DNA of 64,000 nucleotides, from NCBI RefSeq assembly GCF_020055675.1, contig NZ_JAIPUS010000004.1, positions 62,001-126,000 on the forward strand, written 5' to 3'. This DNA is from Marivita sp. (lineage in GTDB: Bacteria > Pseudomonadota > Alphaproteobacteria > Rhodobacterales > Rhodobacteraceae). The notes below the pieces were generated by a model. It worked only from the letters and a program-made list of their open reading frames with translations. It searched no databases and had not been told where the DNA came from. The position numbers were made by a program, and so were the translations under genes. Positions 1 to 64,000 of this stretch are shown here, piece after piece (position 1 is the stretch's first letter; every line of letters starts with the position of its first letter).

Positions 1-234
1 AAAGAGCAGGATCATCGACACGACAAAGCAGTAGATCGCCGTGGATTCGATCATCGCAAGGCTGACGAACAGCGTGCGCGTGATGGTGTCCGAGGCGTCG
101 GGTTGTTGCGCCACGGCCTGCAAAGCGCGCGAGGCCGCGCGCCCTTCGGCCAGCGCCGGCCCGATCGAGCCGATGGCGATGGTCAGACCGGCCGTGACGA
201 TCGAGATTGCGGCGATTATTGTTGCGGGGTCCAT
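1..234 (-). CDS. atpE: N-type ATP synthase c subunit (partial, 3' end outside window)
   Basis: Membrane rotor-ring subunit of an N-type F1Fo ATPase; the c ring carries the ion that couples translocation to ATP hydrolysis or synthesis. The 78 codons visible form the typical helical hairpin, with a polar loop near residues 44-50 (QQPDASD). The ion site in helix 2 reads IESTAIY (E63, S64, T65, Y68), the motif known from Na+-binding c subunits, and helix 1 has E30 where the Ilyobacter tartaricus c subunit has Gln32. It starts 2 bases after the atpB stop codon. The C-terminal end lies beyond position 1. Na+ coupling is an inference from the motif; protons remain possible. Confidence 0.9.
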   Translation of the reverse strand, partial: MDPATIIAAISIVTAGLTIAIGSIGPALAEGRAASRALQAVAQQPDASDTITRTLFVSLAMIESTAIYCFVVSMILLF

Positions 235-236
235 GG

Positions 237-959
237 TCAATCTCCTTCTCGCGATGTGCGGGGGGTTTCGGTATCTGCCGCCGGATCGGTCTTGCGTTGG
301 GCCCGGCTTGCCGAGGCGATATAGACCATCGCCAGAACGGCAAAGATATAGGCCTGGATCAGGCCGGTCAGCAGGCCAAGCAACTGCATCAGGATCGGGA
401 AAAAGAACGGGGCCACGCTGATCAGGATGCCGACAATCACCGTGCCGCTCATGACGTTGCCATACAGCCTGACCGCCAGCGCAATGGTGCGCGACAGTTC
501 GCTGATCAGATTGAACGGAAGCATGAACGGGCTGGGTTGAAGATAGGATTTCAGGTAGCCGCCCAAACCGCGCCGGGTGATCGAAAACAGCGGCACCGCG
601 ATCAACACGCAGATCGCCAGCGCCGCCGTGGTCGAGAGCGACCCGGTCGGCGGCTGGTATCCTGGCAGGATGGTCAGCAGGTTGGCGGTGGCGATGAACA
701 GGAATAACGTGCCGATGAAGGGCAGGTAGCGTGCCGGGTCCGCCGCGCCGACCTCGTCAATCTGGTCACGGATTGTGGTGACGACGACCTCCAGCATGAC
801 CTGCCAACGCGACACGGTTTCGCCCTCGCTCAGCCGCGCGGTGATGATCCATGACACGAGCACCAGAAGCGCCATGACGCCCCACGTGAACACGATGGTC
901 GCATTGAGCCTCAGCCCCTGCCATTCGTAGAGAACCCAGGCGTCGGGACTTATTTCCAT
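237..959 (-). CDS. atpB: N-type ATP synthase a subunit
   Basis: Stator membrane subunit (240 aa) that with the c ring forms the two ion half-channels of Fo. It shows several hydrophobic helices and the family signature around residues 158-175 (SELSRTIALAVRLYGNVMS), which contains the essential arginine of AVRLYGN. The C-terminal tail is basic and soluble. Its start lies 10 bases inside the end of atpR, so the two are translationally coupled, and atpE follows after 2 bases. Gene order matches the N-ATPase operons (atpR-atpB-atpE), not the usual housekeeping F-ATPase arrangement. Confidence 0.93.
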   Translation of the reverse strand: MEISPDAWVLYEWQGLRLNATIVFTWGVMALLVLVSWIITARLSEGETVSRWQVMLEVVVTTIRDQIDEVGAADPARYLPFIGTLFLFIATANLLTILPGYQPPTGSLSTTAALAICVLIAVPLFSITRRGLGGYLKSYLQPSPFMLPFNLISELSRTIALAVRLYGNVMSGTVIVGILISVAPFFFPILMQLLGLLTGLIQAYIFAVLAMVYIASASRAQRKTDPAADTETPRTSREGD

Positions 960-1234
960 GAGGCGCCCCCCGCCTGTGCAGGTTTGACAAACCGTGTGGC
1001 GAATAGCCGAACTGCGATGAAGCCCAGCGTACCAAAGGCAATATCAACCGCTGTTGCGCCGCTCCATATGGCCAGCCAAAGCGCGCTCACAAGCAGACCC
1101 GCCCGGAGAAGGCCCAGGGCTGCAAAGAGCCACACGCTCTGTCCCGATGTCAGAATGCGCACGGCGGCCCACAAAACCCCCATGTAAAGCAGGCCAAAGG
1201 CACCACCGATGCATATTGCGAAGCTTTCTGTCAT
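950..1234 (-). CDS. atpR: N-ATPase accessory membrane protein AtpR
   Basis: Small 94-residue protein with three predicted membrane helices (about residues 8-28, 33-56, 60-80), the size and topology of AtpR, a marker of N-ATPase operons thought to help assemble the c ring. The chosen ATG overlaps the stop codon of the upstream antiporter gene as ATGA (1231-1234), and its own end overlaps atpB by 10 bases. The reading frame is open further upstream, but that would run deep into the antiporter gene, so the short form is preferred. Sequence is weakly conserved in this family; the call leans on position, size and topology. Confidence 0.8.
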   Translation of the reverse strand: MTESFAICIGGAFGLLYMGVLWAAVRILTSGQSVWLFAALGLLRAGLLVSALWLAIWSGATAVDIAFGTLGFIAVRLFATRFVKPAQAGGASWK

Positions 1235-2454
1235 GTTGCTTTCCCAGCTTTCGGGTGAAGCATCATCCCGACAATGACCGGGCCGATGATGCAGGTTGCG
1301 ATGCTGGTCAGCACAGCGGCATTGTAGAGCGCCTGTGGCACGGCCCAAGCCCCGAGCGTCAACCCGAAGAGCATGACCAGCAGAAAAATCTCGGCGCGCG
1401 GCACCATGCTGAACCCGATCAGGGCGCCCGGCCGCCATCCAAGCATGACCGCGGCAGGAACGCCCGCGCCCAATAGCTTGCCAACCACGGCCATAAGGGC
1501 GAGTGCGGCAGAAAGCCCGATAGCGCCGTCCAGAGCGGTCATGTCGACCGAAAGACCTATGGCCACAAAAAAGAACGGTCCGAACACAGCCAGCAGAAAG
1601 CCAAATGCCTCATCGATATTCCGTTCTGCGGGATCGCGGCTGAAAGCCAGCCCCGCGAAAAGCGCGCCAATGGCCATTGAAAGCCCCATGAATTCGGCCG
1701 TGGACGCGATGATAAAGGCCGCGCCGGTCGCAAAGACAATCGGTCCGTATGTGGACGACAGCTTGGCGAAACCGTCCGAGAGCGGTTTTTCCAGCCAGCG
1801 CGAAAACAGGTAGCAGGCAATGCTGAACAGAGCCGTCAGCAAAAGCTGTATCGCCCCGGCTTTCAGCGCCGGCGCAAGGATCGCCGTCCCTTCGGGCTGT
1901 TTCAGCAGCGGCCCCACCGCGAACAACACGCTAAGCAATACCACGGCAGAGATATCGTCAAGTTCCGCGGTATCCAGCAGCAGGGCGCCCGTGTCGCTGT
2001 CAAGCGCGCCTGCATCCTCCCAGATCCCGGTAGAGACGCCGATGCTTGTTGCACTTGCGGCAACGCCCGTAAAAAGCGCCGGGATGAGCCCAAGCCCCGG
2101 CCAGAAGATCACCAGCACAAAGGCAGCGGCCGCGCCGAGCACCATGTTTGGCAGCCAGATCAGCGCTGCGGGTCCGAGCTGACGGCGCAACGTGTCCAGA
2201 TCGCTTTCGAGCCCGATCCGAAACAACAGCACAACAATGCCGATCTTGGCGAGGAAAGGCACCTGTTCGTCGAGCGTGTCGCCCGCGAACCCGGTCATGG
2301 TGGATCCGATCGACAGGGTCACACCAAGCAGGATGAAGCCGATCATGCTGGGCATGGAAACGCGGGAAAACAACGCGCGCATTGGCACCGCCAGCAGGCT
2401 TACCAGACCCATGAGAAAGAGCATCGCGGCATATTGCTCGTCGGACTCAATCAT
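1231..2454 (-). CDS. CPA2-family monovalent cation/proton antiporter inside the N-ATPase operon
   Basis: A 407-residue, roughly 12-helix membrane protein of the Kef/CPA2 (Na+/H+ exchanger) family. Family hallmarks are the early helix with PSMIGFILLGV, the helix-3 stretch LFRIGLESDL, and a paired acidic motif in AELDDISAVVLL, the position of the ion-binding Asp-Asp of antiporters. There is no C-terminal TrkA-N (NAD-binding) domain, unlike KefB/KefC. The ATG at 2454 overlaps the atpQ stop by 8 bases and its stop overlaps atpR as ATGA, so it is translated as part of the ATPase operon. Placement suggests exchange of H+ for Na+ or K+ linked to the ion used by the N-ATPase; ion specificity cannot be read from sequence. 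Confidence 0.87.
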   Translation of the reverse strand: MIESDEQYAAMLFLMGLVSLLAVPMRALFSRVSMPSMIGFILLGVTLSIGSTMTGFAGDTLDEQVPFLAKIGIVVLLFRIGLESDLDTLRRQLGPAALIWLPNMVLGAAAAFVLVIFWPGLGLIPALFTGVAASATSIGVSTGIWEDAGALDSDTGALLLDTAELDDISAVVLLSVLFAVGPLLKQPEGTAILAPALKAGAIQLLLTALFSIACYLFSRWLEKPLSDGFAKLSSTYGPIVFATGAAFIIASTAEFMGLSMAIGALFAGLAFSRDPAERNIDEAFGFLLAVFGPFFFVAIGLSVDMTALDGAIGLSAALALMAVVGKLLGAGVPAAVMLGWRPGALIGFSMVPRAEIFLLVMLFGLTLGAWAVPQALYNAAVLTSIATCIIGPVIVGMMLHPKAGKAT

Positions 2455-2730
2455 CGCGCCCCTCCCGTTGCACCCAGAACCACGCGTTGAGTGCACCCAG
2501 AAAGGCGCCCGCCAAAAGCAGGGCCAGCGTCCAGGAGGTCTCTCCCGGCCAGCGTGCATCGATCCAGCGGCCCAGTGCGGTGCCAGCGATGATCGGCACG
2601 GCCACGGCCCAGCCGACAAGGCCGAACATGCCCAGCCCGCGCCAAGCGCTTTGCTTGCGGTGCTTTCGCGCCTCCTGCATGCGGGCGGCTTTGCGGGCAA
2701 TGGTCTGAGAGTCGTCTTCGGAATCTCGGG

Positions 2731-2734
<4 letters not shown>
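2447..2734 (-). CDS. atpQ: N-ATPase accessory protein AtpQ (AtpI-like)
   Basis: A 95-residue protein with a charged N-terminal region (residues 1-32, rich in Arg/Lys) and two membrane helices (about 35-53 and 66-88) joined by a loop with GRWIDARWPG, characteristic of the AtpI/AtpQ family. In N-ATPase operons AtpQ sits between atpC and atpR. Here it begins in an ATGA overlap with the atpC stop and ends in an 8-base overlap with the antiporter. Probably helps assembly or carries divalent cations for the complex, as proposed for AtpI relatives; the role is not established. Confidence 0.85.
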
Positions 2735-4957
<2,223 letters not shown>

Positions 4958-5239
4958 ATGGCGATAAAATCCGAATCTCCTCGGCAAAACGGCGAAACAC
5001 TTGGCTTTGAGGGGGAGCCCCCCGAGCCTGCGACGCCGGAACCTGCGCCACCGGAAGAGCCGGTCGCGCCCCCAAAAGAGAGGCCACCAAACCCGCCGGA
5101 TGAATATCCCGAGCCGCCGGGGGAAATCCCGCCCGAAATGCCGCCAGACGTGCCACAGCCCCCCGGAGAAGTGCCGCCCGGTCCGCCACCGGAGGTTCCG
5201 ACCCAGAGTCGAACCGGACAGACCGCAGCCCGAGGGTAG
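4958..5239 (+). CDS. Small proline/glutamate-rich protein of unknown function
   Basis: A 93-residue ORF whose middle (about residues 20-80) is an imperfect repeat of Pro-Pro-Glu units (PPEMPPDVPQPPGEVPPGPP), with basic ends. No signal peptide or membrane segment is visible. A Shine-Dalgarno-like AAGGGAAAG stands upstream of the ATG. Such extended polyproline segments are typical of spacer or binding regions and would need elongation factor P for efficient translation. I recognise no family; the regular repeat could also arise by chance from GC-rich DNA, so this is a moderate call at best. Confidence 0.45.
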   Translation: MAIKSESPRQNGETLGFEGEPPEPATPEPAPPEEPVAPPKERPPNPPDEYPEPPGEIPPEMPPDVPQPPGEVPPGPPPEVPTQSRTGQTAARG

Positions 5240-5292
5240 CCCCGGTCGGCTGCCATTCTGCACTCAAGGGTGACCCAGAAAGGAGATGTGAC

Positions 5293-7296
5293 ATGACGGA
5301 TTATGAGGATCTTCGCACGGAGATGGTCGAACGCCAGATCCGCGCGCGCGGGGTAAGTGATCCGCTGGTTCTGGATGCGATGGGACGCGTGCCGCGCGAG
5401 CGTTTCGTGCCGGACCGCTTGAAAGGCGAGGCTTATTCCGACCGCCCTTTGCCCATCGACGCGGACCAGACCATCTCGCAACCCTACATCGTGGCCTACA
5501 TGGTCGAGGGGCTGGGTCTCAAGGGCGGTGAAAAGGTGCTCGAGATCGGCGCCGGGTCGGGCTATGCCGCCGCCATTCTGGCCGAGATCGCTGGCGAGGT
5601 TTTTGCCATCGAACGGCACGGAACACTGGCCTCCAAAGCCTCGGCGGCGCTTCACGACGCCGGTTACACCAATGTCCATATCTTTCACGGGGACGGCACA
5701 CGGGGCTGGCAGGACGAAGCGCCGTTCGATGCGATCCTCGTGTCAGCCGGGGCGCCGCGCCTGCCCGAAGCCCTCAAGTCCCAACTCGCCACCGGGGGGC
5801 GCATGGTCGTGCCGGTGGGCGCCGATCAGCGCGCGCAGGAACTGGTGCGCGTGACACGGGGCGACAAGGGGCAATTCGAACGCGAAGATCTGGCCGATGT
5901 GCGGTTCGTGCCCCTGATCGGGGACCAGGGCTGGGAAGGCGAGCTGGCGGATATGCAGACGGCCCCGCCCCGCCTGATCCAGCATCGTCCGCGCCAGGCA
6001 GAAGGTCTGCCGGGCATGATCCGTGAACATGCCGAGCCCTTCGAAGACGTGAAGAGCGCGCCGCTCGACATGATGATGGATCGCATTGGCGATGCCCGGG
6101 TCGTGCTGATCGGCGAGGCGAGCCACGGCACGTCAGAGTTCTACCGGATGCGTTCGCTCATCACGAAACGGTTGATCGAGGAAAAGGGCTTTACCATTGT
6201 TGCCGCCGAGGCCGATTGGCCCGACGCCGCCCGCATCGACCACTACGTGCGCCACCGCGAAACGCCACCGTCGGAGTGGGAGGCGTTTGCCCGTTTCCCC
6301 ACCTGGACGTGGCGCAACAAAGAGGTCCGGGCCTTTGCCGATTGGCTGCATGACTGGAACGCGTCGCGCGCCCCGCAGACGCGGGCTGGGTTTTACGGCC
6401 TCGACCTTTATAGCCTCTTCAACTCGGCGCAGGCGACCATCGACTATCTGGAGGATGTGGACCCCGAACTCGCCCGGATCGCGCGTCACCGCTATGGCTG
6501 TCTCAGCCCTTGGGAAGCCGATCCGGCGGCGTATGGCCACGCGGCCCTGAGCGATAGTTTTCGCAACTGTGAGGAAGATGTGACCGCGATGCTGGTCGAT
6601 CTGATGCAGAATCGCCAGGAATACGCGCTGAGCGACGGTGAGCGCTTTCTGGATGCGGCGCAAAACGCTGCGCTCGTGGCCAATGCGGAGAAGTATTACC
6701 GGATCATGTACTACGGCTCCCGCGCGTCGTGGAACCTCCGCGACGATCACATGTTCCAGACCCTCCAGAACGTGATGAATTTCCAAGGAGACGGTGCGCG
6801 CGCGGTGGTCTGGGCGCATAATTCGCATATCGGCGATGCCCGCGCGACAGAAATGTCACGCCGGGGGGAGCGCAACCTTGGCGAACTTTGCGCGCGCGGG
6901 TTCGGCAACGAAAGCTACCGCATCGGGATGGGCACCGATCATGGCACGGTCGCCGCGGCCAGTGACTGGAACGGGCCCATGGAGGTCAAGAAGGTCAGTC
7001 CCGCCCACGCGCAAAGCTATGAGCGGCAATTCCACCTCTCCGGTCTGCCGGGGCTCATCCTGCCGCTGCGAGCGGGACGCGAACTGGATGTCGCGACGGA
7101 ATTGTCGAAGCCGAGGTTGGAGCGGGCAATCGGGGTGATCTACCGCCCCGAGACCGAGCTTGCCAGCCACTACTTCGAGGCCGAACTGCCGCGTCAGTTC
7201 AATGAATATATCTGGGTGGATGAAACAACGGCGGTTTCGCCGCTCGGAGCCGGTCGGGCAAAGGGGCTGCCCGAGACCTATCCCTTCGGGACCTGA
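5293..7296 (+). CDS. Protein-L-isoaspartate O-methyltransferase / erythromycin esterase-like fusion protein
   Basis: A 667-residue two-domain protein. Residues 1 to about 215 are a PCMT-type SAM-dependent methyltransferase with motif VLEIGAGSGYAAAI and the TISQPYIVAYM substrate loop; such enzymes repair isoaspartyl residues in aged proteins. Residues about 235-650 are an erythromycin esterase-family hydrolase with the signature LIGEASHGTSEFYRMR (His and Glu of the EreA/EreB active site) and later WAHNSHIG. The esterase half need not confer antibiotic resistance; most chromosomal relatives have unknown substrates. A ribosome site AAAGGAG lies just upstream. It stands before damage-repair genes (ligase, PolX), which fits a maintenance role. 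Confidence 0.9.
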   Translation: MTDYEDLRTEMVERQIRARGVSDPLVLDAMGRVPRERFVPDRLKGEAYSDRPLPIDADQTISQPYIVAYMVEGLGLKGGEKVLEIGAGSGYAAAILAEIAGEVFAIERHGTLASKASAALHDAGYTNVHIFHGDGTRGWQDEAPFDAILVSAGAPRLPEALKSQLATGGRMVVPVGADQRAQELVRVTRGDKGQFEREDLADVRFVPLIGDQGWEGELADMQTAPPRLIQHRPRQAEGLPGMIREHAEPFEDVKSAPLDMMMDRIGDARVVLIGEASHGTSEFYRMRSLITKRLIEEKGFTIVAAEADWPDAARIDHYVRHRETPPSEWEAFARFPTWTWRNKEVRAFADWLHDWNASRAPQTRAGFYGLDLYSLFNSAQATIDYLEDVDPELARIARHRYGCLSPWEADPAAYGHAALSDSFRNCEEDVTAMLVDLMQNRQEYALSDGERFLDAAQNAALVANAEKYYRIMYYGSRASWNLRDDHMFQTLQNVMNFQGDGARAVVWAHNSHIGDARATEMSRRGERNLGELCARGFGNESYRIGMGTDHGTVAAASDWNGPMEVKKVSPAHAQSYERQFHLSGLPGLILPLRAGRELDVATELSKPRLERAIGVIYRPETELASHYFEAELPRQFNEYIWVDETTAVSPLGAGRAKGLPETYPFGT

Positions 7297-7358
7297 GACA
7301 GAGCCGCGCACAGCCGGGCTGCCAGATACCCCGCCCCGAGAAAGCAAAGGAGATGTTC

Positions 7359-7547
7359 ATGCCGATACCGACAAGTCCGGATTTCAATCCCGGCGAGACC
7401 AGCCCCGTCCGCTTCACCTGTGACGCCACAATGTCTCGCCGGCTTTTCGCTGCAAGACGCACTTCCAGCGCCGAAGGCAGGCGCAGGGACGGGACATCAG
7501 GCGTGCAGGTTTTCGCAACTCTAAACAATGAAATGACCGAGGTCTGA
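7359..7547 (+). pseudogene. Truncated YbhB/YbcL (PEBP)-family remnant
   Basis: The first ~23 codons (TSPDFNPGETSPVRFTCD) match the N-terminus of bacterial PEBP proteins, which normally continue with a Ser-Pro-x-Leu segment and reach 150-180 residues. Here the match stops after FTCDA and the frame runs on with unrelated Arg/Ser-rich sequence to a stop at 7547. A strong AAAGGAG stands before the ATG. The simplest reading is an internal or 3' deletion that left the 5' end. The resulting 62-residue product is unlikely to be functional. Confidence 0.5.
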
Positions 7548-7548
7548 C

Positions 7549-7782
7549 ATGATCGATATTTTCTGGTTCTGGTTCTTTGTCTTCCTGCTGCTTGTCACCG
7601 TATTTGCTTGGCCCACCTGGCCCTATACGAGGGAGCGATGGGTCTATCGCCGGGGCGGTGGATGGCGCTACGCGCCCAGCGGCGTTGCAGCGGCGCTTGC
7701 CATTCTTCTTCTGGTGTTCTTCTGGCTGGGACTGCTGGCCATCGCCTGGCCGTGGTATGCGGTGCCGCCCGTGGCCGGTTGA
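7549..7782 (+). CDS. Small two-helix inner-membrane protein
   Basis: A 77-residue protein with two hydrophobic segments (about residues 3-22, rich in Phe/Trp, and 47-70) joined by a basic linker (RERWVYRRGGGWRYAPSG). Positively charged residues in the linker predict that it faces the cytoplasm. It starts one base after the stop of the PEBP remnant and is followed by a strong inverted repeat at 7797-7838. I do not recognise a named family. Confidence 0.6.
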   Translation: MIDIFWFWFFVFLLLVTVFAWPTWPYTRERWVYRRGGGWRYAPSGVAAALAILLLVFFWLGLLAIAWPWYAVPPVAG

Positions 7783-7796
7783 CGCCATTGTCGCGG

Positions 7797-7838
7797 CCAG
7801 GGGCGGACGGATCGTGCCATTACGGCGTCCGCCCCTGG
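7797..7838. terminator. Perfect 13-bp inverted repeat, probable transcription terminator
   Basis: CCAGGGGCGGACG (7797-7809) and its exact complement (7826-7838) flank a 16-base loop, 14 bases after the small membrane gene and before the ligase gene. There is no T-run after the stem, so it would be a hairpin-only or Rho-assisted terminator, or a processing site. Confidence 0.55.
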
Positions 7839-7931
7839 TCGGGCAAAAGCGGGGTGTGTTGATGTGCATTCATGCGTCCCGCTCTCCAACCCTTTGATGC
7901 GCGACGGGCGCGCGCCAGGAATTGATTGCCT

Positions 7932-9929
7932 ATGCCGGATATGTCTGATGCCGCCAAGCGGGCCCAGGAACTCCGCGAGCGGATCAATCGCCATGATCGG
8001 TTGTATTACGTCGAGAATGAGCCCGAGATTTCGGACCGGGAATACGACAGGCTCTTCGCCGAGCTGGAAGACCTTGAGGAAGATCATCCCGAAATCGTGA
8101 CGCCGGACTCTCCGACGCAGCGTGTCGGCGCAGAGCCGGAATCCGAACTTGGCAAGGTCGAGCACGTGACCGCGATGCTCAGTTTGGATGCCGGGCGCGA
8201 CAAGGATCAGATCGCAGATTTCATCGACCGGGTGTGCGAGACTGTGGGAGACAACGACGTCACTCTGCTGGCAGAGCCAAAGTTCGATGGCCTCTCCATC
8301 GAGGTGGTTTACGAGGAAGGGCGGTTCTGCCGTGCCTCGACCCGTGGTGACGGGCAGACGGGCGAGGATATTTCGCACACGCTTCGCACGGTGCATGCGC
8401 TTCCGCTGAGGCTGAAAGAGGCGGACGAGGTTCGTGCAGACCTGGCTGTGCGGGGCGAGGTGATCCTGCCCAAATCCAGCTTTCAGAAGGTCAACAAGGC
8501 CCGCGTGGAGCGCGGAGACGCGCCATTCGCCAATCCGCGCAATGCCGCTGCCGGTATCCTACGGCGGCTCGACCCGTCCGAGGCCGAAAGCATCCGGTTC
8601 GCTGTCACCTTCTACGATGCCACCGGGATCGATACGGAAAACGCCCCCGGCCAGCGGGAGCTGCTCGAGGCGCTGCGCGATCTCGGCTTTCCGGTTCTCG
8701 GAGACAGGGCGCGCTGTGAGACTCTCGAGGATGCAGAAGCGTTTCATGACGACATGCAGGATCGGCGCGAGGAACTCGATTACGAGATCGACGGAATCGT
8801 GCTGAAGCTTGACGCGCGCAAGGCACGTGAAAAACTGGGGCAGCGCAGCCGCAGCCCCAGATGGGCGATCGCCTGGAAATTCCCGCCCAGAACAGTGGAG
8901 ACACGGATTGCGGATATCGTGGTCGGGGTCGGCCGCACCGGTGCCCTGACGCCGGTTGCGCTGCTTGACCCGGTGGATGTGGGCGGCGTGACGGTGGCGC
9001 GGGCGACCCTTCACAACATCAAGGAAGTCCACCGCAATGACCTGCGTGTCGGCGATACCGTCCGGATCGAACGCGCGGGCGACGTGATCCCCGAAGTGGC
9101 GGAACGTGTGCCGAAACCGGGCGTGGAGCGGTCCGACCCGTTCGAGATGCCAGACCGCTGCCCCTCTTGTGGCGCCAGGGTCGAGCGGCGTGGGCCACTG
9201 ACGTATTGCCCTGCGGGCGTGGCCTGCCCCGCGCAGCTTGCCGCGAAACTGGTCCATTACGGTGCGCGGGGGGCCATGGATATCGAGGGCCTCGGGGAAC
9301 AGACCGCCGAGCAGCTTGTCGAGCGGGATATGGTTAAGGATATCGCGGACCTCTACGAGCTTTCCGTGGAGGAGCTGACCGCGGTCGATGGTTTCGCGGA
9401 GGCCTCCGCCGAGGCGCTTCAAGACGCCATTCATGCGCGCGGCGAGGTGCCGCTGGACCGGTTCCTCCGCGCGCTCGGCATTCCTCATGTGGGCGCAGAC
9501 GCAGCGCGTCGGCTGGCCATGGCCTTCGGAACCCTGGAGGCCGTGAAGGAGGCGAGCGCGTCTGACATCGAGGAGATCGGCGGCATCGGCGCGGAAACCG
9601 CGCAGAGCGTGGCCGCGTTTTTCGCTGAAGAACGCAACTGTGACGTGGTCGCGCGACTGCTGGACGCCGGTGTCGCGCCGCAGCCCGTCGAGCGGGCGGG
9701 TCGGTCGCTGGAAGGCCAGACATTCGTGCTGACCGGCACGCTGGAGGAATGGACGCGCGAGGAGGCGACCGAGGAGATCGAGCGCCGCGGTGGGCGTGTG
9801 ACGTCAAGTGTGAGTGGCAATACCGACTACGTTGTCGTCGGCACCGACCCCGGCTCGAAACGCGAGGATGCGCGCGAAGAAGGTGTCGAGATGCTGGATG
9901 AGGACGCATTTGCAAAGATGCTGGGCTGA
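7932..9929 (+). CDS. ligA: NAD+-dependent DNA ligase (LigA-type, probably a second, repair-associated copy)
   Basis: Seals nicks in DNA using NAD+. From the ATG at 7932 it is 665 aa: domain Ia with LYYVE and DREYDRLF, adenylation domain with the active-site lysine in EPKFDG (K117), OB fold, a four-cysteine zinc finger (CPSCGARV...CPAGVAC, about residues 405-430), helix-hairpin-helix repeats and a C-terminal BRCT domain (LEGQTFVLTGTLEEW). An in-frame TTG at 7926 is better spaced from AGGA, so the start is uncertain by two codons. It is 11 bases upstream of polX, which suggests a gap-filling and sealing operon. That it is a second copy beside a housekeeping ligA elsewhere is inference. Confidence 0.92.
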   Translation: MPDMSDAAKRAQELRERINRHDRLYYVENEPEISDREYDRLFAELEDLEEDHPEIVTPDSPTQRVGAEPESELGKVEHVTAMLSLDAGRDKDQIADFIDRVCETVGDNDVTLLAEPKFDGLSIEVVYEEGRFCRASTRGDGQTGEDISHTLRTVHALPLRLKEADEVRADLAVRGEVILPKSSFQKVNKARVERGDAPFANPRNAAAGILRRLDPSEAESIRFAVTFYDATGIDTENAPGQRELLEALRDLGFPVLGDRARCETLEDAEAFHDDMQDRREELDYEIDGIVLKLDARKAREKLGQRSRSPRWAIAWKFPPRTVETRIADIVVGVGRTGALTPVALLDPVDVGGVTVARATLHNIKEVHRNDLRVGDTVRIERAGDVIPEVAERVPKPGVERSDPFEMPDRCPSCGARVERRGPLTYCPAGVACPAQLAAKLVHYGARGAMDIEGLGEQTAEQLVERDMVKDIADLYELSVEELTAVDGFAEASAEALQDAIHARGEVPLDRFLRALGIPHVGADAARRLAMAFGTLEAVKEASASDIEEIGGIGAETAQSVAAFFAEERNCDVVARLLDAGVAPQPVERAGRSLEGQTFVLTGTLEEWTREEATEEIERRGGRVTSSVSGNTDYVVVGTDPGSKREDAREEGVEMLDEDAFAKMLG

Positions 9930-9940
9930 GGAGGTGGGGT

Positions 9941-11662
9941 ATGCCGGTACATAACAGCGAGATCGCCACGATTTTCGACCATGTGGCGGATCTTCTGGAA
10001 ATCGAGGACGCCAACAGGTTTCGTGTGCGGGCCTATCGCAACGCGGCCGACACCATCCGCGACCTTGGCCGGTCGTTGGAGGACATGCTGGAGGAAGGCG
10101 CAGACCTGTCGGACCTGCCCGATATAGGTGAAGACCTTGCCGACAAGATCGCCAAGATCGTGCGGACAGGGCAACTGCCGCTTCTGGAAGAGATTTCTGA
10201 CGATGTGCCGGAAGCCATCGTCAAGGCCACGCGCATCCCCGGTATCGGGCCGAAACGCGCGCGGGCGCTGTTCAAGGCGCTGGACCTGTCATCGGTCGAC
10301 GATCTGAGGGACGCGGCCGAGGAGGGTGACATCGCCGAAATCGAAGGGTTTGGCGAGAAGACCCAGACCCGTATCCGCAAGGAGTTGAAAGAGGGCGTGA
10401 TCGAGGACGAGCGGCTGCGGCTGGACGTGGCCGAGGATTTCGCCGCGCCGCTTATGGAGTGGATCCGCAATATCGAGGGCGTTTCGAAAGCCGAGATCGC
10501 CGGTAGCTACCGCCGCCGCAAGGAGACGGTCGGCGATCTGGACATTCTCGTGCAAGGCGAGGATGGCAGCGCGATCATCGACTGCTTCACCGAGTATGAC
10601 GAGGTCGAGGATATCGCGTCAAAGGGCAAGACCCGCTCGACTGTCACGCTGCGATCGGGCCTTCAGGTGGACCTGCGTGTCATCCCGGAACCAAGCTGGG
10701 GTGCCGCGCTCTATTACTTCACCGGCTCGAAGTCGCATAACATCGCCGGGCGCCGGCGCGCGCAGGACCGCGAACTGAAGCTCAATGAATACGGCCTCTT
10801 CGATGGCGAGACGCGAATTGCCGGTGCGACCGAGAAAGAGGTTTATGACGGGATCGACCTGCCTTGGATTCATCCGGTTCTGCGCGAGAGCCGTGGCGAG
10901 ATCGAAGCCGCCGAAAACGGGGAGTTGCCGGAACTTGTCGAATCAGAGGACATCAAGGGCGATCTGCACGCCCACACAACCGCGTCTGACGGCAAGAACA
11001 GTCTGAAAGAAATGGCGCAGGTGGCGCAAGACAAGGGCTATGAATATCTCGCGATCACCGATCACTCGAAAAGCCAGACGCAGGCCGGGGGTCTGAGCGA
11101 GGACGCTTTCCATCGGCAGGTGGATGAAATCGCGGAACTGAATGACGAGTTTCACGGCTTCCGCCTTCTGGCATCCTGCGAAGTCGATATTCTGGAGGAC
11201 GGACGCCTCGATTTTCCAGACAAGCTCCTGGAACGGCTCGACCTTGTTGTTGCGTCGGTCCATTCAAAACTCGACCTGTCCGAAGACAAGCAGACCGAGC
11301 GTCTAATCCGCACCATGGACAACCCGCTGGTGTCGATCATCGGACATCCAACCGGGCGGCAGATCGGGGAACGCAAGGCATTTGCCCTCGACATGGAACA
11401 GGTTCTGGCGGCCGCGAAGGACCGGGGTTGCGTGCTCGAACTCAATGCCAACCCGATCCGTCTTGATCTGAAGGATGTTCATTGCCGGCTGGCAGCAGAG
11501 ACGGGGGTGGATATCGCGATTTCCACCGATGCGCATAGCACCGGTGGGCTGGACAACATGCGCTACGGCATCGACCAGGCCCGGCGCGGCTGGCTTGCGG
11601 CAGAGAATATCGTGAACACCCGCAGTTGGGGTAACCTGTCCAAGATGCTGCGGCGGACCTGA
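9941..11662 (+). CDS. polX: DNA polymerase X with PHP exonuclease domain
   Basis: Family X repair polymerase, 573 aa, the usual bacterial length. Domains in order: N-terminal helix-hairpin-helix lyase-like region (about 1-90), second HhH (IPGIGPKRARALF), nucleotidyltransferase palm with GSYRRRKETVGDLDILV (catalytic Asp pair), and C-terminal PHP domain with metal-binding DLHAHTTASDG and ITDHSKS, which provides 3'-5' exonuclease or AP-endonuclease activity. A GAGGTGGGGT ribosome site precedes the ATG. Together with the ligase it makes a compact base-excision or gap-repair unit. Confidence 0.93.
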   Translation: MPVHNSEIATIFDHVADLLEIEDANRFRVRAYRNAADTIRDLGRSLEDMLEEGADLSDLPDIGEDLADKIAKIVRTGQLPLLEEISDDVPEAIVKATRIPGIGPKRARALFKALDLSSVDDLRDAAEEGDIAEIEGFGEKTQTRIRKELKEGVIEDERLRLDVAEDFAAPLMEWIRNIEGVSKAEIAGSYRRRKETVGDLDILVQGEDGSAIIDCFTEYDEVEDIASKGKTRSTVTLRSGLQVDLRVIPEPSWGAALYYFTGSKSHNIAGRRRAQDRELKLNEYGLFDGETRIAGATEKEVYDGIDLPWIHPVLRESRGEIEAAENGELPELVESEDIKGDLHAHTTASDGKNSLKEMAQVAQDKGYEYLAITDHSKSQTQAGGLSEDAFHRQVDEIAELNDEFHGFRLLASCEVDILEDGRLDFPDKLLERLDLVVASVHSKLDLSEDKQTERLIRTMDNPLVSIIGHPTGRQIGERKAFALDMEQVLAAAKDRGCVLELNANPIRLDLKDVHCRLAAETGVDIAISTDAHSTGGLDNMRYGIDQARRGWLAAENIVNTRSWGNLSKMLRRT

Positions 11663-11978
11663 GGGCGAAGATGGCATGGGTTCGGTCAGCCGCGCGATGT
11701 CCGACAGCCCGTGATTTCGGGCCGCCGCGGCCTCCCTGCATCGCGCCTGGAAATGGACAGAACGTCCTCAAGGGCAAGCCGAAAATTTCCGGCCTCTTGA
11801 CATGGACGGCCCCGACGACCTGACGAATGCAGTGTCCAGATTGGGTCGGGCGACTGTCAGTGACCGTGGCGCAATCGACGGGCGGGCCGATCGCCATTCT
11901 CATAATCGAGAATCAATGAAACTGTTTTGCAATTGACACATAGATGTAACATCCAAGGCCTATTGAAAATTCATTCGG
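11663..11978. promoter_or_regulatory. Intergenic region upstream of phn locus 1
   Basis: About 316 bases between polX and phnF1 with no credible coding frame. AT content rises near 11905-11975, where the candidate Pho box (11933-11950) and palindrome (11969-11984) lie. No clear terminator hairpin was found after polX. Confidence 0.4.
11933..11950 (+). promoter_or_regulatory. Candidate Pho box
   Basis: Two 7-base half-sites, TTGACAC and ATGTAAC, separated by ATAG, give the 11-base period of PhoB sites (CTGTCAT-N4-CTGTCAT). The match is about 4-5 of 7 per half. It lies 29 bases upstream of phnF1 on the coding strand, where phosphate-starvation control of phn genes is expected. Confidence 0.4.
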
Positions 11979-11984
11979 ATGAAT
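11969..11984. promoter_or_regulatory. Palindromic operator candidate, shared with phnC upstream region
   Basis: ATTCATTCGGATGAAT is a near-perfect palindrome and differs at two positions from the element at 18516-18531 upstream of phnC. It overlaps the proposed phnF1 ATG (11979), which suggests either autorepression at the start site or that translation begins at the next in-frame ATG (11991). PhnF1 is the obvious candidate ligand. Confidence 0.5.
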
Positions 11985-12713
11985 AGAGCTATGATAAGAG
12001 ACCGTTGGCGCAACATTCGCGCAGCCATTAAACAGGATATCGAGAGCGGCGTGCTGGAACCAGGTACTAAATTACCCACAGAGCCAGAGCTGGCGCAAGC
12101 CTATGGCGCGGGAAGACACTCGATACGGCGCGCTGTGATCGAGCTGGGCAAAGAGGGCCTGCTGAGCGTCGAACAGGGGCGCGGTACTTTCGTGCAGAGT
12201 CGGCCACGCCTGACGTACACCATCGGCCCACGCACCCGGATGCGGCGCAACATGACCGCACAAGGCGTGGATGTGACCGGCGAAAGACTCTGGGCCGAGA
12301 CCTGCGCGGCGTCACCTCGGATCGCGAAAGCGCTGGCTTTGGACGAAGGCACGGAGGTGATCGCCACCCGCAGGCGTTCCTTTGCGAACGACGTCCCGGT
12401 GTCTTTCGGGACTATTTACCACGAGGCGGCCCGATTCGCGGAATTCTCGGACCGGCGCGAGATCATGGGATCGGTCAGTGCGGTCTATGCGTCTTACGGC
12501 ATCGAGGACTACAAACGTGCCAGTACGCAGATCCATGCGCGGCCGGCCCGCGCCGATGAGGCGCAAATGCTGAACCAACACCCGGATATGCCGGTGATCG
12601 TCGTGCAGGCCATCGATGCGGATCTGGGCGGTGCGCCGATCGCCTATAGCGAGGTGATCTGGTCCGCAGCGCGGGTCACTTTTGACATTTCCAACATGGA
12701 GACCGACCCGTGA
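11979..12713 (+). CDS. phnF: GntR/HutC-family regulator PhnF of phn locus 1
   Basis: Transcriptional regulator, 244 aa, with an N-terminal winged helix (residues about 10-75, with LPTEPELAQAYGAGRHSIRRA and the wing GRGTFV) and a C-terminal UTRA effector domain as in HutC-type GntR proteins. It heads the phn locus 1 genes and overlaps phnG by GTGA (12710-12713). It probably senses a phosphonate or phosphate-ester and controls this locus through the palindromes at 11969 and 18516. The start could be the ATG at 11991. A second PhnF-like gene is at 30535. Confidence 0.85.
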   Translation: MNRAMIRDRWRNIRAAIKQDIESGVLEPGTKLPTEPELAQAYGAGRHSIRRAVIELGKEGLLSVEQGRGTFVQSRPRLTYTIGPRTRMRRNMTAQGVDVTGERLWAETCAASPRIAKALALDEGTEVIATRRRSFANDVPVSFGTIYHEAARFAEFSDRREIMGSVSAVYASYGIEDYKRASTQIHARPARADEAQMLNQHPDMPVIVVQAIDADLGGAPIAYSEVIWSAARVTFDISNMETDP

Positions 12714-13153
12714 CCACTTTGCCCGACACGCTGCCTGGATGGGGCCATGCTGCGCTTCTGACAACGCTGGCGCGCGCCGATGACGCCCGACTGAAAGCCT
12801 TCGCCGAAAACCTGATCCCAGCCTTGCCCGAGGTCGAAGTGTTGGACAACCGCACCGGCCTTGTGATGCTGCCCATGCGTGACACCGCGCAGGGTACCCA
12901 TTTTCACCTTGGTGAAATCCTGATGAGTGAGGCGCGCATCACGGCGGGCGGCCAGGACGGCTACGGGATGCGCCGGGGCCGTGATCTCGAGGCTGCGATG
13001 GCCATGGCGCTGATCGATCTGGCGGTCGCGTTGGGTCTGGCCAAACCGGCCTGCGCCGCCTTTCTTGAAGCGGAATCCGCGGCGCAGGCCGAAACGGATC
13101 GCGAAACGCTGTGCCGGGTCGAGGCGACACGCGTGGATATGGAGACCTTCTGA
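12710..13153 (+). CDS. phnG: C-P lyase core-complex subunit PhnG (divergent copy)
   Basis: Subunit of the PhnGHIJ core (147 aa). The family pattern is visible as FHLGEILMSEARI followed by GYGMRRGRDLEAAMAMALIDLA, the counterpart of the E. coli NLGE..VTR...GY..GRD..HA region. It is clearly more distant from the canonical form than phnG2 in this window. Start is GTG in a 4-base overlap with phnF; the stop overlaps phnH by one base (TGATG). Confidence 0.85.
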   Translation: MTTLPDTLPGWGHAALLTTLARADDARLKAFAENLIPALPEVEVLDNRTGLVMLPMRDTAQGTHFHLGEILMSEARITAGGQDGYGMRRGRDLEAAMAMALIDLAVALGLAKPACAAFLEAESAAQAETDRETLCRVEATRVDMETF

Positions 13154-13689
13154 TGACAGCCCACCCCGCTCCGTCCGAGTTCGAGGCGCGCACCAACGCC
13201 ACCTTCGAGGCGCTCATGTGGGCCCTGTCGCGCCCCGGTTTGACCCGTGATCTGCCCGCACCAGGGCAGGCGGGGATCGTCGAGGCGCTGCTGGACCGCG
13301 AATGTAATGTCCACTGCGCCGACCCTGATCTTGCCCGGATTGCGGCCGCCACCGGTGCCGCTTTGGTGACACAAGAGCAAGCCGATCACCTGTTTCTTGA
13401 CATGCTGCCGGGCGCGGACGCTTTGAGGCAGATCGCCCTGGGATCCGATCTTTATCCGGAAACGGGCGCGACGCTGGTGTGCAACGCACGACTTGGACAG
13501 GGGGCGGCCCTGCGGATAAGCGGTCCGGGCTGCAACGGCGCGGTTGACGTGAAAGTGGCCGGGCTGCCGGATGGCTTCTGGCAAATGCGGGCGCGGTTGA
13601 TGCGCTACCCGATGGGGTTCGAACTCTTCCTTGTGGCGGGTGCGCAGGTTCTGGGCGTACCGCGCTCGAGTCAAGTGGAGGTGATCTGA
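13153..13689 (+). CDS. phnH: C-P lyase core-complex subunit PhnH (divergent copy)
   Basis: PhnH homologue of 178 aa, slightly shorter than E. coli PhnH (194). Residues 8-30 carry the family start (EARTNATFEALMWALSRPG), and the C-terminus has GFWQMRARLMRYPMGFELFLV, where PhnH proteins end with the PLGvDl segment. PhnH stabilises the (PhnGHI)2 core and is needed for phosphonate activation. It is locked in the operon by TGATG overlaps at both ends (13151-13155 and 13687-13691). Confidence 0.82.
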   Translation: MTAHPAPSEFEARTNATFEALMWALSRPGLTRDLPAPGQAGIVEALLDRECNVHCADPDLARIAAATGAALVTQEQADHLFLDMLPGADALRQIALGSDLYPETGATLVCNARLGQGAALRISGPGCNGAVDVKVAGLPDGFWQMRARLMRYPMGFELFLVAGAQVLGVPRSSQVEVI

Positions 13690-14780
13690 TGGCCTATGTG
13701 GCAACCCGGGGCGGAGAGCGGGCGATAGAACAATCCGAGCGCCTGTTCCGGGCCGAGATGGGAGAGATCACGGCCGACCGGGTGGCCGAAATGCGCAAGG
13801 CGCTGCCCTACCTGGTGGACCGGGTGATGGGGGAGGCCTCGCTCTATGACGAGGACCTGGCGGCTTTGGCCCTGGCCCAAACAGGGGGTGAGCTCTATGA
13901 GGCTGTGTTGCTCTTGCGGGCATGGCGCACGACGCAACCCCGCCTGACCGTGGCCGAGCCGGTCACACAGGAAAACCTGTTCACCCATCGCCGCATCTCG
14001 GCGGCGTTCAAGGATATTCCAGGCGGGCAGGTGCTCGGACCGACGTTGGACTATGCGCACCGTATTCTGGCGACCGAGGTGTTGTCGGGTGAGAATTTCC
14101 TGCCGACCCCGGTCGAGCCGGCATCCCGACCTTCCCCTGCGCAGCAGCCGTCTGTCGCCGCATGGCAGGCCGAGAACGACTTGCTGACGGCGCCTGAGCC
14201 AGACACGGCCAGCGGCAACACCATCCCTGACATCACGCGAGAGCCGCTTCTCTTTCCGGCCAAGCGCGCCCATACGCTGCAAAGCCTTGCACGGGCCGAA
14301 ACCGGCGGCGTTCTCGCCTTGGGATACGCCGCGCAGCGGGGCTACGGGCAGAACCATCCGACGGTCAATGAACTCCGTTTGGCCGAAGCCGATATCCGCG
14401 TCCGTCATCCGCGCGGCACCGAATTCAGCGCTGGCCGCGTCAAGGTGAGTCAGGCCGAAGTTGTCTCGAAAAGCGGTTCGGACCTTGGCTTGGGCTATGC
14501 CGCGACCCTTGGCTGGAACGAGGTCAAGGTGATCGCGGCTGCGACGCTGGATTTGAACGCCAAGGGTGCGCCAAAAGGGTCTGCCACCGAGGAGGAATTC
14601 TTCCTCTATCACACCGAAGGCGTCGAAAGCTCGGGCTTCTGCATCCACTTCAAGCTGCCGCACTACGTCACCTTCCAGTCCAGCCTCGATGCCATGCACG
14701 ACGCCAGAGCCAAGAAGGCGGCACAGGCCAAACGCGCCCCCAAGACCGACATTTCCCCACAGGTGGAGTCCGCAGAATGA
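13689..14780 (+). CDS. phnI: C-P lyase core-complex subunit PhnI (divergent copy)
   Basis: PhnI homologue of 363 aa (E. coli 354). In E. coli PhnI is a nucleosidase that, with PhnG, PhnH and PhnL, forms the ribose-triphosphate phosphonate. Seen here: N-terminal VATRGGERAIEQSERLF, a central RRISAAFKDIPGGQVLGPT, LALGYAAQRGYGQNHP, and the C-terminal LYHTEGVESSGFCIHFKLPHY, which keeps the two histidines at the PhnI-PhnJ metal site. Length and motif order are full. Overlaps phnJ as ATGA (14777-14780). Confidence 0.88.
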   Translation: MAYVATRGGERAIEQSERLFRAEMGEITADRVAEMRKALPYLVDRVMGEASLYDEDLAALALAQTGGELYEAVLLLRAWRTTQPRLTVAEPVTQENLFTHRRISAAFKDIPGGQVLGPTLDYAHRILATEVLSGENFLPTPVEPASRPSPAQQPSVAAWQAENDLLTAPEPDTASGNTIPDITREPLLFPAKRAHTLQSLARAETGGVLALGYAAQRGYGQNHPTVNELRLAEADIRVRHPRGTEFSAGRVKVSQAEVVSKSGSDLGLGYAATLGWNEVKVIAAATLDLNAKGAPKGSATEEEFFLYHTEGVESSGFCIHFKLPHYVTFQSSLDAMHDARAKKAAQAKRAPKTDISPQVESAE

Positions 14781-15691
14781 GCCTTGAAACGCTGACAAAG
14801 TCTTGGGAGCCGATGTCCTACGGATTCCTCGATGCCTCCGCCAAACGCGAGATCCGGCGCAAGACGCTCAAGGCCATCGCGGTGCCCGGATGCCAGATCC
14901 CCTATGCCAGCCGCGAGGTGCCCATGGCGCGCGGCTGGGGCACCGGCGGATTGCAGGTCTCCTGTACGCTCATCAACCCGGACATGCGCGTGAAGGTGAT
15001 CGACCAGGGCGCCGATGACAGCGTCAACGCCGCCTCGATCCGCAAGTTTCTGGCGCGGGTGTCGGGCGCACCTGTCACCATGGACACGCTGGAGGCCGAT
15101 CTCATCCAGTCGCGCCACCGCATCCCCGAGGAAAAGCTGCGCGAGGATCAGGTGCTTGTCCTGCAGGTGCCCAACCCCGAACCCCTGCGCCCGGTGCAGC
15201 CAAACATGTCCATCGCCCGGCAAATGCACGCGGATGCGGATTACGGGCGCATGTGGTTGCAGCTCTACGAACAGATCGTGCGCTCGGGCCGGGTGATGCA
15301 GGGGGCCAGCTATCCAAGCCTTGTCAACGGTCGCTTCGTCATGACGCCCTCTCCGATTCCGCGCTGGGACGTGCCCAAGATGGATATGGCGGCGCATCTC
15401 ACGATCCTGTCAGCCGGCCGCGAAAAACGACTGCACGCGGTGCCGCCCTATACACGTGTGGAACCACTGGTCTTTGACGATGTGCCTTTCCGGGTGGAGG
15501 ACCACGGCAGGCTGGTCTGCACCCGTTCGGGCGCGCGGGGGTTCTTCATGAATGAAATCCCGCAGGAGGATGGCACGTCGAGCTTTGAGGTCTCGGACAG
15601 CGAATTGGGTGTCAAGACGATCCACCGCCGCGACGGCGACGCGGCCCGGATCGGCGAGACCTGGTACACTGACGGGGAGATGGCCCAATGA
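14777..15691 (+). CDS. phnJ: PhnJ homologue lacking three of the four catalytic/cluster cysteines
   Basis: Homologue of the radical-SAM C-P lyase PhnJ, 304 aa. The fold-defining parts are present: YGFLDASAKREIRR, GWGTGGLQV, KVIDQGADDSVNAASIRKF, QSRHRIPEEKL and SPIPRWDVPKMD. In E. coli PhnJ, Cys241, Cys244 and Cys266 bind the [4Fe-4S] cluster and Cys272 carries the thiyl radical. Here the matching stretch reads LVCTRSGARG then FEVSDSELGV: only C248 (equivalent to 241) remains, while the others align with Ser, Val and Gly. The glycine that carries the glycyl radical (E. coli Gly32) is kept as G38 but is followed by Cys39 instead of Tyr; Cys63 is the only other cysteine. Canonical C-P bond cleavage is therefore doubtful. 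ATGA overlaps at both ends show it is expressed with its neighbours. Confidence 0.85.
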   Translation: MSLETLTKSWEPMSYGFLDASAKREIRRKTLKAIAVPGCQIPYASREVPMARGWGTGGLQVSCTLINPDMRVKVIDQGADDSVNAASIRKFLARVSGAPVTMDTLEADLIQSRHRIPEEKLREDQVLVLQVPNPEPLRPVQPNMSIARQMHADADYGRMWLQLYEQIVRSGRVMQGASYPSLVNGRFVMTPSPIPRWDVPKMDMAAHLTILSAGREKRLHAVPPYTRVEPLVFDDVPFRVEDHGRLVCTRSGARGFFMNEIPQEDGTSSFEVSDSELGVKTIHRRDGDAARIGETWYTDGEMAQ

Positions 15692-16485
15692 CGCTGACGC
15701 TAGATGCCCCCCGATTTGTCGAGACCAAACCTCTTCTCACGGCGCGCAACCTGTCGAAATCCTATGGCGATGTGCAGGCGCTGCGTGATGTCTCGGCCAC
15801 GGTTTATCCCGGCGAAGTTCTGGGAATCGTGGGCGAAAGCGGGTCGGGAAAGTCCACCTTCCTGCGCTGCCTTAACCTTGAGGAAACCCCGGACGCAGGC
15901 AGTTATTCGCTGGACTTGCCGGATGTGCAGGGCAACCTGTTCGATCTGGACCGTTACGGGCGCCGGATGCTGTGCGCGACGCGGATCGGCATCGTCTATC
16001 AGAACCCGCATCTTGGCCTTTTGATGGGTCATTCCTCATCCGGCAATGTGGCGGAACGTCTTCTGGTTGCGGGCGAACGCCGTTTCGAGGTCTTGCGGGA
16101 CAAGGCGCGCAATGCGCTCGACGCGTCCGAGTTTCCGCTCGACCGCATGGATGCCCCGCCCATCGAGCTGTCGGGCGGCATGCAGCAGCGGGTGCAGCTG
16201 GCCAAGGCCATCGCGCTCGAGCCCGCGCTTTTGCTGTTGGATGAACCCACCACGGGGCTGGACGTCAGCGTGCAGGCGCTGGTGCTGGACACGCTCAAAC
16301 GGCTGCAACAGGAACGCCGGATTACCATGGTCATCGTCAGCCACGATCTTGGCGTGATCCGCACCCTGTCGGATCGCGTGATGGTCATGCGGCGCGGGGC
16401 GGTGGTTGAAGAAGGCCTGGCCGATCAGGTCTTCCAGGATCCGCAACACAGCTACACACAACAATTGGTGCACGCAAAGCTATGA
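15688..16485 (+). CDS. phnK: C-P lyase ABC-type ATPase PhnK
   Basis: Soluble ABC ATPase, 265 aa, that docks on the PhnGHIJ core in E. coli. Complete nucleotide-binding domain: Walker A GESGSGKST, signature LSGGMQQRVQLAKA, Walker B LLLLDEPTTGLDVS, H-loop VSHDLGV. No transmembrane partner, as expected for PhnK. Begins in an ATGA overlap with phnJ; 73 bases separate it from phnL. Unlike PhnJ, its active-site motifs are all intact, so the machine still has a working motor. Confidence 0.9.
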   Translation: MTLTLDAPRFVETKPLLTARNLSKSYGDVQALRDVSATVYPGEVLGIVGESGSGKSTFLRCLNLEETPDAGSYSLDLPDVQGNLFDLDRYGRRMLCATRIGIVYQNPHLGLLMGHSSSGNVAERLLVAGERRFEVLRDKARNALDASEFPLDRMDAPPIELSGGMQQRVQLAKAIALEPALLLLDEPTTGLDVSVQALVLDTLKRLQQERRITMVIVSHDLGVIRTLSDRVMVMRRGAVVEEGLADQVFQDPQHSYTQQLVHAKL

Positions 16486-16558
16486 CACCTGAGCATTTTC
16501 AATCGAAGTGGGAACCGGTTCGATGGCTCGAACATGCGACCACTCAAGGAGCAGGCGA

Positions 16559-17299
16559 ATGACCCCTCAATTCAATCGCGATGCGCCTGTTCTGGAGGTT
16601 CGCAGCCTATCCAAAGGCTTTACCATGCACCACCTGGGTGCGCAGATGGCCGCCTTTGACGATATTTCCTTCCAGCTTCGCGCGGGAGAGTTTCTGCTGC
16701 TCAAGGGACGCAACGGCGCAGGCAAGTCCACGCTCTTGCGCGCGCTTTACAGGTCGTACCTGCCCGGCGGAGGCGAGATCCTGTTTCATTCTTCCCACGG
16801 TGTCATTGATCTGGCCCGCGCGGCGGATGTGGATGTCAGCCTGCTGCGCAAGACGGAAATGGGCTTTGTCACCCAGTTCCTGACCGCGCGGCCCCGCGTC
16901 AGCGCCGAAGCGCTGGTGGCCGAACCCTTGCGCCTGTCGGGCGTGGCGCAGGAAGACGCGCTAGAGCAGGCGCGACACTGGCTTGATGCATTCGGCGTCA
17001 AACGGACGCTTTGGGCGGCCTATCCCACCACTTTCTCGGGAGGGGAACAGCAAAAAGTGAACCTCGCCCGCGCTCTGATCCTGCCACAACGGCTCTTGCT
17101 TCTGGATGAACCGACTGCTTCGCTGGATGCGTCCGCCCGCGCGGCGTTGATCGACCGGCTCTCAGAGTTGAAATCCAGGGGCACAGCGATGGTCGGCGTC
17201 TTCCACCATCCCGGCGACGTTGCGCAACTGATCGACAGCGAAATCGATCTGACCCCGGACGTGAAATCTTTGGAGGAACGCGAAAATGTGGTTGTCTGA
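16559..17299 (+). CDS. phnL: C-P lyase ABC-type ATPase PhnL
   Basis: Second ABC-type subunit, 246 aa; in E. coli PhnL works with PhnGHI to transfer the triphosphoribosyl group from ATP to phosphonate. Walker A KGRNGAGKST, signature FSGGEQQKVNLARAL, Walker [15 protein letters not shown] and H-loop VFHHPGDV are present. The ATG at 16559 follows AAGGAG; an in-frame start 51 bases earlier lacks such a site. The 3' end overlaps phnM by 14 bases. Confidence 0.9.
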   Translation: MTPQFNRDAPVLEVRSLSKGFTMHHLGAQMAAFDDISFQLRAGEFLLLKGRNGAGKSTLLRALYRSYLPGGGEILFHSSHGVIDLARAADVDVSLLRKTEMGFVTQFLTARPRVSAEALVAEPLRLSGVAQEDALEQARHWLDAFGVKRTLWAAYPTTFSGGEQQKVNLARALILPQRLLLLDEPTASLDASARAALIDRLSELKSRGTAMVGVFHHPGDVAQLIDSEIDLTPDVKSLEERENVVV

Positions 17300-18479
17300 T
17301 GTTCGAATTGTCCTGCCGGACCGTGTCATCGAAAACGGGGCGCTTGGTATCAAGGATGGGCTCATCGCGGATATTGCAGAAGCTCCGGTAAAGGATGGCA
17401 TCAGGGCACCTGGCCACACGCTGTATCCCGGGTTCATCGACATGCACGGGGACATGATCGAGCTGGAACTGGAGCCGCGTCCACGGGTCGATTTCCCGAT
17501 GGATGTGGCGGTGGCGCATCTCGATGCACGGCTGGCCGCCTCGGGTGTGACAACCGCTTATGCTGGCGTCTCTTTCTCGCGCAGTGCCAAGGATGGCGAC
17601 CGCCGGTCGTTCGAGCATACCAGCAATATCATCCGCGCCCTGAAGGACAGCCTGAACGGCTTGCGCGTGGATCATCGCATTCACGCACGGTTCGACATGA
17701 CCTATACAGATGCCATTGACGCGCTGGAGGGCTTGCTGGACGCGGGTGCGGTCGATCTCGTCTCGGTGATGGATCATACACCTGGGCAGGGCCAGTACCG
17801 CAACCTCGAAAAGCTGGTGGCCTACCGCGCCCATGGACAAGGCGTTTCCGAAGCGCAGGCGCGCGCCGACATTCAGGCGCGCATGGACGCGGCGATCCCC
17901 CCCGAGCAGCTATTGGAGACCCTCAATGCCGTGTCCAGGCTGTGCCGCGCGCGCGGCATTGCCATGGCCAGCCACGACGATGACACGGTGGAAAAGACCA
18001 ACCTGATGGCAGATATCGGCGCGGTCATCAGCGAGTTTCCAGTGACACTGGAAGCGGCCCGGACCGCCGTGGCACGCGGATTGATGATTGCGATGGGGGC
18101 GCCCAACGCCATGCGGGGGCAAAGCTATTCCGGCAACCTGTCCGCGCGCGCGGCACATGCCGCAGGGCTGCTGCACATACTGGCCGCCGATTACCACCCT
18201 GCCGCGATCCTGCCGGCGATCACGGCGCTGGCACAGCAGGACCCGGACGGGTTGCCGGGAGCGGTCCGTCTTGCATCGGCCAATCCTGCGAAAACGCTTG
18301 GCTTGGCCGATCGCGGCGAGATCTCGATCGGCAAGCTGGCGGACCTGGTCCTTGTCGATCCCAGGGGCTGCGTCGCCACGACTCTGCGCGCTGGGCGGAC
18401 GATCTATTCAAATGGCATGATCGACCTCGCGACCGCCGTTGCCAGCGGGGCTTTTACCAAATTGTCACGGGCAGGTTAA
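17286..18479 (+). CDS. phnM: Amidohydrolase-type PhnM (divergent copy)
   Basis: Homologue of alpha-D-ribose 1-methylphosphonate 5-triphosphate diphosphatase, 397 aa, an amidohydrolase-fold enzyme that removes pyrophosphate from the intermediate. Conserved: MHGDMIELELEPRPRV (H54, D56, first metal ligands), MDHTPGQGQYRN, ASHDDDTVEKT and MGAPNAMRGQSYSGN. The canonical HTDN motif seen in phnM2 is HGDM here, so the substrate side differs. GGAGG precedes the ATG, which lies inside the end of phnL. Confidence 0.87.
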   Translation: MWLSDVRIVLPDRVIENGALGIKDGLIADIAEAPVKDGIRAPGHTLYPGFIDMHGDMIELELEPRPRVDFPMDVAVAHLDARLAASGVTTAYAGVSFSRSAKDGDRRSFEHTSNIIRALKDSLNGLRVDHRIHARFDMTYTDAIDALEGLLDAGAVDLVSVMDHTPGQGQYRNLEKLVAYRAHGQGVSEAQARADIQARMDAAIPPEQLLETLNAVSRLCRARGIAMASHDDDTVEKTNLMADIGAVISEFPVTLEAARTAVARGLMIAMGAPNAMRGQSYSGNLSARAAHAAGLLHILAADYHPAAILPAITALAQQDPDGLPGAVRLASANPAKTLGLADRGEISIGKLADLVLVDPRGCVATTLRAGRTIYSNGMIDLATAVASGAFTKLSRAG

Positions 18480-18490
18480 GCACCTGTAAC
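18462..18490 (+). promoter_or_regulatory. Weak Pho-box-like half-sites at the end of phnM
   Basis: TTGTCAC (18462-18468) and CTGTAAC (18484-18490) resemble the PhoB half-site CTGTCAT and are 22 bases (two 11-base periods) apart. The half-site expected between them (18473-18479) does not match. They could drive phnC separately from the phnF-M operon. Confidence 0.25.
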
Positions 18491-18515
18491 ACACTGCCGC
18501 CAAGTTGCCCCCCAT

Positions 18516-18531
18516 ATTCATCCGGATGATT
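18516..18531. promoter_or_regulatory. Palindromic operator candidate upstream of phnC
   Basis: ATTCATCCGGATGATT contains the perfect 12-base palindrome TCATCCGGATGA (18518-18529). It matches 14 of 16 positions of the element at 11969-11984 before phnF1. It sits 26 bases before the phnC ATG. Its presence at both transcription-unit heads suggests one regulator for core and transport genes. Confidence 0.55.
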
Positions 18532-18556
18532 AAGACATCCGCGTTTGGGGGCACAA

Positions 18557-19372
18557 ATGACCGACAACTTGATCTTATCCGGCGTGACCCGCCAATTCGG
18601 AGACACCACAGCAGTCGACAACGTCTCGCTCTCTGTCGAGCCGGGGCAATTCGTTGGCGTCATCGGGCGCTCTGGTGCCGGAAAGTCCACGTTGCTGCGA
18701 TTGATCAACCGTCTTGTCGAGCCCAGTTCAGGGTCGGTTTCGTTTCAGGGTTCCGAGATTACCGCGCTGAAGGGCAAGGCCCTGCGGGACTGGCGCCGGG
18801 GCTGTGCGATGATCTTCCAGCAATTCAACTTGGTGGATCGGCTGGATGTGCTAACCAATGTGCTGATCGGACGGTTGGCAGAGCATGGATTCCTGTCGTC
18901 CATGGCCGCGCAATTCACCGACGAAGAGCGCGCATTGGCCATTCGGGCGCTTGACCGTCTCGATCTCGTGCCCCAGGCATTGCAACGCGCAGGAACGCTC
19001 TCGGGCGGCCAGCAGCAACGGGTGGCCATCGCCAAGGCCTTGGTACAGCAACCGAAAATCATGCTGGCGGATGAGCCGATCGCCTCGCTTGATCCGGCCA
19101 ATGCGACGCTGGTCATGGATGGACTCAAGCAAATCAACGCCGAAGACGGGCTGACCGTCATGGTCAACCTTCACACGCTGGATACGGCGCGCGCCTACTG
19201 TGATCGCATCATCGCCATGCGTGCGGGACGCGTCTTTTTCGACGGGACCGCGCGGCAGCTGACCGACGATGTGGTGCGCGACATCTATGGGCTGCAAGGG
19301 CTGGCCGAGTTCAACGAATCCGTCACGTCGACCGCCGCCCGCCCGACCGGCCAGTTTGCTCAGCCTGCCTGA
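18557..19372 (+). CDS. phnC: Phosphonate ABC transporter ATP-binding protein PhnC
   Basis: ATPase of a phosphonate importer, 271 aa. Walker [11 protein letters not shown]-loop FQQFNLV, signature [15 protein letters not shown], Walker [14 protein letters not shown] and H-loop NLHTLDTA are all present. The ATG at 18557 is preferred over an in-frame TTG 12 bases earlier, which lies within the spacer. It opens the transport segment, phnC-D-E-E, each in the expected order. Confidence 0.93.
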
Positions 19373-19440
19373 GCCCTCGTCGTATCATAACAACAGACAC
19401 CGAAAAGGTGCTCCCCTGCTAACGCAAAGAGGACAATCAC

Positions 19441-20346
19441 ATGCGTTTCATCACTGCTACCGCTCTCGCGGCCCTTATTGCGGCCCCGGCGCTCGCCGAC
19501 GGCTGGAAAGAAGATTACCAGGTTCTGAAGTTTGGCATCCTGTCGGGCGAGAACGAAAAAGACCGGATCGCGCGCTACACGCCGTTCGAGGAATATCTCA
19601 AGCGGGAACTCGGCGTCGAGGTCGAGATTTTCACAGCCGGCAACTATGATGGCGTGATCCAGGCGCTGGCCGCCGACCAGATCGAGTTCGCGTTTCTCGG
19701 CTCTGCCGCCTATGCTGCGGCTTACACCGCGACCGATGCCGGCGTGGAACCGCTGGTGTCCCGCGTCCAGAACGACGGATCGACCGGCTATTATTCCGTC
19801 ATTGTCACCCGCTGCGACAGCGGTCTGGAGGACATCGCCGCGCTCGAAGGCAAGGTTCTGGCCTTTGCCGATCCCGACAGCACCTCCGGCTACGCGGTTC
19901 CATATTTCAACCTGTCCAAGGAAGTGGATCCGAAGACCTATTTCTCCGCGATCCCCTTCTCCGGCAGCCACGAGGCCGGCGTGCAGGGGGTGGTAAACGG
20001 AACCTTCGACGCGGCCGCCACCTACGAGACGAACGAAACAAACGGAATCGTTCAGCGCATGGTCACGAAGGGCATGATTGGCGATGGCGAAGCCTGCAAT
20101 ATCTGGGCGTCCCCCGAGATCACCTCCGGTCCGCTGACGGCGCGTGCGAACCTGCCGCAGGACCTCAAGGACGCGATGCAGACGGCCGTGATGGAAAGCC
20201 CCGAGAAGGACAAAACGGCGTTCATCGAGATGTCCGGCGGTGTGGACTCCACCCAGAAGGGATGGATCCGCGTTGACCACGACCGCTACCAGTGGATCGT
20301 CGACATGCGCGACTGGATCAAGAAAGAGCGCCGCTCCGGCTCGTGA
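19441..20346 (+). CDS. phnD: Phosphonate ABC transporter substrate-binding protein PhnD
   Basis: Periplasmic binding protein, 301 aa, with a signal peptide (residues 1-19, ending APALAD). The PhnD fold is shown by LKFGILSGENEKDRIARYTP near the N-terminus, AADQIEFAFLGSAAYAAA, the DPDSTSGYAVP loop that holds the phosphonate group in E. coli PhnD, and GVVNGTFDAAATYE. AAAGAGG lies before the ATG. The ligand cannot be deduced. Confidence 0.93.
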   Translation: MRFITATALAALIAAPALADGWKEDYQVLKFGILSGENEKDRIARYTPFEEYLKRELGVEVEIFTAGNYDGVIQALAADQIEFAFLGSAAYAAAYTATDAGVEPLVSRVQNDGSTGYYSVIVTRCDSGLEDIAALEGKVLAFADPDSTSGYAVPYFNLSKEVDPKTYFSAIPFSGSHEAGVQGVVNGTFDAAATYETNETNGIVQRMVTKGMIGDGEACNIWASPEITSGPLTARANLPQDLKDAMQTAVMESPEKDKTAFIEMSGGVDSTQKGWIRVDHDRYQWIVDMRDWIKKERRSGS

Positions 20347-20412
20347 TCTGACGTCGCACGACAAAGTGGTGGGCGGTCAAGGCCCACCACGCGTTTCTCC
20401 GGGGAAAATAGT

Positions 20413-21360
20413 ATGACTGCAACCGCAGACATTGCGAGTGGCTCACGGCCGCAGGGCACAGGCGCCATTGCCGATTTCGAAATCGCCTTCGCCGCCAGGC
20501 GCCGCCGCATGCGCACAAGCTGGGCGATTGGAGCGATCCTGTTCCTGATTGTCTTTGCGTTCACCAGCTGGATCGGGGATTTCTTCAAGGTCACGCAAGT
20601 CAGCATGCCCGATGGATCGCGCGAATGGCGCTGGATCATCCCGGCTGGGATTCCGCGCTTGGGCGAATTTATCGAGAAGACCATTCCGGCCCTGCGGTGG
20701 GACACCCTGGGTGTGGATATCGCTGAGTGGTTCTGGCGCTGGCAGATCTGGATGGGCTTGCTGTTCGAAACAATCCTGATCGCGTTCATGGCCACGGTTC
20801 TGGGCGTGATCGGCGGCTTTGTCCTTTCCTTTCCGGCTGCACGCAACCTGGCCCCCAACAGGTGGGTGCTCTTGATCACCCGCCGCTATCTCGAAATCGC
20901 GCGAACCGTGCCCGAGTTGGTCTGGGCGTTGATATTTGTCTTCTGCTTTTCAGTCGGCCCGATGGCCGGGGTGCTGGCCATCGGGCTGCACGCCACCGGG
21001 GCCCTGGGCAAGCTCTATTCCGAAGTGAACGAAAATATCGACATGCGCCCGCTCGAAGGCGTCAAGGCCGCAGGCGGGACATGGTTTGACCAGGTCCGCT
21101 ATGGCGCGGTGCCGCAGGTACTTCCCAATATCATAAGCTACACGCTCTTGCGGTTCGAGATCAACGTCCGTGCCTCGTCGATCATTGGCTATGTCGGCGC
21201 CGGTGGGCTGGGGCAGGAATTCCGCGTCGCCATTAGCTTTCAGGAATACACCGACCTGTCAGCCCTTTTCGTCATCATTTTCGTGACCGTCATGGTCATC
21301 GACTACGGATCCGAAAAACTGCGCCATCGCGTTATCGGACTGGGGGAACGCACGTCATGA
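20413..21360 (+). CDS. phnE: Phosphonate ABC transporter permease PhnE (first)
   Basis: Inner-membrane permease, 315 aa, about six helices, with the BPD-transport EAA-loop region ENIDMRPLEGVKAAGG that contacts PhnC. An extended soluble stretch between the first helix (about 35-52) and the second (about 110-135) is typical of long PhnE proteins. Its stop overlaps the second permease as ATGA (21357-21360), so the two form a heterodimeric channel. Confidence 0.92.
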   Translation: MTATADIASGSRPQGTGAIADFEIAFAARRRRMRTSWAIGAILFLIVFAFTSWIGDFFKVTQVSMPDGSREWRWIIPAGIPRLGEFIEKTIPALRWDTLGVDIAEWFWRWQIWMGLLFETILIAFMATVLGVIGGFVLSFPAARNLAPNRWVLLITRRYLEIARTVPELVWALIFVFCFSVGPMAGVLAIGLHATGALGKLYSEVNENIDMRPLEGVKAAGGTWFDQVRYGAVPQVLPNIISYTLLRFEINVRASSIIGYVGAGGLGQEFRVAISFQEYTDLSALFVIIFVTVMVIDYGSEKLRHRVIGLGERTS

Positions 21361-22220
21361 GCCTGACTCAATCAAAAATCGCCGCCGCGCGCCGCCGTGT
21401 GCCCCTGGCCTTCCAGGCGCCGCTGTCCGTCCGTATCCGCCGCTACGCGCTCTGGGCCTTTTTCATCGGTCTGTTTGGCTGGTGTCTTTACGATTTCAAC
21501 TTTTCGCCTGCGCGTATCTGGGAAGGGCTGGGGCGCCTCGGGACCGTCATGTCCTTCATGTTCCCGCCCCATGTCTGGGACAATTGGTCTGATTTCTCGG
21601 AGGTCCTGAATGGTCTGGGCGAAACGCTGGCGATTGCCTTTCTCGGCACCCTGCTGGGTGCGATCTTTGCCTTGCCGTTGTCACTTCTTGGGGCCAAGAA
21701 CATCATCAGGCAAAGCATCCTGCGCCTGACTGTGCGGCGGGGCTATGACATCATACGTGCCTTCGAAACCCTGGTCCTTGCGTTGATCTTCATCCGCGCG
21801 TTCGGTCTTGGGCCGCTGGCCGGCATCCTCGCGATTGCGGTCAGTGAGATCGGCACCTTTGCCAAGCTGTTTTCGGAAGCAATCGAGAACACCTCTGAGA
21901 AACCGGTGGAAGGGGTCAAGGCCTCGGGCGGGTCACGCCTGCAGCAGATCCGCTTTGGCATCACGCCCCAGGTGAACCCGGTGATCCTGTCCATCCTCCT
22001 CTACAATTTCGAGTCCAACGTGCGCTCGGGCACGATCCTCGGGATTGTCGGCGCGGGCGGGATCGGATTCCTGTTGTCGGACCGCATCGCCGCCTACAGG
22101 TGGGACGAGGCCTGGTCGATCATCTTCCTGATCATCGGCATGGTCTACCTGATCGATTGGTTGTCGGGGCTGATCCGGACGCGGTTGATCGGTGGACAGG
22201 AAGGGAGAGCATTGAAATGA
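21357..22220 (+). CDS. phnE: Phosphonate ABC transporter permease PhnE (second)
   Basis: Partner permease, 287 aa, with the matching EAA loop ENTSEKPVEGVKASGG and the conserved C-terminal GIVGAGGIGFLL. Together with the preceding PhnE it makes the two-permease arrangement common in alphaproteobacterial phosphonate importers. The stop overlaps the transglutaminase-like gene as ATGA (22217-22220), which ties that gene to the transporter. Confidence 0.92.
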   Translation: MSLTQSKIAAARRRVPLAFQAPLSVRIRRYALWAFFIGLFGWCLYDFNFSPARIWEGLGRLGTVMSFMFPPHVWDNWSDFSEVLNGLGETLAIAFLGTLLGAIFALPLSLLGAKNIIRQSILRLTVRRGYDIIRAFETLVLALIFIRAFGLGPLAGILAIAVSEIGTFAKLFSEAIENTSEKPVEGVKASGGSRLQQIRFGITPQVNPVILSILLYNFESNVRSGTILGIVGAGGIGFLLSDRIAAYRWDEAWSIIFLIIGMVYLIDWLSGLIRTRLIGGQEGRALK

Positions 22221-23053
22221 CAAGTCACGAGGTCATCTACACGGTCGACGTTCCGGACGGAACGGACGCGGTTCTGGTGCCCGGCGGCATCGCCACCCCG
22301 CATGGCACTATTGTCGAGATCGGCTGCGATGAGGCTTCGCTGGACCTTGTGGCGGAAGCCACAACTGGCCAATCCGTCGGGATCGTCCGGTCTCCGGCCG
22401 GGTCCGTTACCTTGCGGCTGCGCTGCGATGCGGGGCAGGTGGCACCCTATCCCGACAAGATGTTCGATCCGGCACCGTCCCGGTACACCTGCGCGGCGGA
22501 CGATCTTGTCATCGAGGCGAAAGACGCGGCCCGTGACCTCAAGGGCCTTGCCCGGGCCCAAGCCATCGCGCGTCACACCGCAGACCGCTTTTCCTACGGC
22601 CACCCCGAAGCGCGGTTCAACGACGGCCATGATGTCGTGCCAGCGCTGGGGTGCGGCGTGACCGAAGGGTCCTGCGTCGACATCAACACCTATTTCCTCG
22701 CGGCCCTGCGTGCCTCGGGGATAGAGGCGGGTTATGTCACGGGGTTCTTCTTTCCACAGGAAAAGACGGATCATTGCACCGATGGCCATTGCTGGGTCGT
22801 GACCCGGATCGACGGCGTGACCCATGAATGGGACATTGCCCACCACCTCAAGCTGGGCACCCGCGACATCGCACCGGCGCTCAATCCAAAGCCGGGTCAC
22901 CGCGTGGCGTGTTTCCATTCGATGGGGCTCGATATTCCCGAACGCGGGGGCTTGGCGCTGAAGGCCCTGATCGAGCCCATGGCTGTCCGCGATGGCCAGG
23001 TCCTTCGATTCAAGGAGCCTGCCATTCGTCTTGCCGTTCCCGCCCTGACGTGA
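22217..23053 (+). CDS. Transglutaminase-like cysteine hydrolase family protein in phn locus 1
   Basis: A 278-residue protein with a C-terminal transglutaminase-like (papain-fold) domain. The triad can be placed at C153 (EGSCVDINTYF), H191 (TDGHCWVV) and D206 (THEWDIAHH). Residues 1-100 form a beta-rich N-terminal part as in many bacterial members. No signal peptide, so cytosolic. It begins in an ATGA overlap with the second phnE, hence part of the phosphonate transport operon. Members are peptidases, amidases or acyl transferases; the substrate here is unknown, possibly an amide or peptide-linked phosphonate. Confidence 0.75.
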   Translation: MTSHEVIYTVDVPDGTDAVLVPGGIATPHGTIVEIGCDEASLDLVAEATTGQSVGIVRSPAGSVTLRLRCDAGQVAPYPDKMFDPAPSRYTCAADDLVIEAKDAARDLKGLARAQAIARHTADRFSYGHPEARFNDGHDVVPALGCGVTEGSCVDINTYFLAALRASGIEAGYVTGFFFPQEKTDHCTDGHCWVVTRIDGVTHEWDIAHHLKLGTRDIAPALNPKPGHRVACFHSMGLDIPERGGLALKALIEPMAVRDGQVLRFKEPAIRLAVPALT

Positions 23054-23260
23054 CGGGGTGCGACGAAGACCCGAAGATCAGGGCTCGGGTGCGCGTGCCC
23101 ACAGATCGCGTGCCGCGTCTGCATCACTTACGTCCGCCCGGGGCCGCAATCCAGCCGCGATCAGCGTGCGCATGAGATCGGGGTCGCAGGGGATGTCATC
23201 ATCATGCAGGCCGGGGTGTTGACGGCCCCGCACAACAGTTTTGCAAAACAGGAGAAACCC

Positions 23261-23890
23261 ATGAGCGGCGCAGGCGCAAAGAACCACCTGAACGAAGAGC
23301 CGAATATCCACCCCGAGGCCAGCGTGGTCGACTGTGAGCTGGGCGCATGGACCGAAGTCGGCAAGGGCACGTCGATGCGGGCGTCCTCCATGGGGGACTG
23401 GTCCTATATCACCCAGCACTGTCACGTGGTCTGGACCAGTATCGGCAAGATGTGTTCCATCGCGAACGGCGCGCGGATCAATCCCGGCAACCATCCGACA
23501 TGGCGGGCCGTGCAGCATCACAGCGTCTACCGGGCCGAAGCCTACGGACTGGGCGAGGACGATCACGACTTCTTCGAATGGCGCAAGGCCGACTGGGTCA
23601 CCATCGGCCATGACGTCTGGATCGGGCACGGCGTGACCATCACCGCAGGCGTGACCATCGGCACCGGTGCCGTGATCGGTGCCGGTGCGGTTGTGACCCG
23701 GGATGTGCCCCCCTATACCGTTGTCGGTGGTGTGCCCGCACGGGTTCTCAAGCGCCGCTTTTCGGACCAGCAGGCAGAGGCGCTGATGGAGATCGCGGTC
23801 TGGGACTGGTCGCATGATGCCTACAAGCGCGCACTGCCCGACATAAGGAGGCTCGACATCGATGCTTTCATTGAGAAATATCGGGGCTGA
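23261..23890 (+). CDS. Hexapeptide-repeat acyltransferase of phosphonate operons
   Basis: A left-handed beta-helix acyltransferase, 209 aa. Hexapeptide turns run from about residue 12 to 175, including [17 protein letters not shown] and [23 protein letters not shown], the classic acetyl-CoA-using signature. Such transferases recur in phn operons and are thought to acetylate an aminophosphonate or an intermediate, a role comparable with PhnO. AGGAG precedes the chosen ATG at 23261. The last 29 bases overlap the first permease gene. Confidence 0.82.
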
Positions 23891-24425
23891 TCCACCGCCC
23901 TTGCGCAAACCCCGAAAGGTGGTGGATGGCAGTTTTCTGGTTCTGTTGGTCTTTACTTTGGCCGGGGGAGTGGCCGTTGCCTGGACCTCGGGGCTGGACC
24001 GAACCGGCGTGATCGTGGCTGAAGCATTCCGCTTTATCGCGGTGCTGGCGCCAAAGATCGCGGCGGGGATATTCATCGCCGCGACGCTGCCGATGCTTCT
24101 GCCCCGCGACAAGGTGGGACGGTTGATCGGACGGGAAAGCGGGCTGCGTGGACTGGTCGTGGCCGCTGCCTGTGGTGCCGCTTTGCCGGGTGGGCCGATG
24201 ATGACCTTTCCGTTGGCGGCGGGGCTGACGGCGGCGGGGGCCGACCTTGGGGCCACCATCGCCTTCGTTTCCGGCTGGAGCCTTCTGGGGCTGAACCGGA
24301 CGCTGATCTGGGAATTCTCGTTCCTGCCCTCCGATCTTGTCTGGACGCGCTACATGCTCAGTCTGCCGGCGCCGGTTCTTCTGGGACTGGCCGCGCGGGC
24401 GGTGATGCAAAGACGCGTCGCATGA
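23862..24425 (+). CDS. Half-size permease, N-terminal partner (DUF318/ArsP-like fold suspected)
   Basis: A 187-residue membrane protein with about four helices after a short basic N-terminus. Residues 105-120 hold a Gly/Pro-rich turn ([16 protein letters not shown]) in the membrane. The neighbour has the equivalent GPLTPGGAFVSFAIGA, so the two proteins look like homologous halves of one eight-helix permease. GGAGG stands upstream of the ATG; the gene overlaps the acyltransferase by 29 bases and its stop overlaps the next gene as ATGA. The overall pattern recalls the DUF318/ArsP permeases, but this is a guess from topology and the proline-glycine turns. Confidence 0.6.
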
Positions 24426-24904
24426 ACATCCTGATCGGAACGGTGCTGATCGGGGGCGCAGCGCTCTGGTTGTGGTCATATCTGCCCAATTCCGACTGGC
24501 GGCGCGCCTCCTACGAGGCGTCGCTGGACACCTTCCTGTTCACCGCGCCGCGGGTCCTCGTGGCCCTGCTCGGGGCCGGGTTCTTTGCCGAATTGCTGCC
24601 GGAGGACCAGGTGCGCGGCCTGTTGGGATCTGAGGCCGGACTGACCGCCGTGGTCCTGGCGATTGCCCTGGGGCCGCTGACGCCGGGCGGGGCCTTTGTC
24701 AGTTTCGCCATCGGTGCGGCGGCGCTCAAGGCCGGAGCCGCTCCGGTGGCCGCGATTGCCTATGTCACCTCCTGGTCGCTGTTTTCGACGACGAAAATCT
24801 TCGCCTACGAATTGTCCTTCATGGGGCGACAGGCAACGCTGATGCGTATTCTTGTCAGCCTGCCGGTTCCCTTTGCAATCGCAGGGCTTGCTCATTTCCT
24901 CTGA
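24422..24904 (+). CDS. Half-size permease, C-terminal partner
   Basis: A 160-residue, four-helix membrane protein translated by ATGA coupling with the preceding half permease. Shared features with the partner are the acidic/basic LLPEDQVRGLLGSEAGL (partner [17 protein letters not shown]), the Pro-Gly turn and a final SLPVPF (partner SLPAPV). This internal homology supports a heterodimer from a split or duplicated ancestor. Last gene of the locus. Substrate unknown; export of a phosphonate breakdown product or an anion is one possibility. Confidence 0.62.
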   Translation: MNILIGTVLIGGAALWLWSYLPNSDWRRASYEASLDTFLFTAPRVLVALLGAGFFAELLPEDQVRGLLGSEAGLTAVVLAIALGPLTPGGAFVSFAIGAAALKAGAAPVAAIAYVTSWSLFSTTKIFAYELSFMGRQATLMRILVSLPVPFAIAGLAHFL

Positions 24905-25234
24905 GGCCTTGTGAAATGACACAGGCCCCCGTCGAACCAGATCATGCGAGCCTGGTCTTGCCACGCGGAGCATCTGGCAACCTGTGTGGCCTGTTCACCA
25001 GGGATCGGAGCTTGGTCCTCGGCGCGCCCTGTGTTCCCCCGGTCAAGGTTTTGAAAAGCTCTGCGCGATGTCGGGGCGTTGCATCCGGACGGCACGCAGC
25101 CCATGACATGTCTTGGACGGTCCGGGATGGTGCGCCCGAGGGTCCTTGTCCGGATGACTGAAGACGATGCGCATCCCGACCGGTAGGGTTTCTTGACACC
25201 GTTGCAACAGATGAAATGACGAAACTTTGGACGA
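24905..25234. other. Convergent intergenic region between phn loci 1 and 2
   Basis: About 330 bases with no convincing gene, between the 3' ends of the half-permease and phnM2. A short imperfect hairpin (GGCCTTGTG 24905-24913 with CACAGGCC 24920-24927, one bulged base, no T-run) directly follows the permease stop and may end transcription. Nothing else was recognised. Confidence 0.4.
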
Positions 25235-26377
25235 TCAACTGACCTTGTTGCCCCGGCTCCAGACGCCGCGAAGAAGGGGCGTCTGCCCGGCGATGTGCAC
25301 GCGCAGGACATCGCCCCGCAATCCCGGCAGCAGCGCGCCGCGGTCGGCCAGCCGCGCGGCGCGCGCGGGGGTGCGGGTGACCGTCGCGATTGCGCGTGGC
25401 AGGTCATCCCAGAGGCGGGCGAGGTGGAAGGCTGATAAAAGCAGCGCCGACGGAACGTAATCCGACGAAACGATGTCCAGCAGACCGGCCTTCGCCAGGT
25501 CTTCGGCGGCAACATTTCCAGAATGCGAGCGGCCCCGGATCAGATTGGGTGCGCCCATCATCACCGCAATGCCCCGAGTGCGGCAGGCTCGGGCTGCTTC
25601 AATCGTTGTCGGGAATTCGGCGAAGCCGACACCACTTTCACAGGAATTCGCGACATGCTCGGCCGTGGTGTCGTCGTGGCTTGCGAGCACAGCGCCAAGG
25701 CGGCCCGCTTCGGCGACGGCGCCGACCTCGTGGCTTGCGCCAAAGCGCTCTTGCAAAGCCAACAGCGTCTCGACATGGGTTGCGAATTCCGCATCATTCA
25801 TGCCGCGCTTTTTGGACACATAGGTCTTCAGCGCGGTCAGATCGCGGAATTGGCGTTGGCCCGGGGTGTGGTCCATCAGGCTGACGATGCCGATCCGATC
25901 CTCCGGACCGAAGGCGGCAAGGTCGTCCAGCAGCGTCTCGGAACAGATTTCGGCCCGTAGATGCAGGAAGTGGCTGATTTTGAACAGCCCATCGGCGCGC
26001 GCAGCCAGCAGTTCGTCGGCCAGTTTGCGCGCGTGACCGATATAGCGCGCCTTGCCGGTATGCACGAACCCCACGCGCAACGCATCGAACACGGTGGTGA
26101 TTCCCGTCGAGGCAAGCTCTGCATCATGGGCGATCAAGGCGGGAAGATGGGGCCAGTCCACCTCGGGGCGCGGCTCGATGTGGCGCTCGACATTGTCGGT
26201 GTGAAGCTCAACCAACCCGGGCAGAACCAGATCGCCCGCACAATCCACCGCACCTGTCGGCACGTTTTCTCCCTCCGCGATGTCCGAGATCATGCCCCTC
26301 TCGATCGTGACCGAGCCGCGTACCACCCGATCCGGCAGCACCACTTGCGCATTGGCAAGGCAGACGTCACCTGACAT
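25235..26377 (-). CDS. phnM: Canonical PhnM, alpha-D-ribose 1-methylphosphonate 5-triphosphate diphosphatase
   Basis: A 380-residue amidohydrolase-fold enzyme that hydrolyses the triphosphate intermediate to the 5-phosphate and pyrophosphate. It carries the canonical metal motif ELHTDNVERHIEPRPEVDWP (H59, D61), AHDAELASTGITTVFDALR, MDHTPGQRQFRD, ASHDDTTAEHV and MGAPNLIRGRSHSGN. It is intact and closer to the E. coli type than phnM1 at 17286. The ATG at 26377 is preferred because the longer frame would run into the divergent gene; this ATG overlaps the candidate Pho box at 26371-26388. Confidence 0.9.
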   Translation of the reverse strand: MSGDVCLANAQVVLPDRVVRGSVTIERGMISDIAEGENVPTGAVDCAGDLVLPGLVELHTDNVERHIEPRPEVDWPHLPALIAHDAELASTGITTVFDALRVGFVHTGKARYIGHARKLADELLAARADGLFKISHFLHLRAEICSETLLDDLAAFGPEDRIGIVSLMDHTPGQRQFRDLTALKTYVSKKRGMNDAEFATHVETLLALQERFGASHEVGAVAEAGRLGAVLASHDDTTAEHVANSCESGVGFAEFPTTIEAARACRTRGIAVMMGAPNLIRGRSHSGNVAAEDLAKAGLLDIVSSDYVPSALLLSAFHLARLWDDLPRAIATVTRTPARAARLADRGALLPGLRGDVLRVHIAGQTPLLRGVWSRGNKVS

Positions 26378-26388
26378 GTCGCTGTCAT
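26371..26388 (+). promoter_or_regulatory. Candidate Pho box upstream of the DUF1045 gene
   Basis: CTGACAT-GTCG-CTGTCAT has two half-sites matching the PhoB consensus CTGTCAT at 6/7 and 7/7 with the correct 4-base spacer. It lies 38 bases upstream of the plus-strand gene at 26427 and overlaps the first codons of the divergent phnM2. It is the best PhoB-type site seen in the window. Confidence 0.55.
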
Positions 26389-26426
26389 ATGCCTTCGTCA
26401 AAGAGGAGGCCGGGAAAGGAGAATTC

Positions 26427-27098
26427 ATGTCATATACTCGATTTGCTATTTTCTATGTGCCGCCCGAAGGGCCATTGGCGGAATTTGGTGCGTCCTGGTT
26501 GGGCTGGGATATCGTAAACGGTGCCGAGGCGCGTCAACCCGAGCTGCCCGGTTTGCATGATATCACCATGACGCCGCGCAAATACGGGTTTCATGGGACG
26601 CTGAAACCCCCGTTTCGGCTGAAGCAGGGGCATGACGTGCAAGACCTGGCAACGGCCATTTCGGAGATGGCTGAAACGCTTGCGCCAGCCTGTTGCGACG
26701 GGCTGGACCTGACGCCGCTGGGGCGCTTCTTGGCGTTGACACCCCGCGGAGACATGGCCCCCTTGCGGCGGGTGGCGCAGGCCTGCGTCCGTGATCTTGA
26801 TGGGTTTCGCAGCCCGGCATCGGAGGAGGAGCTCGCACGCCGCAGACAGGCGGGGCTCAGCCCCCGGCAAGAGGCGCTGTTGATGAAATGGGGCTATCCG
26901 TATGTCATGGAAGAGTTTCGATTTCACCTGACCCTGTCGGGACGACTGCCGCGCGAAGCCATTCCGAAATGGAGGGATATCTTGTACGACAGGCTGCCGG
27001 ATTTGCCTGCACCCTTCGTGATGGACAGCATCGCACTCTGCGGCGAACGGGGCGACGGGCGTTTCGAGCTGATCCATCGCTACAACCTCGTGGGCTGA
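26427..27098 (+). CDS. DUF1045 phosphonate-operon protein, 2H-phosphoesterase-like
   Basis: A 223-residue protein of the DUF1045 group that recurs in phn gene clusters. Two His-x-Thr motifs, HGT at 56-58 (YGFHGTLKPPF) and HLT at 167-169 (FRFHLTLSG), are the hallmark of 2H phosphoesterases, which open cyclic phosphodiesters. No phnP is seen in the window, so this protein may hydrolyse the 5-phosphoribosyl 1,2-cyclic phosphate made by C-P lyase. That function is inference. AAAGGAG precedes the ATG. The 3' end overlaps phnN by 19 bases on the opposite strand. Confidence 0.8.
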   Translation: MSYTRFAIFYVPPEGPLAEFGASWLGWDIVNGAEARQPELPGLHDITMTPRKYGFHGTLKPPFRLKQGHDVQDLATAISEMAETLAPACCDGLDLTPLGRFLALTPRGDMAPLRRVAQACVRDLDGFRSPASEEELARRRQAGLSPRQEALLMKWGYPYVMEEFRFHLTLSGRLPREAIPKWRDILYDRLPDLPAPFVMDSIALCGERGDGRFELIHRYNLVG

Positions 27099-27625
27099 AG
27101 CAAGGCCACGGCGCGGGCGACAGTTTGAGCCAGCGGTCCGTCATTCGAGACATGGATCACGTCGAGGCCGGCGGGCAGGGGCGTTTCGGCCCGCGCAAGG
27201 CGGGCTGATATTTCGTCTTCAGTCTCGCGCCCGCGCCCGGAAAGACGCTGTGCCAGTGTCTCGGATTGCGCCGTGATGTTCAGGACCACGAAGCGCGGAA
27301 AGACCACGGCCGCTTCCCCGAGGGTCTTTCGAGAGAAGTTCACAAGGCAATCGGTGCCCTTGTTCAGCTGGTATTTCACCGTGACAGGGATGCCATAACA
27401 AAGCCCGTGGGCACCCCAATGCACCGCAAAGGCGCCATCCCGGTGCAAAGCGGCGAACTGCTCGTCAGAGACCGCGTCATACTCTTCGCCACCCAGGTCC
27501 GGTGCCCGCGTAATCACCCGCCGCACCAAGTGAAGGCGCGGCATTGCCTCGTGAATACCGGCCATCACGCTGTCCTTGCCAACACCCGATGGTCCAACAA
27601 CCGCTATGAGGCGTCCTTGTGTCAT
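27080..27625 (-). CDS. phnN: Ribose 1,5-bisphosphate phosphokinase PhnN
   Basis: Makes PRPP from ribose 1,5-bisphosphate, the last step of C-P lyase ribose recycling. 181 aa, guanylate-kinase-like fold with P-loop [11 protein letters not shown] at residues 9-19, RVITRAP and the lid-region Arg cluster [13 protein letters not shown]. The ATG overlaps the stop of the phnJ'-'phnL fusion (ATGA 27622-27625), which shows that the operon spacing survived the rearrangement upstream. Confidence 0.92.
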
Positions 27626-28212
27626 GCGGCAACTCCGGGGGTATAACGGCTGACATCGATCTCGCGGTCACATACACGGGCGCGTGCGGCCTCGTCATGG
27701 AAGATGCCGATGATCGCGGCGCCCCGTGTCTTGGCGCTTTCGATCAAGGCAAGAACCACCTCGCGGTTTTCCGCGTCGAGGCTGGCGGTCGGTTCATCCA
27801 GAAGCATTGCCGGATAGGCGTGGGCAAAGCCACGTGCGATATTCACGCGCTGTTCCCGGCCTGCGCCGAAGAGCTGGATCGCGGGGCAATCGCCCAGCTT
27901 GGGGTTGTCGAATTTCGGGATCGGCGACGCGTCCATCACGTAGCGCCCTTCGACCTTTACCGGATACGCGTAAGATGTCGCGATGTTTCCGTGGCGGCTG
28001 ATGTCCTCGTAAAGTTTCACATGCATCAGGCCGTATTCCTCAAGGCTGTCCATCTTGCGGGTCTCGCTTTCGCGCGGTTCGAGAAACCGAAGCGGTTCCG
28101 GGATCGGCACCTGGTAGCCAGGGATCGCCAGACCCTTGAGGATGGTCCGGCGGATCATGCGTTTCGTCTGCTCGTCCAGATAGACGAAATTGTATTCGGA
28201 AGAGGGTGTCAC
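27622..28212 (-). pseudogene. In-frame phnJ'-'phnL fusion with internal phnJ deletion
   Basis: A 196-codon open frame assembled from three pieces. Residues 1-36 are the PhnJ N-terminus ([23 protein letters not shown]). Residues ~36-119 resume in mid-PhnJ ([53 protein letters not shown]). Residues ~120-196 are the C-terminal PhnL half ([37 protein letters not shown]). Lost are about 110 PhnJ residues, the PhnJ cysteine region, all of PhnK and the PhnL Walker A. Junctions lie near 28105-28113 and 27853-27858. Both parental sides encode similar short motifs there (QVP; G-x-E-x-QR), which suggests deletion between short repeats. It cannot act as C-P lyase or ATPase, yet the frame is open and coupled to phnN. 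Confidence 0.85.
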
Positions 28213-28277
28213 AAGACTGTCTCACTGCTGTGGTTAATGCAACGCATCGAGTGGCTGTCCGCTACCCCGGGGGTTTT

Positions 28278-28481
28278 ATGATTGCGTTGATGATTACTTT
28301 TCTGTGGTGGGCGGCGATCGCCCTTCTGGTGTGGCTGGCCATGGAACCCGTGCTGTTCCGTCTGCTGCCGCGGCTTGAAAGGCTGGTGCCCAGCGACCTG
28401 ATCGGGCCGGATGGCTGGTTGGCGGACACCTCCAACAAGAGCGGCATCTTTGATCTGCCCCTGAAGCGCCGACGCGGCTAA
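28278..28481 (+). CDS. Small single-helix membrane protein inside phn locus 2
   Basis: A 67-residue ORF with one N-terminal membrane helix (about residues 3-24, MITFLWWAAIALLVWLAM) followed by a charged tail ending KRRRG. It lies opposite to the surrounding phn genes and is followed by a hairpin at 28491-28513, which supports a separate transcript. GGGGG precedes the ATG at 28278. No family recognised. A longer minus-strand frame over the same bases has low-complexity composition and looks like its shadow. Confidence 0.5.
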   Translation: MIALMITFLWWAAIALLVWLAMEPVLFRLLPRLERLVPSDLIGPDGWLADTSNKSGIFDLPLKRRRG

Positions 28482-28483
28482 GG

Positions 28484-28652
28484 TCACGGCACCGCCCTTT
28501 CCGTCAGGGCGGTTTCCAGCGCTTCGCGCGCGGACCCTGATGCGGGCGGCACAGGCATGCGCCGCCAATGCCGGTCCAGCGCGGCCTTGCCGTGCACGAT
28601 GCGGCTGCCAGTCGATCAGCGCCCTGCGGATGTCGATGTGCTTATAGGTCAT
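28484..28652 (-). pseudogene. Unassigned remnant after phnH'-'phnI
   Basis: An ATG at 28650-28652 overlaps the phnI stop as ATGA, the usual coupling signal, so a gene once began here. The reading frame MTYKHIDIRRALIDWQ soon turns into unlikely Arg/Ala-rich sequence. One frame over, codons read HGKAALDRHWRRMPVPP and end at a stop near 28485. This fits a short gene with a frameshift, or the stump left by the deletion or insertion that brought in the small plus-strand gene. No function is offered. Confidence 0.3.
28491..28516 (+). terminator. Hairpin after the small membrane gene
   Basis: ACCGCCCT (28491-28498) and AGGGCGGT (28506-28513) form a perfect 8-bp GC-rich stem with a 7-base loop, followed by a very short TT. 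It lies 10 bases after the stop of the plus-strand 67-residue gene. On the minus strand it would also interrupt phn locus 2 transcription. Confidence 0.55.
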
Positions 28653-29998
28653 TCCGCCGCGTCCCTTCGTTGCTGTGGCGCCTCGATGTCGCGGCGCAGT
28701 TTGCGCACAAGCTCCAGCTCGGACTGGAAATCCACGTAATGTGGCAGCTTGATATGTTCGAGAAAGCCCGTCGCCTGAATATTGTCCGCGTGATACACTA
28801 CGAATTCCGTGTCCTGCGCGGGCGCACCCTCATAATCCTCGCCCAGCTCTTCCCAGCGCAGCGCGCGATCGACCAGCGCCATTGATATGGCCCCGCGCTC
28901 GGTCTGACCAAAGACCAGCCCATACCCGCGGGTGAATTGCGGCGATTCGGTCTTGGAGCCTTTGAACTGGTTGACGGTTTCGCATTCGGTCAGGGTCACG
29001 TGGCCAATCTCGATGGCGAAACCCAATTCCGGGATGTCCATTTCGACCGGAACGGTGCCGATTCGCAGCTCACGCACAAAGGCATGGTTGCGCCCGTAGC
29101 CACGCCGTGTCGAATAGGCGAGGCCAAGGCTGAACCCTTCGTCGGCGCGAGCAGCGGGCATTTCCAACGGTTCGTGCGTGAGATCCGGCGGCGGGGTGTC
29201 GTCCTGTGGCGCGTCTTCGATCAAGCCTTCGCGATCAAGAAACTCGGTCACATGCGGCACCGGGCCTTGATCAGCCTCTCGCGTGGGAGCGTCGGACACT
29301 TCGCCCTCGGCTGCGAGTTTGAAATCCAGCAGCCGGTGCGTGTAATCAAATGTCGGTCCCAGAACCTGCCCGCCCGGCAGATCCTTGAACATGGCCGAAA
29401 TACGCCGATCACAAGCCATGTCGCCCGTGTTCAACGGGACAGACGCGCCGAAGCGGGGCAGCCCCGCGATGCGGTCGCCGCTGGTGAAGACAAAATCCAA
29501 TCCCAGCGGGACAAGGGCCGCGTTATCATGAAACGCCTGTATTTCCGGCAGAGACAGGCTGGCACTATCGCGGATGCCGGGGCCGGTCAGGGATGCGCCG
29601 TCGGCAGCAAGGGCTGCGCATTCGACGATCAGTGTCGCCGACCGATCCGGGTATTCGGACGTCCTGATAGGATAGGCTGTCTGGGGCGCCAGAGCATCCC
29701 AAGTGCCCAAGGCAAACATGCATTGCGACGGGCCAGTGATCGGTGCGCCTGTGTGAAACGCCACCCACGCGCGCGCAGATTCGCAGTCAGCCTCGCCCGC
29801 CAGATAGAGCGGTGTTTCCGTATCGCAGAGTGTCAGTAGCGCGACGCCCGCAGCGGCGGACAAAGGCGCGGGAGGCGTGGCGCCAGCCAATATCTGGATC
29901 GTGCCGGGACGGGCCATCGCCTCCATCACGCCGCGAAAGGCGTGGGCGGCATCGGTGGCCGGGTGCGCAAAGCCGCCTTCAAGTGTCTGGGCTTGCAT
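28649..29998 (-). pseudogene. In-frame phnH'-'phnI fusion
   Basis: A 449-codon open frame. Residues 1 to about 182 are nearly all of PhnH (GFAHPATDAAHAFRGVMEAM, EYPDRSATLIVE, LTGPGIRD, VPLGLDFVFTSGDRIAGLPR). From about 182 it continues as PhnI without its first ~85 residues (RRISAMFKDLPGGQVLGPTF, LGLAYSTRRGYGRNHAFVRE, EHIKLPHYVDFQ). The junction is near 29450-29458 at the codons for LPR; PhnH proteins end with a LPR-T-T-R motif and PhnI proteins have LPRFG at the resumption point, so recombination between these short matches is likely. The PhnI N-terminal helix bundle is missing. It starts in a TGATG overlap with phnG2. Function is doubtful, though the frame is fully open. Confidence 0.82.
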
Positions 29999-30453
29999 CA
30001 GTCTTCCCCTCGCACCATCGTGAAAAAATCGACTTTGGTGGCTGCGGCTTTTTCGGCGCGGGTGGTACGACGTGCCACCTGTTCCTGCTCCAGCGGCCCA
30101 AGAACCTTCGTGCGCATGACAGTGGCTGCACCGGTCTGCATGAGCGCATCCACCAAGGCGGCCGCTTCTGCATCCGCTTTGTTGCGCCCCTGAATATAGG
30201 CGTGTCCAACCTCACCGCCGGTCAGCTTGAGCGCACAGCGGGTGATCGTCATTTCGCCAAGGTTGAACGGCGCACCTGTGCCGCCTGCGCGGCCGCGCAC
30301 GATGACGCTGCCGATTTCCGGTGCACGCAGCCATGTATGGGCCGGTTGGGGCAGAGCGGCCTCAAGCAGAACCGTAACGCGCCCCTGTGGCGCATTGGCC
30401 ATCAGGCCCATCCACGCCTTGCGATCCGGTGTCTGGTCGATCGTGTCTTTCAT
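29998..30453 (-). CDS. phnG: C-P lyase core-complex subunit PhnG (canonical copy)
   Basis: A complete 151-residue PhnG of the E. coli-like type: FNLGEMTITRCALKLTGGEV, GHAYIQGRNKADAEAAALVD and a charged C-terminus. First gene of locus 2, divergent from phnF2 across 81 bases that contain an operator candidate. Intact itself, it precedes two rearranged genes, so it probably lacks a working partner complex unless it serves locus 1. Confidence 0.87.
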   Translation of the reverse strand: MKDTIDQTPDRKAWMGLMANAPQGRVTVLLEAALPQPAHTWLRAPEIGSVIVRGRAGGTGAPFNLGEMTITRCALKLTGGEVGHAYIQGRNKADAEAAALVDALMQTGAATVMRTKVLGPLEQEQVARRTTRAEKAAATKVDFFTMVRGED

Positions 30454-30470
30454 CTCGACAACTTTGCTGA

Positions 30471-30486
30471 TCTATATACAACTAGA
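30471..30486. promoter_or_regulatory. Operator candidate between phnG2 and phnF2
   Basis: TCTATATACAACTAGA has inverted TCTA/TAGA ends and an AT-rich core, resembling HutC-type GntR operators (xxTCTAGAxx or TATAGA types). It lies between divergent phnG2 and phnF2 and is unrelated to the palindromes of locus 1, so each locus would have its own PhnF switch. Confidence 0.35.
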
Positions 30487-30534
30487 CATATCCTACCAGA
30501 TCCCCTGATCCAAGACAGTGGAGTTTTGTGAAAT

Positions 30535-31254
30535 TTGCGTAACACCCGGTCTTCTACCCCCGTCTGGCAGGCCATCGCGGCGGCGCTGCGGGCGGATATT
30601 TCCGAACGGCGCTACCAGCCCGGAGACAAGCTGCCGACCGAGGCGCAGCTTGCTGCGCGGTTCGGGGTGAACCGGCATACGGTGCGCCATGCGCTGTCGC
30701 GGCTGGTGGACGAAGGACTGGTGCGCACCCGGCGCGGAGCCGGAGCCTTTGTCGCGTCCACGCCGACCGATTACCCGATTGGCGAACGCGTGCGGTTCCA
30801 CGAAAATCTGCTGGTCGCCGGGCGCAGGCCGGACAAGCGTGTGCTTGACGTTGGGTGTCGCGCGGCCACGTCGGGCGAGGCCCGCGCGCTGGAGATCAAC
30901 GAAGGCGCGCCGGTTTGTGCCTGTCACGGGCTTTCGCTGGCAGACACTGCGCCGATTGCGCTGTTCGAGAGCATGTTTCCGCTGGAGCGGCTGGCCGGGA
31001 TCGACCGTCACCTGACCGAGACCAGCAGCGTGACCGAGGCCCTGGCCCGCGCAGGCGTGGGTGACTACACCCGTGCCAGTACCCGGCTGACAGCGGTTCT
31101 GGCCGATGTCACGCAGGCGTTGCACCTGCATCTGCGCGAGGGTGATCCGCTGTTGCGTTTGACCGGTGTCAATGTCAACGCGGCGGGTCAGCCGGTGGAA
31201 TACGGGCGCACGTGGTTTGCCGGGGATCGGGTTACTCTGACGTTGGAGCTTTAG
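30535..31254 (+). CDS. phnF: GntR/HutC-family regulator PhnF of phn locus 2
   Basis: A 239-residue HutC-type regulator: winged helix with LPTEAQLAARFGVNRHTVRHAL and wing RRGAGAFV (residues about 10-78), then a UTRA effector domain with FHENLLVAGRRPDKRVL. Closer to the E. coli PhnF pattern than the regulator at 11979. No good ATG exists near the domain start, and the TTG at 30535 is taken. Divergent from phnG2, the normal PhnF position. It still appears intact although its target operon is rearranged. Confidence 0.85.
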   Translation: MRNTRSSTPVWQAIAAALRADISERRYQPGDKLPTEAQLAARFGVNRHTVRHALSRLVDEGLVRTRRGAGAFVASTPTDYPIGERVRFHENLLVAGRRPDKRVLDVGCRAATSGEARALEINEGAPVCACHGLSLADTAPIALFESMFPLERLAGIDRHLTETSSVTEALARAGVGDYTRASTRLTAVLADVTQALHLHLREGDPLLRLTGVNVNAAGQPVEYGRTWFAGDRVTLTLEL

Positions 31255-31353
31255 TCCCCGAACCCGGCCTCGCTCAAGTCCGACAGGAGGTGCCGAACAC
31301 GACAGGCCCGAGGCGATCGCAAATCATGACGAGTCCGCCTGTACGGGTCGTGG

Positions 31354-32136
31354 TCAGGCGCCACGCTGATGATGTCGTCTGGCAGCCGGGCGTCCATAGA
31401 GAAACCCCTGGATTATTTGACATCCGTTTGTCCGCAACCACGACGCCTGTGAGGCCCGTTCGACACCCTCTGCCACAACCCGCAAGCCCAGTTCAGAGGC
31501 GAGCTTGATGGTGGCGCTCACGATTGCGGCGTCCCTGGCCTGATGGGGAAGATCCGTGATGAAGCTGCGGTCCAACTTGACCTCTTGAACGGGCAGGCAC
31601 TTCAGATGAAACAGCGAGGAATAGCCAGTGCCGAAGTCATCGAGTGTCAGGGAAACACCCATTTCGCGAAGATCGAGAATGTTTCTCATCGTCAGGTCGC
31701 CTTTCGCAAGCACAGCTCTCTCCGTTATCTCCAATGTGAGGCATCCCGGATCGACCCCGGTCTTTTCCAGGATGTCAGCGACGGATTGTGCGAATTGCGC
31801 TTCGCCGAAGTGTTGCGCGCTGACATTGGCGGACATGTTGAGGCGGCCGGAGGCACCTTTCGTCCTTGCGTGGGCCATTTCCTTGCAGACCGTCTCGATG
31901 ACCCAGATGTCGAGCGCCGTCACTATCCCGCTTGCTTCGGCAACCGGAATGAACCGATCCGGCGAGATGAAATTGCCATCGCTGAGCGGCCAGCGGGCAA
32001 GCGCTTCATAGCCGACGATCTTTGGCCAGCGGTGCGAAACATCCACCTGCGGCTGGTAATGCAGCATCAGGTCGCCTTTTTCGAACGCTCTGGTCAGTTC
32101 CACGGCCTCGACGGGCCTCGCGGTCGTCCCGCTCAT
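31354..32136 (-). CDS. EAL-domain cyclic-di-GMP phosphodiesterase
   Basis: Stand-alone EAL domain, 260 aa, which linearises c-di-GMP. Catalytic and metal motifs are intact: EAL in GYEALARW, NMSANVS, the Glu of LEITER, DDFGTGYSSL, KLDRSFI, AEGVE and QGFLYGRP. No sensory domain or membrane helix. GGAGG stands before the ATG at 32136; longer starts at 32214/32220 are possible, the latter touching the GGDEF stop. Follows the diguanylate cyclase, so synthesis and breakdown are encoded side by side. Confidence 0.87.
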   Translation of the reverse strand: MSGTTARPVEAVELTRAFEKGDLMLHYQPQVDVSHRWPKIVGYEALARWPLSDGNFISPDRFIPVAEASGIVTALDIWVIETVCKEMAHARTKGASGRLNMSANVSAQHFGEAQFAQSVADILEKTGVDPGCLTLEITERAVLAKGDLTMRNILDLREMGVSLTLDDFGTGYSSLFHLKCLPVQEVKLDRSFITDLPHQARDAAIVSATIKLASELGLRVVAEGVERASQASWLRTNGCQIIQGFLYGRPAARRHHQRGA

Positions 32137-32216
32137 CGCGTGTGTTCCTCCATCGCGAGTCGGAGACGTCGCGTTCCATGGGTCAATTCCGGGAAAAGGG
32201 CGGGTTCCGTCCATGG

Positions 32217-33194
32217 TCAAGCCGCGACCACGCGGTTCCGGCCTTGCCGCTTGGCGCTGAAGAGCGCGTCATCTGCGAGTTTCTCGATCGCGTCGGACCC
32301 TCTTTGCGCCCCGTCAAGTGCTGCCAAGCCAACGCTCACTGTCACGCTGACCTCGTTGGTGTCGTCAAACCGGGTCTCTTCGACCTGCCGGCGCATCCGA
32401 TTGGCCCAGACCTGTGCGGCCTCGATATCCGTATCGGGCAGCAAAACGGCGAATTCTTCGCCGCCGAGGCGCGCTACAAAATCGCTTCCACGGCAGTTTT
32501 GCAGGACGACGGCAGCGAATTGTCGCAAGACATTGTCCCCGGTCGGGTGACCAAACGTGTCGTTCACCCGTTTGAAATGATCCAGGTCGAGAAACGCAAT
32601 GGTCGCAATTCCCTTGGTTCGGCGCTGCCGCATCAGCTCTTTTCTCAGGGCAGCTTCAAAGCTGCGCCGGTTGTGAACGCCTGTCAGAGAATCCTGGTTG
32701 GCTTGGCTGCGAAGCTCCAGCTTGGTCACGACCAATTTTGCGAATCCGCTGACAATCTCGGCCTCCTGCGCAGTGAACCGCCTTGGAGTGGTGTCGAATG
32801 CGCAGATCGTCCCAAGGTTATACCCCTCGGCCGTCGTCAAAGGTGCGCCGATGTAGCTGCGCAGGAAGGGCTCCCTTGTGACAAAGGGATTATCGCGGAC
32901 ACGTGGGTCCTCAAGCGTGTCCTCGATGATCAATGGCTCGTATTTGCGAATGGCAATGTTGCAGAAGGCAGCATCGCGCGCGCTTTCCTTGAGATCGAGC
33001 CCTTGGCGTGCCTTCAGAAATTGCTTGTCCTCAGTGATAAGACTGACTGTGACCATCCGCATCCCGAGGATGAGTTGAAGCAAGGTTGTTATTTGATCGA
33101 AGCTGGCCTCGGACAGGTAGGTTTGTGCATCGAGGCGACCAAGTGCCTTGATCCGGCCCGCTTCGTCGTGGAGATTGTCAAGTTCAAAGGCCAT
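32217..33194 (-). CDS. GAF-GGDEF diguanylate cyclase
   Basis: A 325-residue cytosolic protein: GAF domain (about residues 15-155) and GGDEF domain (about 160-325) with active site LGGEEFAVLL and an inhibitory I-site RGSD five residues earlier. It makes c-di-GMP, with product feedback expected. Motifs DSLTGVHNRRSFE and DLDHFKRVNDTFGH are intact. Start chosen at the ATG 33194; a GTG 39 bases upstream is possible. Directly upstream of the EAL gene and of the pilus locus, which c-di-GMP often controls. Confidence 0.9.
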   Translation of the reverse strand: MAFELDNLHDEAGRIKALGRLDAQTYLSEASFDQITTLLQLILGMRMVTVSLITEDKQFLKARQGLDLKESARDAAFCNIAIRKYEPLIIEDTLEDPRVRDNPFVTREPFLRSYIGAPLTTAEGYNLGTICAFDTTPRRFTAQEAEIVSGFAKLVVTKLELRSQANQDSLTGVHNRRSFEAALRKELMRQRRTKGIATIAFLDLDHFKRVNDTFGHPTGDNVLRQFAAVVLQNCRGSDFVARLGGEEFAVLLPDTDIEAAQVWANRMRRQVEETRFDDTNEVSVTVSVGLAALDGAQRGSDAIEKLADDALFSAKRQGRNRVVAA

Positions 33195-33251
33195 GTTTCG
33201 CACTAGGCTTCTGTAGATGAAAGAAAACTGCACCAGGGACAGGTGATCGGG

Positions 33252-33524
33252 TCACCAGTCGTTGGCCTTCAGGTAGTCGAGATTCAACTCTGGCAGGACG
33301 TCTGCCATTTCCGAAATTTCCGTCATGTCCAGAAGGTCGATCTGCACCAGCTTGGACTTGTTCAGCAGGATTGTCCTGTCGCGAAGTTTGAACGGAATGA
33401 AGGATCGCTCGTCGCAGAGAACGTCCAGAATCCGCTGGTTCTGGCTGACATGGACTCCCCCAAAATACTGGCTGCCGTTATCGAGGATTGCTTTGACCGG
33501 AACGCAGAATTTTGGATATTTCAT
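33252..33524 (-). CDS. Small conserved-looking protein of unknown function
   Basis: A 90-residue protein beginning MKYPKFCVPVKAIL. The start is fixed by AAAGGAAG seven bases upstream. Composition suggests a small beta-barrel-like fold (alternating hydrophobic and charged residues, ERSFIPFKLRDRTILLNKSK) without membrane segments or signal. It lies 57 bases before the GGDEF gene, same strand, and is divergent from the Hpt gene, so it may belong to the signalling set. I recognise no family with confidence. Confidence 0.65.
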   Translation of the reverse strand: MKYPKFCVPVKAILDNGSQYFGGVHVSQNQRILDVLCDERSFIPFKLRDRTILLNKSKLVQIDLLDMTEISEMADVLPELNLDYLKANDW

Positions 33525-33577
33525 GACGCTTCCTTTCATTTTGTGAAGCAGGCATCGGGTACAATCGGAGAGTGGCG

Positions 33578-33958
33578 ATGGCGGGACGGGGTCCGACGAA
33601 TGAGGTGTCGAAGGGCGTGCAGGACAGGGAGGCTTTCAAAGAGGCCTGTGATCTGTTCGGACACGAGGGCGCGTTGATGCGATTGCGCACGTTCTGTGCC
33701 GAACTCGGTGAATGCGTGCAGCGGATCGAGCAGTCACGCCCTGACCACGACACGTTGCGCGAAATGGCGCACAAAACCGTGTTCCGGGCCGGGATACTCG
33801 GGTTTTCCGACCTCGCCGAGGCCTCCATGGATCTTGAAGACGCAATTCGCCGAAAATCCGGAGAGGCAAACGCAATTGAGCAGTGGACCCGACACGCGCG
33901 CCTTGCCGCCGCGGTCTCGCAAGACGGCATCGACCCCCCGGCCCCCGATGCGACGTGA
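33578..33958 (+). CDS. Histidine-phosphotransfer (Hpt) domain protein
   Basis: A 126-residue, all-helical protein with the Hpt pattern LREMAHKTVFRAGILGF (phosphorylatable His at residue 65 from this start). Hpt proteins shuttle phosphate between hybrid kinases and response regulators. A candidate donor is the hybrid kinase encoded at 40622-43909, whose C-terminal receiver needs such a partner. GGAGAG precedes the ATG at 33578; a GTG six bases earlier is possible. Confidence 0.7.
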   Translation: MAGRGPTNEVSKGVQDREAFKEACDLFGHEGALMRLRTFCAELGECVQRIEQSRPDHDTLREMAHKTVFRAGILGFSDLAEASMDLEDAIRRKSGEANAIEQWTRHARLAAAVSQDGIDPPAPDAT

Positions 33959-34048
33959 CCCAAACGCCCGTCGCGCTGTTGTGCTGGATGTTGACGGGCC
34001 GGGCGCGCAAGAGGCGGTCATCATGAGACTGGTGCAAACATGCCATGC

Positions 34049-35026
34049 TCAGGTCGCTCCGATTGCCTGAAGGACCGCCGGCGTCGCGATCACAGCGAAC
34101 AGGACCGGCAGAAAGAACACGATCATCGGAACGGTCAGTTTGGGCGGGAGAGCGGCGGCCTTCTTTTCGGCGGCCGCCATGCGGAGATCGCGGCTTTCCT
34201 TGGCCAGAACCCGGAGCATCTGGCCCAGCGACGTGCCGTATTTTTCGGATTGAATCAGGCCGATGACGGTTGCCTTGATACTGTCCAGCCCGGTGCGTGT
34301 GCCAAGGTTCTCGTAGGCTTGTCGACGATCCGACAGGTAGGCGAGTTCGGCAGTGGTGAGCGACATTTCCTCGGCCAGTTCCTTGGATTGTGAGCCGATT
34401 TCTTCGGCCACCTTGCGAAAGGCGGCTTCGCTGCTCATCCCGGATTCGACACAGATCAGCAGCAGGTCAAGGGCATCGGGCCAACTGCGCCGCAAGCTGG
34501 TGTGCCGCTTTGCGATCAGGTTGTGGACATAGAGCCTGGGCAGCCAGAATCCGACAATCGCCCCAGCAGAGGCCATGGCGGCTACGGCTGGCAATGGCAG
34601 GTCCGGTCTCACCACGAAGGCAATATATACGAATGCGATCATCGGCAGCACCACGGCTGCGATCAACCGTGACGCCAGAAATGCGACCAGGGGCGCGCGC
34701 CCCCGCAGCCCGGCCATCCGCAAAAGCAGGACTGTGCCGCTTTCGTTTGTCAACCGCGCCAGGCTCAACCGCTCCACGATCCCGGCGAAGACCCGGTTCG
34801 GCTGCTTGGCAAAAAGCTGTGAGCGCCCGTCGACATTTGCCGCCTTTCGCGGCTGGCCACGGCGACGTAGAACACTTCGCTCATTTTTTACAAATCGAAC
34901 GCGTTCTGCCAACTGGTCGCGGGCAATCCACGGCCAGGCAACCGTCAGGACGAGCCCCATGACGCACAGCGCTGAAAGCACCATGATCATTTGCTCAAAC
35001 TGTGATGTCGTCAGTTCGATGGGCAT
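34049..35026 (-). CDS. tadC: Tad pilus assembly membrane protein TadC
   Basis: Inner-membrane platform protein of the Flp/Tad pilus, 325 aa, T2SSF domain at about residues 175-300 (DALDLLLICVESGMSSEAAF) with flanking helices near the N-terminus, at 125-165 and at the C-terminus. AAGGAG stands before the ATG. It follows tadB by 12 bases, as in standard tad operons. Confidence 0.9.
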   Translation of the reverse strand: MPIELTTSQFEQMIMVLSALCVMGLVLTVAWPWIARDQLAERVRFVKNERSVLRRRGQPRKAANVDGRSQLFAKQPNRVFAGIVERLSLARLTNESGTVLLLRMAGLRGRAPLVAFLASRLIAAVVLPMIAFVYIAFVVRPDLPLPAVAAMASAGAIVGFWLPRLYVHNLIAKRHTSLRRSWPDALDLLLICVESGMSSEAAFRKVAEEIGSQSKELAEEMSLTTAELAYLSDRRQAYENLGTRTGLDSIKATVIGLIQSEKYGTSLGQMLRVLAKESRDLRMAAAEKKAAALPPKLTVPMIVFFLPVLFAVIATPAVLQAIGAT

Positions 35027-35038
35027 GACCTGTCTCCT

Positions 35039-36037
35039 TCACATGTCAAAATTGATCATCTGGCGCATGATGAACACACCGATGGACATCCAGAGCGCAC
35101 AGGCGACGACCACCGTGATGCCCGCAGTCGTCTGGTAGAGAACGGCGAGATATTCGGGACTCGTCACCTGAACGAGAAGCGCGACGACCACGGGAAGCGA
35201 GCCGATGATCCCGGCCGAGGTCTTGGCCTCCGCGCTCATCGCCTTCACCTTGGCATGGAGTTGCCGGCGACCCCGCAATACTGTGGACAGATTGCCCAGG
35301 GCCTCGGTCAGGTTGCCGCCTGCGCGGTTCTGGATCGCGACAACGATCGCGAGAAACCCGACCTCTTGCAGCGGGACGCGCTGTGCCAGCTTGTCGACCG
35401 CCTCGTGGATGGGCAGTCCGACGGATTGGTCCTCGACGACTTGCCTGAATTCGCTGCGGATCGGCTCTGCGCTGTCGGCCGCGACAACTGCCAGACAATC
35501 CGCCAGCGGACGCCCGGCACGGACGCCACGGACGATCAGGTCGATCACGTCCGGAAACCCATTCGCAAAGACGGTCAGCCGCCGATGGCGAAGAAACTTG
35601 ACGTAAAGATGCGGAACGGCAAGCCCGGTGAACAGCGCGATGCCGCTTGCGTAAAGCAACCCAAGTGATGACGTGGCTGCGAAGGCACCAATGGCGATCG
35701 CCGCGCAGAAAAGCCAGTAGCCGGACGGTTTCCAACCCAGGCCCGCCTCCCGGAGGCGCTGCTCGAGCCCCGGCTTGCGCCGCTGGTTGCGTTGCTCCGA
35801 TTGGCGGTCTTCGATCTCTTTAAGGGTTTTTTCAATTGCCTTTCGATGGGTCGAGGCCTTGCTGTCGGAAGGGGTCGCAGCGCTGACATTGCCACTGCCG
35901 CCAAGGGCCAAGGCCATCCGCCGCTTCCAAAGCGCCTGCGCATCGAGATATGGCATGGCAAACAACAGCACGAGACCCACTGCGGCCAGCGCGGCAAGCG
36001 GCACAATCAAGAGAGTGAAGTCGAATTGCTGCATCAT
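35039..36037 (-). CDS. tadB: Tad pilus assembly membrane protein TadB
   Basis: Partner platform protein, 332 aa, with T2SSF domain (GFPDVIDLIVRGVRAGRPL, AIQNRAGGNLTEALGNLS) and membrane helices at the N-terminus, near 110-150 and at the C-terminus. The start is an ATG-ATG pair at 36035-36037; the long upstream frame lies inside tadA and was dropped. Works with TadC to extrude Flp pilin driven by TadA. Confidence 0.9.
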   Translation of the reverse strand: MMQQFDFTLLIVPLAALAAVGLVLLFAMPYLDAQALWKRRMALALGGSGNVSAATPSDSKASTHRKAIEKTLKEIEDRQSEQRNQRRKPGLEQRLREAGLGWKPSGYWLFCAAIAIGAFAATSSLGLLYASGIALFTGLAVPHLYVKFLRHRRLTVFANGFPDVIDLIVRGVRAGRPLADCLAVVAADSAEPIRSEFRQVVEDQSVGLPIHEAVDKLAQRVPLQEVGFLAIVVAIQNRAGGNLTEALGNLSTVLRGRRQLHAKVKAMSAEAKTSAGIIGSLPVVVALLVQVTSPEYLAVLYQTTAGITVVVACALWMSIGVFIMRQMINFDM

Positions 36038-36053
36038 TGTACCAGCTCTGGTT

Positions 36054-37523
36054 TCAGGTGGGGGCGGTCGACGCTTCGAGCGCGCGCGACAGCCGGTTTT
36101 CTTCGCCGAAATAGCGGGCGCGATCCCAGAACGCCGGGCGGCCGATGCCCGTCGACTGGTGCTGGCCGATGATCCGACCGCTTTCGTCCTCGCCCTGCAT
36201 CTTGTAGACAAAGATGTCCTGCAGGATGGGCACGTCACCTTCCATGCCCAGCACCTCGGTGATGTGGGTGATGCGGCGCGAGCCATCCCGCAGGCGCGCT
36301 GCCTGAACGATGACGTCGATGGAGGACACGGCCATCTCCTGGATCGTCTGTGACGGCAGGTCGAAGCCGCCCATCGTGATCATCGCGCCCAGGCGCGACA
36401 GAGCCTCGCGCGGGGTATTGGCGTGCAGCGTTCCCATCGACCCGTCGTGACCGGTATTCATCGCCTGCAGAAGATCGAAGGCTTCGGGGCCACGCACCTC
36501 GCCGACGATGATCCGCTCAGGGCGCATCCGCAGGCAGTTCTTGACCAGATCTCGCATCGTCACCTGGCCGGTGCCCTCGACGTTGGCGGGGCGAGTTTCC
36601 AGACGGACGACATGCGGTTGCTGCAATTGCAATTCAGCGGAGTCCTCGCAGGTGACGATCCGCTCGTCCGAGTCGACATATTTCGTCAGGCAATTGAGCA
36701 GTGTCGTCTTGCCGGACCCGGTTCCGCCCGAAATCAGGACATTGCACCGGACCCGACCGATGATTTTGAGGATTTCCGACCCTTCGGGCGTGATAGATCC
36801 GAAACTGACAAGTTCGTTCAGCGTCAGCTTGTCCTTCTTGAAGCGCCGGATGGTCAGGCTGGGACCGTCGATGGCCAAGGGCGGTGCGATCACGTTCACG
36901 CGGCTTCCGTCCGGCAATCGCGCATCGCAGATCGGGCTCGATTCGTCGAGGCGGCGCCCGACTTGGCTGACGATGCGCTGGCAGATATTCAGCAGCTGTT
37001 CGTTATCCCGGAAGCGGATATTCGTCTGCTGAACTTTGCCTTTCACCTCGATGTAGATCAGGTTGGTCCCGTTCACCATGATATCCGAGATATCGTCGCG
37101 TGCGAGCAATGGCTCCAACGGGCCGTAGCCAAGAACGTCGTTGCAGATTTCCTCGGTAAGCTCGGCTTGTTCGCTGCTGGACAGGACCGCGCGCTTGACG
37201 GAAAGAATCTCGCTGACCACGCCGCCGACCTCGCGTCGTGCGGCCTGAAGGTCCAGCAGGCCGAGTTCGCTGATATTGATCGACTCGATCAAGGCGCCGA
37301 AGATCTCTTTTTTCAGTTCGATGTAGTCGGCAGCGTTCTGTGGCGCCTCTGTCGCCGCAACCCGCGCTTGCCGTGACGGCGCGTCTTGTGCCCGCGTCAT
37401 GTGCACCGGTTGATTGACCGAGGGCCGAGTGGCCGCGTCCGATGATTCCGCCTTTTCGGAGCCGGACGGCGTAACCTTTTGCGCGTTTTTCAATGCCGTT
37501 CGTTTTCCGAAGGACTGGGACAT
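36054..37523 (-). CDS. tadA: Tad pilus secretion ATPase TadA/CpaF
   Basis: Hexameric VirB11-type ATPase that powers Flp pilus extension, 489 aa. Seen: GYGPLEPLLARDDISDIMVN, Walker A GGTGSGKTTLLN, Asp box TCEDSAELQL, Walker B region PERIIVGEVRGPEAFD, and His box GHDGSMGTLHANTP. The first ~75 residues are a variable, Ser/Thr-rich tail. Central gene of the tad operon. Confidence 0.94.
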   Translation of the reverse strand: MSQSFGKRTALKNAQKVTPSGSEKAESSDAATRPSVNQPVHMTRAQDAPSRQARVAATEAPQNAADYIELKKEIFGALIESINISELGLLDLQAARREVGGVVSEILSVKRAVLSSSEQAELTEEICNDVLGYGPLEPLLARDDISDIMVNGTNLIYIEVKGKVQQTNIRFRDNEQLLNICQRIVSQVGRRLDESSPICDARLPDGSRVNVIAPPLAIDGPSLTIRRFKKDKLTLNELVSFGSITPEGSEILKIIGRVRCNVLISGGTGSGKTTLLNCLTKYVDSDERIVTCEDSAELQLQQPHVVRLETRPANVEGTGQVTMRDLVKNCLRMRPERIIVGEVRGPEAFDLLQAMNTGHDGSMGTLHANTPREALSRLGAMITMGGFDLPSQTIQEMAVSSIDVIVQAARLRDGSRRITHITEVLGMEGDVPILQDIFVYKMQGEDESGRIIGQHQSTGIGRPAFWDRARYFGEENRLSRALEASTAPT

Positions 37524-37567
37524 GAGGGTCTATTCCAATTGAGGTGAAGTGCGGGGCGGTTTTGCGG

Positions 37568-38818
37568 TCAGCCAAGGCCGAGATGTTTGCGAAGCCAGCT
37601 TCGCGGCCGTTTGTTGGTCTTGCCCGCGAGGTTGTGGACGATGCGCCTGATTGATTTCTGCGCTTTGCCGCGGGGCGATTGTTCGCGTATCGTCTGCCCC
37701 TTGACCGACGCAGCGCCGAATGTCGCCGGATCGAAAACGATGGTCGAACAGGTTTCGATGCCAAGGCTCGTGGCAAATTTACCGGCTGCGATTTCTTTGC
37801 GTTTGGGCATCCTGCACGCGTTGAGAATGACCATTGGCGGCGCATCATTGGGACGCAGAGCGCGCAATCGTTCAGTCAGAGCGAGCGAATTTCGCAGATT
37901 CGACAAATCAGGCGCAGTCACCAAGATGACATGGTCGGCCGATGTCAGGGTGTCGCGGCTGGCTGCGGACCAATCATGGGGCAGGTCCACGACGACATGC
38001 GGGAAAGACGCTCTGGCAATTTCGATCAGGCGCTCGATTGCGTCCGGTGCAGGGTCGATGTCGCACAAAACGTCATCGAAACCCGGCAATACGCTCAGGT
38101 AGTTCCCACGTTGAACGGTGAGCCGATCCAGGAGGGCCGCATCGAGCTTTTCGGGGTCGCTCACATATTTCTCAAGCCCTGTCATCGGCTTCAGATCGAG
38201 GTTTATGGCTGCTGAACCAAACCTGAAATCCAGATCGAGAAGCACTGTCGGACTCGATTGCTCTTCGGCGATCGTCCAAGCCACATTCTGCGCAAGGGTC
38301 GATGCGCCGACGCCGCCCTTGGCGCCGACGAAGGCGTACACCTTGCCAAGCTTTGTTTCGGAGTCCTGTCCGAACAGCCTCTGGATCATCGCGACATAGG
38401 TCAGTGGCGTGATCGCGCCGACGAGGTATTCCGATATGCCGCGCTCCATAAGTGTGCGGTACAGTTGGATGTCGTTTTCCACGCCGACGATGACAACCTT
38501 GGTTTTCGGGTCGCAGACCTCGGCAAGCGAGTCGAGCTGCTCCAGCAGCGTGTCGCCAGAGACGGCAATCTCGACGATGAGCAAAGACGGCGTCTGTTCG
38601 GTCTCGAACATCCGTCGTGCCTCTTCGACGCTGCCTTTTTTGATCTGCATCTTGACCCGGGTCAGACGACGGTCGCCGCTGGCACGCGTGATCGCGCCGT
38701 TGGTCGTGGCCGTCAGGCAGAACGCTGTCACAGTCAGGTGCGGTACACGGACGCTCGGCAACGTCTGATCCGGGGTCGCCTCGGCGCCGTCTTGCAGCGT
38801 GATGGGAGCATGTTTCAT
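37568..38818 (-). CDS. cpaE: Tad pilus localisation protein CpaE/TadZ
   Basis: A 416-residue ParA/MinD-like protein. N-terminal receiver-like domain (about 35-160) without the usual Asp pattern, then the ATPase domain with deviant Walker A GAKGGVGASTLAQN and DLDFRFG. It places the pilus machine at a pole or site. GAAGGA lies before the ATG. It directly follows cpaB here, without the secretin gene cpaC normally found in between. Confidence 0.9.
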   Translation of the reverse strand: MKHAPITLQDGAEATPDQTLPSVRVPHLTVTAFCLTATTNGAITRASGDRRLTRVKMQIKKGSVEEARRMFETEQTPSLLIVEIAVSGDTLLEQLDSLAEVCDPKTKVVIVGVENDIQLYRTLMERGISEYLVGAITPLTYVAMIQRLFGQDSETKLGKVYAFVGAKGGVGASTLAQNVAWTIAEEQSSPTVLLDLDFRFGSAAINLDLKPMTGLEKYVSDPEKLDAALLDRLTVQRGNYLSVLPGFDDVLCDIDPAPDAIERLIEIARASFPHVVVDLPHDWSAASRDTLTSADHVILVTAPDLSNLRNSLALTERLRALRPNDAPPMVILNACRMPKRKEIAAGKFATSLGIETCSTIVFDPATFGAASVKGQTIREQSPRGKAQKSIRRIVHNLAGKTNKRPRSWLRKHLGLG

Positions 38819-38871
38819 CTTTTTTCCTTCGCCCGAACGGTGCGACAGCTTCTTGATGCGGCGACACGACG

Positions 38872-39642
38872 TCAGTTGACGACAGTGTCCTCGACGACGT
38901 TTCCGCGGCGGACACGGATCGTCGTTGTCGGTTCCTCGGCCACCATCATCGCTTTTCCCGGTGACTTTTCCATCGGCCGGAGCGACAGCGACAGCGTGCC
39001 GGTCGATGCGGCTGCGGTCACGGCTTCGACCTGCGCTTCGGACAGTTCCAGCGTGGCCGTCTTGCCAAGCACTGTTCCGGCATCGACGTCGTCGCTGGTC
39101 TGGTCGATGGCCAGAACCCGGACACCGCGCAGAATGGTGCGGCTGCGGGTAACGTCGCCTGGTTGGTTTCGCGACGCCTGCACAGTGTGGAGCACATCGA
39201 CCCGGTCATTCGGCAGGATGAACCCGCCTGCCGTGCTTTGCGCATCCACGTTGATCGCCACCGCACGTTGTCCCGGCGCGAGCGATGCCGCCATGAACCT
39301 GTTCGGAAGGTCTGAAAGCGTCCATTCCGTGATTGGCTCGCCCATGGAGAGCGGGCGATTTGCATAGCGGCCGACGAGATCTTCCAGCGCATCGGGGCGG
39401 ACCGTACGATCGATCATGGCGGAAGGTACGGTGTCGGCGGGCCATTGCTGCCACTTGAGGGCAGGCTTGGTCACCTGGCTCCCGCGTGGCACGTCTTGTG
39501 CCGCGACAAGAACCCCGGTCATTTCGACCGCATCCGGTACCGACACCACTTCGCGGGGGGGCGGAGCGGTTTCCTGTGACGCGATCCAAGCGGCGCCGCC
39601 CCCGGCCGCCAGCGTGATCAGCAGAACAATTGGTCGTAGCAT
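38872..39642 (-). CDS. cpaB: Flp pilus assembly protein CpaB/RcpC
   Basis: A 256-residue periplasmic protein with an N-terminal membrane anchor (residues 3-22) and an SAF domain (MTGVLVAAQDVPRGSQVT) followed by RcpC-like sequence (AINVDAQSTAGGFILPNDRVDVLHT). It is believed to interact with the secretin and peptidoglycan. GGAGGG precedes the ATG. Located between cpaA and cpaE. Confidence 0.9.
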   Translation of the reverse strand: MLRPIVLLITLAAGGGAAWIASQETAPPPREVVSVPDAVEMTGVLVAAQDVPRGSQVTKPALKWQQWPADTVPSAMIDRTVRPDALEDLVGRYANRPLSMGEPITEWTLSDLPNRFMAASLAPGQRAVAINVDAQSTAGGFILPNDRVDVLHTVQASRNQPGDVTRSRTILRGVRVLAIDQTSDDVDAGTVLGKTATLELSEAQVEAVTAAASTGTLSLSLRPMEKSPGKAMMVAEEPTTTIRVRRGNVVEDTVVN

Positions 39643-39675
39643 ATCGGCCCTCCAGGCAGCAGCAGGTGACGGCGG

Positions 39676-40179
39676 TCAGCGCGTCAAGAGAGCGTCTGGC
39701 CGCAGTAGCACGACGGCGATGGCCGCCGCCGCAATGGCAATCCCGTAGGGCAGACGACCCACCGGGTCTTGGAATGCGGCGAACTTGCCGCCCGCACGGC
39801 GGTGGGCGCCGAATGCATGGCAAGCAAGGAGCGCCAGTGTCAGCACCCCGCCGGCCAGCGCCGTCAGGATCAATAGCGCCGGTGTTGCAGCAGGACCGAG
39901 CCAAAGTCCGGTCACTGCGAGCAGCTTTACATCGCCGCCGCCCATCCAGCCGCGCGCGAACAGGAGCAGGCCAACGGCGAGGATCGCGCCACCGACAGCA
40001 AGGCTGGCGGCAAGATCCCCCCAGCCCGGTTGCGACACTGTCAGGGACAGCGCAAACCCCGCCAGCAGATACAGGACGAGCATATTGGGTATGCGCATCG
40101 TCATCGCGTCGCTGGCGGCGGCGAACAATTGGCCACCGATGAACCAGAGAGCCGGGAAGAAAAAGACGGTGTCCAGCAT
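39676..40179 (-). CDS. cpaA: Prepilin peptidase CpaA/TadV
   Basis: Aspartyl membrane protease, 167 aa, six helices, which processes Flp prepilin. The two catalytic aspartates are expected in AASDAMTMRIPN and in GGGDVKLLAV (GxGD motif); both are present. The ATG at 40179 is chosen; an in-frame GTG 30 bases earlier is possible. Immediately downstream of flp. Confidence 0.9.
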   Translation of the reverse strand: MLDTVFFFPALWFIGGQLFAAASDAMTMRIPNMLVLYLLAGFALSLTVSQPGWGDLAASLAVGGAILAVGLLLFARGWMGGGDVKLLAVTGLWLGPAATPALLILTALAGGVLTLALLACHAFGAHRRAGGKFAAFQDPVGRLPYGIAIAAAAIAVVLLRPDALLTR

Positions 40180-40269
40180 GTCTTGTGTCACATCAGGTAA
40201 GTGCCGCACCGCAATTATTGCCGATGGGGCGTAGCATCGCGGTGCGGAGTAGAAGTCGCCGATGAACGA

Positions 40270-40443
40270 TTAGGTGCCATCATTGAGTTCTGTGGAGACA
40301 TCGCCAAAGATACCACTGAGATCAGTGCCAAGAGTTGTCAGCGCACCAATCAGAGCCACGGCGACAAGAGCGGCAATCAGGCCGTACTCGATGGCGGTTG
40401 CGCCGGACTCGTTACGTTTGAAGTTGTTTATAAGTTTTAGCAT
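40270..40443 (-). CDS. flp: Flp-type pilin
   Basis: A 57-residue major pilin of the Tad pilus. It has a short basic leader (residues 1-14, MLKLINNFKRNESG), the G/ATAIEYGL processing site with the conserved Glu and Tyr, a long hydrophobic helix (GLIAALVAVALIGAL) and a polar C-terminal tail. CpaA would cut after Gly14. It is the first gene of the tad transcription unit, with about 175 bases of upstream sequence before the kinase gene end. Confidence 0.92.
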   Translation of the reverse strand: MLKLINNFKRNESGATAIEYGLIAALVAVALIGALTTLGTDLSGIFGDVSTELNDGT

Positions 40444-40621
40444 GAGATGCAGTCCTTCTTCCCGAATTTTCCCGGTTGTGCCGGCAGGGCGGCTTGGTGT
40501 TCCAATGCCTTGGGTGCCCTGGACGAAGGGTCGTCTGGGATAGAAGATGAGATCAAAATCACCTGTTAACTAGCTGGCGTCGTGGCCTAGCCATCTGGTC
40601 AGGACGATGGTGCAGCCGGTC

Positions 40622-43600
40622 TCAGTCTGCAGATCCTCCGTTCGCCAGGGCATCGACCACCTTGGCCATCAGCTCGTCGGAGCGGAAGGGTTTGGACAGT
40701 ATCGGGATATCAGCCGGCACATGCCGGTCCTCGCCCATGGCATCGCTGGTATAGCCCGAGGTGAAGAGCATCTTCACATCCGGATGCAGCGTTTTTGCCT
40801 TCTGGGCCAGCAGAACGCCGCTGACGCCGCCCGGCATGACGATGTCCGTGAAGATCAGGTCGAATTTGCCGTCGGTTTCCAGGATGTTCAGAGCGGTTGC
40901 TCCGTTATGGGCCTCGACGACCACATATCCCAAGCGGGTCAGCACGGTACATACGAAGGTCCGAAGCTCGGCGTCGTCTTCCACCACAAGTATGCGGTGT
41001 TCCCCACCGAAGCGGGGTTCCTCGGCTATCGCGTCGGTCTCGGTGGGCTCCTCCTGTTCCGGTTCGTCCGCAACCGGGAGAAAAAGCGTGACGATGGTGC
41101 CCTTTCCCGGTTCCGAGGAGATTGTGGCATGTCCCCCCGACTGCTTGACGAGACCATAGACCGAACTGAGTCCCAACCCGGTTCCGCCCTGCAAATCCTT
41201 GGTCGTGAAGAAGGGGTCGAACGCATGTGCCACGACATTCGGCGACATTCCCGATCCATCGTCCTCGACGTCGATCTCGATATATGCGCCCGGCTGGCAA
41301 TTGTGGTCGAGGTCGCTGACCATTATACTTTCTTCGCGCGTTCTGATGGTGATGGTGCCGCGATGCGGAATCGCGGCCCTTGAGTTGATCACAAGATTGA
41401 GCAACGCCGCCTGCATCTTGTCGGGATCAACATTTGCCACGGTGTCCGCGTCGCTCAGGTCGTACCTGATCTCGACGCTGGCATCGACCGCACGTTCGAC
41501 AAGGTTGGCGGATTGCCGGATCAGTTTGTTGATATCGGTCGGTCTGAGCTCGAGCGGTTGCCGGCGCGAAAAGGCCAAGAGGTCACGCGACACCCGGCCA
41601 CCCCGCTCAGCCGCGTCCTCGATCGACTGAAGCAAGGGGCGCAGGGGCGAGTCGTTGCCGATATCGTTCAGCAGAATGTCGCAGTTGCCAAGAATGATCG
41701 TAAGAAGATTGTTGAAGTCATGCGCGATGCCTCCGGTCAATTGCCCAACGGTTTCAAGCTTTTGTGCCTGGTGCAACTGCGCATCGAGCAACCTCAGATC
41801 GGTCACGTCCGACATTGCTCCGACCATGCGCCGGGGTGTCCCGGCATCGTCCCGAACGATGAATGCCTTGTCGGCCATGTCACGCCATGTGCCGTCCTTG
41901 GTCTTGATGCGATAGTCGCAGCGCCAAATCTGCGCGTCACCCGACAGCGCGGCGTCGAGGCTTTCTGTGATGCCGAGGCGGTCGTCAGGATGAATCCGTT
42001 CAAGCGCATGTTCAATGCAGCTTCCAGGGGCGTCGTACGCCTTCCAGTCCAGAAATGGCCCGAAGACCGTTTCAGAATTGTTGCTGTTCCAGATGGTGCC
42101 GGTGCACAGATCCCAGTCCCAGATGATATCCTGGCTGGCCAGGCTGGCGAGACGGAACTGCTCTTCGCGGGCACGCAGGCATTCTTCGTCTGCGCGCCGC
42201 TTGGTCGTGTCGCGCTGGATGGACACGTAGTGGGTACAGTTCCCCTCGTCATCGAAGACGGGATTGATGTTGATCTCGGTCGTAAACTTGGTGCCGTCTT
42301 TTCTGTAGTTCGTGAGTTCGGTGCGAATCGGCTTGTTGTTCTCAATCGCCATGCGGATATCTTCGAGACGCGCCCTTTCCGTATCCGGCCCCTGCAGAAT
42401 GCGCGGCGTCGCGCCCAGGATGTCTGCTGGCGCAAAGCCTGTTATCCGTTCGAATGCGTCGTTGACATAGACGACCTTCGGGCCCGGAGGATCGACTGTC
42501 TCGGCTTCCGTGATCAGCACAACGTCGCCCACATGCGTCATTGCAGCATCGAGCAGGCGCAGGCGGGCGCGGGAGTCATGCTCCTCGGTGAGGTCGGTCA
42601 GATGGATGGCGACGCCAGCGGGCGTTGGATACACCGCGACGCTGACCCACCGTTCGGGGCCCGCGATTGCGCCCTCGAAGCTCTGGCGCGTTCCGGTTTC
42701 GAGCGCATCGGTAATCATCCGCTTGAAGAGCGGATCATGCGCAAAGGGGATGTCGTTCCAGATATTGCCGCCCACGAGGTTGGTGTCCGGCACCCCGAGG
42801 ATGCTGTGTGCCATGCGGTTCATGTACTGGATGTTGCCGGCACAATCGTGAATGACAAAACCATCGTCAAGAGCGTTCACAATGGTCTGAAGGAGCGCCT
42901 GGGTCTCTTTTTTCACCCGCCTTGTTCCGACCAGCTCACTGACATCCTGCAAGGCGCCGTAGACCGAGACGATCTTGCCCGACGAATCGCGCTCCGCTTC
43001 GCCGACCATGCGCAGCCAGGTTTCCTCGCCATCGAACCGCTGGAACTGTGCGATTTCGTCGTGCCGGCTGCCGGTGCCAACGCAGGTCCAGAAACTGCGT
43101 TCGATGCGTTGGCGCTCTTCGTCATTTGTGAACCGGTTCGTCAAATCCTCGACCGAGGGGGTCAGCCCGTGCTCAAGCCCGAGAAGCTGGGCTGCTTCGG
43201 GTGTTCCGTCGAACTTCCGCGTTGCCGTGTCATAGCGCCAACCGCCGATCTGCGCCGTTTCGCACGCCAGGCGTTCAAGGTTTTGCGACCGCACCAGCGC
43301 GGTTTCCGTTTGCCTGAGCTCGGTGATGTCCTGAATGGTGCCTATGGTCGCGCCTTCCGTGTCCATCGGGACAGCGCCGCCGGGCCCGGTACTGGCCCAG
43401 AACACGCGGACCTGCCCATCCCCGTCATATGCGCGGAATTCGACATCGGTCATCACGCGCTCTTTCACGGCGCGTTCCAGCGCGGCATCAAAGCCGGGCC
43501 GGTCTTCCGGGAGGATGGTTTCCCGGAAGCCGTCGAGGCTGACGACATCTTCATCCTCGGGAAAACCGAAAACCTTGCGGATCTGCAAGGATGCGCGCAC

Positions 43601-43909
43601 CGACCTCAGGTTCGGAAGAAGCGCCCATGTGCCGAAGCCCGACAGGTCGCCGGCCTGATCCAACGTTGCCCTCTGCGCCGCAAGGCGTTTGGACATGCCA
43701 CCGAATGCCTGTTCGATGCGGATCAGATCTCCCCGGATGCCGCGCTGCTGTGACGGGTCCGGCGACGCGCCTGAAGGATAGGTGTCCAGAATGCGCCGTG
43801 TCGTGTCGCGTACCCGACGATGTAGCCGCTGCAAGGCGACGAGCGCTGCAATCAAGCCACATAAGACCGTGGCAATCGTGATGGCGGCGAGTATCTCGGT
43901 TTGCGTCAT
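40622..43909 (-). CDS. Multi-PAS hybrid sensor histidine kinase
   Basis: A 1095-residue hybrid kinase anchored by one N-terminal helix (residues 6-26). Four to five PAS domains follow (about 85-200, 205-325, 335-445, 450-575, 585-710). Next comes the kinase core, H-box GGIAHDFNNLLT with phospho-His729, ATP-binding domain (GTGLGLSSVYGLV) and a C-terminal receiver (about 970-1085, VVEDDAE, TDIVMPGG, LSKPF). The fourth PAS has LOV-like flanks (ATPRILQGPDTERARL), but the flavin-binding cysteine is replaced, so blue-light sensing is unlikely. It may phosphorylate the Hpt protein at 33578 and the nearby regulators. Confidence 0.92.
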   Translation of the reverse strand: MTQTEILAAITIATVLCGLIAALVALQRLHRRVRDTTRRILDTYPSGASPDPSQQRGIRGDLIRIEQAFGGMSKRLAAQRATLDQAGDLSGFGTWALLPNLRSVRASLQIRKVFGFPEDEDVVSLDGFRETILPEDRPGFDAALERAVKERVMTDVEFRAYDGDGQVRVFWASTGPGGAVPMDTEGATIGTIQDITELRQTETALVRSQNLERLACETAQIGGWRYDTATRKFDGTPEAAQLLGLEHGLTPSVEDLTNRFTNDEERQRIERSFWTCVGTGSRHDEIAQFQRFDGEETWLRMVGEAERDSSGKIVSVYGALQDVSELVGTRRVKKETQALLQTIVNALDDGFVIHDCAGNIQYMNRMAHSILGVPDTNLVGGNIWNDIPFAHDPLFKRMITDALETGTRQSFEGAIAGPERWVSVAVYPTPAGVAIHLTDLTEEHDSRARLRLLDAAMTHVGDVVLITEAETVDPPGPKVVYVNDAFERITGFAPADILGATPRILQGPDTERARLEDIRMAIENNKPIRTELTNYRKDGTKFTTEININPVFDDEGNCTHYVSIQRDTTKRRADEECLRAREEQFRLASLASQDIIWDWDLCTGTIWNSNNSETVFGPFLDWKAYDAPGSCIEHALERIHPDDRLGITESLDAALSGDAQIWRCDYRIKTKDGTWRDMADKAFIVRDDAGTPRRMVGAMSDVTDLRLLDAQLHQAQKLETVGQLTGGIAHDFNNLLTIILGNCDILLNDIGNDSPLRPLLQSIEDAAERGGRVSRDLLAFSRRQPLELRPTDINKLIRQSANLVERAVDASVEIRYDLSDADTVANVDPDKMQAALLNLVINSRAAIPHRGTITIRTREESIMVSDLDHNCQPGAYIEIDVEDDGSGMSPNVVAHAFDPFFTTKDLQGGTGLGLSSVYGLVKQSGGHATISSEPGKGTIVTLFLPVADEPEQEEPTETDAIAEEPRFGGEHRILVVEDDAELRTFVCTVLTRLGYVVVEAHNGATALNILETDGKFDLIFTDIVMPGGVSGVLLAQKAKTLHPDVKMLFTSGYTSDAMGEDRHVPADIPILSKPFRSDELMAKVVDALANGGSAD

Positions 43910-44519
43910 GACATCATCCTTTATTGGTGTGTCGTCCAGCCATTCGCTGCCGTCACCGCAAGACCACGGGACGTTTCATTGGCACAAATAGGCGCAGCCC
44001 TTGCGACCCCGTTCGGGGTGCGCTTGGAAAGATCGGCTTGCCGGTCCCGGCGCTGGGCCGTCAGAGCCGTTGCCAAAGGAGGCCGTTTCATTTGCGGGAT
44101 CATTGAACGCGCCGGCAAAATGAGCCTAACACACGCGTCGTCGCATGACGTGACCAATCCTTCCTTGCAGCGGTTTTTCCATCGTGATGCCAACCGGTGC
44201 AGGATTTCGATGCTTGATGTCGCCTCCGACACCCGCAGGTGGTGACAGGCAGAACGCCGCAGGACGACCAGCGTGTCGCCGCACCCGGAAGGTCGGTGGT
44301 GAAGTCGCCGCGAAAGGTCGTGTTGACCTGTGTCGAGGCATTGCTTATCATTTATTTTTACGCGCAATGATAGTATGCCCAGTGACGTCTGTATTTCGGC
44401 GATTGAAGACTTAGCCTGGTACATTGCTCTGGTGTCGGGCCTGTTTCCCATTCCAATCGTCTAACTGACAAGGTCGCTGTCTGGCATGTTGGTGGAGCGG
44501 TACGCACAGTGATGATTTC
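43910..44519. promoter_or_regulatory. Divergent intergenic region between the hybrid kinase and the LuxR-type regulator
   Basis: About 610 bases without a credible gene; open frames on both strands have poor composition. An AT-rich stretch at 44342-44370 (ATTTATTTTTACGCGCAATGATAG region) is the likely promoter zone for the regulator at 44520. No RNA gene was recognised. Confidence 0.4.
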
Positions 44520-45197
44520 ATGTCGTCGCAAATAGAGCTTTCAACGCTCTCACCTGTTTTCATCGTCGATGACGATGAATTCTTCCGCATGGCCATATAT
44601 TCCGTGCTGCGTGACAGGTTCGGTGTGGAAACCGTCATAGCCTGCGCGACATCGCAAGAGGCCATCGAACACCTGTCCGGTGACGTTTCCTTCGGCTTGG
44701 GACTCATCGATCTGAACATGCCGGGGATTGATAATCGCGATCTGCTGGACAGTATCAAAGCAAGGCAGCCCCAGATTCGCCTCGTGGTCTTGTCGGCGTC
44801 GAGGTCGCGCAAGGACATTCTAATGGCCCTTTCTGCAGGGGCGCAGGGTTTCATCAACAAGGGCCTGGGCATCGGTGAAACCGAAGCCGCACTCCAGCAG
44901 ATCGCTGACGGTGGAGTCTACGTACCGCCGTTCACTCCGCAATCCGATGAGCCCGAGGACGCCGTGGTACCCGAGGCCGCGAAATCCGGTGTTTCGCTCG
45001 AGGCGTTGACGCCCCGCCAATTGGAAGTCCTGCGTCTTCTTGTTGCGGGACAGCCCAACAAGGGGATCGCGCGGGCGCTCGACATCAATCATAGCACGGT
45101 CAAATTTCATCTTTCCTACATTTTCCGTATCTTGGGGGCGTCGAACCGCGTCGAAGCTGCGATCCTTGGCGCAAAGCTGCTGGCTGATATCGAATAG
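44520..45197 (+). CDS. NarL/LuxR-family response regulator
   Basis: A 225-residue DNA-binding response regulator. Receiver domain (about 12-130) with the acidic triad FIVDDDEFF, phospho-acceptor Asp in LIDLNMPG and Lys in GFINKG; then a LuxR-type HTH (about 160-220: LTPRQLEVLRLLVAGQPNKG, STVKFHLSYIFRIL). It lies next to the hybrid kinase and pilus genes and may answer to that kinase. Confidence 0.92.
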   Translation: MSSQIELSTLSPVFIVDDDEFFRMAIYSVLRDRFGVETVIACATSQEAIEHLSGDVSFGLGLIDLNMPGIDNRDLLDSIKARQPQIRLVVLSASRSRKDILMALSAGAQGFINKGLGIGETEAALQQIADGGVYVPPFTPQSDEPEDAVVPEAAKSGVSLEALTPRQLEVLRLLVAGQPNKGIARALDINHSTVKFHLSYIFRILGASNRVEAAILGAKLLADIE

Positions 45198-45219
45198 GAC
45201 AAATCAACACGGCTGATCT

Positions 45220-45588
45220 TCATATCAGGTGTGACAGATGCGCTGCCAAGTCACGCAAGCGGTAGGGTTTCGGCAGGACCCTGACGCCATGTGGCAAATG
45301 CTGCCTTGCGACCTTCAGTGCCCCGTGATCACCGGAGGTGAGAAGAACACCCAGTTCGGGTCGGATCCCAAGCGCCTGCTGCGCCATGTGCATGCCGCTT
45401 TGTCCTGTTCCGAGACGCATGTCGATGATCACCGCGCGGATGCTTGGATCTGCATCCAGCACCCGCAGCGCTTCGTCGGTATCCTGCGAGACAAGACAGG
45501 CGTATCCAAGCGAAGTCAAAGCACGCACGGCGAAGTCGAGCATCATTTGATCGTCATCCACGACCAGAATGCTGACGCACTCACTCAT
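45220..45588 (-). CDS. Single-domain response regulator (receiver only)
   Basis: A 122-residue receiver with the acidic pocket VVDDDQMM, phospho-Asp in VIIDMRLG, Thr/Ser switch LLTSGD and Lys in LPKPYRL. No output domain, so it is a phosphate sink or a protein-binding switch. It is convergent with the LuxR-type regulator (22 bases apart). Likely works with the hybrid kinase. Confidence 0.9.
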   Translation of the reverse strand: MSECVSILVVDDDQMMLDFAVRALTSLGYACLVSQDTDEALRVLDADPSIRAVIIDMRLGTGQSGMHMAQQALGIRPELGVLLTSGDHGALKVARQHLPHGVRVLPKPYRLRDLAAHLSHLI

Positions 45589-45763
45589 ACGGGAAAGCTG
45601 ATTGCGATGGTCTGGAAAATTCGGCGCAGATTCGCGGTCATGGGGACTTTCACTTTCCAGATAGGGTGTAAGTTGTTTTTGCGGTAGGGCTGGTCCCGCG
45701 CGCAGTTTTGATGGACGTGTGTCGTTGCAGAGATGAAATAGATGGCGTCACGCTCCAGAGGTT

Positions 45764-46183
45764 TCAATCCGGCGGGGCCACGGGAAAACAGGCTTCCACC
45801 TCGACCCAAGTGTCAGGCAAGACGATCAGGATGCTGGTCAGACGATGTCGTATTCCGATCCTGGCAAAATCGGGGGTGTTTTCACACCCAGAAGTTGCAT
45901 CCGGTGTCACCGATTGGTCGGAGATGTCGATTGCCCATTCGCTGGCTTGCTGCTGCACGAAATGCACCGTGCCGCCAGTGTCCATCTTTCCATCAGTGGC
46001 ACAGGGGGCAAGGCGCAAACCAAGACAGCGCGCCCCGGTCGACGCGGAATCCTGTAGCGCGACACGGGTCCATATGAAACGGCTGACCTCGATCGATCCG
46101 CCCAGCAGCAGCATGAGCGGCAGCGCGATGGCCGCGAATTCGATGGCCACGGCCCCGCCACGGTTCGAGAGGAAACCTTTCAT
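45764..46183 (-). CDS. TadE-like pseudopilin
   Basis: A 139-residue protein with a basic N-terminus, GGAVAIEFAAIALPLMLLL (TadE-type cleavage and hydrophobic helix, with conserved Glu), then an extracytoplasmic domain with three cysteines. Minor pilins like this are processed by CpaA. The gene starts 14 bases after the preceding TadE-like gene; the longer upstream frame lies in that gene. Confidence 0.8.
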   Translation of the reverse strand: MKGFLSNRGGAVAIEFAAIALPLMLLLGGSIEVSRFIWTRVALQDSASTGARCLGLRLAPCATDGKMDTGGTVHFVQQQASEWAIDISDQSVTPDATSGCENTPDFARIGIRHRLTSILIVLPDTWVEVEACFPVAPPD

Positions 46184-46197
46184 TTCGGATCTGACTG

Positions 46198-46758
46198 TCA
46201 CTTCAAGCGCAACACGGTGCGTGTTCCGACCATGTCTCCTTCGATAAAGGCATATCCCGGAAAAATCGTGACATGGTGGGCCTCGGCGGAAATTTGCACG
46301 AATTGCCCGGCGGTCCCCCCCGAGGCGCACGGCGCTTCGCAAGATGTCTGCCGGCCCCAGATTACCCTGTCTGCCGACAAGGTCGGGCAGTAGCAATTCG
46401 CGATATCTCCCGGCCCGGATTGCGAGGTTATGGCGGAACCGGTCCACGCGGCAGTTGCGGCATTGTTCACGACAGCCTGGCCGGTTTCCGAGGCATCCCC
46501 CTGCAACATGCCGGCGAGCGTTTCGGCAAGTTCCGTTGCGCCTGCCTGATCCTCCGGCGCGGATTGGAGAAGCGCATATTCGGCCATTGCCGTTACGCGC
46601 GCATCAAGCGAAAGCCGTGTGTAGGTGGCGCCGCCAATTTCGATCACCCCTGCGAGGATGAACAAGAGCACGGGGGCCAAAAAGGCGAACTCGACCGCGA
46701 TGCTGCCGTGTTGCTCTTGTCGCAACCGTCGCATCAGGTGGGCTGAAAATCGGATCAT
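46198..46758 (-). CDS. TadE-like pseudopilin
   Basis: A 186-residue protein starting MIRFSAHLMRRL, then HGSIAVEFAFLAPVLLFILAG, the typical TadE processing site and helix (residues 17-40), and an extracytoplasmic domain with four cysteines near 140-170. The ATG overlaps the TadG-like stop as ATGA (46755-46758), so it is expressed with it. Confidence 0.85.
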   Translation of the reverse strand: MIRFSAHLMRRLRQEQHGSIAVEFAFLAPVLLFILAGVIEIGGATYTRLSLDARVTAMAEYALLQSAPEDQAGATELAETLAGMLQGDASETGQAVVNNAATAAWTGSAITSQSGPGDIANCYCPTLSADRVIWGRQTSCEAPCASGGTAGQFVQISAEAHHVTIFPGYAFIEGDMVGTRTVLRLK

Positions 46759-48788
46759 CTCAGAAGCACCACGTCGCCGATGCCGCCCGATTGCGGCAGG
46801 TCGCATTCGGACGCGACGGAGGTCCCGCCCGACAGGGTGATTTCCGACCCGATCAACTGCAGGCACCCGCCATCGGCGCTGGCGCTCGCACCGCCGGATG
46901 TGGTGATCGGTCCGTTCGGAAAGTAGACCGCGCCCGACACCACGTTGCCGCTGGCTCCGGCCGCAAAAAGCGCGCCCTCATTGCGCGATGCATCCAGCGG
47001 CCCGATCACGGCCAGATCGGCGTAGTGGCCGGATTGCGGTGCCGTGAAACGGACGTTGCTATACCCCGCGGACACGCAGAACGCTTGTCCGCCACATTCC
47101 CAACCACTCGGTTCGGTGCCGTTTGCAGCGATCAGGAAGGTGGTGTTTTTCGCGTGGATGCTGATCGTTTCACCCTCGCAATCGGCGCTGCCGCCCCCGT
47201 CGCCGCCAAGATGCATGTATCCATCGACCGCATAAAGCCCTGCACCGAAGCGAATGGCGCCCGACGCCAGAAGTGACCCGCGGATCTCGTGCAGGTCGGC
47301 CGCCGGGATCACGAGGCAACTGCCACCGCCGCCCCCGTCGATATGTCCGGCAACTTCGAACAGACCGCCGTCGGCATCTCCCATGAAGGTCTGCGAGCCA
47401 CCGCCAAGAGAGATCGCGTCACCACCGGAGGACGGGCCGAACCGGAAGCTGTTTCCGTTTCCCGTGCCCAGCGTCAGCGTGGACCCGCCTGTGTTCATCG
47501 CCCCACCGGGAAGACTGAACGCGCTCGGGCCCTCGAATGACAGCAGACTGGTGTTGCAGATGCTGTACCGGTCGGACCCCCAGTTGCAGCCCTGGTCCGA
47601 GCGACCGATGTTGTAGGTTCCCGCGCCGAATTCGGTGACCGAACCGCCACCGGTGCTGATGCCTTTGGCGATATTGTAGGTGCCGCCCGCGAACGTCATG
47701 CGCGTTCCGGTATTTTGTATTCCGCCGGAGATGTTGTAGACGATTGATTGCGCCCCGCCGGGGTTGAACCGCAGCGTGATCCCGCCCCCGATCGTTATGT
47801 TGCCAAGGTTGACCGTCGACTGTCCCGGACAGGCAAAGGTCCATGTGTTGTCGCTGCTTGCAAAGGTGGCCGAGCAGCCGACAGCCGCCGCCTGCGCCGT
47901 CGTGGTGCTTGGCGTCCACCCGAATTCGATGTCGGGGCCGTTCGCCACGACCACGTCGTCCGGAGCTGTCAGCGCCGCAGTGCTGGCCATTTGGCTTTGC
48001 GCAAGCAGGATGGGGTCGCTCCCTGCCAGCGCATCGGTTGTCGGGCGCCGCGCAATATCCGACGTTTCACCCTCTGGCGTGACGATGGTGTTGCAGCCGC
48101 CGGTCGCTGGGGCTGAATTGGAGTCATAGCTCAGGGAGTCGGTGACGATGCTGGTGCCACAGGGCGCGGCAACTTCTGCATTCGAGGCAATGCTGCAATC
48201 ACTCGACGCCAACGACGTGCCACCGGACAAGGTTATACCGCTGCCGTCAGGGTCGAGCGCCTGCACACAGGCTGGGGCGCCGCCAAGTGCCCCGGCTACT
48301 GCGGTCGTCACAACATCGACGGACGCGTCGCCGCCCACGAGGGGCGGCAGGTAGAGCGCTTTGGGTGTCGTGATTGTCGCACGCACCGCGGACCCGTTGG
48401 CGGTCGGAACTGAGGGGTCGAGCATGACGGCAATCTCGGCGTTTTCAAAACCGTTCAGCCGCGCGACGCTTCTTGCGACGTTCACCATCGCCTCTCCATC
48501 ACCCGTGCGCGAATACGTGACGGCTCCGGCGTGGGACGCGAAATCTGCTGTTCGTTGCGCGTCAGCCCTTACGCCCAGGACCTGGCCGTATTCCAGCGCC
48601 AGTCCCGCAAACCCCAAAAGCACGGGGATCGCCATCCCCGCAATGACGGCAACCGCGCCATCGTCCTGCGTGGAAAACGAGGCAAGAGATCGACTGGACC
48701 CTATGTCTGTTGATGGCATCGCTCTAGTCGCGACCCGTTTTTTGCGCGAGGGTGGGTTTTTCCGCGTGTCCTCGAAGTCCGTGTTCAT
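46755..48788 (-). CDS. Large TadG-like surface protein with Gly/Ser-rich repeats
   Basis: A 677-residue protein. Residues 40-75 hold the TadG N-terminal anchor (DDGAVAVIAGMAIPVLLGFA followed by EYGQVLGVRADAQRTAD). From about 170 on it is dominated by Gly, Ser, Thr and Asn with recurring turns such as ITLSGGTSLASS, ITIGGGITLRF, GGTYNIAKG and ISLGGGSQTFM, suggesting a right-handed beta-helix. No von Willebrand A domain as in classic TadG was seen. AGGACA lies before the ATG. A role in adhesion on the pilus or cell surface is inferred. Confidence 0.78.
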   Translation of the reverse strand: MNTDFEDTRKNPPSRKKRVATRAMPSTDIGSSRSLASFSTQDDGAVAVIAGMAIPVLLGFAGLALEYGQVLGVRADAQRTADFASHAGAVTYSRTGDGEAMVNVARSVARLNGFENAEIAVMLDPSVPTANGSAVRATITTPKALYLPPLVGGDASVDVVTTAVAGALGGAPACVQALDPDGSGITLSGGTSLASSDCSIASNAEVAAPCGTSIVTDSLSYDSNSAPATGGCNTIVTPEGETSDIARRPTTDALAGSDPILLAQSQMASTAALTAPDDVVVANGPDIEFGWTPSTTTAQAAAVGCSATFASSDNTWTFACPGQSTVNLGNITIGGGITLRFNPGGAQSIVYNISGGIQNTGTRMTFAGGTYNIAKGISTGGGSVTEFGAGTYNIGRSDQGCNWGSDRYSICNTSLLSFEGPSAFSLPGGAMNTGGSTLTLGTGNGNSFRFGPSSGGDAISLGGGSQTFMGDADGGLFEVAGHIDGGGGGSCLVIPAADLHEIRGSLLASGAIRFGAGLYAVDGYMHLGGDGGGSADCEGETISIHAKNTTFLIAANGTEPSGWECGGQAFCVSAGYSNVRFTAPQSGHYADLAVIGPLDASRNEGALFAAGASGNVVSGAVYFPNGPITTSGGASASADGGCLQLIGSEITLSGGTSVASECDLPQSGGIGDVVLLR

Positions 48789-48976
48789 TTTGTGTCCTGT
48801 CCTGATTGTCGGATCGCGGAAAAAACCTGCGGTTTAGAAAGCAGCAGCAGTCTACCCAAGACCGAGGCCGCGCAGTAGCTGGCCATGTGGCCCGGCCTTT
48901 CGGCCGGCCCGACCCTGCATCATGACAATGAACGGAGGTGGATCGGGCCAGCAAACCGATTGCGTGGTTTTGACGG

Positions 48977-51900
48977 CTACATACCGAAAAGATCGTCCGC
49001 GATCCCGACAAGCTGCATCAGCAACCCATCCGTTGTCCCGTCAAGGATATCGGAATGGATCGCGTCGCTCTGGGTCAGCCCGGCTTGCAGGCTGTCATCG
49101 GACCCGTCGAACCCCTGCATGACGACATTCGCCATCTCGATATCCGACATGCCCCGCGTCACCGCGAAATGCCCGCCCAGAAGCACCTTGTTGGCAAGAT
49201 AGGCCGCGTCCGCGTGTCCACCCGTATCTGCCTTGGCACCGTCGAGGATCGCCTGGATGAAAGACGCCGGCGTCACGTCATTTTCCCGGTCGAGCTGGTC
49301 AAGCCAATAGGCCATGCCCGGCTGGTCCGGAGCGCGGCCAAGCACGTTCTCATAGACCGTCGTCACGAAAGCCGGCAGGTCACCCAGGTTACCGTAAAGC
49401 GCACGGGTTTCCGGCTGGTCGAAAAACTGCGTCGCGATTTCGTCAAGGCGCATCCCGTTTGCCATCTGGTCGCCCCAGAAATACAGCCCAACGGCATCCG
49501 GTGCGCGGTTGAAATAGGCGATGTACAGCTCGGTCAGGGACGCCATCGACGCACCGTCCAGGTCTGCCATTCCATCGAACATATCGACGGAAAGACTGCC
49601 ATGCCCGAATGGGGCGATGTCGGTGTCGAACTCGATCCATTCGATATTCCGCGCCGTCAGCGGGATGGAATCACCAAGGCGGTTCTCGATCTGGACCCCG
49701 TCGCCCGAAAAGCGCAGCGAGTAGGTGCCGTGGTTCCCGCCAACCACCAGACTGTCGGTCCCGGCGCCGCCATTGAACAGCGTGCCATTGCCGTCCGCGA
49801 TTATCCGGTCGTCGCCATCGGTGCCATCGCGGTCCAGGGCTGACGGCGTCAGGTCAGGCTCGGTTTGATCGGTGAACGGGCTTACGATCGGAGCGGGCAG
49901 CCCGTCGTTCGAATTGTCTGCCAACCATTCTGCAATGGCCGCGAAGTTCTGCACCACGGCCGGGTGAATGCTGAGGGGCAACTCCATGTCGTCCGGCAGT
50001 GCTGATCCGAACACGGTTGTGTAGTGGACCATCGACGCCAGCAGATAGAGCGTCGGCGTGCCCTGTGGACCGTCATCGACATAAAGGTCTGCGGGACGCA
50101 GCGCGCCGAGGCCAAGGTCAGGGTCGGCAAGCATGGCGGATATGTCCGGCCCGGCGCTGACCAGGCGGACATCCAGATCGGGGCGTGCATCGCGGATGCT
50201 GTCGGTCAGCGATACCCACCAGTCGTGCCAATCGCCGTTCATGTAGGATTGCCAGGCCGCGAATTCGGCATCCGAGGGCGGAAAGGACGAAATGAAACTC
50301 TCCATGTGCGGCCAGGTTTCGTAGATATTGATCGCCGCCCCCGGAGCACGGGCGTCTGCCCATTCGATGATCCGAAGCGCCGAGGCGGTGGGCGATGTGC
50401 TTGGATCGATCCCGTAGGCGCTGTCGGGTGACTTGTTCTGGATGAAATTCAACGGCGAGATCGTGATCTGGTTGAAACCGGCATCCGCAAAGCTCTCGCC
50501 ACTATCGGCGTTCCAGGCTTCGGGAACCGTGGGCAGGCTGATATGCGGATTTGGCGGAAGATCGTCATGCAGTGTCAGCATCCCGGTTTGCATGGCCACC
50601 GCGTAGGATTGCCCGTTCTGCTCGGCGAACTGGTTCATCCAATGTGCGACCGACAGTTCCGGATTCCCCACCGCCCAGACATAAAGGGTGTTGCCGAAGA
50701 CATATTCGCGCATGTCCTCCGTCGGAGCCGTCGGGTTGATGTCCCGGCCCTGCTCCGGTTCGGGTTCGGGGTCTGGAGCCGGCTCCGGGCTGGGATCGGT
50801 CGGTGTGGAGGGCGTCTGCACCGGATCGAGCTCCCACGGAGTCGAAGCCCAGACTCCATCCTTCATATGCGCGGGCGCAGGGTGGCTTTCCATGAAGTCG
50901 ACCACCGCGTCATGGCGCGCGGTCGAATCCTCGAGATGCCGCATCGCGCCCCAGCTGCCCCATTTGCTCGGTTCCGAGACATCGACGAAGGCGTTGAACA
51001 GGGTGCCGCCTGCCGCCTCCCATCCTTCCAGAAGCTCCGTGTAAAGCTGACCCATCCCGTCGGAATAATTCAGATGGGTGAAAAACTCGGTCAGTGTTTC
51101 ATTGTTGACCCAGTGACCTATCCCGACGACATGCGTGCCGCCTTCATACATCACCAGGTCTAGCCCATGCGCATCGGCTACCGACTTGTGATAGCGGAAC
51201 AGCTCGAACAGGCCCTGAAGCGAATCGTCGGCGTTGCCGGTCACCGAGCCGTCGCGCAGCTCCCGCACCGCCAGCGCTTCTGCCAGATCGAAACGGTGCT
51301 CTGCAACATAGGCGTTTGCCGCCGCACCGGACAGGCCCTGTGCGCTGGCGTCCTGCCGCGCCTCGGACTCGCTTTGAGAAATCCAGTCCAGGACGGTGCC
51401 CGCCTTGGTATCCGTGCCAAGGCTGTTTCCGAAATAGCCGGTGATGGCGTAGGTATCGAAGGACAGGTAGGGGGCGTCGTTCTCCGGGCTTTGCGCCTCC
51501 CAGTCCGGTGCGCCCAGAATGGCTTTCTCCAGCCCCGGCCAATACGTGTGGGTCGAGACCACCTTGACCAATTGATCCTCGGATCCGTCATAAACCTGAT
51601 CGAGAATGCGCGCCATCTCGGCGGATCGGGCTCCGTATTCCTGCATCCAGCCGTTACCCAGATCCTGCCCGAACCGCTCTTGTGCGGCCTCGGAGGCATC
51701 CTGTGCCTGATCGAACATCCAGTTCCAGACTTCGTTCGACAATTCGATATGCGCGCGCAGATCGGGGTTCAGATTGTCACGCACATAAGTGGCGAACTCG
51801 CGGATATAGGTCGCATCGGCATGCCATGGAATGTTGAACCATGGCTCGGTGCCCGTGGTGTTTGCAAGCTCGACCATGACCTCGACAGGGACGCCCTTGT

Positions 51901-52576
51901 TATAGGTATAGTTTCCCTCTTGCGGGCGTTCTGACCAGGTGCGGACCGTTGAGTCGTTGGTCCCTTGCCAATCCATGAAGCGCAGCGCATGGGCGTCATC
52001 GATGATGTCGAGCCAGAGCGGATTGAACAACGCGCCCGCCTCATGCGCCTGGATGTGTTCCTGCTTCACAACCTCGATGTTGCGCAGGTAATTACCGGTG
52101 TTTTGCGGGTCGGTCGAATTGATCGAGATCGCGACCATGCCATTCCCGGTCGGGCGATAGTCGAACAAGATCTCGCCGTCTGCCCGCGAAACCATTTCGG
52201 CGCCGAAGACGGTGATGTCGCCTTCTCCGTCAAAGCTCAGCCGGTAGGTGCCGCCGGTATATTGCGCCTCGACCGGCATTTCGGTCAGGATGAAGGCTTG
52301 GATTTGCGAAACCCCATTCGGCATCTCGGTGACCCAGCCGTTGGCGTCCAGAACACCCATGGCCTCCAGATCATCTGCCCGGTACGCGCCCCATTTGCTC
52401 TCGGTATGGGCATGCCAGGGCCGGGCCGTCTTGAAAACATCGAGGAATGGTTGTTGCACACTCCAGTCAACAATACCCCGAAGCCCGAAGGCCATCGCCG
52501 ACGAAGCTGTCTGGGTTCCGAACACATGATCACCGTCGGGCCCGGTGGACCCTTCGGAAGAGTTAGGCGCGTGCAT
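48977..52576 (-). CDS. 1199-residue secreted mosaic protein with DUF4214 C-terminus
   Basis: Probably secreted by a type I system, since there is no N-terminal signal peptide and the C-terminus is acidic. First module (about 30-580) looks like a glycosidase-type barrel, with IELSNEVWNW (E283 a possible acid), HTYWPGLE and VMYEGGTHV (second Glu). A Pro/Glu/Asp linker (about 587-610) leads to a second module (about 620-890) with EYVFGNTLYVWAVGN and INIYETWPHM. An RTX-like GTDGDDRIIADGNGT follows near 915. Two DUF4214 segments are at about 1005-1110 (LTELYIAYFNRAPDAVGLYF; YENVLGRAPDQPGMAYW). Likely a cell-surface or extracellular polysaccharide-binding or -degrading protein. Confidence 0.72.
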   Translation of the reverse strand: MHAPNSSEGSTGPDGDHVFGTQTASSAMAFGLRGIVDWSVQQPFLDVFKTARPWHAHTESKWGAYRADDLEAMGVLDANGWVTEMPNGVSQIQAFILTEMPVEAQYTGGTYRLSFDGEGDITVFGAEMVSRADGEILFDYRPTGNGMVAISINSTDPQNTGNYLRNIEVVKQEHIQAHEAGALFNPLWLDIIDDAHALRFMDWQGTNDSTVRTWSERPQEGNYTYNKGVPVEVMVELANTTGTEPWFNIPWHADATYIREFATYVRDNLNPDLRAHIELSNEVWNWMFDQAQDASEAAQERFGQDLGNGWMQEYGARSAEMARILDQVYDGSEDQLVKVVSTHTYWPGLEKAILGAPDWEAQSPENDAPYLSFDTYAITGYFGNSLGTDTKAGTVLDWISQSESEARQDASAQGLSGAAANAYVAEHRFDLAEALAVRELRDGSVTGNADDSLQGLFELFRYHKSVADAHGLDLVMYEGGTHVVGIGHWVNNETLTEFFTHLNYSDGMGQLYTELLEGWEAAGGTLFNAFVDVSEPSKWGSWGAMRHLEDSTARHDAVVDFMESHPAPAHMKDGVWASTPWELDPVQTPSTPTDPSPEPAPDPEPEPEQGRDINPTAPTEDMREYVFGNTLYVWAVGNPELSVAHWMNQFAEQNGQSYAVAMQTGMLTLHDDLPPNPHISLPTVPEAWNADSGESFADAGFNQITISPLNFIQNKSPDSAYGIDPSTSPTASALRIIEWADARAPGAAINIYETWPHMESFISSFPPSDAEFAAWQSYMNGDWHDWWVSLTDSIRDARPDLDVRLVSAGPDISAMLADPDLGLGALRPADLYVDDGPQGTPTLYLLASMVHYTTVFGSALPDDMELPLSIHPAVVQNFAAIAEWLADNSNDGLPAPIVSPFTDQTEPDLTPSALDRDGTDGDDRIIADGNGTLFNGGAGTDSLVVGGNHGTYSLRFSGDGVQIENRLGDSIPLTARNIEWIEFDTDIAPFGHGSLSVDMFDGMADLDGASMASLTELYIAYFNRAPDAVGLYFWGDQMANGMRLDEIATQFFDQPETRALYGNLGDLPAFVTTVYENVLGRAPDQPGMAYWLDQLDRENDVTPASFIQAILDGAKADTGGHADAAYLANKVLLGGHFAVTRGMSDIEMANVVMQGFDGSDDSLQAGLTQSDAIHSDILDGTTDGLLMQLVGIADDLFGM

Positions 52577-53283
52577 TTTTTAAATCCCGATTACAATCCT
52601 GCAGCTGTGGCCTGCGCGGCCGGTGCATTTGTGATTTGCAAACAGCGTTCCGGTTGTTTCATTGGCAGTGCTGGAAAGGTACGTCCGCCAACATCCTGAT
52701 ACTATTGAGACTCATGGGCTGACCGAATGGGCAGCGGCTATCGAGGCCGCCACGACCAGCCCGGCATGACGCGAGCCTGTCGAGAACCGCGGATCGATCG
52801 GGACAGGGGTCTGCCTGTCCACTTGGCCAGAGCCGCGGCCTGGTCACTCCAGCATTTGTTTGGCCCGTAGACGCGGTTCTCCGTGATCTGTGCGGCATGG
52901 AGGCCGCATCGCGGTGCCGAGCAGATTTGGACCTGTCCCCTGCCTGAAAAGTAAAAGCTTTTCTTGCGACTGGCCGTCCGTAGGGACGAACAACCTACGA
53001 TCAGGCTGGCACGAGAAATCCCTTGATCGGCGTGTTCAACCGACCAGGAAACTCCTGTCGAGTCAGGTGATGCCTGCGGCATAGGGCCGGTCATGGAGCA
53101 GCGCGGCTTGCTCCGTTCAGAAATCCCGGCGCTCTGTGAACCAGGCGGACTGTCCAGCTCTTGGCTGAACGTCTGGCCAGTCCATCAGGACAGCTATCCT
53201 TGAACCGTCGTTAAAAGTTTTATGGATCCCAGCATGTCATCTCATGTGTTTCCGTCCCGCGGATTGTCTTGGGAGCAATCGAA
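52577..53283. promoter_or_regulatory. Divergent intergenic region
   Basis: About 700 bases between the secreted mosaic protein (minus) and the receiver-like gene (plus). Open frames exist on both strands but have no recognisable domain, ribosome site or codon bias. No repeats, tRNA or terminator were recognised. Confidence 0.35.
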
Positions 53284-53943
53284 ATGACAAAGGACATTTT
53301 GCTGAACGGGTGGCGTTCGCAGGTAGAGGTGTCGCCCGGTCCCTTTGACAGGGTCGCACCAACCCTGCTCGACCGCCTGTTTCAGCACGTCTCCTGTCCC
53401 CTTGCGCAAAGCGCACCAAAACGGGCGCATGTCGGGGTGACAGGGCGACGGCAGATTGCCCTTGAGCAAGGGTCCGAGATAGCACTTTTCGCGCCGGACG
53501 TGCCCGAATTTCGGGGCATGAAAGCCGACATCGAGGAACTTGGTGGAACAGCGACGATCGTTCCCGAAGCAGTTTTGACGGAGTGCGGGCTTCGCAAGCA
53601 CGCATCGGGACTTTCCTTTTGCGTCGTTGGACATGATTTCGCAGATGCCGATGCGGCAGTGGATTTCTGCCTCGAACTGCGCCGGGTTGCGCCTGCACTC
53701 GTGATCGTTCTGGCCCTGGCAGGTATCCCAAACAGCGATTTGAGTTCTGAACGGATGTCGATCTGCGAGGTGACCTTGCGTCGCCCGGTTTCCTGCGTGT
53801 CCCTTTCGCGCGGTATCCGGGCGGCATTCGACAATCGTGCGACCTTCGAAAGTGGCCGCGACCAAGGCGCTTCGGGCGGCGTGGCGATGGACCTGCCCTG
53901 GGAGGGACTGTGCCCGCAGAAGCTGCACCAATCAAGACAATGA
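53284..53943 (+). CDS. Degenerate receiver-like protein of unknown function
   Basis: A 219-residue soluble protein whose residues about 60-185 follow a receiver-like alternating beta/alpha pattern (RAHVGVTGRRQIALEQG, FCVVGHDFADADAAVDFCLEL, PALVIVLALAGIPNS) but lack the acidic pocket and the switch lysine. GGGAGCAATC precedes the ATG at 53284. It lies about 180 bases upstream of the GAF-PAS kinase and could be a pseudo-receiver adaptor. No family could be named. Confidence 0.5.
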   Translation: MTKDILLNGWRSQVEVSPGPFDRVAPTLLDRLFQHVSCPLAQSAPKRAHVGVTGRRQIALEQGSEIALFAPDVPEFRGMKADIEELGGTATIVPEAVLTECGLRKHASGLSFCVVGHDFADADAAVDFCLELRRVAPALVIVLALAGIPNSDLSSERMSICEVTLRRPVSCVSLSRGIRAAFDNRATFESGRDQGASGGVAMDLPWEGLCPQKLHQSRQ

Positions 53944-54119
53944 TACCGGCGCGGCGCGCGCCATGCTTCGGACACGTCGGGCGGCTTTCCTGATATCCTT
54001 CCCGTTTGTGGACGTCAGTCCGGCTTGCACCCGACAGGAACGCTCGACTTGAAGAAACCGGTGCTGTGGAGTATGCGGTCGTCACCGTTCCGATCACGTA
54101 AAGCGACATTGGAGTGATT

Positions 54120-55799
54120 TTGGATCAGGACCATTCACGGCAACTGCGCCAGCAGACCGCTCTCGCCCAGTTTGGCGAGTTGGCGCTCCACTCGGATGAT
54201 CTGGACGAGATACTCACCGAAGCCTGCCGGCTTGTCGGCGAGGCGCTTGGCACGGATTTCGCCAAGGTTGTCGAACTGCAACCGGACGGCAATACGTTGC
54301 TGGTGCGCGCCGGTGTCGGGTGGACGGAGGGCGTCGTCGGGGTTGCCACAATACAGGCGACGGACGACACGTCGGAAGGTTACGCGCTCAAGACCGGCGA
54401 GCCAATGATCTCGCCGGACATTGATGAGGAAACCCGCTTCAGATACCCGGATTTCCTGATCACCTATGGGGTGAAAGCGGTCGCGAACGTGATCATCATC
54501 GGTGGCACGGATCGACCACCGTTTGGTATCCTTCAGGTTGACAGCCGCGTTCGTCGTGAATTCTCGGAAGAAGACGTGGCCTTTTTGCGGACATACGCGA
54601 ACCTGATCGCCGCCACCGTCGAGCGGCTTAGCGTTCTGAACGAAACGCGTGATGCATCGACCCGTTTGCGACTGGCGCTGGAGGCCGGTGATCTGGGCAG
54701 CTTCGAGATGGATGTTGCATCCGGCCACATCACCAGCTCGGATCGCTATGACAGCATCTTTGGTATCGTGTCGGTCGAAAAGTCCTGGACATGGAACGCG
54801 CTGCTGGAGCAGGTCGTGCCCGAGGACCGAGCCGGCATCGCGGATGCCATGCGGTCCGCGCTGGCCGAGAGTGGTGAGCTTCGTGTCGAATTCCGGATCG
54901 AACGCGCCGAAGACAGCGCGCCCCGATGGATTGAATTGCGTGGGCGGCTCGACGACCAAGGGGACAGCCCGCCCCGTATTGTCGGCATCGCCGCTGACAT
55001 CACTGACCGCAAGCTGGCCGAGCAGGCGCTCGTGATGAGCAATGGCACACTGGAGGCGCAGGTGTCGGAGCGGACCAACTCGCTGGCCGAGTCGAATGCC
55101 CAGCTTGACGCCTTTGCCTATACCGTGAGCCATGACCTTCGCGCGCCGCTGCGGGCCATGGAAGGGTTCGCGCGCATTCTGCAGGAGGATCACGGCGCGG
55201 GTCTTGGCGAAGAGGGTTACCACTATGCCTCCCGCATCGTCGGGGCTGCAAAGCGGATGGAGGGGCTGATCGACGATCTTCTGGCCTTCAGCCGCGTGCA
55301 ACGCGCAGATGTCACGATGAAATGGACCGATCCTGCCCGAGCGATCCGGAACGCGATCACCGAATTGCGTTCTGCGGGCTTTGACGAGAGCGCCGTAACG
55401 CTCAAGGTTACCCCGTCGTTTCCGCCGATCAAGGCTGACGGGATGATCCTTGCCCAGGTGATCGGCAATCTTGTGCTCAATGCAGCCAAGTTCAAGGCGC
55501 CGGATCGCAGCGCGCATGTGACCATTCGCGCGGAACGATGTGCGGAACGGGTGCGCATCTGGGTCGAGGATAACGGCATCGGCATTGCACCGGAGCATCA
55601 GGCGCGCATCTTCAATGTGTTCGAACGATTGCACGGACAGGAAACCTATCCCGGCACCGGCGTTGGTCTTGCCATCGTCAAGGCGGGGGTCGAGCGGATG
55701 GGCGGAACCTGCGGGGTGGAGGGCGACCTGGGTGTCGGCAGCAGGTTCTGGATCGAGCTTGATGCAGCCGAGAACAGCGCAGGGGAAGGGGTGTCATGA
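54120..55799 (+). CDS. GAF-PAS sensor histidine kinase (phytochrome-like kinase core)
   Basis: A soluble kinase, about 559 aa. GAF domain (about 25-175), PAS with PAC (about 180-300), coiled-coil, then HisKA with phospho-His in YTVSHDLRAPLRAM, and HATPase (WVEDNGIGIAPEHQARIF, GTGVGLAIVKAGV). This SHDLRAPL core is the phytochrome-type that pairs with small Rcp1-like regulators, as found directly downstream. No bilin-binding Cys is seen in the GAF. GGAG is spaced 5 bases from TTG 54120; GTG 54114 is the alternative start. Overlaps the regulator as ATGA. Confidence 0.9.
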   Translation: MDQDHSRQLRQQTALAQFGELALHSDDLDEILTEACRLVGEALGTDFAKVVELQPDGNTLLVRAGVGWTEGVVGVATIQATDDTSEGYALKTGEPMISPDIDEETRFRYPDFLITYGVKAVANVIIIGGTDRPPFGILQVDSRVRREFSEEDVAFLRTYANLIAATVERLSVLNETRDASTRLRLALEAGDLGSFEMDVASGHITSSDRYDSIFGIVSVEKSWTWNALLEQVVPEDRAGIADAMRSALAESGELRVEFRIERAEDSAPRWIELRGRLDDQGDSPPRIVGIAADITDRKLAEQALVMSNGTLEAQVSERTNSLAESNAQLDAFAYTVSHDLRAPLRAMEGFARILQEDHGAGLGEEGYHYASRIVGAAKRMEGLIDDLLAFSRVQRADVTMKWTDPARAIRNAITELRSAGFDESAVTLKVTPSFPPIKADGMILAQVIGNLVLNAAKFKAPDRSAHVTIRAERCAERVRIWVEDNGIGIAPEHQARIFNVFERLHGQETYPGTGVGLAIVKAGVERMGGTCGVEGDLGVGSRFWIELDAAENSAGEGVS

Positions 55800-56248
55800 C
55801 CACGGGCACGATGGACGATCAATCGATAGTGTTGCTGGTGGAGGACAATCTCGACGATGCCGATCTCATCCGCCATGCCTTTCGCAAGGCTGATGTCAGG
55901 AATCCGCTGGTTGTCTTCGACGACGGAGACAAAGCCATCGACTACCTGCTGGGGCGGGAGGAGTATGCCGACCGTCAGCGGTTCCCGGTGCCCCGACTGA
56001 TCCTTCTGGACTTGAAGTTGCCACGTCGCTCGGGAAACGAAGTCCTGTCGGTCATCCGGGCGACGGACGCGGTTCGGCAGATTCCCGTGGTCGTGCTGAC
56101 CTCTTCCAACCGGGAAGACGATATTCGGAAAGCCTATGATGCGGGCGCAAATGCCTATCTCGTGAAACCGATGGGGGGAAACGCGCTCGTGACCATGATC
56201 CGCTCCATCCATGCCTTCTGGATAAGCCAGAACAGCGCGCCGTACTGA
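55796..56248 (+). CDS. Rcp1-like single-domain response regulator
   Basis: A 150-residue receiver-only protein with VLLVEDNLDDADLI, phospho-Asp in ILLDLKLPRRSG, switch VLTSS and Lys in YLVKPMGG. The DNLDDADL acidic pocket and the long alpha-4 region are typical of Rcp1 regulators paired with bacteriophytochrome-like kinases. Start overlaps the kinase stop (ATGA 55796-55799), so the two form one module. Confidence 0.92.
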   Translation: MTTGTMDDQSIVLLVEDNLDDADLIRHAFRKADVRNPLVVFDDGDKAIDYLLGREEYADRQRFPVPRLILLDLKLPRRSGNEVLSVIRATDAVRQIPVVVLTSSNREDDIRKAYDAGANAYLVKPMGGNALVTMIRSIHAFWISQNSAPY

Positions 56249-56506
56249 CGGACGAAACTAGCTGGGACATGCGCCTCCTGGTCGTGCATGACAAGGTGGC
56301 GCTGACGCTTGAGGCCGCCCGCGCCATGCCGCTCGGTCCTGTCTGTCACGAGATCATTCATCAATGCGATGGATCCTGCATGGCCCGAGGGACAACCCGG
56401 CACCCTGAAGATCGGACTCGACGACGCCCATGAGATCACCACCGCCGACAAAGGCGCTGGTTTTGTGAAAGCGAAGGTGGTCGAACCTGTGGATGCCTGA
56501 ACCCGG
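56249..56506 (+). pseudogene. Possible frameshifted gene remnant
   Basis: The 258 bases after the regulator contain two coding-like stretches in different frames: MRLLVVHDKVALTLEAARAM followed by LGPVCHEIIHQC, and, one frame over, WPEGQPGTLKIGLDDAHEIT to VKAKVVEPVDA ending at 56500. The switch of frame near 56370 suggests a frameshifted or deleted small gene. Neither part matches a family I can name. Confidence 0.25.
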
Positions 56507-57589
56507 TTATTTCGCAGACGGCGGGCCGGGTGGTCCCACGCAAAAAATGCGGGCAGCAACCGGAGCGCCGGAGATCACCAGGAACACGCGGGTGAGGTGA
56601 TGCACCACGACATAGCCAAGATCGGCGCCAACGACGATGGCCAGAACCGTCATCTCGGCCTGGCCGGCAGGCGCGAAGGCAAGGAAGGCATCGACGGGTC
56701 GCCCGCCGGCGATACGCGTGGCAATTTCGGCAAAGATCACGGTCAATCCCGACAGTATCAGGACAAAGAACACGCCTGCTGCCACATCGCGACGAATATC
56801 GGCCAGGGTCACCCCGATATACCCGGCCCCGAGCGTGATGCCGATGAAGAACTGTGCGGCCAGGATGGCCTCGGCGGGAGGGCGATGATGGATGATATCA
56901 GTGAGCGAAAGCACACCAGCCAGGATCATCGGCCCAAGCATCGGCGCGCCGAACATGCCCAGACGTTCGGCGACCTTCCAGCCGATGACGGCGGCCAGAG
57001 CCATGATGGCCAACTCGTGCGCCGGGAGAGCCGAGGCGGGTTCGCCCAGAGGTGCTCCAAGATCCGCGTCGAACCCCTGGGTCAGAATGATGGGCGCAAG
57101 GGTGATGATGATCATCAGCCGCGTGGCATGGATCAAGGACAAAGCCCGGACATTGCCGCCCGCTTCCTGGCCAAAGAGCACCATGTCCTGCAAACCGCCG
57201 GGCATTGCGGCGTACCAGGCGGTGACACCATCAAAGCGATAGACGTAACGGAAAAACGGCACGCCCAGCAGGGCAATGCAGAGCACGAAGACCGGGATAA
57301 GGGCGACCGACGCGGCCATCTGTGGCAGCTCGGCCATCACTTGCGGTGTGATCGACGCACCGATTGCGACGCCGAGGATGGTCCGCATCCATTGGCTTAT
57401 CGGGCCCGAACCGGCCAGCGGCAGTCCCGCAAGGGCCCCGATCACACAGGCGGCAAGGGGGCCGAACAGAAAGGGCAAGGGCAGAGCGAGCCACCAAAAG
57501 ACCAGCGTGCCAAGCCCTGCAATCGAGATTGTGAAGCCGCGCTTGCGGGGCGTGCTGCTGGCCAGCCAGCGAAATGTCGTCGGTCGCAT
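56507..57589 (-). CDS. AbrB-family membrane protein (putative transporter)
   Basis: A 360-residue membrane protein with about ten helices in two repeats, each with the glycine-rich family turns (FLFGPLAACVIGALAGLPL; MFGAPMLGPMILAG) and MPGGLQDMVLFGQE, and HHLTRVFLVISGAPV near the end. These AbrB-like proteins (not the AbrB transcription factor) often lie beside tripartite carboxylate transporters. AAGGACAGCCC precedes the ATG at 57589. Follows the SDR gene on the same strand. Confidence 0.82.
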   Translation of the reverse strand: MRPTTFRWLASSTPRKRGFTISIAGLGTLVFWWLALPLPFLFGPLAACVIGALAGLPLAGSGPISQWMRTILGVAIGASITPQVMAELPQMAASVALIPVFVLCIALLGVPFFRYVYRFDGVTAWYAAMPGGLQDMVLFGQEAGGNVRALSLIHATRLMIIITLAPIILTQGFDADLGAPLGEPASALPAHELAIMALAAVIGWKVAERLGMFGAPMLGPMILAGVLSLTDIIHHRPPAEAILAAQFFIGITLGAGYIGVTLADIRRDVAAGVFFVLILSGLTVIFAEIATRIAGGRPVDAFLAFAPAGQAEMTVLAIVVGADLGYVVVHHLTRVFLVISGAPVAARIFCVGPPGPPSAK

Positions 57590-57623
57590 CGGGCTGTCCT
57601 TGCGGTGGTGCGGAAGCGGCGGG

Positions 57624-58364
57624 TCAGGTTGTTTCGCCACCATTCACGGCGATCATCTGCCCGGTCACGAAGCGGGCTTCGGGCGATGCGAGATAGGCCG
57701 CCATGGAGGCGATGTCGTCAGGTTGCCCCATGACGCCTGCCGGTATGGATGCGGCGCGGGCCGGATCGTCGGCAGTGGCGCTGTCCTTGCGGATCTGGCC
57801 CGGCGAGATAGCGTTGATCGTGATGCCCTTTGACGCGAATTCGGTGGAGAGCGCCTTGGTCACGCCCCAGACCCCATGCTTTGCGGCAGAGATCGGCGCG
57901 CCGTGGTTGTAACCCCTGATGGCCTTCATGCCTGCAAAGTTTATGATCCGTCCCCAGCCCGCATCCACCATTCCGGGCAAAAAGGCGCGGCTTGTGCGGA
58001 ACACGGCCGTCAGCGCCACATCGACCACGCTGTGCCAATCCTCTTCGGTCATCTCGAGGAACTGTTTATGCGGACGGCGCGCGGCGTTGTTGACGACGAT
58101 ATCGACGCGCCCAAATCGGGAAAGCGCGGCCGTCGCGATCTGGTCGATAGCGTCCGCGCGGCCCATGTCACCCATCGCGACCATGGCGGTCACGCCTTCG
58201 GCTTCTGCGAGCGATGCCGTTTCTTCGACCGGGGCGCTGTCGGAGGACCCGTTGACGATCAAGTTGCAGCCCATCGCGGCCAGACGCAGTGCGACGGCGC
58301 GTCCGATGTTTTGCCCGGAGCCGGACACGAAGGCTGTTTTGCCCTCCAATACATGGTTTGTCAT
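57624..58364 (-). CDS. Short-chain dehydrogenase/reductase-like protein lacking the catalytic Tyr and Ser
   Basis: A 246-residue SDR-fold protein. NAD(P) motif VSGSGQNIGRA (15-22), NNAA (92-95) and the C-terminal FVTGQMIAVNGGE are present. The active-site YxxxK is not: K162 is kept in ISAAKHG, but the Tyr position (158) is Ile, and the Ser expected 13 residues earlier is Gly145/Ala144. Y152 is not correctly spaced. It could bind cofactor without normal hydride-transfer chemistry, or act on an unusual substrate. Divergent from tctC across an operator candidate. Confidence 0.85.
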   Translation of the reverse strand: MTNHVLEGKTAFVSGSGQNIGRAVALRLAAMGCNLIVNGSSDSAPVEETASLAEAEGVTAMVAMGDMGRADAIDQIATAALSRFGRVDIVVNNAARRPHKQFLEMTEEDWHSVVDVALTAVFRTSRAFLPGMVDAGWGRIINFAGMKAIRGYNHGAPISAAKHGVWGVTKALSTEFASKGITINAISPGQIRKDSATADDPARAASIPAGVMGQPDDIASMAAYLASPEARFVTGQMIAVNGGETT

Positions 58365-58784
58365 GAATGGGTCTCCTATTCCCGGGATGATGTGGGAGCG
58401 TTTCGAGGGCCAGCGACCGCAGCGTCACCGGGCGGAATAAACCTGTCGGCATCGAGCATGACGGCAAAGTGAAATTTGTCAATCAATAGAAAATTGTTGA
58501 CATTCGGCAAATAACAGCCTTTCCATGGCGCCATGCCAGTTAATCTGACCATCATGCCAACTGCCTGCGGACGCCGACGAACAGTCGTGGCCCGACAAGG
58601 CTACCACCGGCATTGTCCAAATGGCCGCGATGGGCCGTTCCTGGTATCATGGGGGCAGATCGAAGAACCGGTAAGCTATATCGAAAGCTGACACTTCAAG
58701 GAACTGGGAGCGAGAATAGCGACCCCCACACGCCACGATGGACACGGTTGACGTGTCACAACGAGATCAAGGGAGGATCTAATC
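58365..58784. promoter_or_regulatory. Divergent control region between the SDR gene and tctC
   Basis: About 420 bases without a gene. It includes the inverted repeat at 58477-58502 and probably promoters for both directions. A GGGAGG ribosome site precedes tctC. Confidence 0.45.
58477..58502. promoter_or_regulatory. Inverted repeat, GntR/FCD-type operator candidate
   Basis: TGTCAATCAAT (58477-58487) and ATTGTTGACA (58493-58502) are inverted copies apart from one extra base, with a 5-base AT-rich centre. TTGTCAA/TTGACAA sequences like these are common for FCD-type GntR regulators of organic-acid genes. The regulator itself is not in the window. Confidence 0.45.
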
Positions 58785-59777
58785 ATGACAATCCAATTCG
58801 AACCGACGCACTGGCTGCCGAGCAGTACGGTCGCTGCACTTTCGGCCTGTGCCATTGCACTTTCCGCGCCTGTCATGGCGCAGGAGGCGTATCCATCAAC
58901 CGACGAGACGCTGGACTGGACCATCGCCTTCGGACCGGGCGGCGGCAATGACATCATGGCCCGGACCATCATCGACATCCTGACCAAATACGATCTCTAC
59001 CCGGGCGACGTCTCGGCCGAGAACCGTGCCGGCGGGTCTGGAGCTGTCGGTTGGGGCTATCTCTATGGGCAGGACGGAGACCCCTACGGCATCTCCACCA
59101 CGTCGGGCAGTTTTGTCACAACGCCCTTGCAGGCCGACACACCCTGGCAACCCGAGGACTTCACCCCGGTCGCCTTGCTGGCGACAGATGACCTTGTTTT
59201 GGTCGTGAACGGTGACTCCGAGATCCAGAACATCGACGAATTCATCGCAATGGCAAAAGCCGAGCCGATGAATATAGGTGGCACAGGCACGGTGAATGTC
59301 GATTTCATCGTTCCGACGCTCTTTGCAGAAAAGGCGGGCTTCGAGTTCGATTACGTCTCGTTCAACTCCATGGCGGACCAGACGACAGCGCTGCTGTCTG
59401 GCGCATTGGATGCGATGGTCGGCAACCCCGGTGAAATTCTTGGCTTGATCGACGCTGGCGAATTGCGCCCGCTGGTCTTTTCCGGTCAGAGCACGCCCGA
59501 TGCCTTGGGCGATACGCCGACGATGGGCGATGTTGGCTTCGATATCGGCGTGTCCATGCCCCGCGGCCTGATCCTGCCGCCGAATGTGCCCGAGGCGGCA
59601 CAAGAGTGGTGGATCGGCACGATGCAGAAGGTGGTCGACACCCCGGAATGGGCGGAATACATCGCGTCCAACACGCTGACGCCGACCGTGATCTATGGCG
59701 AGGATTTCCGCACGTTCCTTGGTCAGACGAAGACCAATTTCGAATCCGTGCTGAAATCCGTCGGGGCCATCGAGTAA
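58785..59777 (+). CDS. tctC: TctC-type periplasmic solute-binding protein
   Basis: Binding protein of a tripartite tricarboxylate transporter, 330 aa, with a signal peptide (about residues 1-32, cut after VMAQ). Family features: WTIAFGPGGGNDIMAR (ligand loop), VSAENRAGGSGAVGWGYL, IGGTGTVNVDF and ALSGALDAMVG-like helix. AAGGGAGG precedes the ATG. First of tctC-B-A. The ligand is probably a carboxylate but cannot be deduced. Confidence 0.92.
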   Translation: MTIQFEPTHWLPSSTVAALSACAIALSAPVMAQEAYPSTDETLDWTIAFGPGGGNDIMARTIIDILTKYDLYPGDVSAENRAGGSGAVGWGYLYGQDGDPYGISTTSGSFVTTPLQADTPWQPEDFTPVALLATDDLVLVVNGDSEIQNIDEFIAMAKAEPMNIGGTGTVNVDFIVPTLFAEKAGFEFDYVSFNSMADQTTALLSGALDAMVGNPGEILGLIDAGELRPLVFSGQSTPDALGDTPTMGDVGFDIGVSMPRGLILPPNVPEAAQEWWIGTMQKVVDTPEWAEYIASNTLTPTVIYGEDFRTFLGQTKTNFESVLKSVGAIE

Positions 59778-59862
59778 CCATGCACCTGACCTGATCGGCT
59801 TTGCCGATACGAACCGGCCGCGCCACATGCGGCCGGTCACGTTTACGCCGGAGGAAAAAGAC

Positions 59863-60315
59863 TTGAGGCTCGCGTTTTTGCTGGTCCTATTGGCCGGCGC
59901 AATCTTCTACACCTATGTCGCGTTCGTGGACCTGTCATTCATGACCCGGTCAGGACGGCTTGGGCCGGGATTCTTCCCGCGTATTGTCGGCGTTGCCGGC
60001 GTCTTCTTTGTCGGCTGGACGATTCTCGAGGCGCTGCGCGACCGCCAGGCCTTGCTGGTCGACCAGGCCGGTCAGCGCTGGTCAGACGCGGTCCTGCTGA
60101 TCGCACTGGCGATCGGATATGCAGTGCTTTTGCGGCTCTTCGGAGGCTTTCCGGCGACAGTCGTGTATCTTGCGCTTGCCCTGTCGATCCTCAACCGCGG
60201 CCGATACCTGCAAAACGGTATCCTTGCACTGGCCATTCCGAGTGGTGTGTACCTGCTATTCGACCAATTCCTGAATGCGAACATGCCACCGGCGCTGTTT
60301 GATCTGACATTCTGA
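59863..60315 (+). CDS. tctB: TctB-type small membrane subunit
   Basis: Small four-helix subunit of the tripartite transporter, about 150 aa, with RSGRLGPGFFPRIVG, the conserved Gly-Pro-Gly-Phe-Phe-Pro of TctB. A GGAGG eight bases before TTG 59863 makes that the likely start; ATG 59827 would add 12 residues without a ribosome site. Lies between tctC and tctA. Confidence 0.88.
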   Translation: MRLAFLLVLLAGAIFYTYVAFVDLSFMTRSGRLGPGFFPRIVGVAGVFFVGWTILEALRDRQALLVDQAGQRWSDAVLLIALAIGYAVLLRLFGGFPATVVYLALALSILNRGRYLQNGILALAIPSGVYLLFDQFLNANMPPALFDLTF

Positions 60316-60353
60316 CACTTTCGTGCTGCACGTGACCGACTGGAGCGAAACCA

Positions 60354-61880
60354 ATGGACATCTTTAGCGACCTGATCATGGGTCTGTCGATCGCGATCAC
60401 GCCGATCAACCTCGTGTATCTTCTGCTTGGAGCTGCGATCGGAATGATTGTCGGGGTGATCCCCGGCTTTGGCCCCTCTGCCGGGCTTGCGATCCTGTTG
60501 CCGATGACCTTCGGGATGGATCCGATCGGCGCCATCATGTTGCTGGCTGCGATCTATTACGGTGCCATGTACGGCGGGACCATCACCTCGATCCTGCTTA
60601 ATACGCCCGGAGAAAGCGCCACTGTGGCAAGCACATTCGACGGCTTTCCGCTGGCCAAGAACGGGCGCGCCGGGCCGGCGCTTGTCATGCAGGCGGTCGC
60701 GTCTTTCGTGGGCGGCACGGTGGGCGTCATCCTGATCACTCTGCTGGCACCGATGTTTGCGCAGGTCTCGCGGAGTTTCGGTCCACCGGAATACTTCCTG
60801 CTGGCGCTCATGGGAATGCTGACCCTTATCGTGATGATCGGAGAGAACTGGCGCCTCGGCATCATCTCGGCCCTTATCGGCTTTGCGCTTGGCACGGTCG
60901 GGGTCGACCTCGAGACAGGGCAGGGGCGCTACACGTTCGGCTCTGCCGAGTTGATCGGCGGTATCTATTTCATTCCCATCGCCATCGGCCTTTTCGGTCT
61001 CGGAGAGCTTTTCTACGCCTTCTACCAGGGCCTGCACCGGTTCGGCACTGGGGGCATCGTCAATTACGAGAACGAGGACCGTTTCTGGCCGACCCGGATG
61101 GACTGGATTTCCACGCGCATGACAATGGCGCGGAATTCGGTGCTGGGCTTTGTCGTGGGTGTCATCCCGGGCGCAGGGGCCACGATCGCCTCGCTCATGG
61201 CCTATTCGACCGAACGGTCGCTGTCTAAAACACCCGAGAATTTCGGCAAGGGCGAGATGGCGGGCCTGGTCGCGCCCGAAACGGCCAACAACGCGGCTTC
61301 CTCCGGCGCCATGATCCCGCTCCTGACGCTGGGTATCCCGGGTTCGGCGTCGACTGCTGTGCTTTTGGCGGCATTTCTGCTCTGGGGCCTGCGTCCGGGG
61401 CCGCTCTTCATGGAGCAGAACCCCGAACTGGCCTGGGGGCTTATCGCGTCGATGTATCTGGGCAACATGGCGCTTCTGACGATCAGCATTTTCGCGATCC
61501 CGCTTTTCGTGCAAATCATCAAGGTGCCCTATCGAATCCTTGGACCGACCGTCATCGTGGTCTGTGCGCTTGGCACGTTCAGTGTGAACGCATCCTTCAT
61601 CGAACTTTACATCATGTTCGCCGCAGGCATTGTCGGGTTCTTCATGCGTCTTTACGGGTTTTCCGCCGCAGCACTCGTGCTGGCATTGGTGCTGGGTCCC
61701 TTGGCCGAAGAAGCTTTGCGCCAGACCCTGACCATCTCTCGTGGGTCCTTCATGATCTTCGTCGAACGACCGGCCTCGGTCTGGATCATTCTCGTGACAC
61801 TAATGCTCGTGGTGATGTTGCCCTTGCTCAACCGGATCGGAAAAAAAGCACAGATGGTCAAGAAACTCGATGCCGGGTGA
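60354..61880 (+). CDS. tctA: TctA-type large membrane subunit
   Basis: Large permease subunit, 508 aa, about 12 helices. Signatures: GVIPGFGPSAGLAILLPMTF, AAIYYGAMYGGTITSILLNT, PGESATVASTFDG, and a second half with VIPGAGATIASLMAYSTER and ETANNAASSGAMIPLLTLGI. Intact. Its last 11 bases overlap the Ldh-family gene, so uptake and oxidation of the substrate are co-translated. Confidence 0.94.
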   Translation: MDIFSDLIMGLSIAITPINLVYLLLGAAIGMIVGVIPGFGPSAGLAILLPMTFGMDPIGAIMLLAAIYYGAMYGGTITSILLNTPGESATVASTFDGFPLAKNGRAGPALVMQAVASFVGGTVGVILITLLAPMFAQVSRSFGPPEYFLLALMGMLTLIVMIGENWRLGIISALIGFALGTVGVDLETGQGRYTFGSAELIGGIYFIPIAIGLFGLGELFYAFYQGLHRFGTGGIVNYENEDRFWPTRMDWISTRMTMARNSVLGFVVGVIPGAGATIASLMAYSTERSLSKTPENFGKGEMAGLVAPETANNAASSGAMIPLLTLGIPGSASTAVLLAAFLLWGLRPGPLFMEQNPELAWGLIASMYLGNMALLTISIFAIPLFVQIIKVPYRILGPTVIVVCALGTFSVNASFIELYIMFAAGIVGFFMRLYGFSAAALVLALVLGPLAEEALRQTLTISRGSFMIFVERPASVWIILVTLMLVVMLPLLNRIGKKAQMVKKLDAG

Positions 61881-62901
61881 GGTCACGATCCCGGCGGAGG
61901 AGGCCCGTGACCTTGCGGCAAGCGCTTTTGCCCGACTGGATGTGCCACCCGACGGTGCACAAGCCGCAGCGGAGAGTCTTGTCCTGACTGAAATGATGGG
62001 GCTGCCCACCCACGGGTTGAGCCGCGTCATCACCTATTGCGATCGCATAACGGCGGGGGGGATCGATCCGAGTGCCGTCGTCAAGGTGCAGGCTCCCGCG
62101 CTTGCCCTGCGTCATGTCGATGGCTGTGACGGTCTGGGTCCGGTCACCGCGATGCGCGCATTGACCGAAGGTCAGAAGGCCGCGTGTGCGGCAGGGGTCG
62201 GCGCGGTCTTTCTGCGGGGCGTGACACATGTAGGTGCCCTGGTGCCTTATCTCTGGCTTGCGACGCAGGCGGGCTTTGCAACCCTTGTCACTACGGCCAC
62301 GGCGCCGATGATTGCCCCGGCCGGCGGACGACAGCCGCTGATCGGCAACAACCCGATCGGCATAGGCGTCCCAATCGACGGGCGCGATCCGGTGCTTCTC
62401 GATATCGCGCTCTCGATGGCGTCCCGGTCGCGTGTGCGCGGGGCGCGGGACGCTGGTCGGGCTATCCCGAGCGATTGGGCACTGGATGTCGATGGCAGGC
62501 CGACAACCGATCCGCAGGCAGCGCTGAGCGGTGTCTTGCAGGCGATCGGCGGCCCGAAAGGAGCGAACCTGGCGCTGAGCCTGGACCTTTTCGCCGCCAC
62601 CCTTGGAGGTGGAAAGATGCTCGGGCAGGTCGCCGATCAGCACAAGGACCCGTCAAAGACCCAGGGCTTCAGTATGATGTTCCTGCTGATCGACGCAAAT
62701 TCGCTTTGCGGCATCATCGGGCCGAATGACACTGTGGACGAAGCGCTGGAGCAGATCGTGCAAAGCCCAGCTGCAGACCCGGCCACACCCGTCCGCCTGC
62801 CCGGTGCCCGCGCGGTGGCGCAGATGCGACAGGCAGAGCGCCGGGGTCTTTCCATACCTGCGGTTCTGCTGGAAAAGCTCGAAAAACTGTCGAGAGACTA
62901 G
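61870..62901 (+). CDS. Ldh/malate-type NAD(P)-dependent oxidoreductase
   Basis: A 343-residue member of the L-lactate/L-malate/sulfolactate dehydrogenase family (PF02615 type). Catalytic His in LPTHGLSR (H44 region), dinucleotide-binding GNNPIGIGVP and LDIALSMASRSRV. Oxidises a 2-hydroxy acid. Starts inside tctA; with the transporter and SDR this suggests a catabolic module for a 2-hydroxycarboxylate, exact substrate unknown. The stop at 62901 overlaps the convergent thioesterase end by 4 bases. Confidence 0.88.
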   Translation: MPGEVTIPAEEARDLAASAFARLDVPPDGAQAAAESLVLTEMMGLPTHGLSRVITYCDRITAGGIDPSAVVKVQAPALALRHVDGCDGLGPVTAMRALTEGQKAACAAGVGAVFLRGVTHVGALVPYLWLATQAGFATLVTTATAPMIAPAGGRQPLIGNNPIGIGVPIDGRDPVLLDIALSMASRSRVRGARDAGRAIPSDWALDVDGRPTTDPQAALSGVLQAIGGPKGANLALSLDLFAATLGGGKMLGQVADQHKDPSKTQGFSMMFLLIDANSLCGIIGPNDTVDEALEQIVQSPAADPATPVRLPGARAVAQMRQAERRGLSIPAVLLEKLEKLSRD

Positions 62902-63362
62902 GGCATTTTCCATGTCGCGGTCGCAACCGCGGCCAGCTTGCCTGCGTCGTCCCACAAGCGGCTTTCCATAAACGAGATCGACCGCCCGCGTTTCAAAAAA
63001 CGGCCTTCGCAGGTGGCGTGGCCATGGGTGACCGGGCGCATGAATTGCAGCTTCATTTCGATGGTCGCTCCCGGGCCCTGTATCTTGTTGATGAGGTGCC
63101 CCATCGAAATGTCCATCGCCGACGCCATGACGCCGCCGTGCAAGGAACCCTGCGGATTGCGGAGCATGTCCGTCACTTCGAACCTGACGCGGCAGACCTC
63201 CTTGTCGGGTGCAGCCGCATCTTGGGGAAGATAGGTGAATTCAAGCCCGAGAAACCGGGCCAGAAAGAATATTTCAAAGGCCTGCTCGTGATCGTTCAGG
63301 GCGGTCTCGAACTGCGTGCGCGCCTGCGTTTCGGCGACCCTCTTGGGGCTGTCGCTACTCAT
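62898..63362 (-). CDS. PaaI-type hotdog acyl-CoA thioesterase
   Basis: A 154-residue single hotdog-fold protein with the PaaI signature NPQGSLHGGVMASAMDISMG and MKLQFMRPVTHGHATCEG. Hydrolyses acyl- or aryl-CoA esters to protect the CoA pool. The ATG at 63362 overlaps the crotonase stop by one base (TAATG); upstream frame into the crotonase was dropped. Confidence 0.85.
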   Translation of the reverse strand: MSSDSPKRVAETQARTQFETALNDHEQAFEIFFLARFLGLEFTYLPQDAAAPDKEVCRVRFEVTDMLRNPQGSLHGGVMASAMDISMGHLINKIQGPGATIEMKLQFMRPVTHGHATCEGRFLKRGRSISFMESRLWDDAGKLAAVATATWKMP

Positions 63363-64000
63363 TACGCCCCGACAAAGTTTGGCTTGCGTTTCTCCATGAA
63401 CGCCTTGCGGCCTTCCTTGTAATCCTCGCTCTCGAAACAGGCCTGCACGCGGCGGGCACATTCCTCGCGATTCGTCTTGTTTTCCGGTGCCATGATCTGG
63501 CTGACGATATATTTCACCGAATCCACGGTCATCGGGGCATTCTCCGCAATCATCTGCGCGGTTTCTTCCGCCACGGTTTTGACCTGGTCATCCGGGACCA
63601 CACGGTTGACCAGCCCCATGTCTTTGGCTTCGGCCGAGGTGAAGCGACGCGCGGTGAAAAAGATTTCCTTGGCAAAAGTAGGGCCGACGACGTTCACCAA
63701 CCGGGTGATGCCTTCATAGCCATAGCCCAGGCCCAACTTGGCCGCAGGCACGGCGAATTGGGATTTCTCTCCACAGATCCGCAAATCACAGCTGAGGGAC
63801 AGGGCCACGCCGCCGCCAATGCAATAGCCGTCAATCTGGGCGATGGTTGGTTTGGGAAACGCCTCGATGCTGTCATAGACCCGCTTGGTTGCGGCGTTGT
63901 ACTGCGCAACCGCCTCGACGCTGGCACGTTCGGTCTCGAATTTCGAAATGTCGGCACCCGAGACGAAGGCCTTGCCGCCCGCGCCCGACAGGATGAGAAT
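63362..64000 (-). CDS. Enoyl-CoA hydratase/isomerase family protein (5' end outside window)
   Basis: C-terminal 212 residues of a crotonase-fold enzyme; the start lies beyond 64000. The oxyanion-hole parts are visible: GKAFVSGADISKF, YCIGGGVALSLSCDLRI and the FAVPAAKLGLGYG segment. The second catalytic Glu region (FTARRFTSAEAKDMGLVNRV) is present. Coupled with the thioesterase, probably in a beta-oxidation-like or aromatic-CoA pathway. Confidence 0.9.
   Translation of the reverse strand: MLILSGAGGKAFVSGADISKFETERASVEAVAQYNAATKRVYDSIEAFPKPTIAQIDGYCIGGGVALSLSCDLRICGEKSQFAVPAAKLGLGYGYEGITRLVNVVGPTFAKEIFFTARRFTSAEAKDMGLVNRVVPDDQVKTVAEETAQMIAENAPMTVDSVKYIVSQIMAPENKTNREECARRVQACFESEDYKEGRKAFMEKRKPNFVGA

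Follow-up and report, generated by a model that had tools for sequence, protein, structure and literature searches.

A complete phn operon in Marivita sp. encodes a PhnJ homologue that lacks most radical-site cysteines and may serve a radical-free C-P-lyase-like complex

The window analysed here, a stretch of 64,000 nucleotides from Marivita sp., raises the question of what a PhnJ homologue does in an otherwise complete phn operon when most of its radical-site cysteines are gone. In E. coli PhnJ, Cys241, Cys244 and Cys266 bind a [4Fe-4S] cluster, Cys272 forms the thiyl radical, and Gly32 is the glycyl radical site. The translation of positions 14777-15691 gives 304 amino acids and terminates at the expected stop. 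PF06007 PhnJ was its sole Pfam match (E 1.5e-115, residues 13-277), and this match is full-length (bit score 385.4, cut-off 25, spanning positions 3-268 of the 275-position model); with phmmer, residues 14-276 were aligned to the E. coli PhnJ of structures 7z15 and 4xb6. In the alignment, E. coli positions 241, 244, 266 and 272 correspond to C248, S251, V272 and G278, leaving the Cys241 equivalent as the only one of the four cluster and thiyl cysteines, and Gly38, the equivalent of Gly32, is retained with Cys39 next to it. These data bear out the first-pass annotation of the window, which had read Cys, Ser, Val and Gly at the four sites and a conserved Gly38 directly followed by Cys39. An AlphaFold model of the protein, built on an alignment of the window sequence with 56 of 80 related loci, was poor (mean pLDDT 58.6); residue positions were therefore taken from the E. 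coli alignment, and the model only confirms the fold family. The best six Foldseek matches to this model were E. coli C-P lyase chains of PhnJ length, at 46-48% identity.

The gene is part of an operon, termed type 2 here, with the following features.

11979..12713, + strand: phnF-type GntR/UTRA regulator (Pfam GntR and UTRA; homologue in type-2 loci)
12710..13153, + strand: PhnG, type 2 (PF06754; TIGR03293 73.6 bits, under the cut-off of 89)
13111..13689, + strand: PhnH, type 2 (PF05845; TIGR03292 over the cut-off)
13689..14780, + strand: PhnI, type 2 (PF05861 360.1 bits; zinc histidines H223, H320 and H325 retained)
14777..15691, + strand: PhnJ, type 2, cysteine-poor (radical-SAM ligands gone; Gly38, R113, H114, Q130 and C248 retained)
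15688..16485, + strand: PhnK, type 2, non-transport ABC ATPase (best match TIGR02323, 226.8 bits, under the cut-off of 302.85)
16508..17299, + strand: PhnL, type 2, ABC ATPase (best match TIGR02324, 236.7 bits, under the cut-off of 256.3)
17286..18479, + strand: PhnM, type 2 (NF011988 451.5 bits, over the cut-off; conserved His/Asp present)
18545..19372, + strand: PhnC, ABC importer ATPase (named by sequence and order; the order matches type-2 loci)
19441..20346, + strand: PhnD, binding protein (named by gene order and by its relatives in loci L127 and L099, which match E. coli PhnD)
20413..21360, + strand: PhnE1, permease (named by sequence and order)
21357..22220, + strand: PhnE2, permease (named by sequence and order)
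22217..23053, + strand: transglutaminase-like protein (PF01841 48.6 bits)
23204..23890, + strand: phosphonate-type hexapeptide acyltransferase (TIGR03308 273.9 bits, over the cut-off)

The neighbouring subunits had been described as complete, and the whole phnGHIJKLM set was indeed found in the window. All eight genes from phnF to phnM were matched in 76 of 80 type-2 loci, the other four being contigs of 4.6-8.3 kb; the homologue of the transglutaminase-like gene is sporadic (8/80 loci). Type 2 shares with the E. coli PhnGHIJ-KL complex (4xb6, 7z15-7z19) all of its subunits, the operon logic and the PhnJ sequence family, as well as the ribosyl-phosphate contacts, the zinc histidines of PhnI and the ABC motifs of PhnK and PhnL. 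Unlike the E. coli system, however, type-2 PhnJ is without three of the four cluster and thiyl cysteines (87/87), the PhnK-PhnJ contacts are replaced, PhnJ has clade-specific residues (R52, which adjoins the loop contacting the 5-phosphate, W160 and R250), and the type-2 operon of the window contains no PhnN, DUF1045 or PhnP. Canonical (type-1) clusters of the same family, with the typical order C D E1 E2 LbH / F / G H I J K L N DUF1045 M, consist of genes homologous to those of type 2 and are usually found in the same genome, sometimes adjoining; they differ from type 2 in a four-cysteine PhnJ and in carrying PhnN and, in most of the loci retrieved, DUF1045 within the cluster.

To place the altered PhnJ, the window copy was aligned with 80 relatives; C248, S251 and G278 were present in 81/81 rows, and all four cysteines were present in the 30 canonical rows of the same alignment. 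Among distinct sequences, counted after duplicates and one mis-cut fragment were dropped, only Cys241 of the four was found in 87/87 cysteine-poor PhnJ, Thermus and Microvirga included, and all four were found in 59/59 canonical PhnJ from all sources. Earlier sets of 102 and 66 rows included duplicates, and the mis-cut fragment was their L091 row, in which most sites could not be read; L091 is whole in the 81-row alignment. The C-terminal domain contains one cysteine in 86 of the 87 cysteine-poor proteins and two in the remaining one, against at least four in canonical rows, and both Thermus PhnJ proteins have one cysteine each. These counts per sequence rule out that other cysteines occupy the cluster site. 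A sequencing error or pseudogene was likewise ruled out, as the changes are common to the 80 relatives and dN/dS was 0.02-0.11 in 8 pairs (0.023-0.112 in full; these values are rough, several synonymous distances being near 1). Type-2 PhnJ is under purifying selection.

In a phylogenetic tree with 32 cysteine-poor rows (type-2 loci thinned), all of these rows lay on the same side of a single branch (100/98). This tree was built without the very long L152 and most canonical loci of L004-L033; a further tree contained 48 type-2 rows, likewise thinned, and both were built without rows shorter than 230 residues and several duplicate loci. The proposal that the cysteine-poor form makes up its own clade thus held, and the clade ranges from Alphaproteobacteria to plasmid pVV8 of Thermus thermophilus HB8, a bacterium in routine laboratory use. 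Of the cysteines proposed to be conserved with it, only C248 is universal: residue 63 is Cys in just 17/81 rows, and residue 39 is Cys in 83/87 sequences and Tyr in four (L147, two Thermus and Microvirga), which weakens C39 as a new universal thiol. The pVV8 locus (NC_017767.1) resembles the window in its cysteine-poor PhnJ, its side of the branch and its zinc histidines; the Thermus PhnJ is 57% identical to that of the window and has Cys, Thr, Val and Met at the four sites. The pVV8 phn operon differs from that of the window in a LacI-type regulator and in a single annotated PhnE, and its genes are cited as phosphonate genes in a passage of PMC5529391.

Residues at the ligand and zinc sites remain. 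R107, H108 and Q124 of PhnJ (E. coli numbering), which part of PMC9947105 names as touching the cyclic product in the structure from E. coli, are present in 87/87 cysteine-poor sequences, and H219, H328 and H333 of PhnI (E. coli numbering) are present in 82/82 rows. According to the same part of that article, some 30 Å separate the cluster site of E. coli from its radical glycine, and a zinc site between PhnI and PhnJ is occupied by a ligand that was modelled as the cyclic product, an arrangement that is puzzling. The nucleotide motifs of PhnK and PhnL and the conserved His/Asp motifs of PhnM are also retained in type 2. It is hardly credible that the known radical cleavage persists here with a cluster whose ligands are not cysteines or come from a different subunit. 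Such an arrangement would fit the presence of C241 and the Gly32 equivalent in 87/87 sequences and the new cysteines conserved in type-2 PhnI (C318, 79/79), PhnM (76/76), PhnH (75/79) and PhnK (71/80); however, the position of C272 has lost its cysteine in 87/87, the Thermus PhnJ has a single cysteine, and PhnI Cys318 is situated two residues ahead of zinc histidine H320 and is Ala in Thermus. The invariant Gly38 (87/87) and the common Cys39 (83/87) would also suit a glycyl-radical enzyme activated in trans, with the radical on Gly38 and Cys39 in place of Cys272. This reading is very unlikely, because L147, the two Thermus proteins and Microvirga have Tyr at residue 39 despite the same other losses, a scan of the operon genes with phn queries only brought no activase gene to notice, and type-2 hosts are mostly aerobes.

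The first-pass interpretation had offered two options, a C-P-lyase-like complex with changed chemistry or a structural PhnJ in need of another catalytic subunit. The former has the better support, since the radical ligands are lost while the ligand and zinc residues and the partner subunits are kept under selection. Judged from sequence, the second complete phn set with its altered PhnJ probably works differently or acts on another substrate. The second option, in which type-2 PhnJ would be purely structural or a pseudoenzyme, with cleavage in trans by the canonical PhnJ of the same genome, fared less well, although co-occurrence lends it some weight. In a family sample of 295 genomes, 147 were PhnJ-positive, and 16 of the 147 carried type 2. 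Full-length canonical PhnJ was found in 14/16 of these type-2 genomes versus at most 131/279 others, with fragments counted (Fisher p 0.0016); the remaining two had type 2 alone and type 2 with only a broken canonical copy. Within the same genus, canonical PhnJ was present in 7/7 type-2 species besides the window genome versus 2/9 without type 2; of 32 genomes chosen among the 80 type-2 loci, 31 had it. The two clusters were no more than 20 kb apart in G000, G230, G250, G080, G688 and G676. However, the window genome, G074 and G715 carry type 2 with no intact canonical PhnJ, and the Thermus plasmid records searched contained only cysteine-poor PhnJ (at plasmid level). Furthermore, PhnK R82 and PhnJ D226, among the contact residues of the E. 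coli PhnK-PhnJ interface named in part of PMC9947105, are both replaced in type 2, as if type-2 PhnJ pairs with its own PhnK. Help in trans is, altogether, an unlikely explanation.

The broken canonical copy of the window genome lies in the window itself, at 25235-31254, and was absent from the first-pass annotation. This second cluster, cluster B, contains the following features.

25235..26428, - strand: second PhnM, open frame (homologues in type-1 clusters)
26430..27098 (ORF listed from 26280), + strand: DUF1045/TIGR03223 protein, open frame (239.5-240 bits, just below the cut-off of 248.95)
27080..27625, - strand: PhnN, open frame (TIGR02322 184.1 bits, over the cut-off)
27622..28212, - strand: canonical PhnJ relic in an in-frame fusion with the end of PhnL (middle and C-terminus of PhnJ gone)
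28649..29998, - strand: in-frame fusion of PhnH with a PhnI without its N-terminal part
29998..30453, - strand: PhnG
30535..31254, + strand: phnF-type regulator

In the window genome, then, the canonical core is wrecked, and the type-2 set, PhnN, DUF1045 and PhnM are open. In a column test of decay, PhnN and PhnM of cluster B diverged from the same-genus copies because that part of the cluster is nearer another lineage, and their retention is thus weak evidence; its results for the J/L and H/I fusions are not dependable, since these were aligned as whole chimeric frames, and G, I and DUF1045 were comparable at 7-14 columns only.

The finishing enzymes were assessed across type-2 genomes. PhnN was found in 34/34 genomes tested (33 over the cut-off) and DUF1045 in 31/31 (18 over the cut-off), but most of these genomes have canonical PhnJ, so the presence of the two proteins there is uninformative. 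The family background, with DUF1045 in 205/295 genomes versus PhnJ in 147, further weakens DUF1045 as proof of a cyclic product. PhnP scored over the cut-off in 0/14 type-2 genomes tested. At individual loci, the type-2 operon of G781 runs on as M-DUF1045-N (DUF1045, 263.8 bits), the cluster of G074, a genome with type 2 alone, is flanked by PhnN and DUF1045, and PhnN is immediately upstream of the type-2 cluster in L099 of G715, also with type 2 alone. In G890, the DUF1045 beside the type-2 set is fragmented, one piece having an internal stop, and the PhnN match is weak.

Promoters were scanned with the Pho-box consensus. At a threshold of at least 11 of 14 letters, a Pho-box-like site was present within 200 bp before phnF in 42/74 type-2 loci versus about 1.15% of 1480 random stretches from the same loci. 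This enrichment suggests that PhoB may control the type-2 operon. The window's own type-2 phnF promoter reached 9 of 14; a scan of the window alone had given one site, 13 of 14, at cluster B, and is superseded by the comparative scan. Sites of at least 12 letters across whole loci, in 20/80 type-2 and 5/16 type-1 loci, did not separate the types. The enrichment and the joining of PhnN and DUF1045 to the clusters of G781 and G074 suggest release of phosphorus to ribose phosphate, and PhnJ, PhnK and PhnL are retained together across type-2 loci; both observations argue against a complex that only ribosylates its substrate, for storage, detoxification or modification, and leaves the bond intact. 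Although the retained ribosylation subunits and PhnM residues, together with the lost radical ligands of PhnJ, would agree with such a function, it is improbable.

The reading that we prefer, which we hold to be about as apt to be right as wrong, is that type 2 is an active, non-radical C-P-lyase-like complex in which ribosylation is followed by zinc-assisted release of phosphoribosyl phosphate. As in the canonical pathway, PhnCDE would import a phosphorus compound, which PhnI with PhnG, PhnH and PhnL would join to ribose 5-triphosphate derived from ATP; PhnM would trim the product, leaving a 5-phosphoribosyl 1-ester. Cleavage of the leaving-group bond would follow at the PhnI/PhnJ zinc site and involve neither SAM nor a thiyl radical. 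The most likely route is attack by the ribose 2-OH, aided by zinc and PhnJ His114, to give a 1,2-cyclic phosphate; the alternative is attack by water. Candidate substrates would have a leaving group that needs no radical, such as activated phosphonates or P-O, P-N or P-S compounds. The final steps would fall to PhnN and a cyclic phosphodiesterase, for which DUF1045 is a candidate; both would usually come from the canonical cluster that the genome also carries. In this reading we infer assembly of the complex, its activity, the cyclisation, the substrate, PhoB control and the role of DUF1045.

More tentatively still, and with the balance somewhat against it, type 2 could represent a second, radical-free branch of C-P lyase in at least two phyla, using ATP-driven ribosylation and the zinc site to release phosphorus from a class of compounds new to Phn systems, perhaps not phosphonates at all. 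If so, the zinc site would itself be catalytic. With the zinc site present and the cluster absent, this natural variant opens the role of either site to testing. C-P cleavage is described in part of a review as hydrolytic, oxidative or radical, with C-P lyase tied to the radical route (PMC10574752), and no report of a cysteine-poor PhnJ was found in the open-licence PubMed Central text searched. Phosphonate users and methane sources are counted by means of PhnJ; type 2 is present in 16 of the 147 PhnJ-positive genomes of the family, and public annotation labels its proteins C-P lyase PhnJ.

The PhnJ gene of the window translates into a 304-residue frame whose sole Pfam match is PF06007 PhnJ (385.4 bits), and residues 14-276 align with E. 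coli PhnJ (7z15/4xb6). The plus-strand genes around it run phnF, G, H, I, J, K, L, M, C, D, E1, E2, transglutaminase-like and hexapeptide acyltransferase, with the names phnC, D, E1 and E2 assigned by sequence and gene order; by NCBI models, PhnH and PhnM scored over the cut-offs and PhnG, PhnK and PhnL under them. The features referred to are:

13689-14780, plus strand: phnI
14777-15691, plus strand: phnJ
22217-23053, plus strand: transglutaminase-like gene, flanked by phnE2 and the acyltransferase gene
23862-24904: two adjoining open reading frames 3' of the operon
25235-31254: second phn cluster (cluster B), of the canonical kind with a broken core

The E. coli cluster and thiyl cysteines (241, 244, 266 and 272) correspond to C248, S251, V272 and G278 in the window protein and Gly38 (E. 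coli Gly32) is retained, which bears out the cysteine loss described in the first-pass annotation. Here, type 2 denotes this cysteine-poor PhnJ with its phn cluster, and canonical denotes PhnJ with all four cysteines. Among distinct sequences, Cys241 alone of the four was retained in 87/87 cysteine-poor proteins, and all four were retained in 59/59 canonical ones; in the alignment, S251 and G278 were present in 81/81 type-2 rows and the four cysteines in 30/30 canonical rows. Of the residues C39, C63 and C248, earlier proposed as conserved in this form, C248 held (81/81 rows) and the other two did not, position 63 being Cys in 17/81 rows and position 39 being Tyr in 4 of the 87 distinct cysteine-poor sequences (locus L147, both Thermus and Microvirga). 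The C-terminal domain contained one cysteine in 86 of these 87 sequences and two in the remaining one, and each of the two Thermus type-2 PhnJ proteins has a single cysteine along its entire chain; these counts exclude, in the extreme case, a cysteine-held cluster inside type-2 PhnJ. A cluster held by non-cysteine ligands is scarcely probable, and it is very unlikely that another enzyme puts a glycyl radical on type-2 PhnJ, in which the window's Gly38 is kept.

One genome-collection scan found 102 relatives, of which 80 were retained, at 75-92% identity over almost the full length; their hosts were Rhodobacterales, Rhizobiales and unnamed bins. Scores were split, type 2 (with the window protein among them) reaching 523-689 bits and 30 canonical loci 256-280. 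Further cysteine-poor copies came from a plasmid search: the four sites read Cys-Thr-Val/Ile-Met on two Thermus thermophilus plasmids, one of them pVV8 of strain HB8, and Cys-Ser-Leu-Ala in Microvirga. The PhnJ of a Haloarcula was canonical. The suggestion that the cysteine-poor form makes its own clade was supported, since 32 cysteine-poor rows fell on one side of a branch (100/98) in the tree including Thermus, which was midpoint-rooted, with bootstrap incompletely settled and two long-branch canonical rows nearest. Thermus branched next to the alphaproteobacterial cysteine-poor rows (100/99), and the identical split (100/99) was seen in an earlier tree that lacked Thermus. Eight pairwise dN/dS values of type-2 PhnJ ranged from 0.023 to 0.112. 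Type 2 was uncommon, occurring in 16/295 family (Rhodobacteraceae), 2/385 class and 5/349 phylum genomes, with the window genome counted each time and type in the phylum sample assigned by score, with a sequence check for genomes G781 and G890. The phnF-M genes were all matched in 76/80 type-2 loci, the other four being contigs of 4.6-8.3 kb that end within the cluster. G676, a species of the window's genus, has two type-2 clusters (L181 and L182).

In the E. coli structure paper, 5-phosphoribosyl 1,2-cyclic phosphate is modelled at the PhnI/PhnJ zinc site and contacted by PhnJ R107, H108, Q124 and loop 47-50, and the zinc ligands are PhnI H328 and H333, with H219 added in the open state (PMC9947105). 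R107, H108 and Q124 were conserved in 87/87 distinct cysteine-poor sequences, and PhnI H219, H328 and H333 in 82/82 rows. Type-2 PhnM retains its conserved His/Asp residues, and PhnK and PhnL their nucleotide motifs. Cysteine-poor-specific PhnJ residues include R52, which immediately precedes the 5-phosphate-contacting loop, W160, R250, N259 and K280 (at most one miss in 102 rows and rare in 66 canonical rows, both alignments containing duplicates). PhnK R82 and PhnJ D226, among the E. coli PhnJ-PhnK interface residues named in the same paper (PMC9947105), are both substituted in type 2, and the pair therefore seems to have changed jointly. Read from the alignments, the losses at the tested residues are limited to the radical apparatus, with the ribosylation machinery and zinc site predicted to be retained. 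In the window PhnI, Cys318 lies two residues ahead of a zinc histidine; it occurred in 79/79 alphaproteobacterial type-2 rows and 0/16 canonical ones, and Thermus PhnI has Ala there.

The window PhnJ resembles canonical C-P lyase in belonging to PF06007 and lying inside a C-P-lyase-like gene set, but differs in sequence from what a SAM-dependent radical C-P lyase requires; public annotation labels type-2 relatives as C-P lyase PhnJ. We infer, with about even confidence, that type 2 forms an active complex and releases phosphorus by a non-radical route. The bond would be broken at the zinc site, with the ribose 2-OH or water as the attacking group, and the leaving group of the substrate would be better than alkyl. 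That the complex ribosylates without cleavage seems improbable. PhnN was found in 34/34 type-2 genomes tested, 33 over the cut-off, and DUF1045, a proposed phosphodiesterase for the cyclic product (PMC8235418), in 31/31, 18 over the cut-off, although its presence by itself is weak proof because 205/295 family genomes have it. The type-2 operon of G781 runs G H I J K L M DUF1045 N, and that of G890 has the same order with DUF1045 fragmented and a weak PhnN match; in G074 PhnN and DUF1045 flank the type-2 cluster, and the Paenochrobactrum locus has PhnN on its upstream side. PhnP scored over the cut-off in 0/14 genomes tested. No description of a cysteine-poor PhnJ came up in a search of open-licence literature, and one may exist elsewhere.

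PhnJ was present in 147/295 family genomes, and a full-length canonical PhnJ in 14/16 type-2 family genomes versus at most 131/279 others (fragments counted). In the window's genus, 7/16 other species had type 2, with canonical PhnJ in 7/7 of these and 2/9 of the rest, and both types occurred in 31 of 32 genomes, for the most part named isolates, picked among those behind the 80 loci; these counts should not be summed because some genomes recur across the samples. Such companionship would be expected if canonical PhnJ helped type 2 in trans, a doubtful reading, as the window genome, G074 and the Paenochrobactrum genome (G715) have type 2 without an intact canonical PhnJ. Rhizobium G710 has a third, highly divergent PhnJ (L152, about 9904) with four cysteines, Gln replacing His108 and its own G-L cluster. 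In G781 and G890 (L149 and L151), about 15-35 kb separates the type-2 cluster from a divergent cluster whose PhnJ has four cysteines, and each of the two genomes has an ordinary canonical PhnJ in addition.

In the window genome, cluster B is a canonical cluster with a collapsed core. PhnH is fused in frame to PhnI without its start, and PhnJ, without its middle and end, continues in frame into the terminal part of PhnL; both fusions would stem from deletions, and they adjoin a block in which PhnN, DUF1045 and PhnM are open frames. At the DNA level, F, G, H, I', J' and L' matched same-genus clusters best (81-92% identity), and M, DUF1045 and N matched clusters of another lineage best (70-76%); cluster B is therefore a mosaic of two lineages. 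Its collapse may be an assembly fault; with the assembly taken at face value, the window genome retains type 2 and end-of-pathway enzymes without a canonical core.

A Pho-box-like site (at least 11/14 letters) lay within 200 bp upstream of phnF in 42/74 testable type-2 loci, 41 of the 42 at about -28 to -60, and about 1.15% of 1480 random control stretches from the same loci reached that threshold. Phosphorus control of type 2 is likely; the window's own phnF promoter, at 9/14, is under the threshold. The transglutaminase-like gene has a homologue in 8/80 type-2 loci, and the two frames 3' of the window operon, the first with an ArsP-type permease family match slightly under the cut-off, recur near some type-2 clusters. 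On pVV8 (L183), a plasmid of a thermophile in standard laboratory use, the phn operon at 9010-14439 encodes the single-cysteine PhnJ, and a TIGR00282-type metallophosphoesterase lies downstream of the phn operon there and on the SNM1-1 plasmid (L184).
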